The position numbers and the translations under genes were made by a program. A stretch of 64,000 nt of DNA, from NCBI RefSeq assembly GCF_001050275.1, contig NZ_BBYA01000015.1, positions 62,001-126,000 of the forward strand. Reading direction: 5' to 3'. The notes below the pieces were generated by a model. That model ran no database searches and had not been told where the DNA came from. It worked only from the letters and a program-made list of their open reading frames with translations. This stretch comes from Leptolinea tardivitalis. Its GTDB lineage: Bacteria > Chloroflexota > Anaerolineae > Anaerolineales > Anaerolineaceae. Shown here one piece after another: positions 1 to 64,000 of this stretch (position 1 is its first letter; the number at the start of each line of letters is the position of its first letter).

Positions 1-368
1 ATCTTTCCTGAGAAATCCTTTTCGTCAACAGTAACCTGAAATGGTTCTGTGAGGAAATTAAAAGAGGCCAGTGGTTTGATATCATCCTGGGTCAGCACAA
101 CCATTGACATAGCTGTTCCAGGTTTGGGGCATTCAATGAATTCAACCCGGCCTACGTTGGCAATTTCCAGAACCACGTTCTCGCACTTATCCGGAGCGAT
201 CAAAGTGGCGGTCGTGCCACCGGTAACTGGAATTACAACATCTGGACCGCCAATTGGGGGCGGATTATATGGGATGGTCCCCTGGGCATTAACCACATTC
301 CAATTTACGCTGAACAGACTGGCAACAATCATAAAAGTAGATAAGAATCCAATGAGCATTTTTTTCAT
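1..368 (-). CDS. Secreted protein of unknown function, cut by the left edge
   Basis: Five-prime part (122 codons) of a gene that runs off the window. The ATG at 366-368 (minus strand) has a GGAGGG ribosome site seven bases upstream, which fixes the start. The first 29 residues form a signal peptide: two lysines, a hydrophobic core, then a polar end at VNAQ where signal peptidase I would cut. The mature part opens with a Pro/Gly-rich stretch (PPPIGGPDVVIP) followed by a short beta-rich region with two cysteines. I recognise no domain. It lies downstream of the LuxR-type gene on the same strand, with 122 bases between, and may share its regulation. Export is well supported; function is not. Confidence 0.75.
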   Translation of the reverse strand, partial: MKKMLIGFLSTFMIVASLFSVNWNVVNAQGTIPYNPPPIGGPDVVIPVTGGTTATLIAPDKCENVVLEIANVGRVEFIECPKPGTAMSMVVLTQDDIKPLASFNFLTEPFQVTVDEKDFSGK

Positions 369-475
369 GGTATTTCCCTCCAAATTGAACAGAACATTCA
401 TTCAATTACCCTCAAGTATAAGATATCAATCCCAAAGATGAATAGCTAATTCCACGTATTCTTTGGAAAACACTG

Positions 476-495
476 ATTAAGTGTCTGCACTTAAT
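476..495 (-). terminator. Short stem-loop at the 3' end of the LuxR-type gene
   Basis: Eight-base arms (ATTAAGTG and CACTTAAT) around a four-base loop overlap the stop codon of the gene at 491-1144. The minus-strand sequence after the stem has a TTTT run eight bases on. It could be a weak terminator; the stem is short and AT-rich. Confidence 0.35.
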
Positions 496-1144
496 TTGTG
501 TTCTTTAACCATCCATTTTTTGATGCAATAAATACAGCCTGAGTTCGGCTGGTTGCATTGAGTTTTCTCAGAATATTCCTGACATGGGCTTCAACCGTCC
601 GTTCACTGATCCCAAGATGACTGCCGATTATCTTGTTCGGCAGACCTTCATATAACAGGTTCAATATGAGGTTTTCACGTTTGGATAATTCAGGGGTTTC
701 AGAAGAAAGCCCGGTTACTGGTTCGTCTAATTTTCGGATATACGCCAATAACTCGGCGACCACCGTCGGCGATAACGGTGATTTATTGGAAGCCACGTCA
801 CGGATTGATTGAACCAGGTAATCTTCTCCCATATTGACTTGAATGCATCCATGTGCACCGGCACGCAATAACCGGATGATGGATGTAGGGTTAAGAGGAT
901 CTTTGGCCAGCAGAAGAAACTTGGTGTGATTTTCACAGTGTTCTGAAATCACTTTTTGCATCTCATCTAGGCATTGTTGCATGTCCAGAACGACTACATC
1001 AGGATGATACTGTTGGATATCCCCTCGCAATTGACTGCAATCTAACGTCAGGCAGATGATATTAAAATCAGCCTGACGGGAAAGGATGGAAACCAGTCCA
1101 GAACGGGATAAATAAAAGGAATCAGAAACCAGTATATTGATCAT
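491..1144 (-). CDS. LuxR/NarL-family response regulator with an atypical receiver domain
   Basis: 217 residues, the usual length of NarL/FixJ regulators. Residues 1-120 are receiver-like and keep the phosphoacceptor position D54 (VVVLDMQQ). The acidic pair at the N-terminus is reduced to one (D8 followed by S9), the conserved Thr/Ser after beta-4 is replaced (LLLAKD), and the conserved Lys of beta-5 is Gln (GCIQVN). Residues 150-205 are a clear LuxR helix-turn-helix, with SKREN, the recognition-helix stretch ISERTVEAHV and NATSRTQAV. No histidine kinase is adjacent. The gene follows the DUF4012 gene by 45 bases on the same strand, so it may be the last member of the polysaccharide operon or a local regulator of it. 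Phosphorylation-independent action is an inference from the missing residues. Confidence 0.85.
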   Translation of the reverse strand: MINILVSDSFYLSRSGLVSILSRQADFNIICLTLDCSQLRGDIQQYHPDVVVLDMQQCLDEMQKVISEHCENHTKFLLLAKDPLNPTSIIRLLRAGAHGCIQVNMGEDYLVQSIRDVASNKSPLSPTVVAELLAYIRKLDEPVTGLSSETPELSKRENLILNLLYEGLPNKIIGSHLGISERTVEAHVRNILRKLNATSRTQAVFIASKNGWLKNTN

Positions 1145-1189
1145 AAATCAGGGTGAAATTTTTTGTAAAAATAGTTGAATATCTGGCCG

Positions 1190-3121
1190 TTAATGGATTG
1201 AATAGGAAAAAGTAAGGGTATTAATTGATTGTTCAAAGTTTCCCTCAAAAGCCCATTCATTTTTTGACCGGCTCATGTAGAATTCAGGTTCGCTGGAAAC
1301 AAATCTGGCGTTTGCGGGAATTTTTATATAGATTTTTACTGGAAGACTGTCAATTCCGGGTTGTTTTTGAAATGTCAAGGAATAGGTTGTTTTTATTGAA
1401 TCTGACGACAATACATATTCTGGTAAATTTTCATCAAGTCTGACTGACCTTTCAGATTCTGCCGGAACGATGACCAGTCCATTAACTTCGTGAAAATCAC
1501 CCGGTTCAGTTTCTTCTCCGGGGTTTGGTGACCATGCTTGAGAAGACAGGAACAACGAAGGATCGAGTTCTGGAACATTAAAAGCGGATAATGTCGTTCC
1601 CTTATTCCTGATAATCCGCCAGTAATCCCAGTAACAGGCTGGTTTCATATAAACCATCTGACTTTTTTGTTCGGGGGTACTCCCCTGAATGCAATTCACA
1701 CTCCCCCTGAACGGATTCTCATAGGTCATTTCTACTTTGGAAACCGGTTTCTGTGGATTCGAGAGATCAACAGAATATGTCAGGCGGCGCTTGATCAACT
1801 TATCCAATTTGTTATAACCCAGGTTTGAATCGACCAGCATCAGGTAATCCTGCTGACTACCGGCTAATCCCCCGTCAACCTGCCAGGATTTGATCATAGC
1901 CTGGATTTCTGCATCATTTGACATACAGAGGATGTCGCCCTCCAAAACTAGCGTTTTAATGAGCCGTATACCCCCGGTCAGATGATTAACGTCCATCATC
2001 TCTGTGAACTTTGTAAGGATGGCAGAAAACAGCGGTTTAATGAAGTTTTTTCGTTCCTTAAACTTCTTTGCAGAAAGCGCTTCCATCTTTTCTGAAATCA
2101 TGAAATCTTCAACATTATCTTTTGTCACCGTTTCACCAGATACAGTAACCGGCCCGGTGAATTCCAGCACCTTCCGCAATGTTGACTGGTGAACTGCAAT
2201 GACGCCATCCGTTTTTATTCCGGTGGATAGAAAATATAGTTCTTGAACCTTTTTTGCCGATTCAGGAAACGATGGATACCAGTTGGCATCCCGGGGAAGC
2301 CAGTAATGCGCAAATAATATCCATTTTAAAGGAAGAGGAGCTTCTATTCTCTCTGATATGTAATTGAAGGATGAATCCTGGAAATCCAGTATAGTAATCT
2401 GCCCTTTTTCGAACCGCAGAAGCCCGAAGGCAGTGACAAAGCCGCCGGTGGCGCGTAATTCGTCAGAATTTTGCACCATGATAAGATAAGTGACCGGCCT
2501 GTCTTCACCGGTCATCCGGGGGATGAGTGTAAGCGTGGAAGCCGCTTTGTTCAGCCCGGCGAGGATCTCTTTCAGATTCTGGATTTTTTTCTGATACTCT
2601 TCCGGCCAGAGGTTCCCGTCAACCTGATCAATTTGACTTTCAGCTTTTTGTATATACGCAATTGCCGACTTAATTCCGGATTGATTCTCATTGACTTTGC
2701 GTACCAACGGTAGTGACTTTTCGCCGCTCACTGTGTTCCCGGTTGGAAGAATCAGGACCGGCAGCAGCTCTTCTATGGCAAGCAGAGTCTGGTCGGCGGC
2801 TTCAATGATCGGCTCGACCTGCCCTGCGTAAACTCCAATACGCGGTAGGGATGAAGCCTTCTTCAGCCATCCATAGTAAGGAGATACCTCTGCCTGGATC
2901 AGGTCAATATCAGAATGGGCAGCAGCGATCTTCTCTTTGTATGTATTCATATCAAGATCACGTTTTTTGACCATGTCATTCAATTCATTGACGGTACCTC
3001 GCAGCCGGTTAACGCTGTCTGACACGGCCTTCGCATGCGGATACACAATCAATCCAGTGGATATCATCAAAATTAAACATACCCCGGCGATTAGGCCGCA
3101 ACCCGATTGTCTTTTTTTCAA
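1190..3121 (-). CDS. DUF4012 membrane-anchored extracellular protein
   Basis: 643 residues. Residues 9-28 form a single membrane anchor, residues 33-75 look coiled-coil, and the remainder should be outside the cell. The stretch at 216-228 (QNSDELRATGGF) is the signature I associate with DUF4012, and that domain probably covers about 210-560. A C-terminal beta-rich region follows. DUF4012 proteins have no firm biochemical role; they often sit in polysaccharide loci of Chloroflexota and Actinobacteria. Here the gene starts 13 bases after the tyrosine phosphatase gene, inside the exopolysaccharide operon, so a role in attaching or maturing the polymer at the surface is plausible but not shown. 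Confidence 0.8.
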   Translation of the reverse strand: MKKRQSGCGLIAGVCLILMISTGLIVYPHAKAVSDSVNRLRGTVNELNDMVKKRDLDMNTYKEKIAAAHSDIDLIQAEVSPYYGWLKKASSLPRIGVYAGQVEPIIEAADQTLLAIEELLPVLILPTGNTVSGEKSLPLVRKVNENQSGIKSAIAYIQKAESQIDQVDGNLWPEEYQKKIQNLKEILAGLNKAASTLTLIPRMTGEDRPVTYLIMVQNSDELRATGGFVTAFGLLRFEKGQITILDFQDSSFNYISERIEAPLPLKWILFAHYWLPRDANWYPSFPESAKKVQELYFLSTGIKTDGVIAVHQSTLRKVLEFTGPVTVSGETVTKDNVEDFMISEKMEALSAKKFKERKNFIKPLFSAILTKFTEMMDVNHLTGGIRLIKTLVLEGDILCMSNDAEIQAMIKSWQVDGGLAGSQQDYLMLVDSNLGYNKLDKLIKRRLTYSVDLSNPQKPVSKVEMTYENPFRGSVNCIQGSTPEQKSQMVYMKPACYWDYWRIIRNKGTTLSAFNVPELDPSLFLSSQAWSPNPGEETEPGDFHEVNGLVIVPAESERSVRLDENLPEYVLSSDSIKTTYSLTFQKQPGIDSLPVKIYIKIPANARFVSSEPEFYMSRSKNEWAFEGNFEQSINTLTFSYSIH

Positions 3122-3134
3122 TTCGATTCTCTTT

Positions 3135-3623
3135 TTATAAATACCGCTGCTTTGACAGGCTTCGCGCCGTCTGGACGATGTTTGGCAGGCCTGATGTGAT
3201 CAACCGGACAAGTTCTTTGACCACTTCATCAGCGTTGGTATCTGATGAGGCTGGATCGGGAATATCATACGTCTTTTCTTCGGCGATCTCCGTGAGCATG
3301 AAGATCCGCGAGGCGGCTTCTGGGAATTCAAAACACAGGGCTTCTTTGTGGTTGGCTTCCATTACTATGATCAAATCAGCGGCGCCAAGCAATTCCCGGT
3401 TGACCGAATGGGTGACCTGATACTCGATCCCCTCCAGCCCGAGCTGCCGGGCCAGCTGACGGGTGATACCGGGCAGCGGACGTCCGTTCTCCGTCCAGGT
3501 GCCAGCACTGTTGATATACCATTCTCCCGCATCATAGAGGGCAGCCAGTTCTTTACGCAGCAACCCGGCAGCCAGTGGACTTCGGAATTGGTTGGCAGTG
3601 CACACCACGAGTATGGAAGGCAT
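3135..3623 (-). CDS. Low-molecular-weight protein-tyrosine phosphatase (Wzb-like)
   Basis: 162 residues. The active-site loop C8-x5-R14 (CTANQFRSP) lies at the very N-terminus, as in this family, and the general acid is D123 in YDIPDP. In capsule and exopolysaccharide loci such enzymes remove phosphate from the C-terminal tyrosines of the BY-kinase. Here the kinase is encoded at the other end of the locus (17019-18662). The gene follows the Cys-rich/LysM-like gene by one base, which indicates co-translation in one operon. The loop has NQF where many family members have GN(I/T)C; the catalytic Cys, Arg and Asp are intact. Confidence 0.9.
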   Translation of the reverse strand: MPSILVVCTANQFRSPLAAGLLRKELAALYDAGEWYINSAGTWTENGRPLPGITRQLARQLGLEGIEYQVTHSVNRELLGAADLIIVMEANHKEALCFEFPEAASRIFMLTEIAEEKTYDIPDPASSDTNADEVVKELVRLITSGLPNIVQTARSLSKQRYL

Positions 3624-3624
3624 A

Positions 3625-4641
3625 TTAATCTGTGAAAGGAATCAGTACCCAATCGCCGCGGTTGAAATGGCAATCTGCCGGGCAATTGTTGTATTGTTCG
3701 AGCAATTTGTTATCAACCGTCCCGGCGGTTGACAGGCGGCCGGCGGCGGCTTCTTCATCAGTGACCTGGTGGATGCGAAATGCCGGCATTCCTGGCACTT
3801 TCTCCGTCATGCCGGGGGCAATGATGATGACCGAACCGATCCACAGGGGATACGACAGATCGTAATTCAGGTCGACCAGAATGGCGCGGGTAGTGTTAAA
3901 TTTAAGGGCAAGAAAGTCATACCCTTCCCCTTCGATAACTCGATGAAGAACAAACTCCTGCCCGTCGATGATGAAGGGTTTTTCCAGGGTTATATAGGCG
4001 TCTGACGGTGTTTCCGTTTTACCGGGCGTGGGCGAAGGCTGTGCCGCCGGGTCTGTGACGCGCCTTCCGATGGCAGCCAAGGTAATGGTCTGGTATACCA
4101 TCGGTGAGGCGGTTGCCGGCGGCAGGGTGACTGTGCTGGTCGGACGGATTGTCAGGGTAAAGGCCGGGGTTGCCGTCGGCTCATCAACAGCATTGCCGGT
4201 GACCGGGATCAGCCCCGCAGCCAGTTCTGTTTCAACCGGCCGGGTCATGTCAACCGTTGGAACCAGGGTCGGGCCGGTAGCCAGTGCTGGAATCTCAACT
4301 CCCCTAACGACGAAATAGTAGTACCCCAGACCAAGCAGCGCCAGAATGACGAACACCCAGAGGGAAACACGCACCGGAGTCGAAAGGCGGTGATGGCCCG
4401 GGTTACGTCCCTGAAGCGCTGCCGGGAACACGTCGGTCTCGTTCTGTAGAAAGACACGGCAGGCGGTGTGATTCTGGGTGAGACAGTATTCCCGTTGATG
4501 GTCAAACGTCGGAGAGACAGGTCTTCGACAGTGATAGCAGCAGTTTGACGCAGACTCATACGCCAGCGAGGTGGTTTTGTCATACCGCAGACCCAGGAAG
4601 GGGCAGATGGATCGGTTGTTGTCGGTGTTGTTAATTTCCAT
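3625..4641 (-). CDS. Cys-rich, single-pass membrane protein with C-terminal LysM-like domain
   Basis: 338 residues. The N-terminal 65 residues hold a Cys cluster (CPFLGLR, NCCYHC, REYC, TAC) of a type I remember as recurrent in Chloroflexota proteins; it may bind metal. A membrane helix follows (about 93-112), then a Thr/Pro-rich linker to about 210. The C-terminal 120 residues look like one or two divergent LysM units (FVLHRVIEGEGYDFLAL, then an asparagine-rich turn and WIGSVIIIAP). This layout places the LysM-like part outside the cell. The gene lies between wbaP and the phosphatase gene with one-base spacing to the latter. A role in tethering polymer to the wall is an inference. Confidence 0.65.
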   Translation of the reverse strand: MEINNTDNNRSICPFLGLRYDKTTSLAYESASNCCYHCRRPVSPTFDHQREYCLTQNHTACRVFLQNETDVFPAALQGRNPGHHRLSTPVRVSLWVFVILALLGLGYYYFVVRGVEIPALATGPTLVPTVDMTRPVETELAAGLIPVTGNAVDEPTATPAFTLTIRPTSTVTLPPATASPMVYQTITLAAIGRRVTDPAAQPSPTPGKTETPSDAYITLEKPFIIDGQEFVLHRVIEGEGYDFLALKFNTTRAILVDLNYDLSYPLWIGSVIIIAPGMTEKVPGMPAFRIHQVTDEEAAAGRLSTAGTVDNKLLEQYNNCPADCHFNRGDWVLIPFTD

Positions 4642-4673
4642 TAATTCTCACGGCTGGGGATTTCCCGCCTGTT

Positions 4674-6140
4674 TTAATAGGATCCTTTTCCCCGGATGAC
4701 CACAAACGCTGTGCGAATGAGGATGTGCATATCCAGCCAGATGGACCAGTTGCGCACGTAGTATTCATCGAGGCTGACGCGGCTCTCGTAGCTGGTGTCG
4801 CTGCGGCCCGATACCTGCCACATGCCCGTCATTCCGGGGACGACGTGTTTGTACAGCTCGAACCGCCGGTTGTAATATAGAATTTCTCCGTTGACGATCG
4901 GCCGCGGTCCCACCAGCCCCATTTCACCCTGGAACACGTTGATGAGCTGGGGGAATTCGTCGAGGCTGAATTTTCGCAGGAATTTGCCCACCCGGGTGAT
5001 GCGGGGATCGTTTTTGAGCTTGTAAGTGGCTTCCCACTCGGCACGCAGATCGGGGTTCTTCTCCAGATAGTCTTTCAACATGACGTCGGCATCACGGTGC
5101 ATCGAGCGGAATTTCCACATCTTGAAATGTCTGCCTTCGTACCCGATGCGGTCTTGTTGATAGAAGACCGGCCCCTCTGAATCTAGTTTGATGAGCAGGG
5201 CGATCAGGCCGAACAACGGCAGGGTGACTGGCAGCGAAATGAGGATGAAGCACAGGTCCATCAGCCGTTTGGTGTGCATCTGACTCTTGTTGAGCAGGTT
5301 GTGACCCACTTCGAGACCCAGTATCCCGCCGATATCCAGCGGCTGGATGCACAAACTGCTGGTGACCTGCGAACTGGTGACCATGATCAGGCGTTCAAAC
5401 TGCATGGCCTGTTCTTCGACCAGCCGCGTATGCACGTTCTGTGAAGTCTCGGGGACGACCAGAAAGGCGGTCTTGATGCCGTCGAAGCAGTCTGACCGCA
5501 GTTTCCCGCCAGAGAGAACGTCGTTATCATGCAGCACCCGGTTTTTGACGGCGGTGCGGTCGGTTTTGCGCCGGTCAACCACGGCGACGGGAATGTAGCC
5601 CATTTTGGGATGCGCGCGCAGGAATTCGGCCACTTCGTTGCCCAGGCGGCCGTTGCCAAAGATGACTACCGGTTCGCCCCAGATGCCAAATTTGACCCCC
5701 ACCATGCGGACGAGTTCACGCATCACCGGTATGCTGACCATGCACAGCACCCACGAGAGGATTAACGCCCCCCGGCTGACGGATTCGCTCTGTTTGATGA
5801 TGAAAAGGAATGTGGCCAGGCACATGAAGTAGATGCTGGTCGAAAGGCTCAGCCGGCGCAGTTCTTCGACGGCGCTCACGTGATGGTTGTACAGGCCGGT
5901 CATAAAGTAGATGAGCACGCCCATGCACATGAGCAGCGAGATTTCTGAGTAGATGGCCGGGATGTTCTTGCCGGTGAGGGTGAAGCGGATGGTGATGGAC
6001 AGCCAGTTGGCTGCAAAGAGGCACAAGAGGTCGCTGGCGATCAGGCAAAGTGACATGATGTTCCGGCGGTTGAAGATGGTGCCGGATAGGTGTCGTTGTG
6101 TTGAATTGTACGTTAGTGCTGTAATTGGTTCATCAGACAT
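4674..6140 (-). CDS. wbaP: Undecaprenyl-phosphate sugar phosphotransferase (WbaP-type), starts the repeat unit
   Basis: 488 residues from the ATG at 6138-6140. A longer reading exists from a TTG at 6275, but its extra 45 residues look unlike protein of this family. Residues 25-150 carry four or five membrane helices, then a Rossmann-like region (VVIFGNGRLGNEVAEFL), then the C-terminal bacterial sugar transferase domain with KRLMDLCFILI, KFRSMH, DPRITRVGKFLRKFSLDEFPQ, GLVGPRP and the PGMTGMWQVSGRS block. The enzyme transfers sugar-1-phosphate from a nucleotide sugar to undecaprenyl phosphate at the inner leaflet. WbaP against other polyprenyl glycosylphosphotransferases cannot be settled by sequence alone; the sugar is unknown. 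The gene is GC-rich, like the kinase gene and unlike the cassette between them. Confidence 0.9.
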   Translation of the reverse strand: MSDEPITALTYNSTQRHLSGTIFNRRNIMSLCLIASDLLCLFAANWLSITIRFTLTGKNIPAIYSEISLLMCMGVLIYFMTGLYNHHVSAVEELRRLSLSTSIYFMCLATFLFIIKQSESVSRGALILSWVLCMVSIPVMRELVRMVGVKFGIWGEPVVIFGNGRLGNEVAEFLRAHPKMGYIPVAVVDRRKTDRTAVKNRVLHDNDVLSGGKLRSDCFDGIKTAFLVVPETSQNVHTRLVEEQAMQFERLIMVTSSQVTSSLCIQPLDIGGILGLEVGHNLLNKSQMHTKRLMDLCFILISLPVTLPLFGLIALLIKLDSEGPVFYQQDRIGYEGRHFKMWKFRSMHRDADVMLKDYLEKNPDLRAEWEATYKLKNDPRITRVGKFLRKFSLDEFPQLINVFQGEMGLVGPRPIVNGEILYYNRRFELYKHVVPGMTGMWQVSGRSDTSYESRVSLDEYYVRNWSIWLDMHILIRTAFVVIRGKGSY

Positions 6141-6358
6141 GGGTTCCCCGCTCTTCCCTGTATCAAAAAGGCTCCATCCCTGTGCGGTGGAGAAAAAGAA
6201 AGACAACTGTGCAGTTTTTGGCTTTATAGCCGGGTTTGGGTCAATCCTTTGCCGCCCCCTGGGTTCGTCCTGCAATATTCATACAATGTTAATTCGTTGA
6301 CAACCTGCTGGGAATAGGCAATTCCACGTAATGCAGGGTTTTCTCATCTTTCCACCCG

Positions 6359-7537
6359 TCATTCGTATTCCGCCAGGATGGCCTCAAATTGATGGTAGAT
6401 GGGTTCAAGGGCAAAGTGCTTTTCAGCATACGCCCGGGCATTACGCCCCAGGCTTTCGCGCAGGTCCGGCCGGTTGACGAGTGTCTCGGCCTGCGAGATC
6501 CACCCCGCCGCATCCCCCGGCTCGCTGACCAGCCCCGCCTGCGCCGATTCGACCATGCCCGCGGCTTCATTTTGATGTGACATCGAAAGCAGCACCGGGC
6601 GCCCCGCGCACAGGTAGGTGAGCACTTTCGAAGGGACAGAGAACCGGCTGGCATCGGCATTAATCAGGGAGACAAGCACACTGGCAGAAGCCAGTACCTG
6701 CGGGTAAACATCCGCTGGCTGAAACGGCAGGAGGATAAGATTGGGCAGCCCCCGCCGCTGCTGCTCGCCGCGCAGCCAGTCAGCCCCGCCGCCTTCTGAT
6801 ACCACCACCACCCGCACGCGGTCATCGGTTTTGAAGTGCTCTGCCAGGGTGACGAACATCTCAGGGTTGTGTTTGTACCCCAGTATGCCGGAATACAGAA
6901 AGTTGACGGTTTTATCGAGCCCGTGTCCGCGCGACCAGGCGTTATCCTGATCCATCGGGGGGATTTCTTCGAGCGGCGCCCAGTTCGGGATGACGTGCGT
7001 TTTGGTGCGCTCGATCCCCCAGTCATCCAGCAGGGGGTAAAACCCCGGGCTGATGAGGATGACTCTGTCGCTCTGTACAAGCAGGCGGCGTTCCATCTGC
7101 TGGTAGTAGCGCCCCATCAGGCCGCCCATCACGGGGATTTTATGCCGCAGGATGTTTTCCATGGCAAGCCCGATGGCATCCTGGAACCAGAAGATGAAGC
7201 GGGAACGGGTTTCACGGCAGGCTTGCGCCAGAATGCGCTGGGAATCGAGCGGGGTGTTGGCTGATATGACCACGTGCGGACGTTCTGCGCGAATATGGGC
7301 GGCCAGTGTTTTTCCGTAAGACTGTTCCCACAGGTAGCGGTTGACCAGGTTGTACTTGGCCAGCGGCCGCCCGGTGCTTACGGCTTTGCTGGCAAAAGTC
7401 CGGCTGGCCGGGTCGCCGCAGCGTTTGACGAGCTGGTCTGAACTGTAGAGGTATGTGATTGTATGGTTTTGCGAGAGCCGCCGTGCCACCTGCTGGCTGA
7501 AGGCGTATCCCCCGTAGTCATGGAACAGGATGTTCAA
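6359..7537 (-). CDS. Glycosyltransferase family 4 protein, WcaI-like
   Basis: 392 residues, GT-B fold. The N-terminus MNILFHDYGGYAF is the acceptor-side strand; the donor site includes VNFLYSGILGYKHNPEMF and the late SRFSVPSKVLTYLCAGRPVL block with the sugar-nucleotide glutamate region shifted to a Lys/Leu-rich form, as in WcaI-like enzymes. It should add one sugar to the lipid-linked repeat in the cytoplasm. The ATG overlaps the stop of the upstream GT39-like gene by four bases. This is the point where base composition changes: this gene is GC-rich, the upstream one AT-rich. It therefore belongs to the conserved part of the locus and may add the second, invariant sugar. Confidence 0.85.
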   Translation of the reverse strand: MNILFHDYGGYAFSQQVARRLSQNHTITYLYSSDQLVKRCGDPASRTFASKAVSTGRPLAKYNLVNRYLWEQSYGKTLAAHIRAERPHVVISANTPLDSQRILAQACRETRSRFIFWFQDAIGLAMENILRHKIPVMGGLMGRYYQQMERRLLVQSDRVILISPGFYPLLDDWGIERTKTHVIPNWAPLEEIPPMDQDNAWSRGHGLDKTVNFLYSGILGYKHNPEMFVTLAEHFKTDDRVRVVVVSEGGGADWLRGEQQRRGLPNLILLPFQPADVYPQVLASASVLVSLINADASRFSVPSKVLTYLCAGRPVLLSMSHQNEAAGMVESAQAGLVSEPGDAAGWISQAETLVNRPDLRESLGRNARAYAEKHFALEPIYHQFEAILAEYE

Positions 7538-8856
7538 TTTTGTATGATAATGGATTTTGATATGTCAATTTTAGAGAAAAATAAAAACTTCTTTTGTAAC
7601 CAATTTATCGCGATAACAAAACCATAAGAACTAAACATAATTACAGTTGGTAGAACAAAAATCGGATACCTCGGTAAAACAAAAAACACCATAGACACTG
7701 CTGTACTAGTAAGCAATAGAAGATATAAGACCATGAATTTTTTGTAGTACTTAATACTATTACATAGACCGAGTATAAAAAATGGAAGCAGACAAAACCA
7801 CGGCCCTAAAACTAACGGTGAATGCACCTGTGGGTAATTCATTTCAAAACCAAAATATACCCCACCCCAGTAATAGAAAAATTTACGAATGGCAAGGACG
7901 ATTACTCTTCCCGGGTTTGCCCTCATTACCTTTATTGCCTCATCTTTATATATTTGATCGCGATCAATTTCATATTTATTTGAAAGAACGATATTTCGGA
8001 TTTTCTCTTGTAATTCTTCTGATTCTTTTACAGGGGGAACGACATAACTGCCAAAGGTTCCCTCTGATTTTTCATTTTGGCCCTGCCAGAGATTATAGCC
8101 ACCCGAAATGGTCAACGGCGTTAGTTCGCCAAACACGAGAAAATTCCGAATAACCCAGGGGCTGATCGTAATTCCAATGGCTAACACAAAAATGGCTGTA
8201 AATTTCCAATGTGATTTTCGATTGGATATGAATAACCAGATAATTACCAGAATGGCAAATAATACTGTTTCAGCCCTGGAAAGGATCAATAGACCAAGAA
8301 CTACACCTGCTCCAATATTCCATGACAATATCTTGTTGGGTGAAGTTTCCCGAAATAACATTGTTACTAGATATAGGAAAAGTTGAGCTAAAAAGACATA
8401 TAAGATGACCGCAGAAATCTGGCTGGAACTAAAAGCCAGAATAGGATAGAAGCAGGATATAACCAAAGATAGTACTGCTATAGTTTCATTAAATAACTCT
8501 TTTGTTGTTTGATATACCAGGAGGCAAATTAATGACCCTAAAATTGCTTGAATTATTTCAATTACAAAAACCGCGATTTTCTCATTTCTTATAAGACTTG
8601 TTATCCCTGCCAGAAAATATGGATAGGCTGGGGGCATATAAGCAGATGGGAAAATAGTCTTAGAACTATCAATATATTTTGTTGTTATTTCATTTTCTTG
8701 ATTCACCACATAATATGCAAAACCACGATTATGAATTATGTTAAGAACAAGAGTACTAAATTCATTTGGGATATTTGTATCACCAATGATTGGGATTAAA
8801 GATAATCTTAACAGAAAAGAGAAAAAAATGAAAATAAACAGATATTTTTGTCGCAT
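7534..8856 (-). CDS. GT39/ArnT-like integral membrane glycosyltransferase
   Basis: 440 residues with about ten to eleven hydrophobic helices. An extracytoplasmic loop after helix 1 contains YMPPAYPYFLAG, the typical 'PPxYP' loop of the PMT/ArnT superfamily, and the acidic residue near D26 of helix 1 is in the place of the catalytic Asp. Such enzymes use polyprenyl-phosphate sugars on the outer face of the membrane, so this one could decorate the repeat unit or a protein after flipping. It is the last AT-rich gene before the GC-rich flank, and overlaps the next gene by four bases. Confidence 0.75.
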   Translation of the reverse strand: MRQKYLFIFIFFSFLLRLSLIPIIGDTNIPNEFSTLVLNIIHNRGFAYYVVNQENEITTKYIDSSKTIFPSAYMPPAYPYFLAGITSLIRNEKIAVFVIEIIQAILGSLICLLVYQTTKELFNETIAVLSLVISCFYPILAFSSSQISAVILYVFLAQLFLYLVTMLFRETSPNKILSWNIGAGVVLGLLILSRAETVLFAILVIIWLFISNRKSHWKFTAIFVLAIGITISPWVIRNFLVFGELTPLTISGGYNLWQGQNEKSEGTFGSYVVPPVKESEELQEKIRNIVLSNKYEIDRDQIYKDEAIKVMRANPGRVIVLAIRKFFYYWGGVYFGFEMNYPQVHSPLVLGPWFCLLPFFILGLCNSIKYYKKFMVLYLLLLTSTAVSMVFFVLPRYPIFVLPTVIMFSSYGFVIAINWLQKKFLFFSKIDISKSIIIQN

Positions 8857-8915
8857 CTCTTACCACTTGAATTGAGGTATCGTTTTAGGCCTATCGTTTT
8901 TTAACAAAGATCCCC

Positions 8916-10022
8916 TCAGTTGGATGTTTTCATTAAATCTTTATAATAACATTCGAATTCTTTTCCAATAATCTCTTCTTTACATTTGCTTCTTATAGAA
9001 TATTTCGCATTCTCACCTAAATAATTCGCAAAGTCAGAATCTTGAAACAATCGATCAATTTCCTGAGTGAAACCTTGAATATTTCCAGGTTCTACGATAA
9101 TTCCATTTTCATAATTACATATTAAGTCCAAAATACCATCAATACTTGAAGCAACGACTGGTTTTCCAATCCACATAGCTTCAATTAATGCTCTAGGCAT
9201 CATTTCTGAATGTGAGGGAAATACAAAAATATTATTTTTTTCCACTATTTCCATTGCTTCATCTTTTGAAAGCCAACCTGTAAAGATAACATTTTCTTCT
9301 AGCTTTTTTTCTTTTACAAGAGCATTTAGTTTCTCTTTATACTTTTTATCATTTATCCCACCAACTAAGAAGCAGACAATAGTTGGATATTTATCTTTCA
9401 ATGAAGATACAATGTGAATAAGGTCCTCTTGAGCTTTTCTGGGTTCAATATTTGCGATATAGGAAATTGATATCAGTGTTTTTTTTGGGGGGGTGTTTTT
9501 TATTTGAACATTATTTTCGTGAAATGCATTTGGTATGAAGCGAACACGTTTTTGTTGTAAATCATTATGATATAGATAATCTCGAAGAGTTGTAGATAAT
9601 GCAATAAACCCGTCAGAAAAATAACGAATATAAAATATGCATATTTTTCTAGATATCCAAGATTTCCAAACGGTTGGATTATGCGAAATACCAATGATCC
9701 TTGATTTCTTTAATACGGGAATGAATAATGATGAGAACCAGAGGGCAGGCAAGTCTTTCAAATTATTAGAAAGAATTGAATCGTAATAATTTTCTGACAA
9801 ATATGAGAATAAGAATAGAGAAAATTCTATGAAACCGAAAAATGATGATATAGGAGTAAATTCAACAATAGATAAATTTTTCTTTAGGAATCGCAATTCA
9901 TCAAGATCAATTGACGGATCAAAATATCTGTCATGAGTAATAAGGATTGTAAGATCTAGATTTGTTTGCAGGTGAGCGTAAACTTGAGATTGAATTGGAC
10001 GAATTATGAGAGATTTATTCAT
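8916..10022 (-). CDS. Glycosyltransferase family 4 protein
   Basis: 368 residues from the ATG at 10020-10022; a TTG two codons earlier gives the longest reading but is less likely. The C-terminal Rossmann domain has ISYIANIEPRKAQEDLI, VIFTGWLSKDEA and the donor-site motif SEMMPRALIEAMWIGKPVVAS (about 270-290), all typical of GT4. Predicted cytoplasmic retaining transferase for one sugar of the repeat. A homopolymer run of seven C followed by eight A (minus strand; plus positions 9479-9493) lies in the coding sequence and could slip. Very AT-rich, like the rest of the cassette. Confidence 0.85.
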   Translation of the reverse strand: MNKSLIIRPIQSQVYAHLQTNLDLTILITHDRYFDPSIDLDELRFLKKNLSIVEFTPISSFFGFIEFSLFLFSYLSENYYDSILSNNLKDLPALWFSSLFIPVLKKSRIIGISHNPTVWKSWISRKICIFYIRYFSDGFIALSTTLRDYLYHNDLQQKRVRFIPNAFHENNVQIKNTPPKKTLISISYIANIEPRKAQEDLIHIVSSLKDKYPTIVCFLVGGINDKKYKEKLNALVKEKKLEENVIFTGWLSKDEAMEIVEKNNIFVFPSHSEMMPRALIEAMWIGKPVVASSIDGILDLICNYENGIIVEPGNIQGFTQEIDRLFQDSDFANYLGENAKYSIRSKCKEEIIGKEFECYYKDLMKTSN

Positions 10023-10055
10023 TTTCAAATAGAGAAGTACAGTTAGTGTAAGTTA

Positions 10056-11258
10056 TCAAAGACAATAGAGTTCAGCATATTTCGCAATCGAAGATTGCCA
10101 ACTAAATTTTTCTATTGCCAGTGATTTACATTTTGATCGAAGATTTGATTTATCAACATGGTAATTACAGAAATCAATTATAGATTTGGTCGAACGATTA
10201 ACATCAAAAGATATGGAACATAAAATATCTGTTTCCCCCATTAGGGATTTTATACAACCGATATTTGGTGTTGAAGCCAGTGCAACACCACTAGCAAGAT
10301 ACTCAGATATTTTTATTGGGCTAGCCACATGATTAATCAGAATATCCTCTCTGAGGATAATACCTATGTCAGATGCAGATAATAAGTTATATGTCTCCTC
10401 TACTTTATTGGTCGAAAAAATGTGCCAATGAGTTATATCGATTTTGAGTAAATCTGCTTTTTGTTTGAGTAAATCCACATCTTGAGTTATTACTAAAATG
10501 TGAGTTTTTAGAATTGATAATTCTAGTGATCGCAATAATCTAATTATTTCATCAGGCTTTTGCCATTTAAGAAAACTTCCACTATATACAAAAACCCATT
10601 CGTCGTTATTAACATTCCAATTTTTACGTAAATCTTCTCTAATTTTTTCTTTTCCTTCAAATAATCTTATATCAACACTTGCAGGAATTGTATTGATTCG
10701 TAAATTTGAATATTTGTTCTGTAAATATTGTGTCATCGTTTGAGATACAGATAATAATTGTGAAGCTCTAGTAGCACATATATATTCAAAATATTGAAGA
10801 ATTTTAAACCAGTAATAATTAATTGGTGTCTTTTTTTTGTCTAAAATCATCTCTTCAGAAGATAATCCTCTAAAATCATGAATCCATGTTATATTTTTTT
10901 TATTTCTTGCTAAGGTATTAATAAAGTAACCTGAAATACAATATCTTGTGTAAATAATTACATTTTGTTCTAAATACTCTTCTTTGTTTTTTATTAGCCA
11001 AATAGTAGCCCTGAAACATGCAAGAAGTATTGTAAAAATATTTATCTTATTTGAAAAATAAGGAAGAATTGTCTTTTTAATATTAGATTCTGATATTTCA
11101 TTTTTCTTTTCAAAAGTATGTTCTTTTTTATCACATGTAATAATTTCCACTTCTGAACCAGCATCTTTAATTAGTGAAGCAGGAATTAGCACTTGTGATT
11201 TAAATACACCATCTTTGCTGGCTACAAATTCTGGAACAAAATAAATTATCTTCTTCAT
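10056..11258 (-). CDS. Glycosyltransferase, GT4-like
   Basis: 400 residues, GT-B fold. Features seen are an N-terminal MKKIIYFVPEF strand, the acceptor-domain segment TWIHDFRG, and in the donor domain VFVYSGSFLKWQKPDEI, ASDIGIILRED and SPIKISEYLASGVALAST. The donor block has KISEYLA in place of the usual glutamate-x7-glutamate pattern, which is seen in FucNAc/ManNAc-type transferases, but I cannot assign a sugar. The start overlaps the stop of the upstream transferase by four bases, so the two are translationally coupled. Confidence 0.8.
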   Translation of the reverse strand: MKKIIYFVPEFVASKDGVFKSQVLIPASLIKDAGSEVEIITCDKKEHTFEKKNEISESNIKKTILPYFSNKINIFTILLACFRATIWLIKNKEEYLEQNVIIYTRYCISGYFINTLARNKKNITWIHDFRGLSSEEMILDKKKTPINYYWFKILQYFEYICATRASQLLSVSQTMTQYLQNKYSNLRINTIPASVDIRLFEGKEKIREDLRKNWNVNNDEWVFVYSGSFLKWQKPDEIIRLLRSLELSILKTHILVITQDVDLLKQKADLLKIDITHWHIFSTNKVEETYNLLSASDIGIILREDILINHVASPIKISEYLASGVALASTPNIGCIKSLMGETDILCSISFDVNRSTKSIIDFCNYHVDKSNLRSKCKSLAIEKFSWQSSIAKYAELYCL

Positions 11259-12271
11259 AATACTTGCCTATATACATCGATTATTTCAGCACCAATACTT
11301 TCCCAGGAAAATTTTTCGGTTATCTTCTCTTTGAGATTGAAGTTCTTTTCTTCTATCCATTCTCTTTTTATTGATTGATAAATATTAGTAGTATTTGGTT
11401 TTGTATATGTTATTAAGTTTCCTAACACTTCCCCCATAGCAGTTCTTTCTGTAAGAATAATTCTTGTTCCTGCAGCCGAAGCTTCTAATACAGATATAGG
11501 AAATACTTCGGATTCACTTACAAGTGCGAATAGTTTTGCTGATGAATATGCAGATGCAAGCAATGGATCATCATTGTTTATGGCATCGATAAATAGTACA
11601 TCAGATTCCTTTGCCTTTTCCTTACATTCCAGATAATAGCCTGGATGTTGAGTATTAGCAGGTCCAATAAGAACTAATGGCCAATTACCTTTTTTACATG
11701 CTTCGATCAACTTTAGTTGATTTTTCCTTGGTTCTATTTTCCCTACACATAATACAAAATCTCTCTTCCCATATTTTTCTAGGAATAATGTTGGGGTTGC
11801 ATTTAAAAATTTTTTATCTATACCATTAGGTATTACTCTAATTTTTTCTGGCGAAATAGAAAATGCTTTCTTTATAATTTCTTTTTCTTTATCAGTTAAT
11901 GCAATTAAATAATCAGCTAACCTGGCTATACCATAAGATTGCTTTATTGACGAGAAAACTCCTCTACATCTCTTCGAAATTTGAACTTGCATACTTAGAG
12001 TAGCTAAAGATCTATCCTGCAAATTAAGTACTGAGCTGACAATTAATGGTTTTGATTTCGCTTTTACAATTTCGGCGAATTCATAGATTGAAGGGTGTAA
12101 TGAAAATATATGAACCACATCAACATCAGATAATTTTGATTTCCATGGGTCAAAATAAACTACATCAATTCCTGCTTTTTCTAATTGATCCGCTGTTTTT
12201 GCTATTTGTATTTGCATACCCCCCAAATTTTGACCAATATGGGGATATGAAACAAAAAGTACTTTTATCAT
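11255..12271 (-). CDS. Glycosyltransferase family 4 protein
   Basis: 338 residues. GT4 hallmarks are YPHIGQNLGGMQIQI at the N-terminus (glycine loop), RVIPNGIDKKF, LCVGKIEPRKNQLKLIEA and the donor-site stretch SESEVFPISVLEASAAGTRIIL with the conserved E-x7-E. The sugar is unknown. Start and stop overlap the neighbouring genes by one and four bases, marking a tightly packed operon. Confidence 0.88.
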   Translation of the reverse strand: MIKVLFVSYPHIGQNLGGMQIQIAKTADQLEKAGIDVVYFDPWKSKLSDVDVVHIFSLHPSIYEFAEIVKAKSKPLIVSSVLNLQDRSLATLSMQVQISKRCRGVFSSIKQSYGIARLADYLIALTDKEKEIIKKAFSISPEKIRVIPNGIDKKFLNATPTLFLEKYGKRDFVLCVGKIEPRKNQLKLIEACKKGNWPLVLIGPANTQHPGYYLECKEKAKESDVLFIDAINNDDPLLASAYSSAKLFALVSESEVFPISVLEASAAGTRIILTERTAMGEVLGNLITYTKPNTTNIYQSIKREWIEEKNFNLKEKITEKFSWESIGAEIIDVYRQVL

Positions 12272-13641
12272 TAGTTTGTTATCAGTCCAGAGTTATTATT
12301 GCGCATTTTTAGAAGATCCATTGAAAGGGATTCTGGATAAATACTCTCATAACAAAAAAGTATGGCAAGGCTTATAAATACAGGTATTGAGCCAATATCA
12401 CTAATTGAAAGGATACCTAAAAAAGAAGCAAAAAATCCCAATAGAAAAAAGCTCCTTGTAATGTTCTTTCCATTTTTGATCATTCTTGATATAGACATGG
12501 AAATTATGAGAATAATCGGAGAATAGTATATAAATAAACCAACCAATCCAAGATCAACTAGAATAGCTAATAGCGTATTATGGACAGCATCTCCCACTCT
12601 TGTTACATAACCACCCAACCCAATACCCACGAATATATTCTTGGGATTTGACATAAAGATATCTATAGCTTTCATCCAAAAGTAAGTTCGACCTTCCAGT
12701 CCCTCTTCTGTAACACTTTTATATATAGATTCAAACCTAATTAATAAAGCATGTTGGTAAAAATAAATATATATAGGAATAATTAAAAGAAATAAAAATG
12801 AGATTATTATGTTTTTTTTATCAATAAAACATGAACAGATTAGAATAAAAATTAAACAAATCATACCAGCTCGGGAATATGTACCAAGAATACCAATACA
12901 AATTCCAATTTGAACAATGGACCAAAAAGTCTTCTCCCAAAACTCTCTAGATTGTTTTTTACATATTGTCGTTGAAATAAGTGGTGGGAGATATAGTAAT
13001 GATAGATAATTTGGTTCTGTCCCCCAAAATACCAAGCGTTCGTACATATCAAGCAGTCCAGAATTGTGTTTTATAAGTATCCAATTGTGAGATAAACCCG
13101 TATAGTATTGAATCAGACAGATAACGAAAGTTAGGAATCCAATAATTGAGTAAATCTTCAAAAAATCAGAAAGTTTTGTTGCTTCATTTATTACAATTAT
13201 TACTAATAAAAATATTGAAAATCCCCTAAAAGCCCAGTTGAAATATCTAATTCCATTAGTTATATTTGGTGTATAAAAAAGACTGCAAAGGGCATATATG
13301 CAAATTAGTACAAGAAAAAAATAGATAATATTGTTCTTTTTATAAAACAATGCTGTCTTTTTGTAATTTATTAAAACACTTAGCATAGTAAATATTACGA
13401 GAATGATGGCAATAGGATAGGAACTGTATTTGCTTCCAAATTGGATAATTGGCCAATAATAATTACATAATATTACGATTATCCCAAATAGTGGATTTTT
13501 AAAAGAGGCAATAGCTCCTAAAAATAGACCTAGAAATCCTATAAAACTAAATCCCCCTTGAAATGCAGATCCAAATGCCATAAAAAAAACAGCGCAAATA
13601 AATATAGAATTATTGATTCTATTTTTGTTTTTCAAGTTCAT
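12271..13641 (-). CDS. wzy: O-antigen polymerase/ligase-type membrane protein (Wzy candidate)
   Basis: 456 residues with about eleven to twelve hydrophobic helices and one large outer loop (about 300-350) that contains EGRTYFWMKAIDIFMSNP and GIGLGGYV, the pattern of the Wzy_C/O-antigen ligase family. In a Wzx/Wzy locus this enzyme joins flipped repeat units on the outer face of the membrane. Polymerases are poorly conserved, so the call rests on topology, the loop motif and the presence of a flippase, chain-length regulator and initiating transferase in the same operon. Confidence 0.82.
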   Translation of the reverse strand: MNLKNKNRINNSIFICAVFFMAFGSAFQGGFSFIGFLGLFLGAIASFKNPLFGIIVILCNYYWPIIQFGSKYSSYPIAIILVIFTMLSVLINYKKTALFYKKNNIIYFFLVLICIYALCSLFYTPNITNGIRYFNWAFRGFSIFLLVIIVINEATKLSDFLKIYSIIGFLTFVICLIQYYTGLSHNWILIKHNSGLLDMYERLVFWGTEPNYLSLLYLPPLISTTICKKQSREFWEKTFWSIVQIGICIGILGTYSRAGMICLIFILICSCFIDKKNIIISFLFLLIIPIYIYFYQHALLIRFESIYKSVTEEGLEGRTYFWMKAIDIFMSNPKNIFVGIGLGGYVTRVGDAVHNTLLAILVDLGLVGLFIYYSPIILIISMSISRMIKNGKNITRSFFLLGFFASFLGILSISDIGSIPVFISLAILFCYESIYPESLSMDLLKMRNNNSGLITN

Positions 13642-13671
13642 ATATATAATAAAAAGAAATAACTACTTACT

Positions 13672-14189
13672 TCAATTTTTTCTATATCGAATTACTTTTG
13701 CTGGATTACCTGCAACGATACTGTATCTTGGTACATCTTTAGTTACGACTGAACCAGCGCCTATTATTGAACCTGTTCCTATAGTTACACCCGCAAGGAT
13801 AGTAACCCTGGCACCAATCCATACATCATCTTCAATAGTAATCGGCCCTGCATCATAAAAACCTTGTTCTACCATTGGGCGATCTAATAAATCAAAACAA
13901 TGATATTGGCTATAAATTATGCAACCAATAGCCATCATCACATTATCACCAATTGTTAAATCTGCCCTAATCCAACTGTCTATTCCAAGGTCACTATTAT
14001 TTCCAATAGTTATTGTTTTTCCTGTATCAAAATCCGCACCTTTATAGATATTAATTCTTTTCCCTGCTTTTCTTACTACTCTTTTTACTAAAAATGCCCT
14101 AAACCAATTTCCAAATTTACCAAATGGGTATGATTTTATCGGTAAATTTTTCGCATTGTTGTAATATAAAAAAAGATGTACCTAATGAT
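13672..14189 (-). pseudogene. Hexapeptide-repeat acetyltransferase (WcaF/maa-like) with no usable start, likely frameshifted
   Basis: The open frame from 14181 to 13672 encodes 169 residues of a left-handed beta-helix acetyltransferase: [14 protein letters not shown], then [30 protein letters not shown] and the closing [14 protein letters not shown]. No ATG, GTG or TTG precedes the repeat in that frame. The only in-frame starts (GTG then ATG near 13941) would remove nearly half the helix. Upstream residues [14 protein letters not shown] match the family's usual N-terminus, but a stop codon (14182-14184) comes before them. Reading one extra base in the A7 run at 14168-14174 would join [10 protein letters not shown] to RYIFF in another frame, and the codon that would then be the start is ATC (14187-14189) instead of ATG. 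Two lesions suggest decay; an ATT/ATC start with slippage, or a sequence error, is possible. Confidence 0.6.
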
Positions 14190-14225
14190 TCTTTTCTCGA
14201 AATCTACGGATATTTTTTATAAGAA

Positions 14226-15701
14226 TTAAGACTGATACAACTTTTTATCCATCATTTTCAAAATCCATTTCCTTTTCCAAATAATTATCGAATAGTATAA
14301 AGAAGTACCTAGAAATGCGATAAGAAGAATAATCTCGCGAGAGAAATCTAAATAGGTTAAAAAGGAAAGTAGGCATCCTAAAGGTATAAATGCCCCTAGA
14401 CTTTTTCCTATGTATTGCGATAACTTCTTCCAATTCGCTCCAGAGATATTCATTATCATCACACATAGAAACCCATATACAATAATTCCAGATAAAGCGA
14501 AAAGTAAAATCGCTATGCGTGGATTTTGTGATATTCCACCTATTAAAAGTGAAATAAATCTGCTGATGAAAATCACAATATCAAGCTTAAGACTAAATTC
14601 CTGCTTTTGTAAAACAAGGAATATATTACTTATTGGTGAAGAAATAAACCAGAAAAACATCCAAATGCTGAGTATTTGTGTATATACTCCAGCTTCTGCC
14701 CATTCTTTTCCAAAAAGCAAAAAAAATAAATCTGAACCTGTTATGGTTAAGACCAATAATGGAAAGAGCGTAAATAAAACAAGGTAGTCTAGAGAATTTT
14801 CGACCAATTTAGAAAGATGGCCTTCTTTTTGTGCTTCAGCAGCTCTGGGTAAAAACGCTTGAGAAATTGTTACACCAATAAGATTCATTGGCATTCTTAA
14901 AATTTTATTCCCTAGATCATACAAACCAGAAACGGATGGAGAAAAATATGCAGCAAGCATAAGAGTGGGTAATTGCCAGGAGAAATAATTCAGAATGCCG
15001 GAACCAGTACTATACAGTGGAAATTTTCTATAACGATAGATTAAACTTTTCATTAATTCGATGTCTATTGCTGAAAGTATCTTTTGTAAGTCAGTCCAAA
15101 ATGTTTTTGTAAATAATACTAATGTAGATGCAATATTTCCCCAGATAACTCCATGAATCAGTATTCCAATTGTTGGTGGATTTATTAATCCTAGACCAAC
15201 TTGAAATGAGGAAGTTATTCCACTATAAGTTACTCTTCCAATCGAAACATCTCCAAACTTGTGGAATCTCGTATTCCAATAACTAATTACTTGAAAAATC
15301 CCTGTAAAAAAATTCAGAAGAGGTAAAACCCAGAGATAAGTGAAAAGATTTGATGCATTTAACAGCTTTAAAAATGTATTTCCCACAGAAATCGTTAAAA
15401 TCCACACCAGAAATGTTGTAAAAATTACTAATAAGAAACATAAAACAAGAATATTGCTTGCTTCTTCAAATGTGTCTGGTAGTATGATTGCCAGTTCATA
15501 TCTCAATGAAGAGACAATAGTCAATACTCCAGTAATTGATATAAAAATAGCTAAGCTTCCAGTTTGCTCTGGAGTATATAATCTGGTAATTATTGGAATT
15601 GCAATTACATTAATAAGTTGCGCCAGTACGGTTCCAGTTAATATTGAGAATATATCTTTAAAAATGCTTTTTTTTATTTTTTCTAGAAATTGAGTAAACA
15701 T
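14226..15701 (-). CDS. wzx: Polysaccharide flippase, Wzx/RfbX type
   Basis: 491 residues with about fourteen hydrophobic helices, the usual count for Wzx-type members of the MOP exporter superfamily. The N-terminal segment (LTGTVLAQLINVIAIPIITRLYTPEQTG) is characteristic, as are RAAEAQKEGHL in the middle loop and FGKEWAEAG. It should move the undecaprenyl-linked repeat unit across the membrane. AT-rich like the rest of the cassette. It is 31 bases downstream of the dehydrogenase gene. Confidence 0.88.
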   Translation of the reverse strand: MFTQFLEKIKKSIFKDIFSILTGTVLAQLINVIAIPIITRLYTPEQTGSLAIFISITGVLTIVSSLRYELAIILPDTFEEASNILVLCFLLVIFTTFLVWILTISVGNTFLKLLNASNLFTYLWVLPLLNFFTGIFQVISYWNTRFHKFGDVSIGRVTYSGITSSFQVGLGLINPPTIGILIHGVIWGNIASTLVLFTKTFWTDLQKILSAIDIELMKSLIYRYRKFPLYSTGSGILNYFSWQLPTLMLAAYFSPSVSGLYDLGNKILRMPMNLIGVTISQAFLPRAAEAQKEGHLSKLVENSLDYLVLFTLFPLLVLTITGSDLFFLLFGKEWAEAGVYTQILSIWMFFWFISSPISNIFLVLQKQEFSLKLDIVIFISRFISLLIGGISQNPRIAILLFALSGIIVYGFLCVMIMNISGANWKKLSQYIGKSLGAFIPLGCLLSFLTYLDFSREIILLIAFLGTSLYYSIIIWKRKWILKMMDKKLYQS

Positions 15702-15732
15702 ATTATTTAATAAACACTTGGAAAGTGTGATA

Positions 15733-17016
15733 TTAATTTTTCAAAGGAATAATAAACTTGCATATATCATTAATTAATTGGCATTTTTTATTTGTGATTT
15801 TTTCCCAATTAATATCTCTAAAAATCTTATGGTCAACTAAAATGACAATAAGATCTGCATCTTTCAAAGCATCTTCCAAATTTTCTTCTAGTGATTCGCC
15901 AATTTTATGTAATGATCTTTTTATGTAAGGGTCAAATATTTTGATTTCCAGATTATTTTGATGTAGAAGGTTTATTATTTCTAATGCCGGACTTTCTCGA
16001 AAATCATCAACATCTGGTTTGTATGTAACTCCGAGGCAAGCTATTTTCGGGTTTTTTATTCCTGATAGAGTTTTTTTTATTTTTTCAACGATAAATTGAG
16101 GTTGTGAATCATTAGTTTTTCGTGCTTGATAAATCAATTCCACCGTATTCGGTGCCTTTTCAACTAAAAACCATGGGTCAACACTAATGCAATGTCCACC
16201 TACCCCAATTCCAGGTTGTAGAATTTTTACTCTGGGGTGTAGATTAGCTATAGAAATAGCTTCAAAAATATCTATTCCAAAAATATCTGCAAATCGAGAA
16301 AATTCGTTCGCAATGGCAATATTTACATCTCTGTAAGTATTCTCCATTAATTTGACCATTTCTGCTGTGGTCGAATTCGTGGTTATGATTTTTCCCTTAA
16401 CAAAGCAACTATATAATTCTTTCCCTTTTTCGGCGGAATCTGGTGTAATTCCACCAATAACCCTGGCATTTTCAACAAGTTCTTTCAATATCTGCCCTGG
16501 TAATACTCTTTCCGGAGAATAAGTAACATAAAAATCTTTCCCGGCTACGAGTCCACTTCTTTCAAGAATTGGAGTTATAAGATTTATTGTGGTCTGCGGT
16601 GGTGAAGTGGATTCCAATACAACCAGATTGCCTTCTCGTAAATGTGGAACGATTGCCTCTGTAGCAGTTTTTACCGCATCCATATCGGCAAGTTTATATT
16701 TTTTACCGTCTGTATAACCAAATTCTGAATGTTTAAAAGGTGTTGGTACAGCAATAATAAAAGCGTCAGCCGGTTTTACATCTGATCCAATTATTAATTT
16801 TCCAGATTGGATAGCGTCCTTTACTAATTCTTGTAAGCCCGGTTCCTCTATGTGAATTCCGCCATTTTGTAGTACATCAACAATATTTCTATTAATTTCT
16901 ACACCATAGACTGTTTTTCCATGTGTAGCAAACATAGCAGCAGTTGGTAACCCTATGTAGCCCAATCCTAGAATGCAGATTTTTTCTAGTTTGTTGTTAT
17001 TAGTAATGTTTTCCAT
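15733..17016 (-). CDS. wecC: UDP-N-acetyl-D-mannosaminuronate dehydrogenase (WecC family)
   Basis: 427 residues, the usual length for the UDP-sugar 6-dehydrogenase family. An NAD-binding GLGYIG (17-22) starts the protein, the central domain has the TTAEMVKLMENTYRDVNIA helix, and the catalytic cysteine is C276 in GVGGHCISVDPW. The C-terminal domain has LGVTYKPDVDDFRESPA. The SVDPWF form after the Cys and the FKHSEFGYTDGK loop resemble the ManNAc rather than the glucose enzyme. It makes UDP-ManNAcA from UDP-ManNAc, so the polymer probably contains an acidic amino sugar; the epimerase WecB is not in the window. The ribosome site AAGGGG lies inside the end of the upstream kinase gene, two bases away. 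First gene of the AT-rich cassette. Confidence 0.88.
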   Translation of the reverse strand: MENITNNNKLEKICILGLGYIGLPTAAMFATHGKTVYGVEINRNIVDVLQNGGIHIEEPGLQELVKDAIQSGKLIIGSDVKPADAFIIAVPTPFKHSEFGYTDGKKYKLADMDAVKTATEAIVPHLREGNLVVLESTSPPQTTINLITPILERSGLVAGKDFYVTYSPERVLPGQILKELVENARVIGGITPDSAEKGKELYSCFVKGKIITTNSTTAEMVKLMENTYRDVNIAIANEFSRFADIFGIDIFEAISIANLHPRVKILQPGIGVGGHCISVDPWFLVEKAPNTVELIYQARKTNDSQPQFIVEKIKKTLSGIKNPKIACLGVTYKPDVDDFRESPALEIINLLHQNNLEIKIFDPYIKRSLHKIGESLEENLEDALKDADLIVILVDHKIFRDINWEKITNKKCQLINDICKFIIPLKN

Positions 17017-17018
17017 TT

Positions 17019-18662
17019 TTACCCCTTCTTCTTCCCCTCACCGTCATAGTAATACTTGCCCTTGGCGTAATACTTGTTGTAGTAATACCCGTAGCGCTTG
17101 CTTGAGGGGTTCACCTCATTCAGCACCACCCCCAGAATAGTGGCATTCACCGCCTGCAGGGCTTCAAGGCTCTGGCGGAACGCGCTCTTCTTTGTACTGC
17201 CCGGTTTGGCCACCAGAATCACCCCGTCAACACTCTGAGCCATCGCGGCGGCGTCCGTCACCGTGAGCACCGGGGGCGTATCGATCACAATCATGTCAAA
17301 CCCATGCAGCAAAATCTCCATGATCTTGCCCATGCGCTGCGAAGTCAGCAATTCAGACGGGTTGGGCGGCAGGCTGCCCGAAGTCATCACCGCCAGCCGG
17401 GGTGACGTGGTGCGCTGCAGCGCGTCAGTAATCGCGTCATCCGGCTTCACAAACAGGTCGCTCAGCCCCAGCCGGTTCATCAGCCCGAAGCGGTGATGCA
17501 CCTGCGGCCGGCGCAGATCGGCATCCACCAGAACCACCGTCTTCTCGCCCTGGGCCACCACCACCGCCAGGTTCGTCGAAATCGTCGTCTTACCGTCCTG
17601 CGGCGTGGGGCTGGTGATCACAATCTTGCGCAGCGGCCGATCCACCGAAGCGAAATTGATATTGGTGCGCAGCGCCCGGAACGACTCCGCCACCGGCGAG
17701 CGTGGTTCCGCCTCACAGACCGGCTTGCCGTCTGTCACCTCATGGCGGGCGATCACCCCCAGAATGGGGATGTTGAAACTCTTGCGCACCTCTTCAGGAT
17801 TCTTGATCGAATCGTCCAGCATATCCACCGCGAAAATCGTCCCCGCGGCGAGCAGCATCCCCACCACCACAGCCAGAAACGTATTCTGCATCGTGCGCGG
17901 GCTCACCGGCGTATAGTTCGGCGTGGCGGGCTCCGTCACCACCACATTCGTACTGGTCTGGGCTTCTGAAAGGCGCACCTTCTCATAATTCAGCACCAGG
18001 TCAGAATACAGCTTGGTATATTCCGTCAGCCGGGCTTCAAGCTGCTGCCGGCTGGCTTCATTTGTGGTGATCTCCAACTCGCGGGTCGTCTTCTCGATCT
18101 GCGTCCCCATCTCCGTTACCTGCTTCTGCAGGCCGTCTTTACTGGTGGTGTAGCGCTGCGATTGCAGCTCGCGCACCCGGTCAGCAAACACCCGGGCCAG
18201 AGAATTGGCCATATCCGCCGCGCGTACCGGGTCAGGGTCCGTCACCGTCACCACCAGAAGCTGGGTCTGGTTGATCAGCTCGACAGAGATATTCTTCTTC
18301 AACTGCTCCACCGTCAGCGTGAGGTTCTGGTCATCGATCACCCCCTGCAGCACCGGCGAATCGAGCACCATCTCGGAATACGTCGTCGGCATTGTCGACG
18401 TGTTGAGCATCGACTTGCTGTCAATCGTGCTGATCGACGGCGGATCGCTCACCAGCAGCCGGGTGGTCGTCTCATACATCGGCACCTGGCGCGACGAAAT
18501 AAAGTACGCCGCCGCACCGGCCACCAGCCCCGCGAGAATGATCACCCATGCCCATGACCATAACAGGTACAGGTATTCTTTAATATCCACGCCCGAATCA
18601 AACGGGTCTGCTGCATACGAAGATGACACGGGTGAAAAACGTTCAGATGAGTAAGTATCCAT
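17019..18662 (-). CDS. Fused Wzz-type chain-length regulator and BY-kinase
   Basis: 547 residues. The Wzz domain spans about 22-282, with membrane helices at about 36-56 and 262-280 and an external coiled region between. The cytoplasmic BY-kinase domain follows, with Walker A (SPTPQDGKTT, 351-360), Walker A' (VLVDADLRRP, 377-386) and Walker B (MIVIDTPP, 457-464). The last 25 residues contain nine tyrosines (YGYYYNKYYAKGKYYY), the autophosphorylation cluster. The protein controls polymer length together with Wzy, and its phosphorylation cycle would be closed by the phosphatase at 3135-3623. First gene of the operon, GC-rich; its ribosome site is weak (AGG seven bases before ATG). Confidence 0.93.
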   Translation of the reverse strand: MDTYSSERFSPVSSSYAADPFDSGVDIKEYLYLLWSWAWVIILAGLVAGAAAYFISSRQVPMYETTTRLLVSDPPSISTIDSKSMLNTSTMPTTYSEMVLDSPVLQGVIDDQNLTLTVEQLKKNISVELINQTQLLVVTVTDPDPVRAADMANSLARVFADRVRELQSQRYTTSKDGLQKQVTEMGTQIEKTTRELEITTNEASRQQLEARLTEYTKLYSDLVLNYEKVRLSEAQTSTNVVVTEPATPNYTPVSPRTMQNTFLAVVVGMLLAAGTIFAVDMLDDSIKNPEEVRKSFNIPILGVIARHEVTDGKPVCEAEPRSPVAESFRALRTNINFASVDRPLRKIVITSPTPQDGKTTISTNLAVVVAQGEKTVVLVDADLRRPQVHHRFGLMNRLGLSDLFVKPDDAITDALQRTTSPRLAVMTSGSLPPNPSELLTSQRMGKIMEILLHGFDMIVIDTPPVLTVTDAAAMAQSVDGVILVAKPGSTKKSAFRQSLEALQAVNATILGVVLNEVNPSSKRYGYYYNKYYAKGKYYYDGEGKKKG

Positions 18663-19014
18663 TAATTAACCTGATGATTTGGGATAAATAGAATCTAAAA
18701 GACAGACGAAAGCCGCCTGAGAATATCCAAGCTCCGCCCTTTCGACATCAGCCGATGCCGAACACACTTTGCCCTGACGCACACCCTGCCCGAAAAACCT
18801 GCCAGTCTCACCGACGGGGGTGGTTTGTCTTATTCAATTACCTGTATTTGGTTGAGAAAACGGCTTTCTACCTGTAAGACCCCGCTGCTGTAGTGACCCC
18901 CTGCGCCGAACCGTCTATACTTGCCTTGATGAAAGACTACCGGATGATCAGCTACTTCTGGGATTATCACCGCACATCAAACCAGCCTGTGAGGTAATAA
19001 TTTATAACGACCGC

Positions 19015-19023
19015 ATTATAGCA
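19015..19023 (-). promoter_or_regulatory. Extended -10 promoter for the exopolysaccharide operon
   Basis: Minus strand TGCTATAAT, a perfect extended -10 element (TGnTATAAT). No good -35 is present, as is common with extended -10 promoters. Transcription would start near 19008, about 345 bases before the kinase gene. Confidence 0.55.
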
Positions 19024-19059
19024 TTAAAACTTCTATTTTCGTATTAATACTTAATATAT

Positions 19060-19089
19060 TTGTGGAAATATGTGGAGAACACCTATAAT
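19060..19089 (+). promoter_or_regulatory. Promoter candidate for the NusG paralogue
   Basis: TTGTGG (19060-19065), an 18-base spacer, then TATAAT (19084-19089). It faces away from the polysaccharide promoter, about 60 bases apart, so one regulator could act on both. Confidence 0.5.
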
Positions 19090-19338
19090 TTCCCCCTTAA
19101 CACAAGATAATGAGTTTTTCTGCGGTTGTAACCGTCATCCTTTGTCTCCCGGCCGATGAAATAGAGGCACTCTCAGGGCAGACCGGCTGAAGATGCTCCC
19201 ATACCTGATCGTATTCTCCTCAGGGTGAGGACATATCTCGAAGAGGAGCGATATTAAGTAATAATACCTAGTTATTAAAATGCCTGATACGTTACAATAC
19301 TTATCATAATTAAGCGGTTAATAGTAGGGGGAATTCAA

Positions 19339-19422
19339 ATGAGTCATAAAGTAAAAATTGTATTTCGAGAGGGGGGAGATAATGTCAACTATCTGGTGTG
19401 TCTTACATTGCAAACCGAATAA
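19339..19422 (+). CDS. Possible 27-residue leader peptide overlapping the nusG-paralogue start
   Basis: ATG at 19339 has a strong ribosome site (AGGGGG, eight to nine bases upstream). The frame encodes 27 residues and stops at 19422, 40 bases inside the nusG-paralogue gene in another frame. The ribosome site of that gene (GGGGGGAG) lies within this short frame. The layout would allow translational coupling or attenuation of the regulator. No homology is known to me; it could also be chance. Confidence 0.4.
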   Translation: MSHKVKIVFREGGDNVNYLVCLTLQTE

Positions 19423-19906
19423 AGAAGAATTTGTGCACCGTGAATTGGAATATAGAGGAGTGGCGCATTTCTATCCATTCGTTACGGTGGTGCCAGTCAA
19501 CCCCCGCAGCCGAAAGCGGCGTCCGTATTTCCCGGGGTACATCTTTGTTCATATCGACCTGGATAATGAAACCCAGGCATCTGCACTGCGCTGGGTGCCA
19601 GGCACGGTGGGACTGGTCACCTTTGACGGACTGGTCGCCGGCGTGCCCGAGAGTCTGGTCAATGCCCTGCAGAAACGCATGGCCGAGCTTCCCGCTATCA
19701 TGGCCGCTGAACGAACCTTCCGCCCGGGCGATCGTGTGCGGGTGGTAAGTGGTCCCTTCGCCGGTTATGAAGGCATTTTTGACATGAACCTCAGCGGGCA
19801 GGAACGTGTACAGGTGTTACTTCGATACCTGCATCACAACATCCGTAAGGTGGATATTAATACAGCGTCGCTGGTCAAGGTGACGGCAGCTGGCACCACG
19901 TCTTAA
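19382..19906 (+). CDS. NusG paralogue (RfaH/LoaP/UpxY-like antiterminator)
   Basis: 174 residues from the ATG at 19382, preceded by GGGGGGAG; an upstream TTG reading adds eight unlikely residues. Residues 1-100 are a NusG N-terminal domain (WCVLHCKPNKEEFVHREL, PRSRKRRPYFPGYIFVHID), residues about 113-174 a KOW domain (FRPGDRVRVVSGPFAGYEG). General NusG is usually encoded between secE and rplK. This copy instead sits divergently at the head of a polysaccharide operon, as specialised paralogues do in other phyla. It probably rides on RNA polymerase transcribing the 18-kb operon and prevents early termination. Which DNA or RNA signal recruits it is not visible. Confidence 0.88.
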   Translation: MSTIWCVLHCKPNKEEFVHRELEYRGVAHFYPFVTVVPVNPRSRKRRPYFPGYIFVHIDLDNETQASALRWVPGTVGLVTFDGLVAGVPESLVNALQKRMAELPAIMAAERTFRPGDRVRVVSGPFAGYEGIFDMNLSGQERVQVLLRYLHHNIRKVDINTASLVKVTAAGTTS

Positions 19907-20112
19907 TCCAGAGGTGGTGTCAGGCCATGATCGGTAGGTAATATTCCTCAACAATCCTGTCAACCTTATCGTTGGTTTAGTACCCTTTATCCGATTTATA
20001 TCAGATCTATTGTTTTTTCATCAAAAACTCTCTTATTACTTTTACCTCATACATCTTTTTTAAAATAGATTTTTTTAAAAACAGTTCAAACCAGTATGTA
20101 AAAAATGTTAAC
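19907..20112. other. Non-coding stretch before the giant surface-protein gene
   Basis: About 200 bases with no gene I can support on either strand. A 136-codon reading on the minus strand that crosses it is mostly the antisense of the large gene. No clear terminator for the NusG paralogue was found. Confidence 0.5.
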
Positions 20113-20141
20113 TTGAAATCCATTTTTTCGTGTTTTATACT
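20113..20141 (+). promoter_or_regulatory. Sigma-70-type promoter of the giant repeat protein
   Basis: TTGAAA (20113-20118), exactly 17 bases, TATACT (20136-20141). The ATG follows 44 bases after the -10 box and has AAAGGGG as ribosome site. Confidence 0.65.
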
Positions 20142-20184
20142 GATCAGGTAAAAATTGTAGGGTTGGATAATCGAAAGGGGAATT

Positions 20185-23100
20185 ATGAATAAACCAGCGT
20201 TTCGCGCAATTACTTTGGTTATTGTGCTCAGTTTTCTATTGTCAAATGTCAATCCGATGGGAGTGATGCCGGTAAACGCCCAGGTGAGTGACCGTCTCTC
20301 AAATGAACATCCGGTATCGCAGGAAACAGTTGTTCCATCAGCTGAGGAACCAACAGAAGTTCCATTGCCTCCCACCGAACTACCGGAAATTCCATCCCCA
20401 ACTACAGTAGTGATCATTCCGACAAATACAATTGATGTTCCTCCAACGGATATCCCTGAAATTCCTACTCCGACTCAGGATATCGAGATTCCCACGACAA
20501 CGCCTATCCTTGAAACCCCGGTTGCAACTCTAACCGATCAATCTCCTACGCCCACTTCAACAGTCGAATTCACGGCTACCGCTACAGCAGTGATGACAGA
20601 AACTCCTTCGGTGCCGCCCTTTATAAATTGTGATGGTGTATCAGAAATACCCACGGCCGAATGCCAGGCGCTGGTTGACCTCTTTGATAGCACATCCGGT
20701 TCTTCATGGACGGTGAACACAAACTGGAAACAGACAAATGAACCCTGCTCCTGGTATGGTGTAAGTTGCTCGGTCGGGCATGTGACCGGGCTTAATTTCA
20801 ACGGCATCGATACCGGTGAACGTTTCTCGGGGAACAACCTGGTTGGGAACTTGCCGGATAGTCTCTCCAATCTGACAAACCTCCATCAATTGTTGATGGA
20901 AAACAACCAGATTAATGGCACTATTCCATTATCTTTGACCGGCCTTACCAGTCTCGAATCCATAGACCTGGCGAATAATCATCTCACCGGATCCATCCCG
21001 GCTGGCCTGGGGAACCTGACTAATTTGAAATTATTGAATTTATCTGACAACAATATTACCGAAGGCATTCCAGATGAGATCGGAAATCTGACAAAACTAA
21101 CCGCTCTTTCAGTTCGTTCTACATCGTTAAATGGTAGTCTTCCGGAATCATTAATCCATCTGATGACTCTATCTCAGTTTGATTATTCGAATACACAGCT
21201 ATGCGAACCGGGTACCTCAGATTTTCAGAACTGGCTAGGAACCATATCTTCTTTGTCACGTACAGGAATTTGCCCTGTTGGAAATATCACCGGCAAAGTT
21301 ACCAAACGTGATGACAATTCTCCTATTCTCACATCCGTCTGCATCCGGTCATACGATTCAGATGAAGATAAAGGCTGTTTCAAAACAGATAATCAGGGAG
21401 TCTATACAGCGCCCAATTTGCCAACAGGTGACTATCGGGTTTTCGTCAATGAAACCGGCTATGCGTTGCAATACTATAACCATACATTTATCCGGTCAGA
21501 AGCTAAACGGGTATCGGTTGGGTCTGGTGGAACAACTTCGGGGATTGATTTCTCTTTATCACTCGGGGCAACTGTAACCGGCACAGTATTCACCGAAGAT
21601 GGGTCAACACGGCTGGCTAAAATCAATGTGAGCCTCGATGCTGGTGGAACAAAAGGTGTGATGAATACCTGCACCGATTCCGATGGAAATTATTCCTTCA
21701 CCGGAGTACCGTTCGATAGTAAATTCCAGGTGTTCGCTGCGAGAGGGAAAAACAATTGCGACAATAATTCCAAAGTGTATTCCGCACAATATTGGGATCA
21801 CACAGATTCTGAACAAAAAGCAGCAAGCATTTCTGTAACATCCGCCGAGCAGGGAAAAACTGGCGTTAATTTTTATCTGGCAACAGCTGGAAAAATCACC
21901 GGAACTGTAACCTCTGCCGCAACAGGTTTACCAGTTTCTGATGTTTGTGCATACATTGAAACGTATGATAATTCGTCTTCGGGCAATTGTTTTTATACAA
22001 ATTTGAATGGTGTGTATTTATCAGACCCGCTTGATCCCGGGGATTATCGGGTAAGAATTGACCAACCGGGATATGCACTTCAATACTATAACAACACGAC
22101 AGATTGGAACTCCGCCGCTCGTGTTAAAGTTACATCAGGTGCCACAAAAACCGGAATCAATTTTTCTCTGCAACCCGGAGGAACAGTCATTGGAATGATT
22201 TATGGACCAGATGGTATCACCCCAATCCATGACATGAACGTCACCCTTGATGGTGATGGATTGGGGTTCTGGGCCTGTAGCTACCCGGATGGACATTACG
22301 AATATCGTTCTGTCCCATTGAATAAAAAATTCAAGCTGCGTGTCGCCCCTGTAGAAAGTACCAATTGGTGCAAAGATGGTGCGCCTAGCGAATATCCGGA
22401 GCTGTTCTGGAATAATACAAATGAGTGGAATGAAGCCACTGAACTAGAGTTGACCGCCTCTTCCCCAACACTCACCGACATTAATTTCACCATGCGCGTG
22501 GGTGGGCATATCAGTGGCAGGGTTACCACTGCCAGTAATGGAAATCCAATTTCCGGAGCAAATGTCTGTTTTGAAACGTACGACAATGGAACCTTTGGCG
22601 GATGTGTCAATACAGATAATACCGGCAACTATACTTCAGATATTTTATCTGCTTCAGATTATCGAGTAAAAATCTATTCCTCTGGCTGGGGATGGCAGTT
22701 TTATGACCATACAACCAATTGGGGAAATGCTGCACGTGTCTCGGTATCTGATGGCAACACCACCAACAATATCGATTTTGCTCTGGTAAATGGTGGAACA
22801 ATCTCCGGGACAGTTTTTGCTGCCAACGGGACTACACGACTCCCAAATGTAGTGGTTGTGGCCGAAACACCTGATGGTGGTTCCGGTGTTTGCACAGATT
22901 CTCAGGGCAATTATTCTTTTGATCGGTATATTCCAACAGGTACTGATATTCGCATACGTGCAGGTGTAATAGATTGGGGAAACTTTTGTGGAGATAACAC
23001 ACAAAAAACGTATGCACAACAATTCTGGAAATATGCCGATACCTTTGATTCTGCTACGGTGATCCGATTGGATGGATCCACACCTGCCAATAATATTAAT

Positions 23101-26100
23101 TTCAAACTTAAACAGGGTGGAGTTATTAAAGGGCATGTATTTGATAAGAATACAAGTGCGAATCTGGCAAACATAAAAGTCGCCCTGACAACAGATAACA
23201 GATTCATAGACACCTGCACAGATTCCAATGGTAATTATCAGTTTACAGGTGTCGAGGGGAATACAGCTTGGCGAGTGGTAGCTGTTCCTGATGGCAATTA
23301 TTGCAATGGTTTTATTCCTCCATATAGTCGATTGTATTGGAATAATTCAGCATCCTGGGGTAGTGCGACAACATTGACAATAACAACCCAAAAGATGTTA
23401 TACGAAAACATCAATTTCGGTTTGTCATCTGGTGGCCTGATTTCAGGGAAAGTAACATCACTTGCAAGCGGGGATCCTCTTCCAGACACTTCAGTTTGCA
23501 TTGATAATTACGACACACAAGAATGGGTTTATTGTGCAACAACGGACAAAGCTGGAAATTATATATCTCCAAGGTTGGCAAGCGGTGATTATCGCGTTTA
23601 TATTTACAAAGATAACTACGGATTCCAGTTTTACAACCAAACACTGATTTGGGATAACGCAACCAGAGTAACCGTTGTTAACGGATCAACAACAGAAGGT
23701 ATTAATTTTGAACTGGTTAACGGGGGAACCATTCAAGGGATAGTCACCGATAAACAGGATAATCCTCTTCCAAACATGAACGTCGATATTTCAGATGGCT
23801 CTTTTTCAAATGGAGTTTGTACTGACCAGAATGGCGAATATTCCATCAAATGGGTGCCTTTTGATACACCCGTTCAAGTTTCTGTTGGACTTGGTCTAAA
23901 TAGCTGCCAGGGAGGAGTTGTAAGTAAATACTCTGCTCAATTCTGGGAAAACGCAAGTACACGACAAGATGCCAGTACCATAACGCTAAATGACGGAAAT
24001 CCTCTCGCCGAAAATATCAACTTTTCTCTTGACACAGCCGGCGTAATCAGTGGATATGTTTTTGATACATCAGGGAATCCACTTGCCAATGCCTGGGTAG
24101 GTTTACGGCTTCATGGATCGCATACATTTCTTGAAAATTGGAGTCAAACTGGATCTGATGGAAAATACTCCAAAGGAGCCATCCCACCGGGAACGTATGA
24201 CGTAATTGTTGCGCATGATGGCTATGCGCTATATCACTATAACAATTCCCCCAGTTGGCAAGATGCCGACCCAATAACCATAACACCTGGCCAAAAACTC
24301 ACCGGTATCAATTTTATTCTTCCACCAGGTGGAACGATTTCCGGTAAAGTACTTAATAGCGATGGAGTTTCTCCCTTATCGAATTTCCCGGTCTGGATCG
24401 GAGATGCCAATTTTGGCGTTGGCGATTTTCAGTGTACCAACGAAACTGGAGAATTCGCATCCGGTATTATCCGTCTCAATACCGACGTCTATGTAGTAGC
24501 GGCTCCTGTGGGTATTCAGAACTGGTGCTCCCATTCCACCGATGGCTACACTCCAGAATATTGGCAAAATGCAAATAACACACAAAATGCCACAACATTG
24601 AAATTAACGTCCCAGGGACAGGTTATCAATGGCATAAATTTGGTAATGAGTTCCAGTGGAACGATCACCGGTACAGTCCGCCAGGCCAGTGATAACACAC
24701 CTCAAGCTGGCATTGATGTCTGTATACAAGATTTTGATAATTATAAAATAGAAAGAGGTTGTTTCACCACCGATGAAAATGGTGTCTATATAGCCCCAAA
24801 TATGCCAGCGGGGGATTATCGTGTCTTCGTTTATAAAGACCATTGGGCTTGGGCATTGTACAATAACACAGATCTCTGGGGTGATGCCACTAGAGTGGTC
24901 GTTACTGCAGGAAATACTACATCGGGGATTGATTTATCCTTGTATCCTGCTGGAACCGTTTCTGGTACCGTATATGCAGAAGATGGGATAACTCCATTAC
25001 CAAACATGGCCGTTGAAATTGATTGGGGTAATGACGCAGGTAGCTCTTTCAACTGTTCAGATGAACATGGAAATTACAGTTTCTTCAGCATTCCATTTAA
25101 TAAACCACTGATGGCAATCACATCCCGAGTGGAAAATTGGTGCGAAGGAGGAAGTGAAGCTTACAGTACACAATTCTATCCATTCAGCGATACTATTGCC
25201 GGTGTCGAAGAATTTACACTGACAGAAAGTTCACCTATCAAAACAGGTGTAGATTTCAAAATGAAATTGGATACCACTGCGCCTGATACTCCTGTTCAAA
25301 TCAGCCCATTAAGCGGAAAATCATTTTCCTCACCTCCGGTCTTCTCGTGGAATGATGTTGGAAGTCAAAGATACAATTTTATGCTTGCTAAAAATGCTGA
25401 CTTTAGCTCACCAATAATCTCAATTACCCAGCATGAACATACATTTACCCCTGCTTCTTTATCGCCTGGAAAGTATTACTGGCGTGTTAGAGCGACTGAT
25501 CTTGCAGGTAATAAGAGCTCATTCAGCCCGGTCTGGATTGTTTATATTACCCTTGCGAAACCAGAGTTGAATCTTCCTGCCAATGGAGCAAGTATATTCG
25601 GTACGCCTACATTTTCATGGTCTTCCTTAGTTGGAGCAAGTTCATATAGATTTGAATATGATGATGATACTGATTTCAGTAGCCCAACTTTTTCCTCAGG
25701 AGTGCTTACGACAACCAGTATTACTCCGCCGCTGATGAAAGCTGGTAATTATTACTGGCATGTAAAGGCAGTTGATATATATGGTAATTCAAGTCCCTGG
25801 AGTACTGGCAGAAGCATAACAATCCAATCACCCAAAATACCAATTCTTACTTATCCGACAGATGACCTTTCTCCAGTAAGGGTTGTTCCCACCTTTACCT
25901 GGGGAACCGTCACAGGCGCCACCGCCTATCAGTTCCAGTTGACGAATGTCGATAAAAGCACCACCTTCACCACGCCAGGAGAAGGTGTCTCCGGTACCCC
26001 GCTGACCACCACAAGCTATAAGCCCGCCAGCATGGTGGTGATGGATCACTATACCTGGCGTGTTCAGGCTCGCGACGCTGCCGGCAATTGGAGCGGTTGG

Positions 26101-28482
26101 AGCCCTGAATGGCACTTCCAGCTCAAACCACCGTTGATCACGGCCGCCCCGGCTCTCAAATTGCCTGCCGTGAACGTTTTGATCAATGCCCCCACCTTCT
26201 CCTGGGCCGCTGTAACCAATGCCGCTACCTATGACATCGAAATCGACACCGCCACCTCCTTTGCCTCCACTGATTACCTCTCCGAAACCGGGCTGACCGC
26301 TTTAACCTACACTCCCTCCGGTCTCTCTCCAGATGGCGGCTGGTTCTGGCGGGTAAGAGCGGTGAATGCCTTCAACGAAGCCGGTCCGTGGTCGCCTGCC
26401 CGCTCATTCATCCTGGATACCACCGCTCCGACTGTACCTGTACTCATTTCCCCGACAGATGACCTTTCTCCAGTAAGGGTTGTTCCCACCTTTACCTGGG
26501 GAACCGTCACAGGCGCCACCGCCTATCAGTTCCAGTTGACGAATGTCGATAAAAGCACCACCTTCACCACGCCAGGAGAAGGTGTCTCCGGTACCCCGCT
26601 GACCACCACAAGCTATAAGCCCGCCAGCATGGTGGTGATGGATCACTATACCTGGCGTGTTCAGGCTCGCGACGCTGCCGGCAATTGGAGCGGTTGGAGC
26701 CCTGAATGGCACTTCCAGCTCAAACCACCGTTGATCACGGCCGCCCCGGCTCTCAAATTGCCTGCCGTGAACGTTTTGATCAATGCCCCCACCTTCTCCT
26801 GGGCCGCTGTAACCAATGCCGCTACCTATGACATTGAAATCGACACCGCCACCTCCTTTGCCTCCACTAATTACCTCTCCGAAACCGGGCTGACCGCTTT
26901 AACCTACACGCCCCCCGGTCTCTCTCCAGATGGCGGCTGGTTCTGGCGGGTAAGAGCGGTGAATGCCTTCAATGAAGCCGGTCCTTGGTCGCCTGCCCGC
27001 ACTTTCACCCTGGATACCACCCCTCCGACTGTACCTGTACTTATTTCCCCGACAGATGACCTTTCTCCAGTAAGGGTTGTTCCCACCTTTACCTGGGGAA
27101 CCGTCACAGGCGCCACCGCCTATCAGTTCCAGTTGACGGATGTCGATAAAAGCACCACCTTCACCACGCCAGGGGAAGGTGTCTCCGGTACCCCGCTGAC
27201 CACCACAAGCTATAAGCCCGCCAGCATGGTGGTGATGGATCACTATACCTGGCGTGTTCAGGCTCGCGACGCTGCCGGCAATTGGAGCGGTTGGAGCCCT
27301 GAATGGCACTTCCAGCTCAAACCACCGTTGATCACGGCCGCCCCGGCTCTCAAATTGCCTGCCGTGAACGTTTTGATCAATGCCCCCACTTTCTCCTGGG
27401 CCGCTGTAACCAATGCCGCTACCTATGACATTGAAATCGACACCGACACCTCTTTTGCCTCCACTGATTACCTCTCCGAAACCGGCCTGACCGCTTTATC
27501 TTACACTCCCCCCGGTCTCTCTCCAGATGGCGGCTGGTTCTGGCGGGTAAGAGCGGTGAATGCCTTCAACGAAGCCGGTCCTTGGTCGCCTGCCCGCACT
27601 TTCACCCTGGATACCAAGGGGCCAGATGCTCCGTCACTTACCTCGCCTGTTAGCGACATACTGACCAACAATACAAAACCAACTTTTACTTGGAAAACAA
27701 CCCCAACTGGTGTTAAGTATCAGATTGAATTCTCAACCGATAATTCACCTTTCGTTCCGATTTACACCTCGGGTGAATTGACAACTACTTCTTTCATCCC
27801 TACTACCTCACTTCCTGCTGGCGAGATTTACTGGCACGTACGTGCCAGAGATATTTCCGGCAATTGGGGTGAATGGAGCGATGTTTGGGACATAATCATT
27901 GATCTTAATCCACCAGCTGCGCCTGTTCTTTATAGTCCTGTTGATGGACTATCAACAATGAATACCACACCAACATTTGCCTGGTTGTCAGTCGATACAG
28001 CCGTCGGGTATCAATTCAGATACGACAACGATGCTAATTTTAGTTCACCTGTTTTTACCTCACCCACACTCACGGGGAACACTTTTACAGCACCGAAAAT
28101 GGCATCAGGAACGTATTACTGGCAAATCAGAGCCATTGATCATGCAGGCAATTGGGGTGCCTGGAGCACATCCAGAATGATCCAGGTCGATTTAGAACCA
28201 CCCCCAGCCCCCATACTGCTTAGTCCTGCTGAAGGCACGATTTCTATTAATCCAATATTCCAATGGAATGCGTCTGCAGGTTCCATAGGGTACCTGATTC
28301 AAATTGACTCTCAATCCACTTTTACCGCTCCCATTGATTACACCTCATTCGAATCTTCCACCAGTCATTTACTTGGAAAATTTATACAGGCTGGTAAGTA
28401 TTACTGGAGGGTAAGAGCAGCGGATGAAGCAGGCAATTGGGGAACCTGGAGTGCTGTAAGAAGTTTCACAATACCAGGATAA
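20185..28482 (+). CDS. Giant secreted repeat protein: LRR, 13 carboxypeptidase-regulatory-like repeats, 11 FnIII-like repeats
   Basis: 2765 residues. A signal peptide occupies about 1-32 (ends VNAQ). Residues 35-150 form a Pro/Thr/Glu-rich stalk. At about 150-200 an LRR cap of the plant receptor type appears (ALVDLFDSTSGSSWT, then PCSWYGVSC), followed by about five plant-type LRRs (GxIPxxLxxLxxLxxLxLxxNxL). Thirteen repeats of about 100 residues begin at about 366, each opening with a GxIxGxV motif and holding a paired-Cys, DxxGxYxxxxxPxGDYRV core; these are carboxypeptidase-regulatory-like beta-sandwiches. From about 1695 come eleven FnIII-like modules (TFSWxxVxGAxxYxxxxD and YYWRVRAxDxAGNWGxWS). 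No sortase motif, C-terminal helix or enzyme domain was seen, so retention at the surface, if any, must be by binding. The position next to the polysaccharide locus suggests a matrix or adhesion protein; that is inference. Confidence 0.9.
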   Translation: MNKPAFRAITLVIVLSFLLSNVNPMGVMPVNAQVSDRLSNEHPVSQETVVPSAEEPTEVPLPPTELPEIPSPTTVVIIPTNTIDVPPTDIPEIPTPTQDIEIPTTTPILETPVATLTDQSPTPTSTVEFTATATAVMTETPSVPPFINCDGVSEIPTAECQALVDLFDSTSGSSWTVNTNWKQTNEPCSWYGVSCSVGHVTGLNFNGIDTGERFSGNNLVGNLPDSLSNLTNLHQLLMENNQINGTIPLSLTGLTSLESIDLANNHLTGSIPAGLGNLTNLKLLNLSDNNITEGIPDEIGNLTKLTALSVRSTSLNGSLPESLIHLMTLSQFDYSNTQLCEPGTSDFQNWLGTISSLSRTGICPVGNITGKVTKRDDNSPILTSVCIRSYDSDEDKGCFKTDNQGVYTAPNLPTGDYRVFVNETGYALQYYNHTFIRSEAKRVSVGSGGTTSGIDFSLSLGATVTGTVFTEDGSTRLAKINVSLDAGGTKGVMNTCTDSDGNYSFTGVPFDSKFQVFAARGKNNCDNNSKVYSAQYWDHTDSEQKAASISVTSAEQGKTGVNFYLATAGKITGTVTSAATGLPVSDVCAYIETYDNSSSGNCFYTNLNGVYLSDPLDPGDYRVRIDQPGYALQYYNNTTDWNSAARVKVTSGATKTGINFSLQPGGTVIGMIYGPDGITPIHDMNVTLDGDGLGFWACSYPDGHYEYRSVPLNKKFKLRVAPVESTNWCKDGAPSEYPELFWNNTNEWNEATELELTASSPTLTDINFTMRVGGHISGRVTTASNGNPISGANVCFETYDNGTFGGCVNTDNTGNYTSDILSASDYRVKIYSSGWGWQFYDHTTNWGNAARVSVSDGNTTNNIDFALVNGGTISGTVFAANGTTRLPNVVVVAETPDGGSGVCTDSQGNYSFDRYIPTGTDIRIRAGVIDWGNFCGDNTQKTYAQQFWKYADTFDSATVIRLDGSTPANNINFKLKQGGVIKGHVFDKNTSANLANIKVALTTDNRFIDTCTDSNGNYQFTGVEGNTAWRVVAVPDGNYCNGFIPPYSRLYWNNSASWGSATTLTITTQKMLYENINFGLSSGGLISGKVTSLASGDPLPDTSVCIDNYDTQEWVYCATTDKAGNYISPRLASGDYRVYIYKDNYGFQFYNQTLIWDNATRVTVVNGSTTEGINFELVNGGTIQGIVTDKQDNPLPNMNVDISDGSFSNGVCTDQNGEYSIKWVPFDTPVQVSVGLGLNSCQGGVVSKYSAQFWENASTRQDASTITLNDGNPLAENINFSLDTAGVISGYVFDTSGNPLANAWVGLRLHGSHTFLENWSQTGSDGKYSKGAIPPGTYDVIVAHDGYALYHYNNSPSWQDADPITITPGQKLTGINFILPPGGTISGKVLNSDGVSPLSNFPVWIGDANFGVGDFQCTNETGEFASGIIRLNTDVYVVAAPVGIQNWCSHSTDGYTPEYWQNANNTQNATTLKLTSQGQVINGINLVMSSSGTITGTVRQASDNTPQAGIDVCIQDFDNYKIERGCFTTDENGVYIAPNMPAGDYRVFVYKDHWAWALYNNTDLWGDATRVVVTAGNTTSGIDLSLYPAGTVSGTVYAEDGITPLPNMAVEIDWGNDAGSSFNCSDEHGNYSFFSIPFNKPLMAITSRVENWCEGGSEAYSTQFYPFSDTIAGVEEFTLTESSPIKTGVDFKMKLDTTAPDTPVQISPLSGKSFSSPPVFSWNDVGSQRYNFMLAKNADFSSPIISITQHEHTFTPASLSPGKYYWRVRATDLAGNKSSFSPVWIVYITLAKPELNLPANGASIFGTPTFSWSSLVGASSYRFEYDDDTDFSSPTFSSGVLTTTSITPPLMKAGNYYWHVKAVDIYGNSSPWSTGRSITIQSPKIPILTYPTDDLSPVRVVPTFTWGTVTGATAYQFQLTNVDKSTTFTTPGEGVSGTPLTTTSYKPASMVVMDHYTWRVQARDAAGNWSGWSPEWHFQLKPPLITAAPALKLPAVNVLINAPTFSWAAVTNAATYDIEIDTATSFASTDYLSETGLTALTYTPSGLSPDGGWFWRVRAVNAFNEAGPWSPARSFILDTTAPTVPVLISPTDDLSPVRVVPTFTWGTVTGATAYQFQLTNVDKSTTFTTPGEGVSGTPLTTTSYKPASMVVMDHYTWRVQARDAAGNWSGWSPEWHFQLKPPLITAAPALKLPAVNVLINAPTFSWAAVTNAATYDIEIDTATSFASTNYLSETGLTALTYTPPGLSPDGGWFWRVRAVNAFNEAGPWSPARTFTLDTTPPTVPVLISPTDDLSPVRVVPTFTWGTVTGATAYQFQLTDVDKSTTFTTPGEGVSGTPLTTTSYKPASMVVMDHYTWRVQARDAAGNWSGWSPEWHFQLKPPLITAAPALKLPAVNVLINAPTFSWAAVTNAATYDIEIDTDTSFASTDYLSETGLTALSYTPPGLSPDGGWFWRVRAVNAFNEAGPWSPARTFTLDTKGPDAPSLTSPVSDILTNNTKPTFTWKTTPTGVKYQIEFSTDNSPFVPIYTSGELTTTSFIPTTSLPAGEIYWHVRARDISGNWGEWSDVWDIIIDLNPPAAPVLYSPVDGLSTMNTTPTFAWLSVDTAVGYQFRYDNDANFSSPVFTSPTLTGNTFTAPKMASGTYYWQIRAIDHAGNWGAWSTSRMIQVDLEPPPAPILLSPAEGTISINPIFQWNASAGSIGYLIQIDSQSTFTAPIDYTSFESSTSHLLGKFIQAGKYYWRVRAADEAGNWGTWSAVRSFTIPG
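25855..27616 (+). repeat. 597-bp near-identical tandem repeat, about three copies, inside the giant gene
   Basis: Copies start at 25855, 26452 and 27049 (period 597 bases, 199 codons) and differ by only a few bases. Each unit encodes two FnIII-like modules. The third copy diverges after 27616. The unit is more GC-rich than the flanking gene. The period is a multiple of three, so copy-number change keeps the frame. Confidence 0.95.
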
Positions 28483-28503
28483 AACAAGTTTTTCTCAATA
28501 TAC

Positions 28504-28542
28504 AAAGACAGGCTAGAATGCATCTGATTCTGGCCTGTCTTT
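28504..28542 (+). terminator. Terminator after the giant repeat protein
   Basis: AAAGACAGGC(T)AGAAT pairs with ATTCT(G)GCCTGTCTTT across a seven-base loop, 21 bases after the stop codon, and ends in a short T run. It could serve both strands, since the transglutaminase gene ends at 28664 on the minus strand. Confidence 0.75.
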
Positions 28543-28663
28543 ACATTCAAATTATGACTTATTATTATCTTCCATTTTTAAAATGAGATTAGAGCAACAG
28601 CTTCAAAACAAGTATTATTAGAGATCCGCAATCAGTAAATATAAAACCCTGTGCAATTCAATT

Positions 28664-29473
28664 TCATACCTTCAATAACCGACCAAACAACGTTAATAAC
28701 AATGGCAATAAAAATAACAAAGGTATTACCCAGATCATAATATACGAAGCTGTCTCAAAATAATGACTCAAAATGGAATAATCGCCAACTCCATATCCGT
28801 TTGAGACTCTATTCCCTTCCTTGCCATAAAGACGGACCATCAGGTCACCTGTCTTTTCATCATACCCATTGTCCAAATAATACTTTTTGACAATAGTAGG
28901 ATTTTCTTCAATTGTCTTAATATCGTATGGAATGATCACACCATAATCAGGATCCACCACCCACCAGATATTACTCTTTTCGTTAACCTCGGCTGTCGCC
29001 ACAACATGACCGTCCAAACCGATAATTTTTGTGTCAATGCCGCGATCGTACAGAGCTCCAGCGAGTATTATGGCATGTTCTGAACATAATCCGACACCGC
29101 GTTCAATGGCGCGATGATAGTCTAGATATTCATATTTTTGAAATTTACTGGGGAGAATGAAGGAACTAAGGTTCAGAATATAGTTTTCCTGAATCGGAAT
29201 ACGCAAGTTATATCTATCAATTCCGTCATTTTCCCAGTAATGAGCAATACCTTGATTAATTGCGTAAACTGCTTTTTTTATAAAATCTGCTCTATTCGAA
29301 CAATCCGAATCTAATATTTCATACACTTGCTTTTCTGAAAGCGTAATATCATTTCTAAATGGTGTACTTGTCTCATGATATATTTCAGGATTCCTCAAGG
29401 ATGTAAAAAGCCCTGTGATATTTAATCCCAAAAGCAACACACCAATAATAGCCAGGATGACTCGCTTCTTCAT
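28664..29473 (-). CDS. Membrane-anchored transglutaminase-like protein
   Basis: 269 residues from the ATG at 29471-29473, chosen because GAGGA lies four bases upstream; another ATG ten codons earlier has none. An N-terminal membrane helix (about 3-22) is followed by an external domain with the papain-like triad of the transglutaminase core: C130 (GVGLCSEHA), H156 (GLDGHVVAT) and D174 (WWVVDPDYG). A second helix closes the protein (about 238-262). Bacterial members can be cysteine proteases or amide-modifying enzymes; the substrate is unknown. The gene stands alone, divergent from the mannosyltransferase gene. Confidence 0.75.
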   Translation of the reverse strand: MKKRVILAIIGVLLLGLNITGLFTSLRNPEIYHETSTPFRNDITLSEKQVYEILDSDCSNRADFIKKAVYAINQGIAHYWENDGIDRYNLRIPIQENYILNLSSFILPSKFQKYEYLDYHRAIERGVGLCSEHAIILAGALYDRGIDTKIIGLDGHVVATAEVNEKSNIWWVVDPDYGVIIPYDIKTIEENPTIVKKYYLDNGYDEKTGDLMVRLYGKEGNRVSNGYGVGDYSILSHYFETASYIMIWVIPLLFLLPLLLTLFGRLLKV

Positions 29474-29624
29474 TATTCCTCGTGATGTATTATTCAATTT
29501 CACTTGCCATGTACCTGCATTTTTACCACATTACTCACTGAATAATCCATATTGGAGATAAAGCTACCCTCGCTTATCGTTGAAAGTTGCCAGAACTCAA
29601 ACTTTCCCTGTAGAATTGTAGAAA

Positions 29625-30815
29625 ATGTCGTCATCCAATAAGGTTCATCTACTTTCATTCTTCAGGCATCAATCATTCGATTGGGTCTGGAAAGTCATTA
29701 TCATTCCCTTTGTAGCCACCCGCCTTTGTTGGCTTCTGGTTGGCTATTATGCAACCGGTAACTATCTTCCCAATCCTACCTATGCGAAATATGCAAGCCG
29801 AGGGTTTTATCTAACACATTTCTTCCCGGTAGATATATTTAGTCGTTGGGATTCAGGCGAATATTTTTCCATCATTACTCGTGGGTATGCACCTTCCAGT
29901 GATATCCACACTGTATACAGTAATATCGCTTTTTTCCCTCTTTATCCATATCTTGTAAAAAGTCTGGGCTGGATTGGGTTTTCATTACCTGATGGATTTT
30001 ATGTCGCTTTTGGGGTCATCCTCTCCAATCTTTTTTTCCTCGCAGCAGCAGTTCTTCTCTATAAATTCATACTAGAAGTGCTTGATTTTTCAGAATTAGT
30101 TGCTTCAAGATCCATTGGTCTCTTGTTTGTTTTTCCCACCGGTTTTATTTTTTCCTGTTTTTATACAGAAAGTCTTTTTCTTTTTTTGTTGATTCTCACC
30201 CTTACCTTTGCCCTCAAGGACAAATGGAAATGGGCTTCTCTCAGCGCATTCTTCATCCTATTGACACGATCTCAAGGATTGGTTGTCTGGGGGATACTCT
30301 TCTTTCTCTATCTTGAAAAGAAAAAATGGAATATAAGGAAAATTGATGTAAATATAGGCTGGCTTCTTCTCTCTCCCATAGGTCTACTTGCCCATCTTTA
30401 TTATCTATACAGGTTGACAGGCGAACCCCTGGCACCATTTGTCGCCATGACTGCCTGGGGTCGTGCTAATACAACAATACTTACCAGCCTGTGGGAGAAC
30501 CTTTCGGCGCCCTGGCTGGATGTCTACAAAATTGACCTGATGTTTTCCATTGTCTTTATTCTCATTAGTATTCTTATTTTTGTGAAATGGCCGGTCAAAT
30601 CCATCGGTCTGCTCTCATTGGCACTCAGTGTTATGCCCATTGCCAGCGGCTTATTAGTCTCCACATCGCGGTATCTGTTGATAGTCATCCCGGTTTTTAT
30701 CTTTCTTGCGGAGAAAATTCATAATCAATCAGGTTATGATTTTTTGCGAGCCATCTTTTTTACTCTTCAAATAATCTATTTCGCAGGTTGGGTAAACTAT
30801 TACTGGATTGTTTAG
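29625..30815 (+). CDS. PIG-V-like integral membrane mannosyltransferase
   Basis: 396 residues with about ten hydrophobic helices. After helix 1 the external loop contains RWDSGEYFSIITRGY and, 18 residues later, SNIAFFPLYPYLVKSL, the two signature stretches of the bacterial PIG-V/GT76 family. The Asp of WDSG is the likely catalytic base. The enzyme should use a polyprenyl-phosphate mannose on the outer membrane face. There is no ribosome site before the ATG. A TAGAAT box ends eight bases upstream, so the transcript may begin at or next to the start codon. Confidence 0.8.
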   Translation: MSSSNKVHLLSFFRHQSFDWVWKVIIIPFVATRLCWLLVGYYATGNYLPNPTYAKYASRGFYLTHFFPVDIFSRWDSGEYFSIITRGYAPSSDIHTVYSNIAFFPLYPYLVKSLGWIGFSLPDGFYVAFGVILSNLFFLAAAVLLYKFILEVLDFSELVASRSIGLLFVFPTGFIFSCFYTESLFLFLLILTLTFALKDKWKWASLSAFFILLTRSQGLVVWGILFFLYLEKKKWNIRKIDVNIGWLLLSPIGLLAHLYYLYRLTGEPLAPFVAMTAWGRANTTILTSLWENLSAPWLDVYKIDLMFSIVFILISILIFVKWPVKSIGLLSLALSVMPIASGLLVSTSRYLLIVIPVFIFLAEKIHNQSGYDFLRAIFFTLQIIYFAGWVNYYWIV

Positions 30816-30897
30816 CTTGTTGGCTTTATAAACTTTTTAATCCAATTGTGTAATAATTATCTTATTGGTTGGCTTTATGAATATTAAGGAGGATGAA

Positions 30898-31305
30898 ATG
30901 GCATATATTGATTGGAATGAATCCTATTCTGTCGGTGTAAAAACAATGGACGATCAGCATAAGAAGTTGATTGGCATGATCAACCAGCTACATGATGCCA
31001 TGAAAGAAGGCAAAGGTAGTTCTGAAATTGGGTCAGTTTTATCTGGTTTATCCGATTACACAAAATATCATTTCACAGCAGAAGAGAAATTACTGAAAGA
31101 AAACAATTACCCTATGCTTCTCATTCAGGAAAACCGGCATAAAGAATTTATTACCAAACTGGATGAATTTCAAAAAGATGTATCCTCGAAGAACCTGGCA
31201 ATCAGTCTCAAAGTGCGTGATTTCCTCCGAGATTGGTTGATTAACCACATCTCGGGAGAAGATAAAAAATATATGAAATATTTGAATGACAAAGGTATCA
31301 ATTAA
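30898..31305 (+). CDS. Bacteriohemerythrin with one iron ligand replaced
   Basis: 135 residues; the start at 30898 has AAGGAGG eight bases upstream, so longer readings are discounted. Diiron ligands visible are H21 (DDQHKK), H58 and E62 (YHFTAEEK), H81 (ENRHKEF), H117 and D122 (NHISGED). The seventh ligand, normally a His four residues before H81 (HxxxH after a YP pair), is Q77 here. Members bind oxygen at a carboxylate-bridged diiron site and serve as oxygen carriers or sensors, often in microaerophiles and anaerobes. The gene stands alone; its last eight bases overlap the end of the convergent membrane-protein gene. Confidence 0.9.
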   Translation: MAYIDWNESYSVGVKTMDDQHKKLIGMINQLHDAMKEGKGSSEIGSVLSGLSDYTKYHFTAEEKLLKENNYPMLLIQENRHKEFITKLDEFQKDVSSKNLAISLKVRDFLRDWLINHISGEDKKYMKYLNDKGIN

Positions 31306-31912
31306 TCTTCGGTGAGGTAGATGCTGCCCGGTAGAACATCAACAAGATTGCCCCAATGAGGAAGCTGAATCCGGCCAGATTAACCATCCATCCCATGGCG
31401 TTATCTGCCCAGAGAAGGCCGGTTTTATCGAGCAAATAGTGCCAATCGTGTATAGGGTTCCCGCCTCCAAGAAGTAAACCGGGTGAAAATAATTTTAATT
31501 GTTGGGTTCGAGCATCCATGATATATGTACTAATCTGATTCAGGCTCTGACCAATCCAAAACATGAATATCCCACAGGCAAACCATTGTCTCCTTCTGAC
31601 TGTGAGGAGCAAACATACTGTAGGCAGGAATAATTGCCCCAGTGTTCCACCAAGGACACCAATAAATTCACCCATGAAACTGAAGATCACATGTCCCATT
31701 TCATGAGCAATGAAGTCAACCATCGAGACGGCTGAAACCAGCAACCTGATCAGCGGAATTGATAATTTTGGGAAAATGACCTGGATGGACAGAATCAGGA
31801 AGAAAAGGCCAGCCAATATATATCGAACCAGATGTATCGGATAAACCTCTTCGAAAGATCGGCTTCTATAGTCCATGGGTAATTTATACCGTACATCAAC
31901 CAAGATTCCCAT
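31298..31912 (-). CDS. HExxH membrane protein, possible M50-type metalloprotease
   Basis: 204 residues with about five hydrophobic helices. The zinc-protease motif HEMGH (70-74) lies within helix 2, as in M50 site-2 proteases. I do not see the second M50 motif (NxxPxxxLDG); the closest candidate is GGGNPIHDW near 150. The first ATG (31912) lacks a ribosome site. A second ATG at 31876 (residue 13) has TATAAA ending seven bases upstream and could be a leaderless start. Function and substrate are unknown. Related small HEMGH proteins without full M50 features exist, some perhaps inactive. Confidence 0.6.
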   Translation of the reverse strand: MGILVDVRYKLPMDYRSRSFEEVYPIHLVRYILAGLFFLILSIQVIFPKLSIPLIRLLVSAVSMVDFIAHEMGHVIFSFMGEFIGVLGGTLGQLFLPTVCLLLTVRRRQWFACGIFMFWIGQSLNQISTYIMDARTQQLKLFSPGLLLGGGNPIHDWHYLLDKTGLLWADNAMGWMVNLAGFSFLIGAILLMFYRAASTSPKIN

Positions 31913-31929
31913 AAAAGATCACTAAACAA

Positions 31930-31957
31930 GAACAGACCAGTTCAACCTGGTCTGTTC
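31930..31957 (-). terminator. Terminator-like stem-loop after the GH25 gene or before the HExxH gene
   Basis: Perfect 11-base arms (GAACAGACCAG and CTGGTCTGTTC) with a six-base loop. On the minus strand it follows the GH25 stop codon (31993) by about 35 bases and is followed by TTGTTT. Confidence 0.65.
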
Positions 31958-31992
31958 TCAAATAACAGAAATCTCTTCGCTCTGGGAATAGT

Positions 31993-32793
31993 TTAAAGAG
32001 TCCAGCCATGGGCTTTTGCCTGGGCTTCGAGTCTGGCCAGACGTTCTTCAACGGTCAATGTTGTTGAAGGGGTTGTCGAACCCGGTGTCACTCCAGCAAA
32101 TTTTTGTAAATCAATGAGATCACCGTTAAAATAATTGATATCCAACAGGGATTCGCATCCAGGTAAGATAAATTTATCTCCGGTGAATTGCCAGAATGTC
32201 CATTTGGACGAACCGGATGGGAGCGCCGGACCTGCAATAGATGGTTTATACGTTGAAGAGAAATTTTGCCAGGTTGTACGTACCGTCGTAGAGTTATAGG
32301 GATAATGCGCCATCCATAAGGGATATTTTGGAAGCCAACTCTGAGCAGGCTTGGCATACGTATTAATAAATGAAGCTCGTGAATATACGATCAAGGGGAT
32401 TTTTGTCCGTTTCGCCCAGGTCTCAAGAATGGTCTTGGCGTTCTGGCTGATTACAGAAGGAGATACTATCTTAGTAACCCTTCCGTTGCTCCATTCTTTC
32501 CAATCACCCCACTGTTGTTCAACGTCTGCCGATATCATCTTGTAAGGTAAACCTGAGACGGCATTCAAGAAATATTCAGCCTGTGCAACTGCATCCACAG
32601 TCGGATCGCACCAATGGTACAAACCGATAATCATCCCTGCCTTGTTGGCACCTTCAACATGCTTGACCATCATCTGGTCAGTCATATAGTTTCCCTGAGT
32701 GGCTTTAATAAAAACAAATTCCACTCCGTTTGACTTCAATAAGGCCCAATCAACTTTCGATTGCCAACGGCTTACATCTATGCCAAGTATCAT
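31993..32793 (-). CDS. GH25 family lysozyme
   Basis: 266 residues. GH25 features are D6 (GIDVSRWQ), the IKATQG strand, GLYHWCDP, and the catalytic D90-x-E92 pair (SADVEQQWGDW). The domain ends near 225. A Thr/Ser/Pro linker follows, then a C-terminal helix (VEERLARLEAQAKAHGWTL) of a type often seen at the ends of phage tail and endolysin proteins. There is no signal peptide, so release would need a holin or lysis, or the protein may be a phage relic. AGGGAG precedes the ATG at a good distance. No other phage gene is next to it. Confidence 0.88.
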   Translation of the reverse strand: MILGIDVSRWQSKVDWALLKSNGVEFVFIKATQGNYMTDQMMVKHVEGANKAGMIIGLYHWCDPTVDAVAQAEYFLNAVSGLPYKMISADVEQQWGDWKEWSNGRVTKIVSPSVISQNAKTILETWAKRTKIPLIVYSRASFINTYAKPAQSWLPKYPLWMAHYPYNSTTVRTTWQNFSSTYKPSIAGPALPSGSSKWTFWQFTGDKFILPGCESLLDINYFNGDLIDLQKFAGVTPGSTTPSTTLTVEERLARLEAQAKAHGWTL

Positions 32794-32874
32794 CCAACAG
32801 ACTCCCTAGAGAATAAGCTATACAACCTGTTGCAAAAGCTGTGCCACAAAATTAGTTAAATAATCGGACACGCT

Positions 32875-32883
32875 TGGTATAAT
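32875..32883 (+). promoter_or_regulatory. Extended -10 promoter giving a leaderless L,D-transpeptidase mRNA
   Basis: TGGTATAAT, then only six bases to the ATG at 32890. The expected transcription start coincides with the A of the start codon, and no ribosome site is present. Confidence 0.65.
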
Positions 32884-32889
32884 ACCGAA

Positions 32890-33933
32890 ATGACAAAGAA
32901 ATTATCTCGCCGCGACTTCCTTAAATTGACTGCTCTTGGTTTGGGTAGTCTGGCTTTCCGACCGTATTTTGGACCAGTTGAAGACCTTGATGGGGGTGAA
33001 ATAGCCCGGGTTGCTATCAAATCTGTTTCAATTTACAGCCGGCCTTCAGATAAAAGCCAGATTATCTATCAGCGTTTCCGTGATGAATTGTTGAATATAT
33101 ATGAGACTGTGATTTCTGATGACGGCCCTGAATATAACCCGGTTTGGTATCGTGTATGGCGGGGATATGTTCACAGTGCACATCTACAGACTGTACGTAT
33201 CAGTTTAAATCCCGTCCTTGAAACTGTGCCCCAACCACGCCAACTGGCCGAGGTCTCTGTTCCATTCACGGAAGCATCTATTAATAATAAATTGACCGGA
33301 TGGCGTACGTTGTATCGCCTGTATTATGGTTCCACTCATTGGATAACCGGTATTGAACCGGGTCCAGATGGGAGTTCATGGTATCGTGTCAATGATGAAT
33401 TGATTGATATGGATTACCACATTCCCGCCGAACACCTGCGTCCAATCCCAGACGAGGAATTAACCCCAATCTCACCTGATGTAAATCCCGAATTAAAGCG
33501 TATTGAGATTTCTTTATCCCGTCAGATGTTGACAGCCTACGAAGGTGATAAAGTCGTATTGAATACTAAAATATCCTCCGGATTGCCAGATTCACATGTA
33601 TATGAAGATGGGAAAGTCTCTACAAACACACCAACCGGGGAATTTAATATCCAGGTAAAAATGGCTTCAAAACACATGGGCAGCGGGGAATTGCTTTACG
33701 ATCTGGATGCGTATATTTTGCCCGGTGTACCCTGGTGCTGTTTCTTTGAACCGAAGACCGGTGTGGCTACACACGGAACATACTGGCATACCAATTGGGG
33801 AACTCCCATGAGTCACGGTTGTGTTAATTTACGGACAGAAGAAGCCAAATGGTTGTTCCGTTGGACGACTCCGATAACGCCAGCCAACGCCATCGAAAAA
33901 CTGGGCCGCGGTACTCGAGTCATTGTTAAATAA
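32890..33933 (+). CDS. Tat-exported L,D-transpeptidase (YkuD domain)
   Basis: 347 residues. The N-terminus SRRDFLKLTALGLGSLAF is a twin-arginine signal. Residues 35-190 contain two SH3-like stretches (VSIYSRPSDKS; GWRTLYRLYYGSTHWITG). The YkuD domain runs from about 203 to the end (RIEISLSRQMLTAYEGD) and carries H295 (ATHGTYWH) and the catalytic SHGC motif with H309 and C311. Such enzymes form 3-3 peptidoglycan crosslinks or attach proteins to the wall. Tat export is unusual compared with the common Sec route. The gene has its own leaderless promoter and converges on hemW with a two-base gap. Confidence 0.92.
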   Translation: MTKKLSRRDFLKLTALGLGSLAFRPYFGPVEDLDGGEIARVAIKSVSIYSRPSDKSQIIYQRFRDELLNIYETVISDDGPEYNPVWYRVWRGYVHSAHLQTVRISLNPVLETVPQPRQLAEVSVPFTEASINNKLTGWRTLYRLYYGSTHWITGIEPGPDGSSWYRVNDELIDMDYHIPAEHLRPIPDEELTPISPDVNPELKRIEISLSRQMLTAYEGDKVVLNTKISSGLPDSHVYEDGKVSTNTPTGEFNIQVKMASKHMGSGELLYDLDAYILPGVPWCCFFEPKTGVATHGTYWHTNWGTPMSHGCVNLRTEEAKWLFRWTTPITPANAIEKLGRGTRVIVK

Positions 33934-33935
33934 CA

Positions 33936-35120
33936 TCATTCGTCTACAAATTCTCTGAAAACTCTATTGGCCACCAGCCAGGCCTGACGGGTTAGCCGAT
34001 AATGGCCTTCTGGTGATATTTCTACCAAATTACTGGATAAAAGTTGTTTAATCTTTTCACCTACGATTTCGTCGAGAGGAACGCCGAATCTCTGGAAGAA
34101 ATCCACCGGGTTTATGCCCTCTTCCAGTAGGCGAAATCCCATAAACATGAAGGTTGATATTTCATAAGATCGATCAACTGTTTGAATAAAAGGAAAAACC
34201 TCTCGACTCTCACAAGCCAGGTTGATACTCTTTATATACCGACCTATCCATTTCGCATTTTCCATAAGAATGGACGATGTTGTCGACATTCTGCACGAAT
34301 CCCTGGGGAGAAATCCAACTGCACCACAGCCAAGACCATAATATGGGAGTAAATGCCAGTATTGCAGATTATGTTTGCAGCGAAAATCATTCGTTTGAGA
34401 TGATTTTGCCCAATTCGATATTTCATAATGCCGGTAACCAGCCTTTTCGAGGAATGCGCAGCTCCACTCGTATTCTTCTGCAGCCAGATCATCGTCAGGT
34501 TCCTGGATGGTTCCCTGCGATATCTTTAAAGCCAGTGGAGTGTTTTCCTCAATAATAAGACTGTATAAAGAAAGATGTTCAGGGTCGAGTTCCAGTGCCT
34601 TTTCAAGAGAAAACTTCCAATCCGAAAGTTTCTGACCAGGTAAACCAAAAATGAGGTCAAGGTTGATATTCGCAAAACCAGCATCTCTTGCCAGACTGAC
34701 TGCCGAGTTCAACTCTTGTGGAGTGTGTGCTCTATCCAAAAGATCAAGCTCATTTTTAATCGCCGATTGCATGCCGAAACTGATCCGATTGAATCCCAAT
34801 TTCCGATACTCATCCAGTGAATGCCAGTCAATTGTACCCGGATTTGCCTCAAGTGTTATTTCCGCCTCAGGCAAAAGAAAAAAATTATTCCTGATGCAGG
34901 TAAAGACATCTTTATATACATTTGGGGAAATCAACGAAGGTGTTCCTCCGCCAAAATAAAGCGTCTTAATCTGATTTCCCTCACCGACCAGATTAATCTG
35001 TTTCTCAATCGCTCGAATGTATTCAGGGATCATTCGCTCAAAACCGGCAAAAGTGACAAAATCGCAATATCCACACCGGCGTTTACAGAAAGGAATATGA
35101 ATATAGAGGCTTGAATCCAT
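33936..35120 (-). CDS. hemW: HemW, radical SAM heme chaperone
   Basis: 394 residues. The N-terminus YIHIPFCKRRCGYCDF holds the radical-SAM CxxxCxxC (C12, C16, C19); YFGGGTPSLI is the SAM-binding strand, and FGMQSA, NINLDLIFGLPGQ and the C-terminal winged-helix region are HemW-type. The extra Cys before the cluster seen in HemN is absent, as in HemW. The family inserts heme into respiratory proteins and was long misnamed coproporphyrinogen oxidase. TGATACAAT ends six bases before the ATG and no ribosome site is present, so the message is probably leaderless. Confidence 0.9.
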   Translation of the reverse strand: MDSSLYIHIPFCKRRCGYCDFVTFAGFERMIPEYIRAIEKQINLVGEGNQIKTLYFGGGTPSLISPNVYKDVFTCIRNNFFLLPEAEITLEANPGTIDWHSLDEYRKLGFNRISFGMQSAIKNELDLLDRAHTPQELNSAVSLARDAGFANINLDLIFGLPGQKLSDWKFSLEKALELDPEHLSLYSLIIEENTPLALKISQGTIQEPDDDLAAEEYEWSCAFLEKAGYRHYEISNWAKSSQTNDFRCKHNLQYWHLLPYYGLGCGAVGFLPRDSCRMSTTSSILMENAKWIGRYIKSINLACESREVFPFIQTVDRSYEISTFMFMGFRLLEEGINPVDFFQRFGVPLDEIVGEKIKQLLSSNLVEISPEGHYRLTRQAWLVANRVFREFVDE

Positions 35121-35126
35121 CAGTGA

Positions 35127-35135
35127 ATTGTATCA
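35127..35135 (-). promoter_or_regulatory. Extended -10 promoter of hemW, leaderless
   Basis: Minus-strand TGATACAAT ends six bases upstream of the hemW ATG (35120). Confidence 0.55.
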
Positions 35136-35186
35136 ATACCTCAATAATGCGGAAAACGGTCTTTTTCAGAATGACCAAACTGCCTA

Positions 35187-35195
35187 TGGTATAAT
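35187..35195 (+). promoter_or_regulatory. Extended -10 promoter of the zinc-ribbon/LysM gene
   Basis: TGGTATAAT, with the ATG at 35233. It lies inside the longer reading that begins at a TTG at 35128, which argues against that earlier start. Confidence 0.55.
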
Positions 35196-35232
35196 CCGAG
35201 TTTCCGGGCAATTCCCCCGGACTATATTGAAA

Positions 35233-36387
35233 ATGAACCCACAATCTACATCCACCTCACGTATTTGCCCAACCTGCGGTTCAAAAATTGGTGAAAATGC
35301 CACTCGCTGTCAGGTTTGCGGACGCAACCTTGTCCCTACGGACTCGAAATCGGCGAATCGACCAATTCAAGGATCTCGCTTACCTGAAATTCACCTATCA
35401 TTACCTGTTGCCATTGGGGTTATCATACTTCTTCTGGCTCTTGGCGGTGTGGTGATCTATTCCGTTCTGAGTGGTACCGGCCGGGTAACCCAGCCTACGG
35501 TGACTCCAACTGCCAGTTTAACACCGACTATTACTTCGACTCCACTGCCGAGTGAAACTCCAACACCGCTGCCATCATTCACTCCCTTACCACCAGTGGA
35601 ATACACCGTAAAATCCGGCGATAATTGCAGCATTATTGCAGCCGTTTTCAAAGTCTCTATCAATTCAGTTATTACGCTGAATAACCTTCCTGCCGATTGT
35701 GGCAGTTTATATATCGGTCAAAAACTACTTGTGCCACAACCTACACCCACAGCTTCACCATTGCCCTCTGCCACCTTGAGCGAAGCTGACTCCACTGAAC
35801 AAGCCTGCGAAAAAGTCAGTTACACCGTGGGAGAAAATGACACCCTCAGTGGTATTGCCAATGCTTACCGTGTGAGCATGGATTCGATTAAGACATTTAA
35901 TGGTTTGACCAGTGATACGGTATATCAGGGTCAGACCTTGAATATTCCACTATGCGAAAGACTGCCAACCGCCGGTCCCACCCCGACACCTACAGCTCCA
36001 CCACCTTATGGCAGCCCGAATCTATTATTACCGGCAGACGGAACGTCTTTTACCATCCAGAATGAAACTGTCACTCTTCAATGGGCTTCCATCGGAGAAC
36101 TCCGTCAGAATGAAACCTACAAAGTTACTGTCATTGATGTTACAGACGGTGCAGGTCGCAAACTGGTGGATTATTCAACGGATACTAAATATATCGTTCC
36201 GGTTACCTTCCGACCTGCTGGAAATACACCCCATGTAATTCGTTGGTCCATCACTGTGGCAAGGCAGACAGGAACGACCAAAGACGGAAATCCAATCTGG
36301 GAAAATGCCGGTGCATCGAGTTATGAACGTGTCTTTACATGGTGGGGCGGCGTACCAGAAACCACACCAATTCCGGTTCAACAATAA
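35233..36387 (+). CDS. Zinc-ribbon, single-pass membrane protein with two LysM domains
   Basis: 384 residues from the ATG at 35233. Order of parts: zinc ribbon with two CxxC pairs (CPTCGSKIGENATRCQVCG, about 12-30), one membrane helix (about 56-80), a Thr/Pro linker, LysM 1 (VKSGDNCSIIAAVFKVS to GQKLLVPQ), a second linker, LysM 2 (VGENDTLSGIANAYRVS to GQTLNIPL), then a beta-sandwich domain (LLLPADGTSF onward) resembling Ig-like modules of Chloroflexota surface proteins. The zinc ribbon should be inside the cell and LysM bound to peptidoglycan outside. It shares this plan with the protein at 3625-4641. A strong terminator follows at once, so the gene is a single transcript. Confidence 0.82.
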   Translation: MNPQSTSTSRICPTCGSKIGENATRCQVCGRNLVPTDSKSANRPIQGSRLPEIHLSLPVAIGVIILLLALGGVVIYSVLSGTGRVTQPTVTPTASLTPTITSTPLPSETPTPLPSFTPLPPVEYTVKSGDNCSIIAAVFKVSINSVITLNNLPADCGSLYIGQKLLVPQPTPTASPLPSATLSEADSTEQACEKVSYTVGENDTLSGIANAYRVSMDSIKTFNGLTSDTVYQGQTLNIPLCERLPTAGPTPTPTAPPPYGSPNLLLPADGTSFTIQNETVTLQWASIGELRQNETYKVTVIDVTDGAGRKLVDYSTDTKYIVPVTFRPAGNTPHVIRWSITVARQTGTTKDGNPIWENAGASSYERVFTWWGGVPETTPIPVQQ

Positions 36388-36392
36388 ACAGC

Positions 36393-36419
36393 AAAAGAGC
36401 GGGTTGCCCGCTCTTTTTT
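36393..36419 (+). terminator. Rho-independent terminator
   Basis: AAAAGAGCGGG, three-base loop, CCCGCTCTTTTTT. It lies five bases after the stop codon at 36387 and just before the convergent trxB end, and can act on both strands. Confidence 0.9.
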
Positions 36420-36425
36420 GTTATT

Positions 36426-37364
36426 TTATCGCTCAAGATAATGTGTAACCTGTATCGCTGCTGCAGCTCCCATCCCGGCTGATGTAATGACCTGCCTGAA
36501 ATGTGAATCAGCCGCTTCACCGGCGGCAAATACTCCCGGAATACTCGTTTCCATGAATTGGTTGCAGCGAATAAATCCTTTCTCGTCCATATCCAGCTGC
36601 CCTTCGAATAATTGAGTATTGGGTGTATGTCCGATAAATATAAAAATCCCGTCTACGGCTATTTTGGAAATTTCTCTGGAGATTGTATTCCGTAAAATTA
36701 ATTCTGAAACTTTTCCATCCCCTTTAATTTCCTCGACCACGCTATTCCATACAAAAGAAATTGCCGGGTTCTCTTTCGCGCGTTTTTGAAGAATAGCGCC
36801 TGCACGAAGAGCATCCCGTCTATGGATGATTTTTACAGATGATGCAAACCGAGTCAAAAACAATGCTTCTTCCAGAGCACTATCCCCTCCTCCAACAACC
36901 GCGACATTTTTCCCTTTGAAGAACCACCCATCACAGGTAGCACAATACGATACACCTTTCCCGGTTAATTCTTTTTCGCCGGGAATGTTCAAATGTACCG
37001 GACTGGCTCCCGTGGCAATAATCAGACTTTCTGTTCGGTACTCTCCAGAATCTGTTTTAATCAAAAATGGATGATGTGAGAGATCTACTTTTGTTGCAGT
37101 GGCAAACTCAATCCGGGCGCCAAACTTCTCTGCCTGTTTCTGGAACAATTCACCCAACTCGGCTCCACCTACCCCATCAGGAAATCCAGGGTAATTTTCG
37201 ATGATGTTTGTCGTAGAAGCCTGTCCACCTGGTTCAATTCCACTGATCACAAGAGGTGAAAGCTCAGCGCGGGCTGCATACAAGGCGGCAGCTAAACCAG
37301 CAGGTCCTGAACCCAGTATTATCAACTTTTCATGTTTTGAATTTGCCATGTTTGTAGATTCCAT
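36426..37364 (-). CDS. trxB: Thioredoxin reductase
   Basis: 312 residues. FAD-binding GSGPAG (18-23), redox-active C141-A-T-C144 (YCATCDGWFF), NADPH-binding GGGDSALEEA with the HRRDALRA motif, and the C-terminal FAD motif GVFAAGE. It keeps thioredoxin reduced with NADPH. A ribosome site (AGGAGA) precedes the ATG. In the minus-strand upstream region TATTAT is about 30 bases before it and may be the -10 box. No thioredoxin gene is adjacent. Confidence 0.95.
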   Translation of the reverse strand: MESTNMANSKHEKLIILGSGPAGLAAALYAARAELSPLVISGIEPGGQASTTNIIENYPGFPDGVGGAELGELFQKQAEKFGARIEFATATKVDLSHHPFLIKTDSGEYRTESLIIATGASPVHLNIPGEKELTGKGVSYCATCDGWFFKGKNVAVVGGGDSALEEALFLTRFASSVKIIHRRDALRAGAILQKRAKENPAISFVWNSVVEEIKGDGKVSELILRNTISREISKIAVDGIFIFIGHTPNTQLFEGQLDMDEKGFIRCNQFMETSIPGVFAAGEAADSHFRQVITSAGMGAAAAIQVTHYLER

Positions 37365-37526
37365 ATCTTCTCCTGATATTTCAGTGTTTTTCTATAATAG
37401 CATTTTGATGAATCTTTTGTATCCCGGTTACAAATAAACACAGGCAAAATGGGAAATAATTAAAATGCTACCATAATCGATACTGCTAAAATGCCCCAAA
37501 CCAAAAATTCGTAAAAGGTGTTTTAT

Positions 37527-38306
37527 ATGATGGAAAATCCTACTTTATCTGGAAGAACCGCTCTGGTGACAGGCTCAGGTCGGGGTATTGGCCGGGCTAT
37601 TGCTCTTCGTCTGGCTCGTGATGGGGCGGATATTATTGTAAATTATGCCCGAAATCAGAAACCGGCAGAACAAACTGCCGATGAGATCAGAGACCTGGGA
37701 AGAAGGGCGATAGTTATTCGTGCAAATGTGGGAAAAGTGGAAAACATTAATCATCTCTTTGAAGAAATCGAGGCCGAATTTGGCAAATTAGATATCTTTG
37801 TCAGCAATGCCGCCACCGGTTTTAATCGTCCAGCAATGGAACAAAAAGAACCCGGATGGGAATATACCCAGAACGTAAATTCCCGTGCTTTTTTGTATTG
37901 TGCGCAAAAGGCTGTTCCGCTTATGAAAGAAAACGGAGAAGGATGGATGGTTGCTATATCCAGCCCTGGTTCCATAAGGGTTCTTCCCGATTACATCTCG
38001 GTTGGAGCCAGCAAAGCTTCGCTTGAAGCCATTACAAGATACCTGGCCGTTGAATTGGCAGCAGATCATATTCATGTTAATGCCGTTTCACCAGGTTTAG
38101 TCTTAACCGAAGCTCTTCAACATTTTTCGGCAATGAGTGATCCTGATTTACCCGACAGATTGATAGCCAATACTCCCTGCGGGAGACTGGTCACGCCGGA
38201 AGATGTGGCAGATGTGGTCGCCTTCCTTTGTTCCCCATCATCTGCAATGATATGCGGCCAGGTGATCACTGTCGATGGTGGATATACTTTGGTGGCACCT
38301 CGTTAG
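37527..38306 (+). CDS. fabL: Enoyl-[ACP] reductase III, FabL-like short-chain dehydrogenase
   Basis: 259 residues from the ATG at 37527 (AAAGGTG six bases upstream). SDR cofactor motif TGSGRGIG (15-22), then NYAR for NADPH preference. The active site has Y156 and K163 with six residues between (Y-x6-K) in place of the classical SDR Y-x3-K; this spacing is the mark of enoyl-ACP reductases. Stretches NYARNQK, RYLAVEL and the GQVITVDGGYTL end closely resemble Bacillus FabL as I remember it. It would reduce trans-2-enoyl-ACP in fatty acid elongation. The 3' end overlaps the convergent cyclase gene by four bases. Confidence 0.85.
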   Translation: MMENPTLSGRTALVTGSGRGIGRAIALRLARDGADIIVNYARNQKPAEQTADEIRDLGRRAIVIRANVGKVENINHLFEEIEAEFGKLDIFVSNAATGFNRPAMEQKEPGWEYTQNVNSRAFLYCAQKAVPLMKENGEGWMVAISSPGSIRVLPDYISVGASKASLEAITRYLAVELAADHIHVNAVSPGLVLTEALQHFSAMSDPDLPDRLIANTPCGRLVTPEDVADVVAFLCSPSSAMICGQVITVDGGYTLVAPR

Positions 38307-38941
38307 TCTTCCCGGGTTAATACAGCTCGAGCTGGCGCGCCGTCAGATCCTTCTATCTTCAAAGGTAAACATACCAGTTGATAACTACCAGGGGCAACGT
38401 CTGATAAATCCAATCCCTCCAATAACACAACCGAAGATTTGAGAAAAACCTCATGGGTTGGTCGGCTCTTACGAAAAGGTGAAACTGAAAGGTAGTCCAT
38501 CCCAACCAATTTGACACCCATTGCCACGAGTTCTTGTGCTCCTGCTTCATCAATACCGGCAAATTCAGTCCGAAATTGGGATTTATATTTGGACCAGAAG
38601 GCAGAATTATACGTTTTGAAAAGTACTCGTTCCGCACCAGATTGAATTCCACATGATAGAACAATTTCTCGGGAGATAATAGAAATATCATCAGGAATAC
38701 GAACAACCTGAGCGGGACCAATAAGGGAGTCTAATGGCAGGGATTCAATTGTGGGTGCGCCGGGTAAAAAGTGGAACGGAGCATCCACATGAGTTCCCGT
38801 ATGGCAACCAGCATCAAGCCGTGACACATTGGCGTTGGCGCCTTCCTCTATTTTACTGATCCGTTCAATCACCACTTTTGGATCGCCTGGCCAAACAGGC
38901 ATCTCTTTTCGAATGGGAACAGATATATCCCAAAATTTCAT
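38303..38941 (-). CDS. Cyclase-family metal-dependent hydrolase (kynurenine formamidase-like)
   Basis: 212 residues, as usual for the family. The metal motif HTGTHVDAPFHF (H47, H51, D53) is complete and the N-terminus WDISVPIRKEMPVWPGDP is typical. Members hydrolyse N-formylkynurenine, isatin or other amides and lactones; the substrate here is unknown. The start codon follows the stop of the upstream GH13 gene directly, so both are read as one unit, which is not a known pairing. Confidence 0.85.
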   Translation of the reverse strand: MKFWDISVPIRKEMPVWPGDPKVVIERISKIEEGANANVSRLDAGCHTGTHVDAPFHFLPGAPTIESLPLDSLIGPAQVVRIPDDISIISREIVLSCGIQSGAERVLFKTYNSAFWSKYKSQFRTEFAGIDEAGAQELVAMGVKLVGMDYLSVSPFRKSRPTHEVFLKSSVVLLEGLDLSDVAPGSYQLVCLPLKIEGSDGAPARAVLTRED

Positions 38942-40420
38942 TTATTTCTCCTTCCCTTTTTGCACAGTTAATATATGAAATCCCCACCCGGCTAAATTGA
39001 CAAATAATCCTTCGGTAGCGAGTTCGCTTCCTTGCCGGGTAAACGGTTCAATACCAAACAGATCTTCGAATTCCACATTGTCATCATTATTCACAGACCA
39101 TGGGATAATGATCCGACCCTGCGACGGCATTGGACAATAATTTACCACAATCAATAAATGAACAGTCGCAAGATTCCAATGATAGGCTATTAAATTTTGA
39201 CAGGATTGGTTATCATACCAGCCATTTACATTGCACAACTCCCATTGGCCATTTTCAGGGAGCTGCCTGACAAATGAATTGAGTTTCTTAAAGAAAAGCA
39301 GGACTTCTGTATTGGCAGGTTCAACCTGTCGTCGTCCCAGTAATACATGGTTCTTAATTTTCCGCCCTTCCCATTGACCTTCATATAACATTAAACCGCC
39401 GGGCAATGTGGAAGCCAATACTGAAGCAGCTTTCATTTGAGAGGGTAACATTTGGGAAAGAATTCTATTTTCATCATGATTTTCAATGAAGCGCAATAAA
39501 TGGTTTTGAAAACTCACATCAGCTTGAATATGCTGACGGATGGAACCAGCAGATTCATGAAGTAAACGATCATAAAGCCGTTTGTCGTAACAAAAATCAA
39601 AACCCAATTGCAGAAGGTCCCATTCCAGATCCCAGTAAGCTTCGGCGATGAAAACCGTATCAGGATGGGTCTTCCGAATAGCAGTGATAACCTCTTCCCA
39701 GTACTCTGTTTCAGGGTTTGCGCCAGCCCGCGTCTGCCATGTATAAGTAAAAACTCGATTTAGCATCAACATGGCCATGTCACAGCGAATGCCGTCACAC
39801 ATTTCACATATATGTTCCAATACGTGGATTGATTCCATTCGATATCCGCGAGAAAAAGCATTCAATTGAGCCACGTCCTGCCAGGGAGGGAAAAATGGAT
39901 CCCGTCCTTTGCAGAAGATCCCAGTAGAACTTTGAAAGTACTCTCTTGGGTATTGAAGTAATTCCAATTCATCACCCGCAATAAAATAATCCGGATGGTG
40001 GGCAATCCAATCATGGTCTTGAGCAACATGGTTAGGGACAAAATCCAGAAAAAGTTTTATACCGTGATTTTGAAGTTGTTTTCGAAAAACAGCCAACGCA
40101 TCATCTCCCCCGAAGTGAGGATCTACACAGTAATCCTTAATACAGTAGGGAGATCCTGGTAAATCTTCCATTTTCCAATCAGGAAGCGAATGACTATAAT
40201 CCTCGTAGAGACCTGTATTTTCCTGACTTATTTTCCGTCCCAAAGGACTGCGTGTCCATACACCAATAAGCCAGACAGCATTAAACCCCAATGAAACAAA
40301 ATCATCAATTTCGTTCTCTGGAATTTGATCCAGTGTGAGCTTTTTTTGATATTTCTTTTCCAGGTCATCCATCCAGACCCAGGTATTTATCTCTGCCAGT
40401 ATTAGTTTCCCACTTCCCAT
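38942..40420 (-). CDS. GH13 alpha-amylase-family enzyme, short form
   Basis: 492 residues from the ATG at 40418-40420. The longer reading from 40543 adds 41 residues that cross the predicted promoter. GH13 regions: I, DFVPNHV; II, GIRCDMAM with nucleophile D214; III, FIAEAYW with acid/base E260; IV, IENHDENR with H315 and D316. All catalytic residues are present. An N-terminal stretch before the barrel (WLIGVWTRSPLGRK) is shared with the large GH13 at 43178, showing they are paralogues of one unusual subfamily. The C-terminal part is beta-rich. Without a signal peptide it is cytoplasmic and probably acts on glycogen-like or short alpha-glucans. Hydrolase or transferase cannot be decided. Confidence 0.85.
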   Translation of the reverse strand: MGSGKLILAEINTWVWMDDLEKKYQKKLTLDQIPENEIDDFVSLGFNAVWLIGVWTRSPLGRKISQENTGLYEDYSHSLPDWKMEDLPGSPYCIKDYCVDPHFGGDDALAVFRKQLQNHGIKLFLDFVPNHVAQDHDWIAHHPDYFIAGDELELLQYPREYFQSSTGIFCKGRDPFFPPWQDVAQLNAFSRGYRMESIHVLEHICEMCDGIRCDMAMLMLNRVFTYTWQTRAGANPETEYWEEVITAIRKTHPDTVFIAEAYWDLEWDLLQLGFDFCYDKRLYDRLLHESAGSIRQHIQADVSFQNHLLRFIENHDENRILSQMLPSQMKAASVLASTLPGGLMLYEGQWEGRKIKNHVLLGRRQVEPANTEVLLFFKKLNSFVRQLPENGQWELCNVNGWYDNQSCQNLIAYHWNLATVHLLIVVNYCPMPSQGRIIIPWSVNNDDNVEFEDLFGIEPFTRQGSELATEGLFVNLAGWGFHILTVQKGKEK

Positions 40421-40466
40421 AATGTTGACATCCTGTCGGTTAACCCTGGAATAATTCCTTAGTACT

Positions 40467-40495
40467 ACTATATACAATATCCATTGGATTGACAA
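40467..40495 (-). promoter_or_regulatory. Promoter of the short GH13 and cyclase operon
   Basis: Minus-strand TTGTCA (plus 40490-40495), 17 bases, TATAGT (plus 40467-40472). The start site near 40460 supports the ATG at 40420. Confidence 0.55.
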
Positions 40496-40597
40496 ACACG
40501 CCATACACCGCAACTTATTTCTTATTTTTGCGTATACAATCATGAGTATAAATTTGGAAAAAAGAACCCAGCGAACGTTGAATCATTCGGAGGAGAA

Positions 40598-40963
40598 ATG
40601 AAATCTTTTATTGTGCGCCTTCTAATTAATGCCATTGCCCTGGCCGTTACCATCTTGATCGTACCGGGTATTTATTTCAACGGAGGAATTGACAGTCTGC
40701 TCATTCTTGCGCTGATTTTCGGACTGGTGAATGCCATCATTAAACCGCTTTTTTCCTTCCTGACGTGTGCATTTTATGTTGTTACACTCGGCCTGTTCAC
40801 ATTTATCGCCAATGCTTTGATGCTGTATCTCACCAGCAATATTGCGACAACATTCGGTATTGATTTCACCCTCGAAAACTTTTGGGCAGCCATTATCGGA
40901 GCGTTGGTTATCAGTATTGTCAGCTTCTTCCTATCCATCCTTTTCGATCGAAAGAAAGACTGA
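40598..40963 (+). CDS. Small four-helix membrane protein of the PF04020 (phage holin superfamily IV) family
   Basis: 121 residues, four hydrophobic helices. The segment GLVNAIIKPLFSFLTCAFYVVTLGLFTF is the signature of the family. Despite the holin label most members are ordinary chromosomal genes of unknown role. A strong ribosome site (GGAGGAG) precedes the ATG, and a terminator follows, so it is a single-gene unit. Confidence 0.88.
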   Translation: MKSFIVRLLINAIALAVTILIVPGIYFNGGIDSLLILALIFGLVNAIIKPLFSFLTCAFYVVTLGLFTFIANALMLYLTSNIATTFGIDFTLENFWAAIIGALVISIVSFFLSILFDRKKD

Positions 40964-40975
40964 AAACGAATTCCG

Positions 40976-41015
40976 AAAATCCACCGGTCTGAAATAACCG
41001 GTGGATTTTCTTTTT
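40976..41015 (+). terminator. Rho-independent terminator
   Basis: AAAATCCACCGG and CCGGTGGATTTT arms with a ten-base loop, followed by CTTTTT. Confidence 0.88.
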
Positions 41016-41051
41016 AAATTCATTCTGATAGCTTCTGACACAGGTAAACCG

Positions 41052-41057
41052 TATAAT
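41052..41057 (+). promoter_or_regulatory. -10 box of the thiolase/AlkZ-related operon
   Basis: TATAAT in CCGTATAATTG, 31 bases before the thiolase ATG (41089), which has GAGGATG as ribosome site. No clear -35. Confidence 0.4.
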
Positions 41058-41088
41058 TGTCTCAAATTAATCTTGATACGAGGATGAC

Positions 41089-42246
41089 ATGCGTGAAGTC
41101 GCAGTGATCGGTATCGGTCAGACTAGAGTGGAAGAGCATTGGGATAAATCGCTCCGTGAAATTGCCGGTGAGGCAGTCCTTCTGGCGTTACAGGAATGCG
41201 GTCTTGAACAGGCTGAGAGTCTCTATGTTGGAAATATGATGTCAGGCTCTGCCAACCGACAGCAGCATCTTGGAAGTTACATCGCTGATTGGGTTGGAAT
41301 GCGTTATACCGAAGGCTACCATATTGAAGCTGCCTGTAGTTCAGGTGCGGCGGCTTTTCGATCGGCCTTAATGGCGGTGGCATCAGGATCTGTTGACTCA
41401 GCCATTGCCGTGGGTGTGGAAAAAATGACAGATTCACCTGGTGGAGAGATCACCACCCAACTTGCTACAGCGGCAGATGCCGATTGGGAAGCCGATATGG
41501 GGTTATCTTTTGTAGCGATTAATGCACTCATTATGCAGCGATATCTACATGAATATCACTGGTCAAAAGACGACTTTGCCGGGTTTTCCATCAACGCTCA
41601 TGCCAACGGTGCCCATAACCCGTTTGCCCGATTCCAGGAGCCGATCAACAAAGCCGGATATCAGAAAGCTCCTATGATCGCAGAACCCATCAACCTGTTA
41701 GATGCCTCTCCCATGGGAGATGGTGCCGCAGCCGCTGTTTTGATTCCTCTTGATAATATAAGAAAACAGGCCGGACAAAAATTGGTTAAAGTTGTTGCCT
41801 CTACAGCAGCCACAGATACAATTGCAGCCCATTCCCGGAAAAACCCGATCTGGTTATCAGCAGCAGAAAAATCTGTCAAACAGGCATACAATCAAGCGGG
41901 AATTTCCCCTAACGATATAGGTGTGTTTGAATTGCATGATGCATTCACCATTATGGCTGCCCTTTCATTGGAAGCATGCGGCTTTGCTGAGCCCGGACAG
42001 GGCCCACGCGCAGCGATTGAAGAGCAAATCTGCCCCAAAGGACGAATTCCAATTTCCACAAGGGGTGGTCTTAAAGCCCGTGGGCACCCGGTAGGTGCAA
42101 CTGGTATGTACCAGATCGTGGAAGTTGTTCAACAGTTGCGCGGAGAAGCTGGTGAAACCCAGGTGGAACGTCCGGTATATGGTATGTCACAAAATATCGG
42201 TGGAAGTGGATCGAATATCATCACACATATCTTCAAATCAGAATAA
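41089..42246 (+). CDS. Thiolase-family acyl-CoA acetyltransferase (SCP-x/archaeal type)
   Basis: 385 residues. Nucleophile C83 in EAACSSGAAA, a late ELHDAFTIMA block, and the GGLKARGHPVGATGMYQI motif with the catalytic His. The start VIGIGQTRVEEHWDKSLREIAGEA is typical of SCP-x-like thiolases. In archaea these work with a DUF35 (OB-fold) partner and HMG-CoA synthase, but no such gene is next to this one. The reaction (condensation or thiolysis) is not determined by sequence. The AlkZ-related gene follows by five bases. Confidence 0.85.
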   Translation: MREVAVIGIGQTRVEEHWDKSLREIAGEAVLLALQECGLEQAESLYVGNMMSGSANRQQHLGSYIADWVGMRYTEGYHIEAACSSGAAAFRSALMAVASGSVDSAIAVGVEKMTDSPGGEITTQLATAADADWEADMGLSFVAINALIMQRYLHEYHWSKDDFAGFSINAHANGAHNPFARFQEPINKAGYQKAPMIAEPINLLDASPMGDGAAAAVLIPLDNIRKQAGQKLVKVVASTAATDTIAAHSRKNPIWLSAAEKSVKQAYNQAGISPNDIGVFELHDAFTIMAALSLEACGFAEPGQGPRAAIEEQICPKGRIPISTRGGLKARGHPVGATGMYQIVEVVQQLRGEAGETQVERPVYGMSQNIGGSGSNIITHIFKSE

Positions 42247-42251
42247 ATTGT

Positions 42252-43127
42252 ATGGCTGAATTGAATAAAGGTTTGCTGGAAGCATATCGAGAAAAAACCT
42301 ACAACAGTCCTCCTTCCTCCCGGATACATACCCGGGAGGAAGCTGTTCAATTTGTGAATCAACGTGGCTTTATTTTTTTCTGGCCCATTAATGGCATATC
42401 GTTACCCAGTCTGTGGGTGGCAGCCGCAGGGAACCGCCCGGTGCCGGATGATCATGACGATCCCGGTCATATCACCTGGGATTGGAAGGATTCACTGCTG
42501 GGAAAAGGGAAATGGTATTACGGACGTGTACTGGCTCGTAAGAATTGTATGATTTCACTGGAAATGCTCCCCTTTTTCTATGCCCTTTCACCGAATTACG
42601 GGGAACCAGAAGAAGATTACCTGGAAGATTACAGAAATGGCACACTTCCCCTTGAAGCAAAGAATGTTTACGAGGCGTTGCTTAAGGAAGGCGCTCTGGA
42701 TTCAATTGCCCTGCGAAAAGCTGCCCATCTTTCTGGCACCGGTTCTGAAAGCCGCTTCAATAAAGCCCTTGAGGTTTTACAAACTGCTTTCCGATTGGTT
42801 CCTGTGGGAATCAGTACAAACGGCGCCTGGCACTATTCGTTTGTCTATGATCTTTTTCATCGGCATTTTCAGAATGCCATCAATTCTTCCCGAATCATTA
42901 CTGAAAAGACAGCCAGGGTGAAGATTTTAAAGACCTATCTGCTCTCTGTAGGAGCCTGTCAAATGGGAGAGATGCGGAAACTCTTCCATTGGGATACACA
43001 GGCTCTGCAATCGACCATCGATATGTTGGTAGAAGAAAAATTCGTCCTGAATTATGTAGGGATGTCTGGCGAAAAAGGCAGCGGCCTGTGTCTTCCCAAT
43101 CTGATTAATACTATCAATTCACAATAA
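42252..43127 (+). CDS. AlkZ-related winged-helix protein
   Basis: 291 residues. The N-terminal half (HTREEAVQFVNQRGFIFFWP, then DDPGHITWDWKDSLLGKG and KWYYGRVLARKN) matches what I recall as AlkZ-related/YcaQ-like winged-helix proteins. The C-terminal half contains two more helical units (EALLKEGALDSIALRKAAHLS; GACQMGEMRKLFHWD) that look like winged helices. AlkZ is a DNA glycosylase for alkylated bases; I cannot point to the QxD/QxQ catalytic motif here, so activity is uncertain. It is read with the thiolase gene. Confidence 0.6.
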   Translation: MAELNKGLLEAYREKTYNSPPSSRIHTREEAVQFVNQRGFIFFWPINGISLPSLWVAAAGNRPVPDDHDDPGHITWDWKDSLLGKGKWYYGRVLARKNCMISLEMLPFFYALSPNYGEPEEDYLEDYRNGTLPLEAKNVYEALLKEGALDSIALRKAAHLSGTGSESRFNKALEVLQTAFRLVPVGISTNGAWHYSFVYDLFHRHFQNAINSSRIITEKTARVKILKTYLLSVGACQMGEMRKLFHWDTQALQSTIDMLVEEKFVLNYVGMSGEKGSGLCLPNLINTINSQ

Positions 43128-43177
43128 ACATATAATTACTCTATACTTTGCAGCATTCCGGGGAGGACCCATTAACA

Positions 43178-46100
43178 ATGGAATTTCATGTTTCTCGTAC
43201 GGCTCGCGACCGTTACCAGTTTGATGAATCCCTCTTTACCCTGAACGGTAATATTATCTTTGCCAATTTTCACGCCGCCCGTTTGTTTGCACAAAAGATG
43301 AATTCAAAACGGGATGTGGTCCATTATCCTGAAAAAGCTGTTAAAGCCGGGCAAATAAATGCGCTCGGTCTGATTGATGAAATCTTGCATTACGTTTTCA
43401 AAACATATCGAGACCAGAAAAACCCACAGGTAATGCAGGGTCTTTACTCTCATCTGGAAGAAAATTTTGGCAAACCGGCTGTTGATCATTTATTTTTAGA
43501 ATTCTGCCATGAATTTCCACCATTAGATGTCTATACAAAAAAGATCGATATCGAGACATATCTTTCTGGCAGTACAGAAGGTGTTTCCAATCGCCTGAAT
43601 ACTCTCGAAGAGATCATCCTTCTGTGGGTAACCAACAAGAATCCGGCAGCAGTCTCGGCGTTCCAGGAATTGTTTGACGAGAAAAATCTACTGACGCAGA
43701 CAAAATATGGACTCATGCTTGATTCCATCTATGCATTTTTTGAAACACAACCGCATTTTGGTCCAGAAAACCAAAATTTGATAGATATGTTCCGCAGTCC
43801 GGCTCTGGCCGTACCCAATTCTCTACCAGGCCAGTTGGATTTTATTCGCACTCACTGGGGAATTCTGCTGGGGAAATTTCTCTTCAGACTTCTCAGTAGT
43901 CTCGACTTCTTACGAGAAGAAGAGAAACTCAGTTTCACCGGCCCCGGTCCAACCCAGGTACCGGTTTATGCACACGGTTTATTAGAGAGTGAACATGAGC
44001 AATATTCTGCTGACCGTGAATGGATGCCCCGGCTTGTTCTTTTGGCAAAGAACACCCTGGTCTGGTTGGATCAGCTCAGTAAGAAATACGATAGACCGAT
44101 TTCACGGCTCGATGAAATTCCTGACGAAGAATTGGATCTACTGGCAAGCCGTGGATTTACAGGTTTATGGCTGATTGGTCTTTGGGAGCGCAGTACAGCT
44201 TCAGCCCGTATCAAACAGATGTGCGGTAATCCAGATGCTGTTTCTTCTGCCTATTCCCTGTCTAGATATGAAATAGCTAACGAAATCGGAGGTTATGAAG
44301 CGTATGAGAACCTCAGAAATCGTGCCTGGCAGCGAGGCATCCGCCTGGCCAGCGATATGGTTCCCAACCATATGGCCATTGATAGCGATTGGGTGATTAA
44401 TAATCCTGACCGTTTCCTATCTCTGCCATATAGCCCATTCCCATCCTATTCTTTTAATGGGCCCGATTTATCACCTGATCCCCGAATTGAAATCAAGATT
44501 GATGACCATTATTACAACCGCACAGATGCAGCCGTAGTTTTCCGTCGCATTGACCGAACCAATGGAGATACGCGCTTTATCTACCACGGCAATGATGGAA
44601 CCAGTATGCCCTGGAATGACACAGCCCAATTGAACTACTTAAATCCTGAAGTTCGAGAAGCAGTGATCCAAACCATTCTGGATGTCGCCCGGAAATTCCC
44701 GATCATTCGGTTCGATGCGGCTATGACTTTGGCCCGTCGGCATTTCCAGCGTCTATGGTTTCCGGAACCCGGTTCCGGCGGCGATATCCCTTCAAGAGCG
44801 GAACACGGCCTGCCCCGAGAAGCATTCCTCGCTGCCATGCCGCATGAATTCTGGCGAGAAGTGGTAGACCGTGTGGCAAAAGAAGCTCCAGATACGCTCC
44901 TCCTGGCTGAAGCCTTCTGGCTGATGGAAGGGTACTTTGTGCGCACACTGGGTATGCATCGAGTCTACAACAGTGCTTTCATGAACATGTTGCGTGATGA
45001 AGAGAATGCCAAGTTCCGTCAGTTAATAAAAAATACGCTGGAATATGACCCGGAAATACTTCGCCGGTATGTCAATTTCATATCCAATCCAGATGAACGT
45101 ACGGCCGTAGATCAGTTTGGCAAGGGTGACAAGTATTTTGGTGTTTGCACATTAATGGCCACTCTCCCCGGGTTGCCTATGTTTGGGCACGGCCAAATTG
45201 AGGGATATACCGAAAAATACGGTATGGAATACAAACGCGCCTATTATGATGAGAAACCTGATCAGGCTCTAATCGATCGGCATGAGCATGAAATCTTTCC
45301 AATTGTTCGAAAACGAGCTCTGTTCGCCGGAATTGAGAATTTTTATCTGTACGATTTCTATAGCAATCAAGGTTCTGTGGATGAAAATGTAATCACATTC
45401 ACCAATGGGCTGGGAAATGACCGGGTGTTGGTGGCTTACCATAACCGGTATGGCGAAACCTCTGGCTGGATTAAAACCTCCTGTGCCTTTACCAAACGCA
45501 GTCCTGATGGTCATCGCCATCTGGCTCAGATCTCCCTTGTGGATGGATTGAACTTTCATGTGGGAGAAAATCGGTATATTATCTTCAGAGAACAAAACAG
45601 CGGTCTGGAATTTATCCGCCCATCAATAGAATTGCGTGATCAGGGTCTATTCCTTCAGCTTCATGCTTATACCTGTAACGTTTTTACTGATTTCCGTCAG
45701 GTAGAAGATGACGCCTCGCATCTTTATCAACAATTATGCGATATGCTCCATGGCGAAGGTGTCCCTTCAATTCAAGACTGTATTCAAGACCTTTTATTGA
45801 AAGTCGTCTTGCAGCCAATGGGAGAAATCCTTAATCCCGGTTATATCAGCTACCTGAATTCACAAATTCTAAAACCTTCTGCAGATATTCTGGCAATCAA
45901 AGATGAAACCCGTGGAAAAATGAGACAACTCCTCAAAGGAGCTATCAGCCTAAGACCGTCAGCTCAGGATGTGGATGAAGTGATTGAGGAGACTGCCCGG
46001 TTGATTGAATTACTTTTTGTATTAGGTGCAAATCCACCAGTTAAAGCTGCTCCCGGGGCAGATATTCGAAAGAAAATGTCCGTCATCCTTCAAAAGAACT

Positions 46101-46633
46101 CCTGTCTGCGGCTTGCGACCATAATTTTCTCCTTTATTTCTCCATTAGGTCGAATTGTTGATCCGAACGATATCGCCAACAACAGCATTAGTCTTTTTGA
46201 TGAATGGAAAGCCGGCCGTTTTGTGGAAAACACAATCAACGGTATGGGTATGACCCGACAGGAAGCCATACATATCGTAAAGATGGTCCGTGTTCTAATT
46301 TCCCTGCAAAAATGGACAGATAATCCGGAAAATCAGAATCCATACCAGTTAATGCAATCTGCTTTATCAAATCCTGATATTCAACATTTGTTACAGATGA
46401 ACCGATATCAGGAAATTCTCTGGTACTCAAAAGAAGGTTATGAAGATTTCTTAAATTGCCTTCTGGCTTCTGTCGTTTTTGAACCCGATGCAACAGATCC
46501 ATCCTTACAGTATGAACGTCTCGTTTTCGTCAAAGAAATTCTCACCGATCTGGAGACCGCCGGTAAAGGATCAGAGTATCAAGTGGAGAAATTGCTTCAA
46601 TCTTTGGAAGGCACGCCTGCCCAGGCAGCCTGA
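43178..46633 (+). CDS. Large GH13-family protein with extra N- and C-terminal domains
   Basis: 1151 residues from the ATG at 43178; a TTG ten codons earlier is also open, but GGGGAGG lies between the two and favours the later start. TATAAT at 43131-43136 may be the -10. Residues 1-290 are a helical domain I do not recognise. The GH13 barrel follows: WLIGLWERS, region I DMVPNHM, region II IRFDAAMT (D513), region III LLAEAFW (E578), region IV ISNPDERT (D639). The His that normally precedes the region-IV Asp is Pro638. The barrel is followed by a beta domain and a C-terminal helical region of about 300 residues. No signal peptide, so cytoplasmic. It is a longer paralogue of the enzyme at 38942-40420. 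Substrate unknown. Confidence 0.82.
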   Translation: MEFHVSRTARDRYQFDESLFTLNGNIIFANFHAARLFAQKMNSKRDVVHYPEKAVKAGQINALGLIDEILHYVFKTYRDQKNPQVMQGLYSHLEENFGKPAVDHLFLEFCHEFPPLDVYTKKIDIETYLSGSTEGVSNRLNTLEEIILLWVTNKNPAAVSAFQELFDEKNLLTQTKYGLMLDSIYAFFETQPHFGPENQNLIDMFRSPALAVPNSLPGQLDFIRTHWGILLGKFLFRLLSSLDFLREEEKLSFTGPGPTQVPVYAHGLLESEHEQYSADREWMPRLVLLAKNTLVWLDQLSKKYDRPISRLDEIPDEELDLLASRGFTGLWLIGLWERSTASARIKQMCGNPDAVSSAYSLSRYEIANEIGGYEAYENLRNRAWQRGIRLASDMVPNHMAIDSDWVINNPDRFLSLPYSPFPSYSFNGPDLSPDPRIEIKIDDHYYNRTDAAVVFRRIDRTNGDTRFIYHGNDGTSMPWNDTAQLNYLNPEVREAVIQTILDVARKFPIIRFDAAMTLARRHFQRLWFPEPGSGGDIPSRAEHGLPREAFLAAMPHEFWREVVDRVAKEAPDTLLLAEAFWLMEGYFVRTLGMHRVYNSAFMNMLRDEENAKFRQLIKNTLEYDPEILRRYVNFISNPDERTAVDQFGKGDKYFGVCTLMATLPGLPMFGHGQIEGYTEKYGMEYKRAYYDEKPDQALIDRHEHEIFPIVRKRALFAGIENFYLYDFYSNQGSVDENVITFTNGLGNDRVLVAYHNRYGETSGWIKTSCAFTKRSPDGHRHLAQISLVDGLNFHVGENRYIIFREQNSGLEFIRPSIELRDQGLFLQLHAYTCNVFTDFRQVEDDASHLYQQLCDMLHGEGVPSIQDCIQDLLLKVVLQPMGEILNPGYISYLNSQILKPSADILAIKDETRGKMRQLLKGAISLRPSAQDVDEVIEETARLIELLFVLGANPPVKAAPGADIRKKMSVILQKNSCLRLATIIFSFISPLGRIVDPNDIANNSISLFDEWKAGRFVENTINGMGMTRQEAIHIVKMVRVLISLQKWTDNPENQNPYQLMQSALSNPDIQHLLQMNRYQEILWYSKEGYEDFLNCLLASVVFEPDATDPSLQYERLVFVKEILTDLETAGKGSEYQVEKLLQSLEGTPAQAA

Positions 46634-48024
46634 GCAGATTGAATATGCTTTTTGAAAACTTGATCTGCGCGTAAATTGGATCTTGTACTGACAACTTTTT
46701 TAAGATCGGAAAGAATACCATCAAGATCAAGATCCGGTTTGACTTGCCGGGTTAACCAGACAGCCTGTGCTGCATATTTCACATTATTGCGCGGTTCAAT
46801 CCGATCAAAATCATCAAAGAACCATCCGCATGATGTAAACATGCGCTGTCGTTCATACTGGGCTTTTAATAAAAAAGCAATATTCCTGAGCATTTCTTTA
46901 CTGCAGGAAGATTTTGCATGAGAACGAATAAACTCATCCAGTGGAATTTGCCCTAATAATACTTCGATGTAATTATCGCGTAAGGCATATGGATCCAATC
47001 CATATCCATCCAACGTACGTTCAAACACCAAATCAACTTCCTGAGCTACACGATTAAGAGCCACTCGCAATGGAGCCTTCCAATGACTACCAGGTGTGCA
47101 TCCGCAATCATCACTCCATCGGATGACACCATGATGGCAGCTCCATGATGAGTTTTCAACAATAGTCATATCCTGAGTGGGGAGGTTTTCCTGAAGCCAT
47201 TCGGCTGGAAGCATTTGCCTGACAGGTTTTCCAATGTAAGACGCTGTCGTTAGTCGGGCAAGGAATTGGTCTCGAAACCGTTGGTGATGTCCATACAATT
47301 CACCATCAGAGGCAATGATTAAGAATTTATCACGGGGAACTCCCAACCCATTTTGAAATTCAGGCAAAATGGCATTAACCATGAATTCATCAGCATTCCG
47401 GGTAGCTCCCGGATCAAAACTGACACGGGTTGAAAGAACCTGGTTATAAAAAAAGACAACCATCCGTTTTCCCTGACCCAATTCCACCCATCCCGGTTGG
47501 TTTAAATCTTTCCCATGATCTGCACATTGCCATGGGGCCAGAATCACATATTTAACCCCGCAACTACAGGCAACTCGTAGTGTCTCAGTATCCACTGCTG
47601 CCTCTGGCAGCCACAGGCCTTCGGCAGGATGTCCAAAGCGAGCCTGGAATTCATACATTCCCCAGTGGATTTGCGTACGTTTATCCCGTTTAGTTGCCAG
47701 TGGAAGAATCGTGTGATTGTATGCTTGAGCCATGCCGTTCGGTATTCCGGTGGCATCATACATATCGCGTTCCTGCTGGATGATGCGTGCCAGTGTTTCA
47801 GGATCAGCAGTTTGCATCCATTCCAGCACAGTCGGCCCCAGGTTGAAACTGATTCTCGAAAAATTACCCAGATCCGCATTTGGTTTATAACATTGGTCAT
47901 GGATACGCGCATTCCAGTTGTCATATGGATATGCACCCTCCTCTTTGGGAATAATTCCAGTCAGAGGATCTTCCCTAGGAGGTTGATAAAAATGTCCATG
48001 AACACAAAAAGCGGATAACGACAT
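46597..48024 (-). CDS. GH57 family protein with DUF3536 domain
   Basis: 475 residues from the ATG at 48022-48024; the longer reading overlaps the upstream gene and is rejected. GH57 motif 1 is HGHFYQPPRED at 10-20; the nucleophile candidate is E141 (EGLWLPEAAVD) and the acid candidate D240 (ASDGELYGHH). The C-terminal half matches DUF3536, often attached to GH57. The family includes 4-alpha-glucanotransferases, amylopullulanases and branching enzymes; this subgroup is uncharacterised to my knowledge. It starts 18 bases after the SDR gene and its last 37 bases overlap the end of the convergent large GH13 gene, placing three alpha-glucan enzymes within 9 kb. Confidence 0.85.
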   Translation of the reverse strand: MSLSAFCVHGHFYQPPREDPLTGIIPKEEGAYPYDNWNARIHDQCYKPNADLGNFSRISFNLGPTVLEWMQTADPETLARIIQQERDMYDATGIPNGMAQAYNHTILPLATKRDKRTQIHWGMYEFQARFGHPAEGLWLPEAAVDTETLRVACSCGVKYVILAPWQCADHGKDLNQPGWVELGQGKRMVVFFYNQVLSTRVSFDPGATRNADEFMVNAILPEFQNGLGVPRDKFLIIASDGELYGHHQRFRDQFLARLTTASYIGKPVRQMLPAEWLQENLPTQDMTIVENSSWSCHHGVIRWSDDCGCTPGSHWKAPLRVALNRVAQEVDLVFERTLDGYGLDPYALRDNYIEVLLGQIPLDEFIRSHAKSSCSKEMLRNIAFLLKAQYERQRMFTSCGWFFDDFDRIEPRNNVKYAAQAVWLTRQVKPDLDLDGILSDLKKVVSTRSNLRADQVFKKHIQSAQAAWAGVPSKD

Positions 48025-48041
48025 AGTATTCCGATCTATGA

Positions 48042-48923
48042 TTACAGATAATCTAATGATTGATGAAATCGTGCCGGAATCAGATTGAAGTTGCGTGAAA
48101 GCGAGTCCAATGGACAGGTTCGGTCTACTGCCAGATAATCTATCCAATAAGTTGAAATTGGAAATCGACGGCTTTGTTCCAACCAGACCGAAAGTACCCG
48201 TAAATACCCGGGCATGATGGGAATAATCCGCCTGTGCAAATCAATCCTATCCATAATTATCTGGATTATTGATAAAAATGAAAGTGTTTCCCCTCCCCCA
48301 ATTTGATATGTCTGCCCCAGACTATCAGGATTTTCCAATGCAATAATCAAACAGGTAACCAGATCTTGAATCCAGATTGGCTGCAATAAGTTAGAACCAT
48401 CACCAGGGATTAGTAAAACACTCGGAGATATTTCAATAATTCTCGCGAAATCATTGGTGAAGTGATCGTTTGGGCCGTAAACAACAGCCGATCGAAAAAT
48501 CGTATAGGGTACACCACTGTGGATAATCAAATTTTCAGCAATCGCTTTGGCTTTGAAGACGGGAAACGCCGAAGCCTTGTCTGCACCCAAATGACTCATA
48601 TAAAAAAAACGGTCGATTCCAGCTTCTCTTGATGCTTCAGTAAGTGCCCGGGTGCCATCAATATCCACACCATCAAGATCTGACTTTACTCCCAGAGCTT
48701 CCGTCCCTGCGAGATGAATGACTGTGTTGATACCTTTTAATGCCGCCCGCAATCCACGCGAATCATTGAGGCTGGATACGGCAACCTGAACCGGTAAACC
48801 AGTCGGTAAATTTGGAGATTTTGGTGAAGGACGCAGTAATAATCTCACCTCGTAGCCCTGCATTATGAGCTGTCGAACGAGATGTTGACCGATAAAACCG
48901 GTTCCGCCAGTAACAAGAATCAC
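48042..48923 (-). CDS. NDUFA9-like atypical SDR (NAD(P)H-binding epimerase family)
   Basis: 293 residues with a GTG start. The cofactor loop ILVTGGTGFIGQHLVRQL is complete; VIHLAG, FFYMSHLGAD, FRSAVVYGPNDHF and PIWIQDLV follow in the order of complex-I NDUFA9-like SDRs, which often lack the YxxxK active site and act as NADPH-binding subunits or lipid-linked reductases. Substrate unknown. It is the first gene of a two-gene operon with the GH57 gene. TGCTATAAT ends eight bases before the GTG and there is no ribosome site, so translation is probably leaderless. Confidence 0.8.
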   Translation of the reverse strand: MILVTGGTGFIGQHLVRQLIMQGYEVRLLLRPSPKSPNLPTGLPVQVAVSSLNDSRGLRAALKGINTVIHLAGTEALGVKSDLDGVDIDGTRALTEASREAGIDRFFYMSHLGADKASAFPVFKAKAIAENLIIHSGVPYTIFRSAVVYGPNDHFTNDFARIIEISPSVLLIPGDGSNLLQPIWIQDLVTCLIIALENPDSLGQTYQIGGGETLSFLSIIQIIMDRIDLHRRIIPIMPGYLRVLSVWLEQSRRFPISTYWIDYLAVDRTCPLDSLSRNFNLIPARFHQSLDYL

Positions 48924-48931
48924 AGGGCAAG

Positions 48932-48940
48932 ATTATAGCA
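48932..48940 (-). promoter_or_regulatory. Extended -10 promoter with leaderless GTG start
   Basis: Minus-strand TGCTATAAT, then eight bases to the GTG at 48923. Confidence 0.6.
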
Positions 48941-49020
48941 GACCTTTATCACCTTCTGGATTCATCGGCATAGTTCTTGCAAGATGTATCGCAACATTCC
49001 TTGATATCAGGTAATGGCAA

Positions 49021-50379
49021 ATGAAAGCACTTGAAGAATTGGTCAATACAAAACGGTCGAGATTGGGCTTCCATTATTATCCCAATTCGCTGCATTACAG
49101 TGAAAAAGACGCAGAAATTTGGATTCCTCAGCTTGATTCACTGGGAGCTGGTTGGCTCGTTCTCATCAGTGAATCAGACCGGGCAATACCCGAAGCTTTC
49201 TTTTCTGCGTTGAAAGATGCACAGATTGAACCTGTCGTTCAATTCACTCAGGGATTGGAAAAAAGGCTCGAAACGACGGATATGCGCACTCTCCTTCAGG
49301 CATATTCCCGTTGGGGAGTTCATACGGTCTCTTTCTTTGATCGTCCCAATTCTCGCAGCTCATGGCCGGTTTCTGAATGGGCCCAAAATGGTCTGGTTGA
49401 ACGCTTCCTGGACCGGTATATACCTCTGGCCAGTCTGGCAATTGAATGTGATATTGTTCCGTTATTTCCCGCTCTCGAACCAGGGGGGAATTTCTGGGAC
49501 ACGGCCTTTTTATCACTGGCGCTGCAATCATTGGCACGAAGAAACCGCGCCGATCTTTTGGATAACCTTGTTCTGACAGCCTACGGTTGGACACATAATA
49601 AATCACTGAATTGGGGAGCTGGTGGTCCTGAACGCTGGCCTGATGCACGTCCCTATTTCACTCCACCCGGTGAAGAAGATCAAATGGGTTTCAGAGCATA
49701 TGAGTGGTACATGGCCGTTGCATCTGAAATTGTACACAAAAACGTTCCCATTATCATGATGGGTGTTGGTGTTCCACATGAACCACAATCACCTGTCCAT
49801 AAAGATTGGCCTGACGAAAAACATACAGATATTTGTCTGGCCATCACACAATTATTACGTGGTGAGCCGGCATCTGACCCTGAAAATCCAACCAATCCAC
49901 TGGAACCGTTAAGTAATTCTGTTCTGGCAGCCAATTTTTGGCTTTTGACGGATGAAACCGGCAGCGAACACGCTGCAGATGCCTGGTTCCGTCCTGATGG
50001 ATCCACCCGGCAAATTGTCAATGAAATCAAGGGAAAATCCAACCAGTCTAAAACACTACGGGCAGAAATGCCGCCTGAAAACGTGAAATCTGTTGATACA
50101 GCCAAAGATCACCCCATTGAGCATTATCTTCTCTTGCCCAGCTATGAATGGGGAGTGGCTGATTGGCATCTGGATGTGATCAGACCATTTGTGAAAAAAT
50201 ACCGCCCAACCATAGGTTTTTCCCTGGAGCAAGCATCATTGGCAGTAAAAGTTACAGTAATTGGGAATACCCAGTCCTTTTCAGATGAACAACTGGACTT
50301 GCTACGGAATGCCGGCTGCCAGGTTGAACGGATATCCGGCGACGGCACAAGTATTGCAACACAACTTCAAGAGAGGTGA
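49021..50379 (+). CDS. Uncharacterised protein coupled to ftsZ
   Basis: 452 residues, no signal peptide, no membrane helix. The first 330 residues read like a TIM-barrel of the glycosidase type (RLGFHYYPNSLHYSE at the start, GAGWLVLISESDRAIPEAFF, PLFPALEPGGNFWD, LTAYGWTHNKSLNWGAGGPERW, IIMMGVGVPHEP), but I cannot name a family or place catalytic acids with confidence. A C-terminal domain of about 100 residues (SYEWGVADWHLDVIRPFVKK, then VKVTVIGNTQSFSDEQLDLLRNAGCQV) looks like an alpha/beta fold. The stop lies three bases before the ftsZ ATG, and the ribosome site of ftsZ (AGAGAGGTG) is within this gene, so the two are translationally coupled. Confidence 0.7.
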   Translation: MKALEELVNTKRSRLGFHYYPNSLHYSEKDAEIWIPQLDSLGAGWLVLISESDRAIPEAFFSALKDAQIEPVVQFTQGLEKRLETTDMRTLLQAYSRWGVHTVSFFDRPNSRSSWPVSEWAQNGLVERFLDRYIPLASLAIECDIVPLFPALEPGGNFWDTAFLSLALQSLARRNRADLLDNLVLTAYGWTHNKSLNWGAGGPERWPDARPYFTPPGEEDQMGFRAYEWYMAVASEIVHKNVPIIMMGVGVPHEPQSPVHKDWPDEKHTDICLAITQLLRGEPASDPENPTNPLEPLSNSVLAANFWLLTDETGSEHAADAWFRPDGSTRQIVNEIKGKSNQSKTLRAEMPPENVKSVDTAKDHPIEHYLLLPSYEWGVADWHLDVIRPFVKKYRPTIGFSLEQASLAVKVTVIGNTQSFSDEQLDLLRNAGCQVERISGDGTSIATQLQER

Positions 50380-50382
50380 CCT

Positions 50383-51606
50383 ATGATTGAGACTGTAAAT
50401 AATACAGATAACAGCCAACCAGCCTTTGAAACCCGTAAACCTGTCTTGAAAGTAGTCGGAATCGGTGGCGGTGGCAGCAATGCCATTAATCGAATGATCG
50501 AATTAGGCATCGAAGGCATTGATTTTATTGCTGCCAACACGGATGGTCAGGCTCTCAAAAGTTCCCTGGCTCCTGTAAAAATTCAATTGGGTCCTAACCT
50601 GACTCGCGGTCTGGGTGCCGGCGGAAAACCCCAGGTGGGTGAATCTGCGGCAGAAGAAAGTGCCAAAGAAATTCATGCTGCACTTTATGGTGCAGATATG
50701 GTCTTTATTGCTGCCGGTATGGGCGGCGGTACAGGTACGGGAGCTGCCAGCATCGTTGCCCGTGTGGCTCAGGCTATTGGCGCAGTGACCATCGCCATTG
50801 TAAGTTTGCCGTTTTCCTTTGAAGCAGGACGGCGGCAGGTTAATGCCCGTGAAGGTTTGGCCAAGCTTCGCCAGTTTACCGATACATTAATAACAGTTCC
50901 CAACGATCGGTTGCTTCAAATTGCTCCCCACGACCTTCCTCTTGAAATGGCTTTCCGCCTGGCAGATGATGTTTTGCGTCAGGGTATCCAGGGTATCAGC
51001 GAACTTGTGTTACAACCAGGTGTAATAAATGTGGATTTTGCCCATGTTCGTCAGATGATCCAATCTGGTGGCGGGGCTTTGCTGGCCATCGGTCAGGGTG
51101 AAGGCGAGGAAAAGGCTCATCAGGCAGTGGAACGTGCATTGCATCACCCACTTCTTGACTCAGTTCCACTTGATCAGGCTACTGGAATTATCGTCAATTT
51201 CACCGGTGGAAATGATCTCACCTTCCTGGAAGTGGCAGATGCCATGGAAAGTCTGCAACGCCGTACAAATAAGCGTGCCAATATTATCCCGGGTATCATA
51301 AATGCACCGCAGATGCATGATCGAGTTCAAGTTATCCTGATCATTACCGGCATCGGTTCGACACCGGTTTCAGGCACTGTATTACAGACCCTGCAGGGCA
51401 TCGCGGCAACCCCGCCAGCCAGAGCTACTTCTCCGGCTGCACCGCAGGAAATTCGAACTGGCCAACCTCCTTTCATTCCGCTCTCCGAGCCTGAAGATAT
51501 TCAACAATTGCAGCAGGAAGCTCCTGAACGCATGGAAGTAATGGAATACACCGGCGTTTCAAATAATCTTGATGTTCCTGCTTTTATTCGCAGGAGAATG
51601 AGATAA
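50383..51606 (+). CDS. ftsZ: Cell division protein FtsZ
   Basis: 407 residues. T1 loop VGIGGGGSNAINRM (25-38), tubulin signature GGGTGTG (114-120), T7 region NVDFAHVRQMIQ with the catalytic Asp, and a C-terminal conserved peptide DVPAFIRRRMR at 397-407 that would bind FtsA, SepF or ZapA-like partners. It forms the division ring. A variable Pro/Ala linker separates the globular part from the tail. FtsZ genes usually lie by ftsA or mur genes; here none is near. Instead an unknown gene precedes it and three small unknown genes follow. Confidence 0.95.
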   Translation: MIETVNNTDNSQPAFETRKPVLKVVGIGGGGSNAINRMIELGIEGIDFIAANTDGQALKSSLAPVKIQLGPNLTRGLGAGGKPQVGESAAEESAKEIHAALYGADMVFIAAGMGGGTGTGAASIVARVAQAIGAVTIAIVSLPFSFEAGRRQVNAREGLAKLRQFTDTLITVPNDRLLQIAPHDLPLEMAFRLADDVLRQGIQGISELVLQPGVINVDFAHVRQMIQSGGGALLAIGQGEGEEKAHQAVERALHHPLLDSVPLDQATGIIVNFTGGNDLTFLEVADAMESLQRRTNKRANIIPGIINAPQMHDRVQVILIITGIGSTPVSGTVLQTLQGIAATPPARATSPAAPQEIRTGQPPFIPLSEPEDIQQLQQEAPERMEVMEYTGVSNNLDVPAFIRRRMR

Positions 51607-51628
51607 CGGAAAGAAAGGATTTTTCCTA

Positions 51629-51847
51629 ATGGACAAATCAATTCTCAATAAGATTTGTGCCCAGGTATATTCACGTCATCCAGAGGTACGCAATACTCAA
51701 CCTAAAGTGACTGAACAGGACGCTGGAAAGTATTTACTGATCTTTACCGGTACGGCATTTGGCGTCAACGGCAAACCGATTCCCAGAACGATCCGTGTCG
51801 TTGCCGATGAAACCGGAAAGATCATCAAAATATCCTCTTCTAGATAA
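51629..51847 (+). CDS. Conserved-looking 72-residue protein downstream of ftsZ
   Basis: A short soluble protein with a helical start (SILNKICAQVYSRHPEV) and a beta half (GKYLLIFTGTAFGVNGKPIPRTIRVVADETGKIIKISSSR). AAAGGA lies nine to ten bases before the ATG. It starts 22 bases after ftsZ and is followed by another small gene at once. The alternation of hydrophobic and polar residues and codon use support a real gene. No family recognised. Confidence 0.65.
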   Translation: MDKSILNKICAQVYSRHPEVRNTQPKVTEQDAGKYLLIFTGTAFGVNGKPIPRTIRVVADETGKIIKISSSR

Positions 51848-51859
51848 AGGATGGTCAGC

Positions 51860-52072
51860 ATGGATGCTCTCCTGAATAAAGTAGAGATTCTCTTTTGGGA
51901 CCGTATAACTCCAGCATTATCAGAATCACATATATTCCAGGTCCTTGTAAAGAAGGGATATGAAATTGTTCATAAACCTGATATTGAATCTACACTTCTT
52001 TGGTGTATTGGAGCCGGTGTGTTCGGCCTGTTAACTGGATTGATATTAAGTATTCTTTCTGCGGCTTATTGA
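51860..52072 (+). CDS. Small single-helix membrane protein downstream of ftsZ
   Basis: 70 residues from the ATG at 51860 (AAAGGA eight bases upstream); an ATG at 51851 adds three residues. An amphipathic N-terminal part (MDALLNKVEILFWDRITPAL) is followed by one C-terminal membrane helix (about 45-67, LLWCIGAGVFGLLTGLILSIL). Tail-anchored layout. Unknown family, same operon as ftsZ. Confidence 0.6.
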   Translation: MDALLNKVEILFWDRITPALSESHIFQVLVKKGYEIVHKPDIESTLLWCIGAGVFGLLTGLILSILSAAY

Positions 52073-52088
52073 GAAAAAAGGCAAAATA

Positions 52089-52847
52089 ATGCAATGTTCA
52101 CCACCTGAAACCGATGAGATAAAAAATGGTGGATTTTTGAATAAATCCACTGAAATGTTAAAAAAAGGATTTCTGAAACCCACAATTTGGGTTTTCGTCG
52201 CAATATTTCTTGTTACAGTCATCATCGGGTACTGGCTGGGAACTACATTAGTTATTTCACAGAATGCAAATAAAACTATTTTTCCTAAAACAATGGATAA
52301 ATCCGAAGCTCGGGTGATTACATTGCTTGAGGTAACTGATCTGACGGATGATCAACCTCAATTATTATCCATCTGGTTTGTTTATCTGACTCCCGGCAGC
52401 CAACCCAGACTCGGATTTACGCCAATTGCCTCGCCTGCTCTGGTAGATAACCCCAACAATCATCTTTTAAAAGAATTTTCACTTGATAAAGATCGTAATC
52501 CTTCTGCCGATTTTATAAATTCACTGAGAAAATTCCATATAAAATCAAATGGATATGTAGTTCTTGATCAAATGGGGGCGGCAGCGTTTATCAATTGGTT
52601 TTCGGGGAAAGATATAAATCAACATCTGGCATTGGAAAATCACTCCATGACAGAGTATGGTCAAATCTTACGTGGAATGTGCAATACGTTTCCGCAAATA
52701 TCAGAAAAAGGCATTTCAGAATTTCCCTGGTCACGCTTTCTACCAGATCATATTAACGTCTCATTACCTATGTCACAGGTAATGGATAATATCAATTTTC
52801 TTACAACGGCTATTCCCCCACAATGTGAGATGGTCCCCTTACCATAA
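52089..52847 (+). CDS. Single-pass membrane protein, unknown, last gene of the ftsZ operon
   Basis: 252 residues. A cytoplasmic stretch of about 30 residues, one membrane helix (about 31-52), then an external domain of 200 residues with one cysteine in a TAIPPQCEM end. The part ARVITLLEVTDLTDDQPQLLSIWFVYLTP and VLDQMGAAAFINWFSG resemble LytR-CpsA-Psr external domains in rhythm but lack their Arg signature, so I leave it unassigned. A stem-loop follows. Confidence 0.65.
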   Translation: MQCSPPETDEIKNGGFLNKSTEMLKKGFLKPTIWVFVAIFLVTVIIGYWLGTTLVISQNANKTIFPKTMDKSEARVITLLEVTDLTDDQPQLLSIWFVYLTPGSQPRLGFTPIASPALVDNPNNHLLKEFSLDKDRNPSADFINSLRKFHIKSNGYVVLDQMGAAAFINWFSGKDINQHLALENHSMTEYGQILRGMCNTFPQISEKGISEFPWSRFLPDHINVSLPMSQVMDNINFLTTAIPPQCEMVPLP

Positions 52848-52852
52848 GAAGA

Positions 52853-52889
52853 ACGAACACCTGGGTGAGGGGGGCACCCAGATGTTCGT
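52853..52889 (+). terminator. Strong stem-loop ending the ftsZ operon
   Basis: Fifteen-base arms (52853-52867 and 52875-52889) with one mismatch and a G-rich seven-base loop. No T run follows, so it may stop transcription only with Rho or protect the 3' end. Confidence 0.6.
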
Positions 52890-53044
52890 CTAAATATAGT
52901 TTACCAGCATTCTTATTATTTACAATACCTGAAATACTTTCTTAGCAAACTCTTAACTTGATTCTCTTTCTCACAGTCTGACGGAGATGTTTTATAATAA
53001 ATATCGGTTTGCTTATATCTTTTGTAAAAGGTTTCTTTTATTAT

Positions 53045-53743
53045 ATGGGCAAAAATCAATGGTTTTTGAATTTCCGAGCCTGGTCAGTTCACTTTTATAC
53101 CAGTCTTGGTTTGGCAACTGCGTTCTTTTCATTACTGGCTATCTTCTCAGGTAATGTCAAATTATTTTTTATTTTTCAAGGTATATCTCTGTTTATTGAT
53201 TCTACAGATGGTTATTTCGCCCGCCGGTGGAATGTAAAAAAATGGGCTTCCCAATTGGATGGCCGCAAACTGGATGATATTACAGATTATTTGAATTATA
53301 CTTTCCTGCCGGTGGCATTTACCTATAAATTCGGTTTAATCACAGATTCGTGGCTGGTCGTTCTGGTCATTGTGTTGATCACGTCAATTTATGGTTTTTG
53401 TCAGACCGGTGCAAAAACATCAGATGGTTTTTTTACAGGTTTTCCTAATTTTTGGAACGTTTTAGTGTTCTATCTCTATTTCTTTAATTGGCCGGTACCG
53501 GTAAATGCCCTGGTTATGTTACTGTTTTCGGCCTTTATATTCGTTCCAGTCAAGTTTTTGAGTTATTCTTCGCCGGTTTTGCGAAGATCATCGTATGTTC
53601 TCAGTTTTATGTATCTTGTCTTTCTCGGAATAATTGTGGTAAATCTTAACAATCTGGATATCCGTCTGGTGTGGATTTCTTTGATTGGTCCTATATACTA
53701 TCTCTTCTCCGCATTATATTTGCAATTTTCAAAACAATCCTGA
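53045..53743 (+). CDS. pcs: CDP-alcohol phosphatidyltransferase, phosphatidylcholine-synthase-like
   Basis: 232 residues from the ATG at 53045; a TTG at 53009 is an alternative. The active site reads DGYFAR, twelve residues, G, three residues, D, three residues, D (D55-G56, A59-R60, G73, D77, D81). The spacing of twelve is the Pcs variant of the CDP-alcohol transferase motif; the common enzymes have eight. LDYLNYTFLPVAF-like sequence after the motif also fits Pcs. Six to eight membrane helices. The reaction would be CDP-diacylglycerol plus choline to phosphatidylcholine. The substrate assignment follows the motif only. A possible -10 (TATAAT, 52993-52998) precedes it. Confidence 0.72.
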   Translation: MGKNQWFLNFRAWSVHFYTSLGLATAFFSLLAIFSGNVKLFFIFQGISLFIDSTDGYFARRWNVKKWASQLDGRKLDDITDYLNYTFLPVAFTYKFGLITDSWLVVLVIVLITSIYGFCQTGAKTSDGFFTGFPNFWNVLVFYLYFFNWPVPVNALVMLLFSAFIFVPVKFLSYSSPVLRRSSYVLSFMYLVFLGIIVVNLNNLDIRLVWISLIGPIYYLFSALYLQFSKQS

Positions 53744-53790
53744 TTCATATTCTCAAAGAAAATGGTTCTTTGTAAGGAAAATCGTTCGGT

Positions 53791-54108
53791 ATGCTGAATT
53801 GGGCGTTGCTGATCGTTGCTATTGCCTTTGAAGTAGCCGGGACAACTTCAATGAAGTTGTCTAGAGGATTTACCCGTCTACTTCCCACCCTTCTGATGTT
53901 CATATTCTATGGCTGCGGATTAACTATGATGAATCTTGTAATTCGCCGAATGGATTTATCTCTTGTCTATGCAGTCTGGTCAGGCTTGGGTACGGCCGCT
54001 ATTGCATTGATTGGAATTCTCTGGTTTCATGAACCGGCAACAGCTTTGCGGATCGTTTCGATCATATTGATTATTCTTGGAGTTGTAGGCCTTAATTTGC
54101 GACCATAG
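53791..54108 (+). CDS. Small multidrug resistance (SMR) family exporter, Qac/EmrE subtype
   Basis: 105 residues, four helices. The essential membrane glutamate is E14 (IAFEVAGTTSMKLS), and YAVWSGLGTAAIALIG is the helix-3 motif. The AGTTSMKLS form after E14 is of the Qac type; guanidine exporters (Gdx/SugE) usually have VVWAxxLK. A weak stem-loop (53754-53772, CAAAGAA/TTCTTTG) separates it from the upstream transferase gene. Confidence 0.88.
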   Translation: MLNWALLIVAIAFEVAGTTSMKLSRGFTRLLPTLLMFIFYGCGLTMMNLVIRRMDLSLVYAVWSGLGTAAIALIGILWFHEPATALRIVSIILIILGVVGLNLRP

Positions 54109-54146
54109 AAAACGTCCGGTCCCTTTCGGAGACCGGACGTTTTTTT
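54109..54146. terminator. Bidirectional terminator between the SMR gene and secF
   Basis: AAAACGTCCGGTC and GACCGGACGTTTT, nine-base loop, flanked by an A run on one side and seven T on the other; it begins at once after the SMR stop codon and 20 bases from the secF stop. Confidence 0.92.
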
Positions 54147-54166
54147 CAATAGATTTTGCGAAATAA

Positions 54167-55096
54167 TCAGGCGGGGGTCGTCTGATCAGCCTGTTTCTTC
54201 GGCTTGAACCAATCGTTCCATTCCCGATTTTCCCATACAACCAGAATTGGGGCAGCATTGAAAATAGAGGAATAGGTTCCGGAGAAAATACCGATCAACA
54301 GGACAATGGAGAAGTGGAAGATTGTGACACCACCGAACATCACCAGAGCGAGCAGGGTCAACATTACAGTGAACTGCGTTTTCAATGAGCGTCCGAGGGT
54401 CTGTACGAGTGAATGATTCACTACCTTCTCGTAGGTTACATTTCTGTGGATCAGGGAATTTTCGCGAATACGGTCAAATACAACGACGGTATCATGCACC
54501 GAGAAACCAATCACCGTAAGGAGGGCTGTCAAGAATAGCGAGTCGACCTCCCAACCCAGGAAATGACCAAAAATAGCTTCCAAACCGACCACCACGAGAA
54601 TATCGTGGATCATGGCGATGATGGCGGCAATGCCATAGCGATAACTCTGTGGAATCTTGCGGAAAGCCCATGTAATATAGGAAAGAATGCCAATGGCTGC
54701 CAGACCTACGGTGATAGCCGCACGGTTGGCCACTTCACCACCAACAGATGGACCTACCGTATCAAAGCGGGAGACTTCCACTTTGCTATTGAACTTTGAC
54801 TCAAGTGCAGCCACAACCTGGTCTTTGATTTCTTCGGTGATATATTTCGATCGGATAATGAGAGTATCATTCTCCGATGACTGTACCTGCGGATCAGAAA
54901 TATTCAGGGATTCATATACCTTGATCACATCAGCAGGTTTTGGTGCTTTTCCAGCATCAAACTTAACCTCCAACATAGACCCGCCAGTGAAATCAATAGC
55001 CAGAGGTAATCCCCATAACACCATGGCAATAATGCCCGGGATAATTACGATCAGCGAGATTAGAAAATATAGATATCGATGTTTGATGAGATCCAT
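54167..55096 (-). CDS. secF: Protein translocase subunit SecF
   Basis: 309 residues, six membrane helices. FTGGSMLEVKF is the first periplasmic-domain motif, GPSVGGEVANRAA precedes helix 2, and GFSVHDTVVVFDRIREN is the SecD/F signature in helix 4. With SecD it uses the proton gradient to draw exported proteins through SecYEG. Starts 11 bases after secD, with AGGAG before the ATG. Confidence 0.96.
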   Translation of the reverse strand: MDLIKHRYLYFLISLIVIIPGIIAMVLWGLPLAIDFTGGSMLEVKFDAGKAPKPADVIKVYESLNISDPQVQSSENDTLIIRSKYITEEIKDQVVAALESKFNSKVEVSRFDTVGPSVGGEVANRAAITVGLAAIGILSYITWAFRKIPQSYRYGIAAIIAMIHDILVVVGLEAIFGHFLGWEVDSLFLTALLTVIGFSVHDTVVVFDRIRENSLIHRNVTYEKVVNHSLVQTLGRSLKTQFTVMLTLLALVMFGGVTIFHFSIVLLIGIFSGTYSSIFNAAPILVVWENREWNDWFKPKKQADQTTPA

Positions 55097-55107
55097 TCGA
55101 TCAACTC

Positions 55108-56514
55108 CTATAAACCAAACCAGCGGGGATGTTCAGTGAATTTGAGGCTGTCTAATGTTACATGCAGGAATGTGCGGGTAACAATGATGGCCGTGAACAG
55201 GCTCACAAGAACACCCAGCGCCAGGTTGAATGCAAACCCTTTTACCATACTTGCGCCAAATGTATTACCAAACCAGAACAGAATGACGCATGAGATCAAT
55301 GTGGTAATGTTGGAATCACGAATGGAAGTCCAGGCGCGAGACCAGCCAAGATCAATAGCCTGCCGTAGTGTGCGGCCTGCCCGCAATTCTTCCTTCATAC
55401 GTTCGAAGATCAAAATATTTGCATCAACAGCCACACCAATACTCAAAATGAAACCGGCAATACCGGGGAGAGTGAGGGTTACCGGAATGAGCTTGTAAAG
55501 TGCCAGCGTCAGTGCCGCATAGAAAGCCAACGCTAAACTGGCCAATAGACCAGGTAACCGGTATGAAAAGATCATAAATAGAACGACCAGGATTAAACCA
55601 ATGATGCCGGCTGTGATGGATTTATTAATGGAATCTTGTCCAAGAGTAGCCCCTACAGCCTGGCTGGTTGCCACTTTGAATGGAATGGGCAGTGAACCAT
55701 ACTTAAGCTGAACCATCAGATCATTGGCAGTATCCACAGTGTAATTACCAGAAATCTGTCCCTGGCCTTCTGTAATGGCGGATTGAATTTGAGGAATGGA
55801 GATGACTTTATTATCCAGAACAATGGCCAGGGTATCTCCAATGTGACTTTTGGTGTAATCGCCGAAAATTTTCGTGGCGGTTTCCTTGAGCTTGAAGTCG
55901 ACGGAATATTTGCCTACGTTATTTCGGCCGACGGATACGGTATCAAGGTCAGCACCCGTCATTAGAGGTACGTATACCATTTCCGGTGTCGTAGACGTAC
56001 CATCTGCAGCAGGTGTTGCGGTTGTGCCAGTCGTTGTAGTTTCAGGCAGTTTATTTTCAGGAATCGTTCCAGTTTTGGTTCCAACCTGGGTATAGTCAAT
56101 TTTGATTGTTGTTCCTTCTGGAACCGGCTTTGTTCCCATGGGAACAAAAGCCAATTGACCGACCTGTTTCAAGGTTTGAACCACCTGACTGGTGTTGGTC
56201 AACCCCGGGAATTCGCCAACGATACGGCGATTTCCGGCAACCTGGAAAACAACTTCGCTGACACCAAGTCCATTGGCACGACTTTCCAAAATCTTCTTGG
56301 CATCATTCATTTCGTCTACAGTGATTTGTGTTTCAGCCGGCATGTCAGCCTCAAGCAGAACGCGCAGACCACCGCGCAGGTCAAGACCGAGTTGGGTTTG
56401 CAGGCTTCGTTGGAAATTACCGATCTGAATTCCCGGGTTTCCGGGGAGATCTATCCAAATTACTGCAGCAAGTAAAACAATGATCAGTATTAAGTTGATG
56501 TTATTACGTCCCAT
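55108..56514 (-). CDS. secD: Protein translocase subunit SecD
   Basis: 468 residues. Helix 1, then the external P1 domain beginning LGLDLRGGLRVLLEAD, then VILDNKVISIPQIQSAITEGQGQISG, then five helices with SIGVAVDANILIFERMKEELRAG. A low-complexity Thr/Pro/Ala insert of about 25 residues lies in P1 (about 150-180), at a place where many SecD proteins vary in length. GGAGG precedes the ATG. Operon secD-secF. Confidence 0.96.
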   Translation of the reverse strand: MGRNNINLILIIVLLAAVIWIDLPGNPGIQIGNFQRSLQTQLGLDLRGGLRVLLEADMPAETQITVDEMNDAKKILESRANGLGVSEVVFQVAGNRRIVGEFPGLTNTSQVVQTLKQVGQLAFVPMGTKPVPEGTTIKIDYTQVGTKTGTIPENKLPETTTTGTTATPAADGTSTTPEMVYVPLMTGADLDTVSVGRNNVGKYSVDFKLKETATKIFGDYTKSHIGDTLAIVLDNKVISIPQIQSAITEGQGQISGNYTVDTANDLMVQLKYGSLPIPFKVATSQAVGATLGQDSINKSITAGIIGLILVVLFMIFSYRLPGLLASLALAFYAALTLALYKLIPVTLTLPGIAGFILSIGVAVDANILIFERMKEELRAGRTLRQAIDLGWSRAWTSIRDSNITTLISCVILFWFGNTFGASMVKGFAFNLALGVLVSLFTAIIVTRTFLHVTLDSLKFTEHPRWFGL

Positions 56515-56601
56515 TTGGGTTCGTCCTCCGGGAAGTGCTCCCTGAGCGGTATAGGATACCCCGTAGTAAGGCTACAGGGAAAACTCGCAGAATTATATCT
56601 C

Positions 56602-56632
56602 ATACCTGGATATCTTGGAGTAATCCAGGTAT
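56602..56632 (-). terminator. Stem-loop between asd and secD
   Basis: Perfect ten-base arms (ATACCTGGAT/ATCCAGGTAT), eleven-base loop, 13 bases after the asd stop. No T run. A TATAAT on the minus strand (56592-56597) directly after it may be the -10 of secDF. Confidence 0.55.
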
Positions 56633-56644
56633 GAAGAGAAACCA

Positions 56645-57700
56645 TCAGTCGATTAATTTCTGCTGAACCAAAAGTTCTGCATTGAAAACTGCACCACCTG
56701 CCGCACCGCGAACAGTATTATGCGAAAGAACAATATATTTCAATCCCATGATGGGGTCGATCCGCATACGGCCAACGGATGTCGTCATTCCACCACCAAT
56801 GGCGCGGTCTAGCCTTGGTTGGGGGCGATCAGGTGCATCGTGTACCGCAATCACCGGCCACGGAGAGGACGGCAGTTCCCGGCTGATTTCAGGACACGTA
56901 TAGGATCTCATCACTTCGATGGCATCTTCGGGTTTGACGTTACGGCCTGTTTTTATGGATACACAAACGGTATGTCCATCCGTTACAGCTACACGGTTGG
57001 TGTGTGCCGAAATTACAAAACCGGCATTTTGAATATGATCATCTGATAAATTCCCCAGCATTTTTAAAGGTTCAGATTCAACTTTTTCTTCTTCACCCTT
57101 GATATATGGAACGACATTATCGATGATATCCATTGATGCCACACCCGGATAACCGGCACCCGAAAGCGCCTGAAGGGACACAGCAATCACCTGCTCAATA
57201 CCAAAAGCATCCAGCAGAGGTTTCAGCGAAACGGTCATACCGGTACTTGTACAATTTGGATTGGTAACAATGAACCCTTTCCATTTATGTTTCTTGCGCT
57301 GAATATTGACCAGGGCAGTATGATCCGGATTTACTTCAGGCAGCAGGATCGGCACATCTGGGTCCATGCGGTGTGATGAAGCATTGGAAACCACTGCCAT
57401 TCCACTGGCGGCAAGCTCTACCTCAACCTCTTTTGCCTGGTCAGCTGGCATGGCAGAAAAGGCTACCTGACAGTCTTTTACAGCCTCTTCATTTTCCTTC
57501 AGGATCATTCCCTTTACGGCATCCGGCATTCGTTCAGGTAAAATCCAATGACAGGTTTGTGCATATGGCTTCCCTATAGATCGATCGGATCCGGTCAGAC
57601 ATTTAACTTCAAACCAGGGATGGTTTTCGAGCAATTGAATAAAACGTTGTCCAACACTGCCGTTGGCACCCAGAATTGCCACAGGTATCTTTTTGTTCAT
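56645..57700 (-). CDS. asd: Aspartate-semialdehyde dehydrogenase, archaeal/fungal type
   Basis: 351 residues from the ATG at 57698-57700, one base after the lysC stop; the longer reading inside lysC is rejected. NADP-binding ILGANGSVGQRF (9-20), catalytic C150 (NPNCTSTGM), SGAGYPG, and SAHTNRVAVTDGH with the active-site His. Length and motif spacing fit the archaeal/fungal class. It reduces aspartyl phosphate to the semialdehyde, the branch point to lysine, threonine and methionine. Operon with lysC. Confidence 0.94.
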   Translation of the reverse strand: MNKKIPVAILGANGSVGQRFIQLLENHPWFEVKCLTGSDRSIGKPYAQTCHWILPERMPDAVKGMILKENEEAVKDCQVAFSAMPADQAKEVEVELAASGMAVVSNASSHRMDPDVPILLPEVNPDHTALVNIQRKKHKWKGFIVTNPNCTSTGMTVSLKPLLDAFGIEQVIAVSLQALSGAGYPGVASMDIIDNVVPYIKGEEEKVESEPLKMLGNLSDDHIQNAGFVISAHTNRVAVTDGHTVCVSIKTGRNVKPEDAIEVMRSYTCPEISRELPSSPWPVIAVHDAPDRPQPRLDRAIGGGMTTSVGRMRIDPIMGLKYIVLSHNTVRGAAGGAVFNAELLVQQKLID

Positions 57701-57701
57701 T

Positions 57702-59147
57702 TTATGCACCCTGTTCCAGATTAATAAGACCATGTAATGTTCTGACTGCCTCTTTCAGGCTTTCCTGTGAGACAACCAGACTGATGGAAACTTCAGATGA
57801 GCCCTGAGCTATGGCAATGACATTAACATGGGCATCACCCAGAGCTGTGAAAATCCTTCCAGCCACCCCCGGGGTATACCGCATCCCCGCACCTACCACA
57901 GAGACAATCCCGACGGCTGGTGAAATGGATATCCCATCGATATCACGGCGTTGAATTTCACCGGTAAATGCTTTTTCCAGAGCCTTTTTCACACGCTCAG
58001 CAGCTTCAATGGGAACAGTAAAACAAATCGACTGTTCTGAAGAGGCTTGAGAGATCAAAGGTACACTGGTACCTGTTTTCGCCACAGCATCAAACGTCCG
58101 GGCTGCCACACCGGGAACACCCAGCATTCCTGTCCCTTCTACAGTTACCAGGGAAAGATCGCTGATTGCTGTGACCGCCTTGACAATTCCTTTGGTCAGA
58201 TAAGACGTATCAGATACAATCCATGTTCCGGTTTTCTCCGGAGAGAATGTGTTGCATACACGCAAAGGAATATTATTCTCGATAACTGGACGAATTGTCT
58301 TGGGATGCAGCACCTTCGCACCAAAATATGCCAGTTCCGATACTTCTCGATAGGAAAGTTGTGAAATTGTCGACGCATCCGGAACCAATCGCGGATCAGC
58401 CGTCATCACGCCGTCCACGTCCGTCCAGATCCATACTTCACCGGCAGGAATGGCAGCTCCCAGAAGTGCCGCACTGAAATCACTTCCACCTCTTCCTAGC
58501 GTGGTCACCACCCCATCAGGTGTTGCACCAAGAAAGCCAGTTACCACCGGCACAGTACCTTTTTCAATCAAAGGCAATAAAGTTGATCTGGTCTTTTCAC
58601 GGGTTGCTGTTTCATCTGGATTGGCTGACATAAAGCGGGCATCTGTCACGATGCACTGTGTTGAATCTACAGCCGTTGCTTTTACCTTGTGTTCATTCAA
58701 CAAAGCCGCCAACACACGGGCACTCATACGTTCCCCCAGAGAGCCAACAGCATCAATACCGCGAGGAGACGCTTCACCTAGAACATACATAGCCTGCACC
58801 AGGTTGGTAAATTCATTGATCAACTGGGTAACTTCCCAGGTAAGTTTCTTCTTTTCAGATTCTGTAGTAAGTAGACTATCAATCATTGTCTGGTGCCTGG
58901 TCCGCAATTCCTGCGAATTGGCATCAATAACCGACCTGTCTCCTGCAGCCGCTTTTTGAGCTGTTTCGAGCAGCAGGTTTGTTACGCCGTTCAATGCAGA
59001 AACTACCGGAATCACACCTTTCCAGTATTTCTTTTCATGTTCCACGATTTCGGCAACAGTGCGCATTGCATCTGGCGATCCGACTGAAGTTCCCCCAAAT
59101 TTCATTACCAGTATTTCTGACGCTTTATTCGGTTTTGTTATTTCCAT
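57702..59147 (-). CDS. lysC: Aspartate kinase
   Basis: 481 residues. N-terminal VMKFGGTSVGSPDAM holds the catalytic Lys; GRGGSDFSAALLGAA is the second kinase motif. The C-terminal third has two ACT domains (VEGTGMLGVPGVAARTF; VVGAGMRYTPGVAGRIF with QGSSEVSISLVV), so feedback inhibition by an amino acid is expected. The 115 bases upstream contain no lysine riboswitch or T-box that I can see; TGGTATATA (plus 59179-59187) is a weak -10 candidate. Confidence 0.95.
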   Translation of the reverse strand: MEITKPNKASEILVMKFGGTSVGSPDAMRTVAEIVEHEKKYWKGVIPVVSALNGVTNLLLETAQKAAAGDRSVIDANSQELRTRHQTMIDSLLTTESEKKKLTWEVTQLINEFTNLVQAMYVLGEASPRGIDAVGSLGERMSARVLAALLNEHKVKATAVDSTQCIVTDARFMSANPDETATREKTRSTLLPLIEKGTVPVVTGFLGATPDGVVTTLGRGGSDFSAALLGAAIPAGEVWIWTDVDGVMTADPRLVPDASTISQLSYREVSELAYFGAKVLHPKTIRPVIENNIPLRVCNTFSPEKTGTWIVSDTSYLTKGIVKAVTAISDLSLVTVEGTGMLGVPGVAARTFDAVAKTGTSVPLISQASSEQSICFTVPIEAAERVKKALEKAFTGEIQRRDIDGISISPAVGIVSVVGAGMRYTPGVAGRIFTALGDAHVNVIAIAQGSSEVSISLVVSQESLKEAVRTLHGLINLEQGA

Positions 59148-59262
59148 GATTCATTACCCGGAATATATGTTTCATTCATATATACCAGTATTTCTATATT
59201 TAATGAAGGTTAAGAAATCCATTAATCTAAAATAGATTGAATTTGTATAGGTTCTAAACCAA

Positions 59263-60783
59263 TCAATTATTCATAAAATCAAGAAACACCTGACATCCTT
59301 TGCCTTCTGCACTTTCTATTCGAATATTGCCCCCCTGTGCTTCCACTAAAGACCGGGCAATGGGCAAACCAAGGCCGAATCCATTGGAAGATTTTTCCTC
59401 ATCTGCTCGGAAAAAACGGTCAAAAACTCTATCCAGTTTTTCTTTTGGAATTCCTTCGCCATCATCTCTGACTTCAACTAGAACCTTTTCACCTGACCGG
59501 CTGCCAGTTATTGTGATGCTTCCAGATGAATGTTTGATCGCATTATCCAGAAGAATCAAGAGAACCTGTCTGAACGCATCCTTATCACCCACAATACATA
59601 AATCATCAGGGCAATTCCATGTCACTGACCGGGTTATATCCAATGTCTGAATTTGACGACTGCATTCTTCCACCAGGGGGGTCAAATTAAATCGTTCTCT
59701 TTTAAGGTTTCGTCCGGCATCAGCATGTGCAAGTCGCAATAGCTCATTGACCAGCCTGATCATCCTGTCGCTCTCCATTACCATGTCATTGATAATGTCC
59801 TTCTGTTCTTCCTCTGGTATTGGTGGAACACGCACCAACAATCCGAGATTCCCACGTAGAGTGGTCAACGGGGTTCGCAATTCGTGAGATACGTCTGCCA
59901 CAAAATCACGCTGCTGCGATAATGATTTGGCTACTTTTTGATAGGCATCCTGTAAACGGGAAAGCATGGAATTAAAGGTTACTGCCAATTCCCCTACTTC
60001 ATCCTGCGGCCCGGTATAGTCAACCCTCTTAGAGAAATCACGTTCTTGCCCGATAGTTCTGGCTGTGCGAGTTATCCGTTGAATGGGCTGCAATGTAATA
60101 CCGGAAAAAACCCATCCAATGCCAAAAGCAATAACTAGAGTAAAAACGGTAGCCAGAACCAGAGTGTTTCCAAGCACTTGCAAAGAATGATTCCGTTCCG
60201 TCAAAGGACGGGCTACCTGTAAAATGTATTGAACCTGTCCATTTTTTGTAATAGGTCTGTCATAGATCAGCATATCCTGATTTTGAACAGAAGCGGTTTC
60301 CCAATACTCTCTCCCATTCTTCAAGCTGTCTAATGCGTCTTGGCTTAATGGAAGGGCATCTTCTTTTCTGCCGTATGGGCTGGCCACCAGATTCCCATCA
60401 GCATCGGCGACTCGGACAATTTCACGTTCTGGCAGTCTCTGGAATGCCTGGTCAGATGAAAAAGAAGAGAACGGTTTGGGGGGAGGAAAATTATCCGGAG
60501 GTATAGGCTCACCCTGAGAGTTTGAAATCTCCGGATTTGCGGGTATCGATGGGGCAGTCGATAAATTTGAATCTGGATTTTTCTGAGGTGCCTGTGAACC
60601 ATTTTCCCCCATGACAGTGCGTAATACAGAAGCGCCCAATGTTTCACTGCTTCTGGTTATTTCCTTTTTAATAGCTTGCAAAGTACTATTTGATTGGATG
60701 GTATAGAGAGCCATTCCAAATATCGTGAGTGTAACGGCCAGAATGGCATTATAAAGAAGGGTAAAACGAAATCGTATTGACAT
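59263..60783 (-). CDS. Sensor histidine kinase
   Basis: 506 residues. Helix 1 (about 8-28), an external sensor region to about 205 with a Pro-rich segment at 65-110 and a domain around 118-195 (IVRVADADGNLVASPYG, LIYDRPI) that resembles a Cache/dCache fold, helix 2 (206-226), HAMP (227-280), HisKA with H300 (FVADVSHELRTPL), and HATPase_c with DNAIKHS, DDGEGIP and GFGLGLPIA. The start overlaps the response regulator stop by one base. Ligand unknown. Confidence 0.94.
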   Translation of the reverse strand: MSIRFRFTLLYNAILAVTLTIFGMALYTIQSNSTLQAIKKEITRSSETLGASVLRTVMGENGSQAPQKNPDSNLSTAPSIPANPEISNSQGEPIPPDNFPPPKPFSSFSSDQAFQRLPEREIVRVADADGNLVASPYGRKEDALPLSQDALDSLKNGREYWETASVQNQDMLIYDRPITKNGQVQYILQVARPLTERNHSLQVLGNTLVLATVFTLVIAFGIGWVFSGITLQPIQRITRTARTIGQERDFSKRVDYTGPQDEVGELAVTFNSMLSRLQDAYQKVAKSLSQQRDFVADVSHELRTPLTTLRGNLGLLVRVPPIPEEEQKDIINDMVMESDRMIRLVNELLRLAHADAGRNLKRERFNLTPLVEECSRQIQTLDITRSVTWNCPDDLCIVGDKDAFRQVLLILLDNAIKHSSGSITITGSRSGEKVLVEVRDDGEGIPKEKLDRVFDRFFRADEEKSSNGFGLGLPIARSLVEAQGGNIRIESAEGKGCQVFLDFMNN

Positions 60784-61460
60784 TATTCCTCACGAAATAC
60801 ATAACCCACACCACGAATCGTATGGATCAAGCGGCTTTTCTGACCGGTTTCCAGTTTTTTTCGAAGGTATCCGATATAAATTTCAAGAACATTATCATCG
60901 CCCCCGAAATCATATCCCCATACGGATGAGAGTATTTGCCCCCTTTCAAGAACCTGACGCGGATGTCTCAAAAACAGTTGAAGCAGATTGAATTCTGTCA
61001 GCGTGAGGTTTAATATTTGTTCATCCCGAAAAACTTCATGCGTACTTAAATTAATCCGAACACCCGCATATTCCAACAGTTGATTATTTAGTGAAGGTTC
61101 AATTCGACGTAATAAAGCATGTACTCGGGCCACAAGTTCTGCCGGAGCAAATGGCTTAACCAGATAATCGTCAGCTCCACACTCCAGACCTTCCACCCGA
61201 TTTTCAATTTCATCCTTTGCGGTCAACATAAGGGCCATTGTTTCATTTTCTTCTTCACGCAGACGCCGAATAAGGTCCAATCCATTCATTTTTGGCATCA
61301 TCCAGTCTACGATAAGCAAATCGGGTTTGTGTACCTCTATTTGTTTCAGGGCTTCTTCACCATTGGCCGCGGTGATCACATCCAGATTCTCATAAATGAG
61401 AGTCCGGGTCAACATTTTGAGGAGTTTTTGGTCGTCATCCACCACAAGAATTTTCGACAT
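60783..61460 (-). CDS. OmpR/PhoB-family response regulator
   Basis: 225 residues. Receiver 1-118 with acidic pair D8-D9, phosphoacceptor D52 (LIVDWMMPKMNG), MLTAKD and LVKPFAP. The DNA-binding winged helix (about 128-222) has LTLTEFNLLQLF, SVWGYDFGGDDNVLEIYIGYLRKKL and RGVGYVF. First gene of the two-component operon. A PhoB-like pair of direct repeats lies in front of its promoter. Confidence 0.95.
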   Translation of the reverse strand: MSKILVVDDDQKLLKMLTRTLIYENLDVITAANGEEALKQIEVHKPDLLIVDWMMPKMNGLDLIRRLREEENETMALMLTAKDEIENRVEGLECGADDYLVKPFAPAELVARVHALLRRIEPSLNNQLLEYAGVRINLSTHEVFRDEQILNLTLTEFNLLQLFLRHPRQVLERGQILSSVWGYDFGGDDNVLEIYIGYLRKKLETGQKSRLIHTIRGVGYVFREE

Positions 61461-61490
61461 ACCTGATTCCTTTTTTCAAACCTTGCATTG

Positions 61491-61528
61491 AATATACACG
61501 AAACATCTGTGAAATTGCTGTGAAATCC
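61491..61528 (-). promoter_or_regulatory. Direct-repeat operator and -10 box of the response-regulator operon
   Basis: Two 11-base direct repeats, CTGTGAAATTG (61507-61517) and CTGTGAAATCC (61518-61528). On the minus strand they end ten bases before TATATT (plus 61491-61496). That spacing and period are those of a PhoB-type activator box replacing the -35. The likely binder is the regulator itself. Confidence 0.6.
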
Positions 61529-61662
61529 AGGATGATCTCGATTCAAATGAAATAGTTCACAGGAAATTCTCAGGGAAATCACGGTCAGGGCACAGCCGCG
61601 CATAATATGATGCGATTGTTTGAGTAGTTATCAACAATAAATAAACTCCGGGAAAATAAATA

Positions 61663-62400
61663 ATGAAAAATCGAATCTTGATCTTATCTGTCATTATTCT
61701 GACGTTATCACTGCAATCCTGTTCTTCTATTGACAAAGAGTCCTCTGAAACTTCGGCCGCTCAAATCTACACATCTGTAGCTGCCTCGCTCACCGCTCAA
61801 TCTGCCTCGAAACCGACTTCTACTATCACTCCGGAGAATACCGCTACAATCATCCCAACCAAAGAAACATTGTCAATTCCCACACTGGCACAGGTGGCAA
61901 TTACCTCAGTGTCAGATTCTCTCGTTTGCGACAATGCAGCTTATATCGGGGATGTGACCATTCCTGATGGAACAATCGTTTCACCCGGCGAAACGTTTAC
62001 AAAAACATGGCGGGTTCAGAACACCGGTAGCTGTAATTGGAATACTTCGTATATGCTTGTCTTCAATAGCGGTGAAACAATGGGTGGGAAAACCACAGCC
62101 GTACCCTATGTAGTCTCTTCAGGTAATCAGATGGATATCTCAGTCTCCTTGACTGCACCCACTGATCTTGGAACCTATGTAGGTTACTGGAAGTTGCAGA
62201 ATTCCTCTGGAACGATCTTTGGGCAGACCCTCTATGTTCAAATAACAGTGGCAACAAGTACCGCAACCAGCACTTTGACCCCAACAGCCACAGAAGAAGC
62301 TACGTTAACTCCAACTCAAACAGTAGCAGCTGCCACTGCCACTACTGTCCCAACATCAACCTCGGAGATAGTGGTAGAACCGACGGCAACCGTTGAATGA
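61663..62400 (+). CDS. Lipoprotein with NBR1-type Ig-like domain
   Basis: 245 residues. Signal peptide ending LSLQSC, with C20 the likely lipidated residue (the -2 Gln is atypical). A Ser/Thr-rich linker leads to an NBR1 Ig-like domain (about 90-200) with DGTIVSPGETFTKTWRVQN, TGSCNWNTSYML, and GTYVGYWKLQNSSGTIFGQ. A Thr-rich tail follows. Extracellular and membrane-tethered. These domains are common in Chloroflexota surface proteins; the binding partner is unknown. Divergent from the two-component operon, so possibly a target of it. Confidence 0.85.
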   Translation: MKNRILILSVIILTLSLQSCSSIDKESSETSAAQIYTSVAASLTAQSASKPTSTITPENTATIIPTKETLSIPTLAQVAITSVSDSLVCDNAAYIGDVTIPDGTIVSPGETFTKTWRVQNTGSCNWNTSYMLVFNSGETMGGKTTAVPYVVSSGNQMDISVSLTAPTDLGTYVGYWKLQNSSGTIFGQTLYVQITVATSTATSTLTPTATEEATLTPTQTVAAATATTVPTSTSEIVVEPTATVE

Positions 62401-62439
62401 ATTGGCCAATTATTACAAATTCAACATAGATTCAAATCA

Positions 62440-63540
62440 TTAATTCTTTTCTGCAATTGGAGATTCAGGTGGACCGAGTAGTATCACCTGATCTCTGCCA
62501 TTCTTTTTCCCTTGATAAAGCGCCTTGTCTGCCAGGTCAATACACTCGTTTATTCCTAAGTTCGTTGTGCATTCTGCCACTCCGAATGTCATAGTAATCT
62601 GAACATCAATATCATCGATATAAAATGGAGAAGATGATATGGCTATCCGCATTCTTTCAGCCACTTCTTTTGCCTCTATGCCACCAGTCTCCGGTAAAAG
62701 AACCAGGAATTCTTCGCCCCCCCACCGGGCTACAACATCTTTTGAGCGGGTAGCATTTTTTAGCAATTTTGAAATTTGGACTAAAACGAGGTCTCCGAAC
62801 TGATGACCATACCGGTCATTAAATAGTTTAAAATGATCAATATCAGCCATGATTATGGAGAATTGTTTTCCATCATCATGTGAACGATTCTCTTGATCAT
62901 CTATTCTTTCGACAATTGTTCTCCGGTTATGAAGATCCGTCAGTGGATCTTTATTGGCCAATTCATCCAAACGAGAATTTGCTTCCCGTAGATGTCTTTC
63001 AGCAGCTTCAACGTTGCTTTGATAATATAATGTCACCGAAGCAAAAGTCGAAAAGGCGACAAGCGCGTTGAAAAGTGTTGTCATTTGAAGCTTCCAGGCT
63101 TCGACGGAGTAAACAGGTGAATAATTCTGTGAAAACAGATACAGACCACCATAAATAAGGTAAAGTGTCAAACTGGTACTCACCTTGGTCATTTGCCGCC
63201 AATTCGGCCAGAAGAAGACCATTGGTGCCAGAACGAGTAGATAATAATGGAAGCCGCTGACCCATCCCACATAATAAACAGCCACAATGGCATGCGTGAT
63301 CATTTCTACTGTACCGATGATAAATGCGGGCAGGTATTTTTTCTTTCGAGTGAAACTCACACTGAAAAAAAGTGAGGTTGCACTGATAAAATTTACAACC
63401 ACCATTTCAGGAATTCGCAACCAACAGAAGAGAGGAATAAAGCATATATGCCCGATGAAACTGGCTATCAGGGCTTTTTCCATTACAAACGCTAGTCTTT
63501 TTTTACCCGCCTCAGTGTTGTAATCGGGTTCTTTGTCCAT
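62440..63540 (-). CDS. Membrane diguanylate cyclase (GGDEF)
   Basis: 366 residues. About six N-terminal helices (23-185), a coiled linker (NVEAAERHLREANSRLDELANKDPLTDLHNRRT), then the GGDEF domain (195-355). The active site is GGEEF (ARWGGEEFLVLL). The inhibitory I-site RSKD lies five residues upstream, so product inhibition by c-di-GMP is expected. The metal-binding MADIDHFKLFNDRYGHQFGD stretch is complete. c-di-GMP often controls exopolysaccharide, but no c-di-GMP receptor is recognisable in this window. Confidence 0.93.
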   Translation of the reverse strand: MDKEPDYNTEAGKKRLAFVMEKALIASFIGHICFIPLFCWLRIPEMVVVNFISATSLFFSVSFTRKKKYLPAFIIGTVEMITHAIVAVYYVGWVSGFHYYLLVLAPMVFFWPNWRQMTKVSTSLTLYLIYGGLYLFSQNYSPVYSVEAWKLQMTTLFNALVAFSTFASVTLYYQSNVEAAERHLREANSRLDELANKDPLTDLHNRRTIVERIDDQENRSHDDGKQFSIIMADIDHFKLFNDRYGHQFGDLVLVQISKLLKNATRSKDVVARWGGEEFLVLLPETGGIEAKEVAERMRIAISSSPFYIDDIDVQITMTFGVAECTTNLGINECIDLADKALYQGKKNGRDQVILLGPPESPIAEKN

Positions 63541-63563
63541 GTGTGCTTTTCAGTGTTTTTTGG

Positions 63564-63587
63564 TTGTATTACATTAGTCTAATACAA
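63564..63587. promoter_or_regulatory. Inverted repeat upstream of the diguanylate cyclase
   Basis: TTGTATTA, eight bases, TAATACAA: perfect arms, 24-47 bases before the ATG at 63540. Size and position fit a dimeric repressor site overlapping the promoter. No regulator gene is adjacent. Confidence 0.45.
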
Positions 63588-63615
63588 TCATAAACAGTTT
63601 GCCATAAACAAACAT

Positions 63616-63640
63616 AAAAAGACCGGTTTCCCGGCCTTTT
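63616..63640 (-). terminator. Terminator of the right-edge ABC gene
   Basis: On the minus strand AAAAGGCCGG, four-base loop, CCGGTCTTTTT, 26 bases after the stop codon at 63666. Confidence 0.8.
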
Positions 63641-63665
63641 ATGATGTCACAATGGTTTGGAAAAA

Positions 63666-64000
63666 TTACATTGCATCAACAGACTGTCCGGCACTCTTCA
63701 TCAACCAGACGTATCCATCTTCCAACCCTGCCTGTACCTGTTTGGCATCAGGATAATCTCCTGCCGATTCCCCAACAAGACGATATTGGATACCTTCTGT
63801 CAGATGCAGCATGGAAACCACAGTCAAATTATGGTTCGGCTTTTCCATGCTATCTGTTGTATACAACCAGACATGACCATTGGCGTTCTGTGTCAATTCA
63901 GAAGGACTTCCCCTGAATAATACTTGTCCATGGGAAAGAACGGCCAGATCACGGCAAGTCTGACCAATATCTTCAACAATATGTGTTGATAACAGAACAG
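63666..64000 (-). CDS. C-terminal part of an ABC transporter ATP-binding protein, cut by the right edge
   Basis: The open frame enters from the right edge and encodes the last 110 residues. VLLSTHIVEDIGQTCRDL holds the switch (H-loop) histidine of ABC ATPases, followed by VLSHGQVLFRGSPSEL, the usual strand-turn after it. The next 75 residues form the accessory C-terminal part seen in multidrug and antibiotic-type exporters (DrrA/CcmA-like). Walker A, signature and Walker B motifs lie outside the window. The start codon is not seen. Confidence 0.8.
   Translation of the reverse strand, partial: VLLSTHIVEDIGQTCRDLAVLSHGQVLFRGSPSELTQNANGHVWLYTTDSMEKPNHNLTVVSMLHLTEGIQYRLVGESAGDYPDAKQVQAGLEDGYVWLMKSAGQSVDAM

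Follow-up and report, generated by a model that had tools for sequence, protein, structure and literature searches.

Specialised NusG factors must find the operons on which they act; for RfaH the way in which this happens has been worked out in detail, for LoaP in part. The same question is raised by a locus of Leptolinea tardivitalis (genome of 3.69 Mb in 15 contigs), where a NusG-domain protein is encoded next to a divergent polysaccharide operon: does the protein act on this operon, and which signal would recruit it? The locus was analysed within a 64,000-nt stretch of contig NZ_BBYA01000015.1, the whole of which we call the window. A sequence-only reading had described a NusG-domain protein lying head to head with an 18-kb polysaccharide operon, and both the domains and the gene order agree with this description. 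The parts of the locus are as follows.

19382..19906, plus strand: NusG paralogue of a Chloroflexota RfaH-like family, 174 aa (domain and profile searches)
19084..19089, plus strand: TATAAT of the inferred paralogue promoter (sequence; not in the promoter scan)
18663..19008, minus strand: untranslated leader of the polysaccharide operon (start inferred on the basis of the TATAAT at 19020-19015; not in the promoter scan)
17019..18662, minus strand: Wzz/tyrosine autokinase, first gene of the presumed target operon (domain search)
491..17016, minus strand: rest of the polysaccharide operon (domain search)

The NusG paralogue and the divergent operon

The reading frame of the NusG-domain protein can start at a TTG (19358-19906, plus strand) or at an ATG behind a GGGGGGAG stretch (19382-19906), and it contains the Pfam domains NusG (3.1e-14) and KOW (6.4e-5). 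Had it been the only nusG in the genome, the idea of a specialised factor would have been refuted. However, two PF02357 loci were found by a whole-genome profile search, and the sequence around the other copy shows it in the secE-nusG-rplK place, with the order rpmG-tRNA-secE-nusG-rplK-rplA. The window protein (19382-19906) is a paralogue and not the housekeeping NusG. It also fulfils the definition of a specialised NusG (NusG-SP), that is, an NGN and a KOW domain, a housekeeping NusG elsewhere in the genome and a long operon nearby.

The best NCBIfam match of the window protein was RfaH, and none of the cut-offs was reached: it scored 88.6 bits (cut-off 144.5) and 73.6 bits (cut-off 124) with the RfaH models TIGR01955 and NF006534, 67.5 bits (cut-off 100) with UpxY (NF033644), 43.9 bits (cut-off 135.7) with NusG (TIGR00922) and 38.7 bits (cut-off 125) with LoaP (NF033641). 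All 57 family members that we aligned were matched by the RfaH, UpxY, NusG and LoaP models alike, RfaH giving the lowest best E-value, and N40-P41-R42 were invariant among them. The family is large within Chloroflexota, and its best scores are with RfaH models. A tree was made of the window paralogue and 40 paralogues drawn at random; E. coli RfaH and the NusGs stood on long branches, so we leave the descent of the paralogue from RfaH undecided. An AlphaFold2 prediction from 57 sequences (mean pLDDT 84.5) gave the C-terminal domain as a beta-barrel, with block pLDDT values of 62-83 there; it shows one state only and does not address an alpha-helical autoinhibited form. The best Foldseek matches included NusG structures and fully recruited RfaH, with TM-scores of about 0.5 over the two-domain chain.

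For the presence of the paralogue we drew a line at E 1e-16, in the gap between the weakest paralogue (6.3e-17) and the best canonical NusG (2.7e-14). By this measure (E ≤ 1e-16), 70 of 147 genomes of the window's family, Anaerolineaceae, are carriers. Thirty-three paralogue loci were fetched from 61 genomes (36-47% identity), and a scan of named genomes, partly overlapping the family set, contributed 80 loci, the best 80 of 254; removal of identical proteins reduced the locus set from 161 to 146. The genes after the paralogue varied and encoded ABC-2 exporters, sugar enzymes, LytR-CpsA-Psr proteins, a polyketide synthase, GAF-histidine-kinases and others. The paralogue lay immediately ahead of a GAF-histidine-kinase gene in six loci (L038, L045, L047, L054, L057 and L065), and beside the paralogue in these six no element of the kind described below was found; some genomes with such loci (G006, G028, G033) carry elements on other contigs. 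Only one of three other genomes of the same genus had the paralogue (41% identity), with the element absent at E 0.01.

On the other side, the polysaccharide genes run on the minus strand from 18662 to about 491. Those behind the Wzz/kinase gene (491..17016) encode a UDP-sugar dehydrogenase, a flippase, Wzy, glycosyltransferases, PMT_2, Bac_transf (a sugar transferase), LMWPc (a phosphatase), DUF4012 and a LuxR-type regulator; the last may be separate from the operon. Since the intergenic gaps are short, with the sole exception of the 584 nt that separate the Wzy gene from the flippase gene, we infer that these roughly 18 kb form a single transcript. The 584-nt gap contains a hexapeptide-transferase fragment of 89 aa (13672-13941, minus strand), probably a remnant. 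The genome has a second Wzz/kinase gene (G000:C8, 43% identity), with no element match listed nearby in the genome search with our covariance model R1. Directly after the paralogue lies an 8.3-kb gene for a surface-type protein of 2765 aa (20185-28482, plus strand) with leucine-rich, carboxypeptidase-regulatory and Ig-like repeats.

Divergent promoters about 60 bases apart and a leader of about 345 bases had also been claimed. The positions of two exact TATAAT hexamers, 19020-19015 (minus) and 19084-19089 (plus), fit this well, the former giving a leader of about 346 nt. The start sites themselves can only be inferred, because the -35 boxes of both hexamers are weak and a consensus promoter scan listed neither of them (4 sites found, 3.4 expected). 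In the k-mer count of relatives, 66 of 124 paralogue genes had a TATAAT ahead of them, compared with 13.2 expected.

A hairpin element with an ops-like core

The k-mers were counted in the DNA before and after the paralogue genes of relatives. Of the 91 intergenic regions after the gene, 42 contained TGTCGGA (0.7 expected) and 40 contained GGGCGGA (1.4 expected). An element upstream of the paralogue genes was rejected, as the k-mers there were only TATAAT with its neighbours and coding letters. Aligned, the downstream copies had the form ATGTCGGA-(A/G/T)-GGGCGGA(T/G)GC(K)TG, an element of about 37 nt in which a hairpin is followed by GGGCGGA(T/G)GCKTG. After this alignment the window copy was first spotted by eye. 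A BLAST of the intergenic DNA against its own genome gave no convincing second copy (next match 25 bases, E 0.015), and a MAFFT alignment of mixed-length elements (A3) was dropped because the 5' arms were misplaced.

For a weight matrix we used 45 seeds that excluded the window, and a line of 17 bits was set after the scores had been seen. Above it, matches were found in 78 of 146 loci, seeds included, compared with 2 per 3.09 million reversed positions; the remaining 68 loci had no such copy in the stretch scanned. The window match, ATGTCGAAAGGGCGGA at 18748-18733 (minus strand), scored 23.8 bits and lies 70 nt ahead of the first gene. We also used two covariance models: R1, started from five equal-length copies of relatives with the window excluded, and the later R2, trained on copies adjoining paralogue genes, the window's among them. 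Together they define the following features.

18727..18762, minus strand: loading element (name inferred), hairpin plus ops-like core, UUCGGCAUC-GGCU-GAUGUCGAA-A-GGGCGGAGCUUGG (R1, R2)
18741..18762, minus strand: hairpin of the element, 9-bp stem with one G-U, GGCU loop (arm pairing, fold, covariation)
18727..18739, minus strand: ops-like core GGGCGGAGCTTGG (comparison with ops12, PMC5995543)

A Chloroflexota-specific loading element of DNA or RNA had been suggested for 18663-19010, and R1, to which the window was new, found a match there at 18762-18727 (minus strand; 31.9 bits, E 2.6e-6), inside the divergent polysaccharide leader and ending 64 nt ahead of the first gene. R2 gave it 38.8 bits. 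Neither R1 (at E 1) nor R2 (at E 10) found another match in the window, hence none in 19907-20184, ahead of the 2765-aa gene. In the 3.69-Mb genome it was the only significant R1 match (next E 0.24), so at the sensitivity used the regulon probably comprises this operon alone. In the stretches scanned, no Rfam family matched at the element, and JUMPstart (RF01707) matched neither the window at 18500-20300 (E 10) nor the loci of 15 relatives (E 5).

Among the 78 elements, 63 lie 35-322 nt after the paralogue stop, 8 at about 4-5 kb (L164, L170, L171, L173, L181, L185, L206 and L226) and 2 at 0.8-1.1 kb; one is upstream and 4, including the window's, are on the opposite strand. The divergent layout was also seen in L058, with the element before a flippase gene, and in L050, before an ABC-2 exporter gene. 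The head-to-head layout is therefore an exception, and mostly the paralogue lies codirectionally upstream of the element. In locus L055, from the same-genus genome G001, seven weak TTCCGTAGGGGCGGA matches were seen at 6789-7533 on the minus strand in its locus orientation; they are exactly 124 nt apart and form a tandem repeat.

In the window the arms are TTCGGCATC-GGCT-GATGTCGAA, the complementary arm standing upstream of the core. The segment 18742-18762 alone folds with -10.0 kcal/mol (z -3.95), whereas the 38-nt element with the core reaches only z -1.62 and has a different best fold. The hairpin forms as DNA too, so we cannot decide between RNA and DNA. Anchored stems of at least 7 bp were found in 30 of 77 elements, compared with 5.1 expected from shuffled upstream DNA. 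Swapping the arms between loci still left 23.7 such stems; this test is weak, since both arms are conserved. The loops vary in length and sequence among relatives. Comparative folding of the leader in relatives had been suggested as a check; for the element, the helix covaries in relatives. In 57 R1 matches at E 1 from 78 sources (5 of them training copies, 2 second hits), 91.5% of the cells were paired and 14 were double-changed, compared with 2.8 in shuffles (0/500), and sliding the register lowered the pairing to 32-46%. Covariation was also seen in 20 copies outside the R2 training set (18 distinct), with 88.8% paired and 10 double changes compared with 3.8 (0/500); their second pair was U-A in 10, C-G in 5, A-U in 1, U-G in 1 and unpaired in 1. 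Both results lean towards the structure, because the model had served to fit the alignments and R2 to find the outside copies.

The ops element is GGCGGTAGCGTG, with a C3:G8 pair, a G4-A7 loop, a flipped T6 and a pause TG at positions 11-12 (PMC5995543). It had been stated that no ops site is present, and literally this is right: the window has no GGCGGTAGCGTG within one mismatch, and its 2 sites with two mismatches (1.46 expected) are not in the leader. What the statement missed is the ops-like core in the 3' half of the element. The core variants among the 78 elements were GGCGGAGC (34), GGCGGATGC (25), GGCGGAGGC (12), GGCGGACGC (3) and 4 others, and T6 is absent or replaced by another base. 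Aligned by eye with the ops-contacting residues of RfaH (also from PMC5995543), the window protein keeps K10 as K11, whereas the T6-pocket residues H20, R23, Q24 and R73 are replaced by E21, Y24, R25 and P73. The missing or replaced T6 fits the replaced pocket. We infer a pause at the TG 18729/18728. It would follow the stem by 12 nt, which is about the usual spacing of hairpin-stabilised pauses.

Distribution of the element

Among the 147 genomes of the family (paralogue E 1e-16, element E 1e-4), the element was found in 46 of 70 carriers of the paralogue and in 2 of 77 others (p 8e-18); at E 0.01 it was found in 55 carriers and 14 others. The 24 carriers without an element at E 1e-4 include the same-genus G001. 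In a sample of 300 Chloroflexota genomes with completeness of at least 90%, at the same thresholds, 18 of 41 carriers and none of 259 others had the element (p 5.6e-18), leaving 23 carriers without it; outside the window's family the counts were 10 of 33 and 0 of 257. That the same 300 genomes entered the paralogue and the element searches is inferred from their matching labels. The p-values overstate the association, since independence of the genomes cannot be assumed and the training copies of R2 adjoin paralogue genes.

In many carriers the element copies lie on contigs other than that of the paralogue. We fetched 20 copies away from the paralogue, 18 from carriers and one each from the non-carriers G158 and G069. 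One copy (L262) was left unannotated, 5 belong to one module with an SSB-like gene, and the other 14 were annotated. The first genes behind these 14 encode Wzz/kinase (2), ABC-2 (3), Wzt, Wzy, hexapeptide transferase (2), a sulfotransferase, a glycosyltransferase, a TPR protein, an AMP-binding protein and one protein without family; by our own call, 11 of the 14 copies precede a polysaccharide-related gene. In relatives the element stands at the head of polysaccharide operons, some of them adjoining the paralogue and others far from it.

In the module (L243, L244, L246, L248 and L260) the element, at 242-346 of the oriented strand, follows an ORF ending in LPF or LPY, which we take to be an SSB-like tail. 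The module, made up of small ORFs, is conserved across four genomes, one of which (G069, 71% complete) has no detected paralogue. Perhaps this module is mobile and makes use of a borrowed loading site.

Proposed recruitment of the paralogue

We consider it likely that the paralogue is a specialised NusG working on this operon in the manner of RfaH. This reading starts from the observed family, the element with its covariation and location, and its co-occurrence with the paralogue; pausing, binding, displacement of NusG and processivity or antitermination are inferred, no functional step having been demonstrated by data on binding, pausing or expression. From the minus-strand promoter, RNA polymerase would transcribe about 250 nt, at which point the nascent RNA would fold into the hairpin 18762-18741 just outside the polymerase, with the enzyme over the ops-like core at 18739-18727. 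The complex would probably pause at the TG 18729/18728 and the paralogue would be captured there. It could then displace the housekeeping NusG, stay bound and allow the polymerase to cross the operon of about 18 kb without Rho-dependent polarity or termination. The regulon would probably be this one operon. Several results count against this reading: the 68 loci and the 24 and 23 carriers without an element, the 2 family non-carriers with one, the weak outcome of the arm swap, the lost T6-pocket residues, and the E. coli rfb leader described below. The tests above are also favoured by the choice of training copies for R2 beside the gene.

Other explanations were weighed. The element could be an RNA attenuator or the site of another protein that regulates polysaccharide operons, its co-occurrence with the paralogue being due to shared islands. 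The non-carriers G069 and G158, with an element at E 1e-4, and the copies behind the SSB-like gene would suit this, although G069 and G158 are only 71% and 88% complete and the paralogue may be missing from the assemblies. We think it unlikely, given the ops-like core, the copies that carriers hold on other contigs and the absence of the element from all 259 non-carriers of the phylum sample, in which we assume polysaccharide operons to be common. Another possibility is a LoaP-like one: recruited by the hairpin, the paralogue would suppress an intrinsic terminator that lies past the element and ahead of the first gene. LoaP itself binds to a hairpin in the RNA and overcomes a terminator in the leader (PMC12691694); here a terminator-like hairpin at 18719-18703 is followed by TCTTTTA, and the stretch scanned has 6 terminator-like sites compared with 1.4 in shuffles. 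Behind the elements of relatives, however, only 3 of 76 had such hairpins (1.0 in shuffles, sd 1.1), and the LoaP hairpin is of UNCG type whereas the loops here vary, which makes this explanation very unlikely.

The least probable explanation, in our judgement, is that the target of the paralogue is the transcript running in its own direction, namely the 8.3-kb surface-protein gene, as in the many relatives whose operon comes after the paralogue. The gene after the paralogue is indeed codirectional in 125 of 139 loci, compared with 81 of 140 for the gene before it, and most elements stand closely behind the paralogue stop; yet the window has no other R1 or R2 match, 19907-20184 included, and the divergent layout recurs in L058 and L050.

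The RfaH-like reading can be compared with known systems. RfaH with ops/JUMPstart in gamma-Proteobacteria likewise combines a specialised NusG with an element at the operon start ahead of polysaccharide genes and a GGGCGG..GC.TG core. JUMPstart elements (RF01707) have a conserved stem-loop noted by Weinberg and colleagues (PMC2864571). By eye, the E. coli rfb leader, CTCTGGTAGCTGTAAAGCCAGGGGCGGTAGCGTG, has a possible CTGG/CCAG stem in the same layout; however, R2 did not match it and RNAfold prefers another fold there. The Chloroflexota system differs from RfaH in the core without T6, the replaced pocket residues, the scores below the RfaH cut-offs and the predicted beta-barrel, and from JUMPstart in the lack of an Rfam match in the stretches scanned. 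It shares with LoaP and the dfn hairpin of Bacillus a specialised NusG and a long operon whose leader contains an RNA hairpin, but has a GGCU loop in the window, no clear enrichment of leader terminators and a LoaP score far below the cut-off. UpxY of Bacteroidota is also encoded with capsule operons; its site of action is the leader that precedes its own gene (PMC7819879), whereas the element here is mostly after the paralogue gene or across from it, and the UpxY cut-off was not reached. Monomorphic beta-RfaH proteins near their own operons have been proposed to act in cis without ops (PMC13015549); they resemble our paralogue in the beta C-terminal domain (here predicted) and the gene beside a long operon, but in the Chloroflexota family a conserved element is retained, and some of its copies are remote from the paralogue gene.

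We tentatively suggest, as a possibility that we would not yet back over its opposite, that the signal is composite: a paralogue permanently in the beta form would read two things together, an RNA hairpin lying in the exit channel of the polymerase and an ops-like core in the non-template DNA. If so, specificity would come from a two-part signal and not from autoinhibition, and the RNA recruitment of LoaP and the DNA recruitment of RfaH would be united in a phylum far from both; the element could be an ancient or a convergent JUMPstart. The element also has a bearing on the question of one or two origins of hairpin-plus-ops. Among the papers listed by searches of the open PMC literature (titles and starts of abstracts, subscription journals excluded), none concerned Chloroflexota NusG paralogues. 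With this element, a Chloroflexota-wide NusG family gains a defined and compact signal that can be tested in vitro, and a handle on the control of exopolysaccharides in Anaerolineae.
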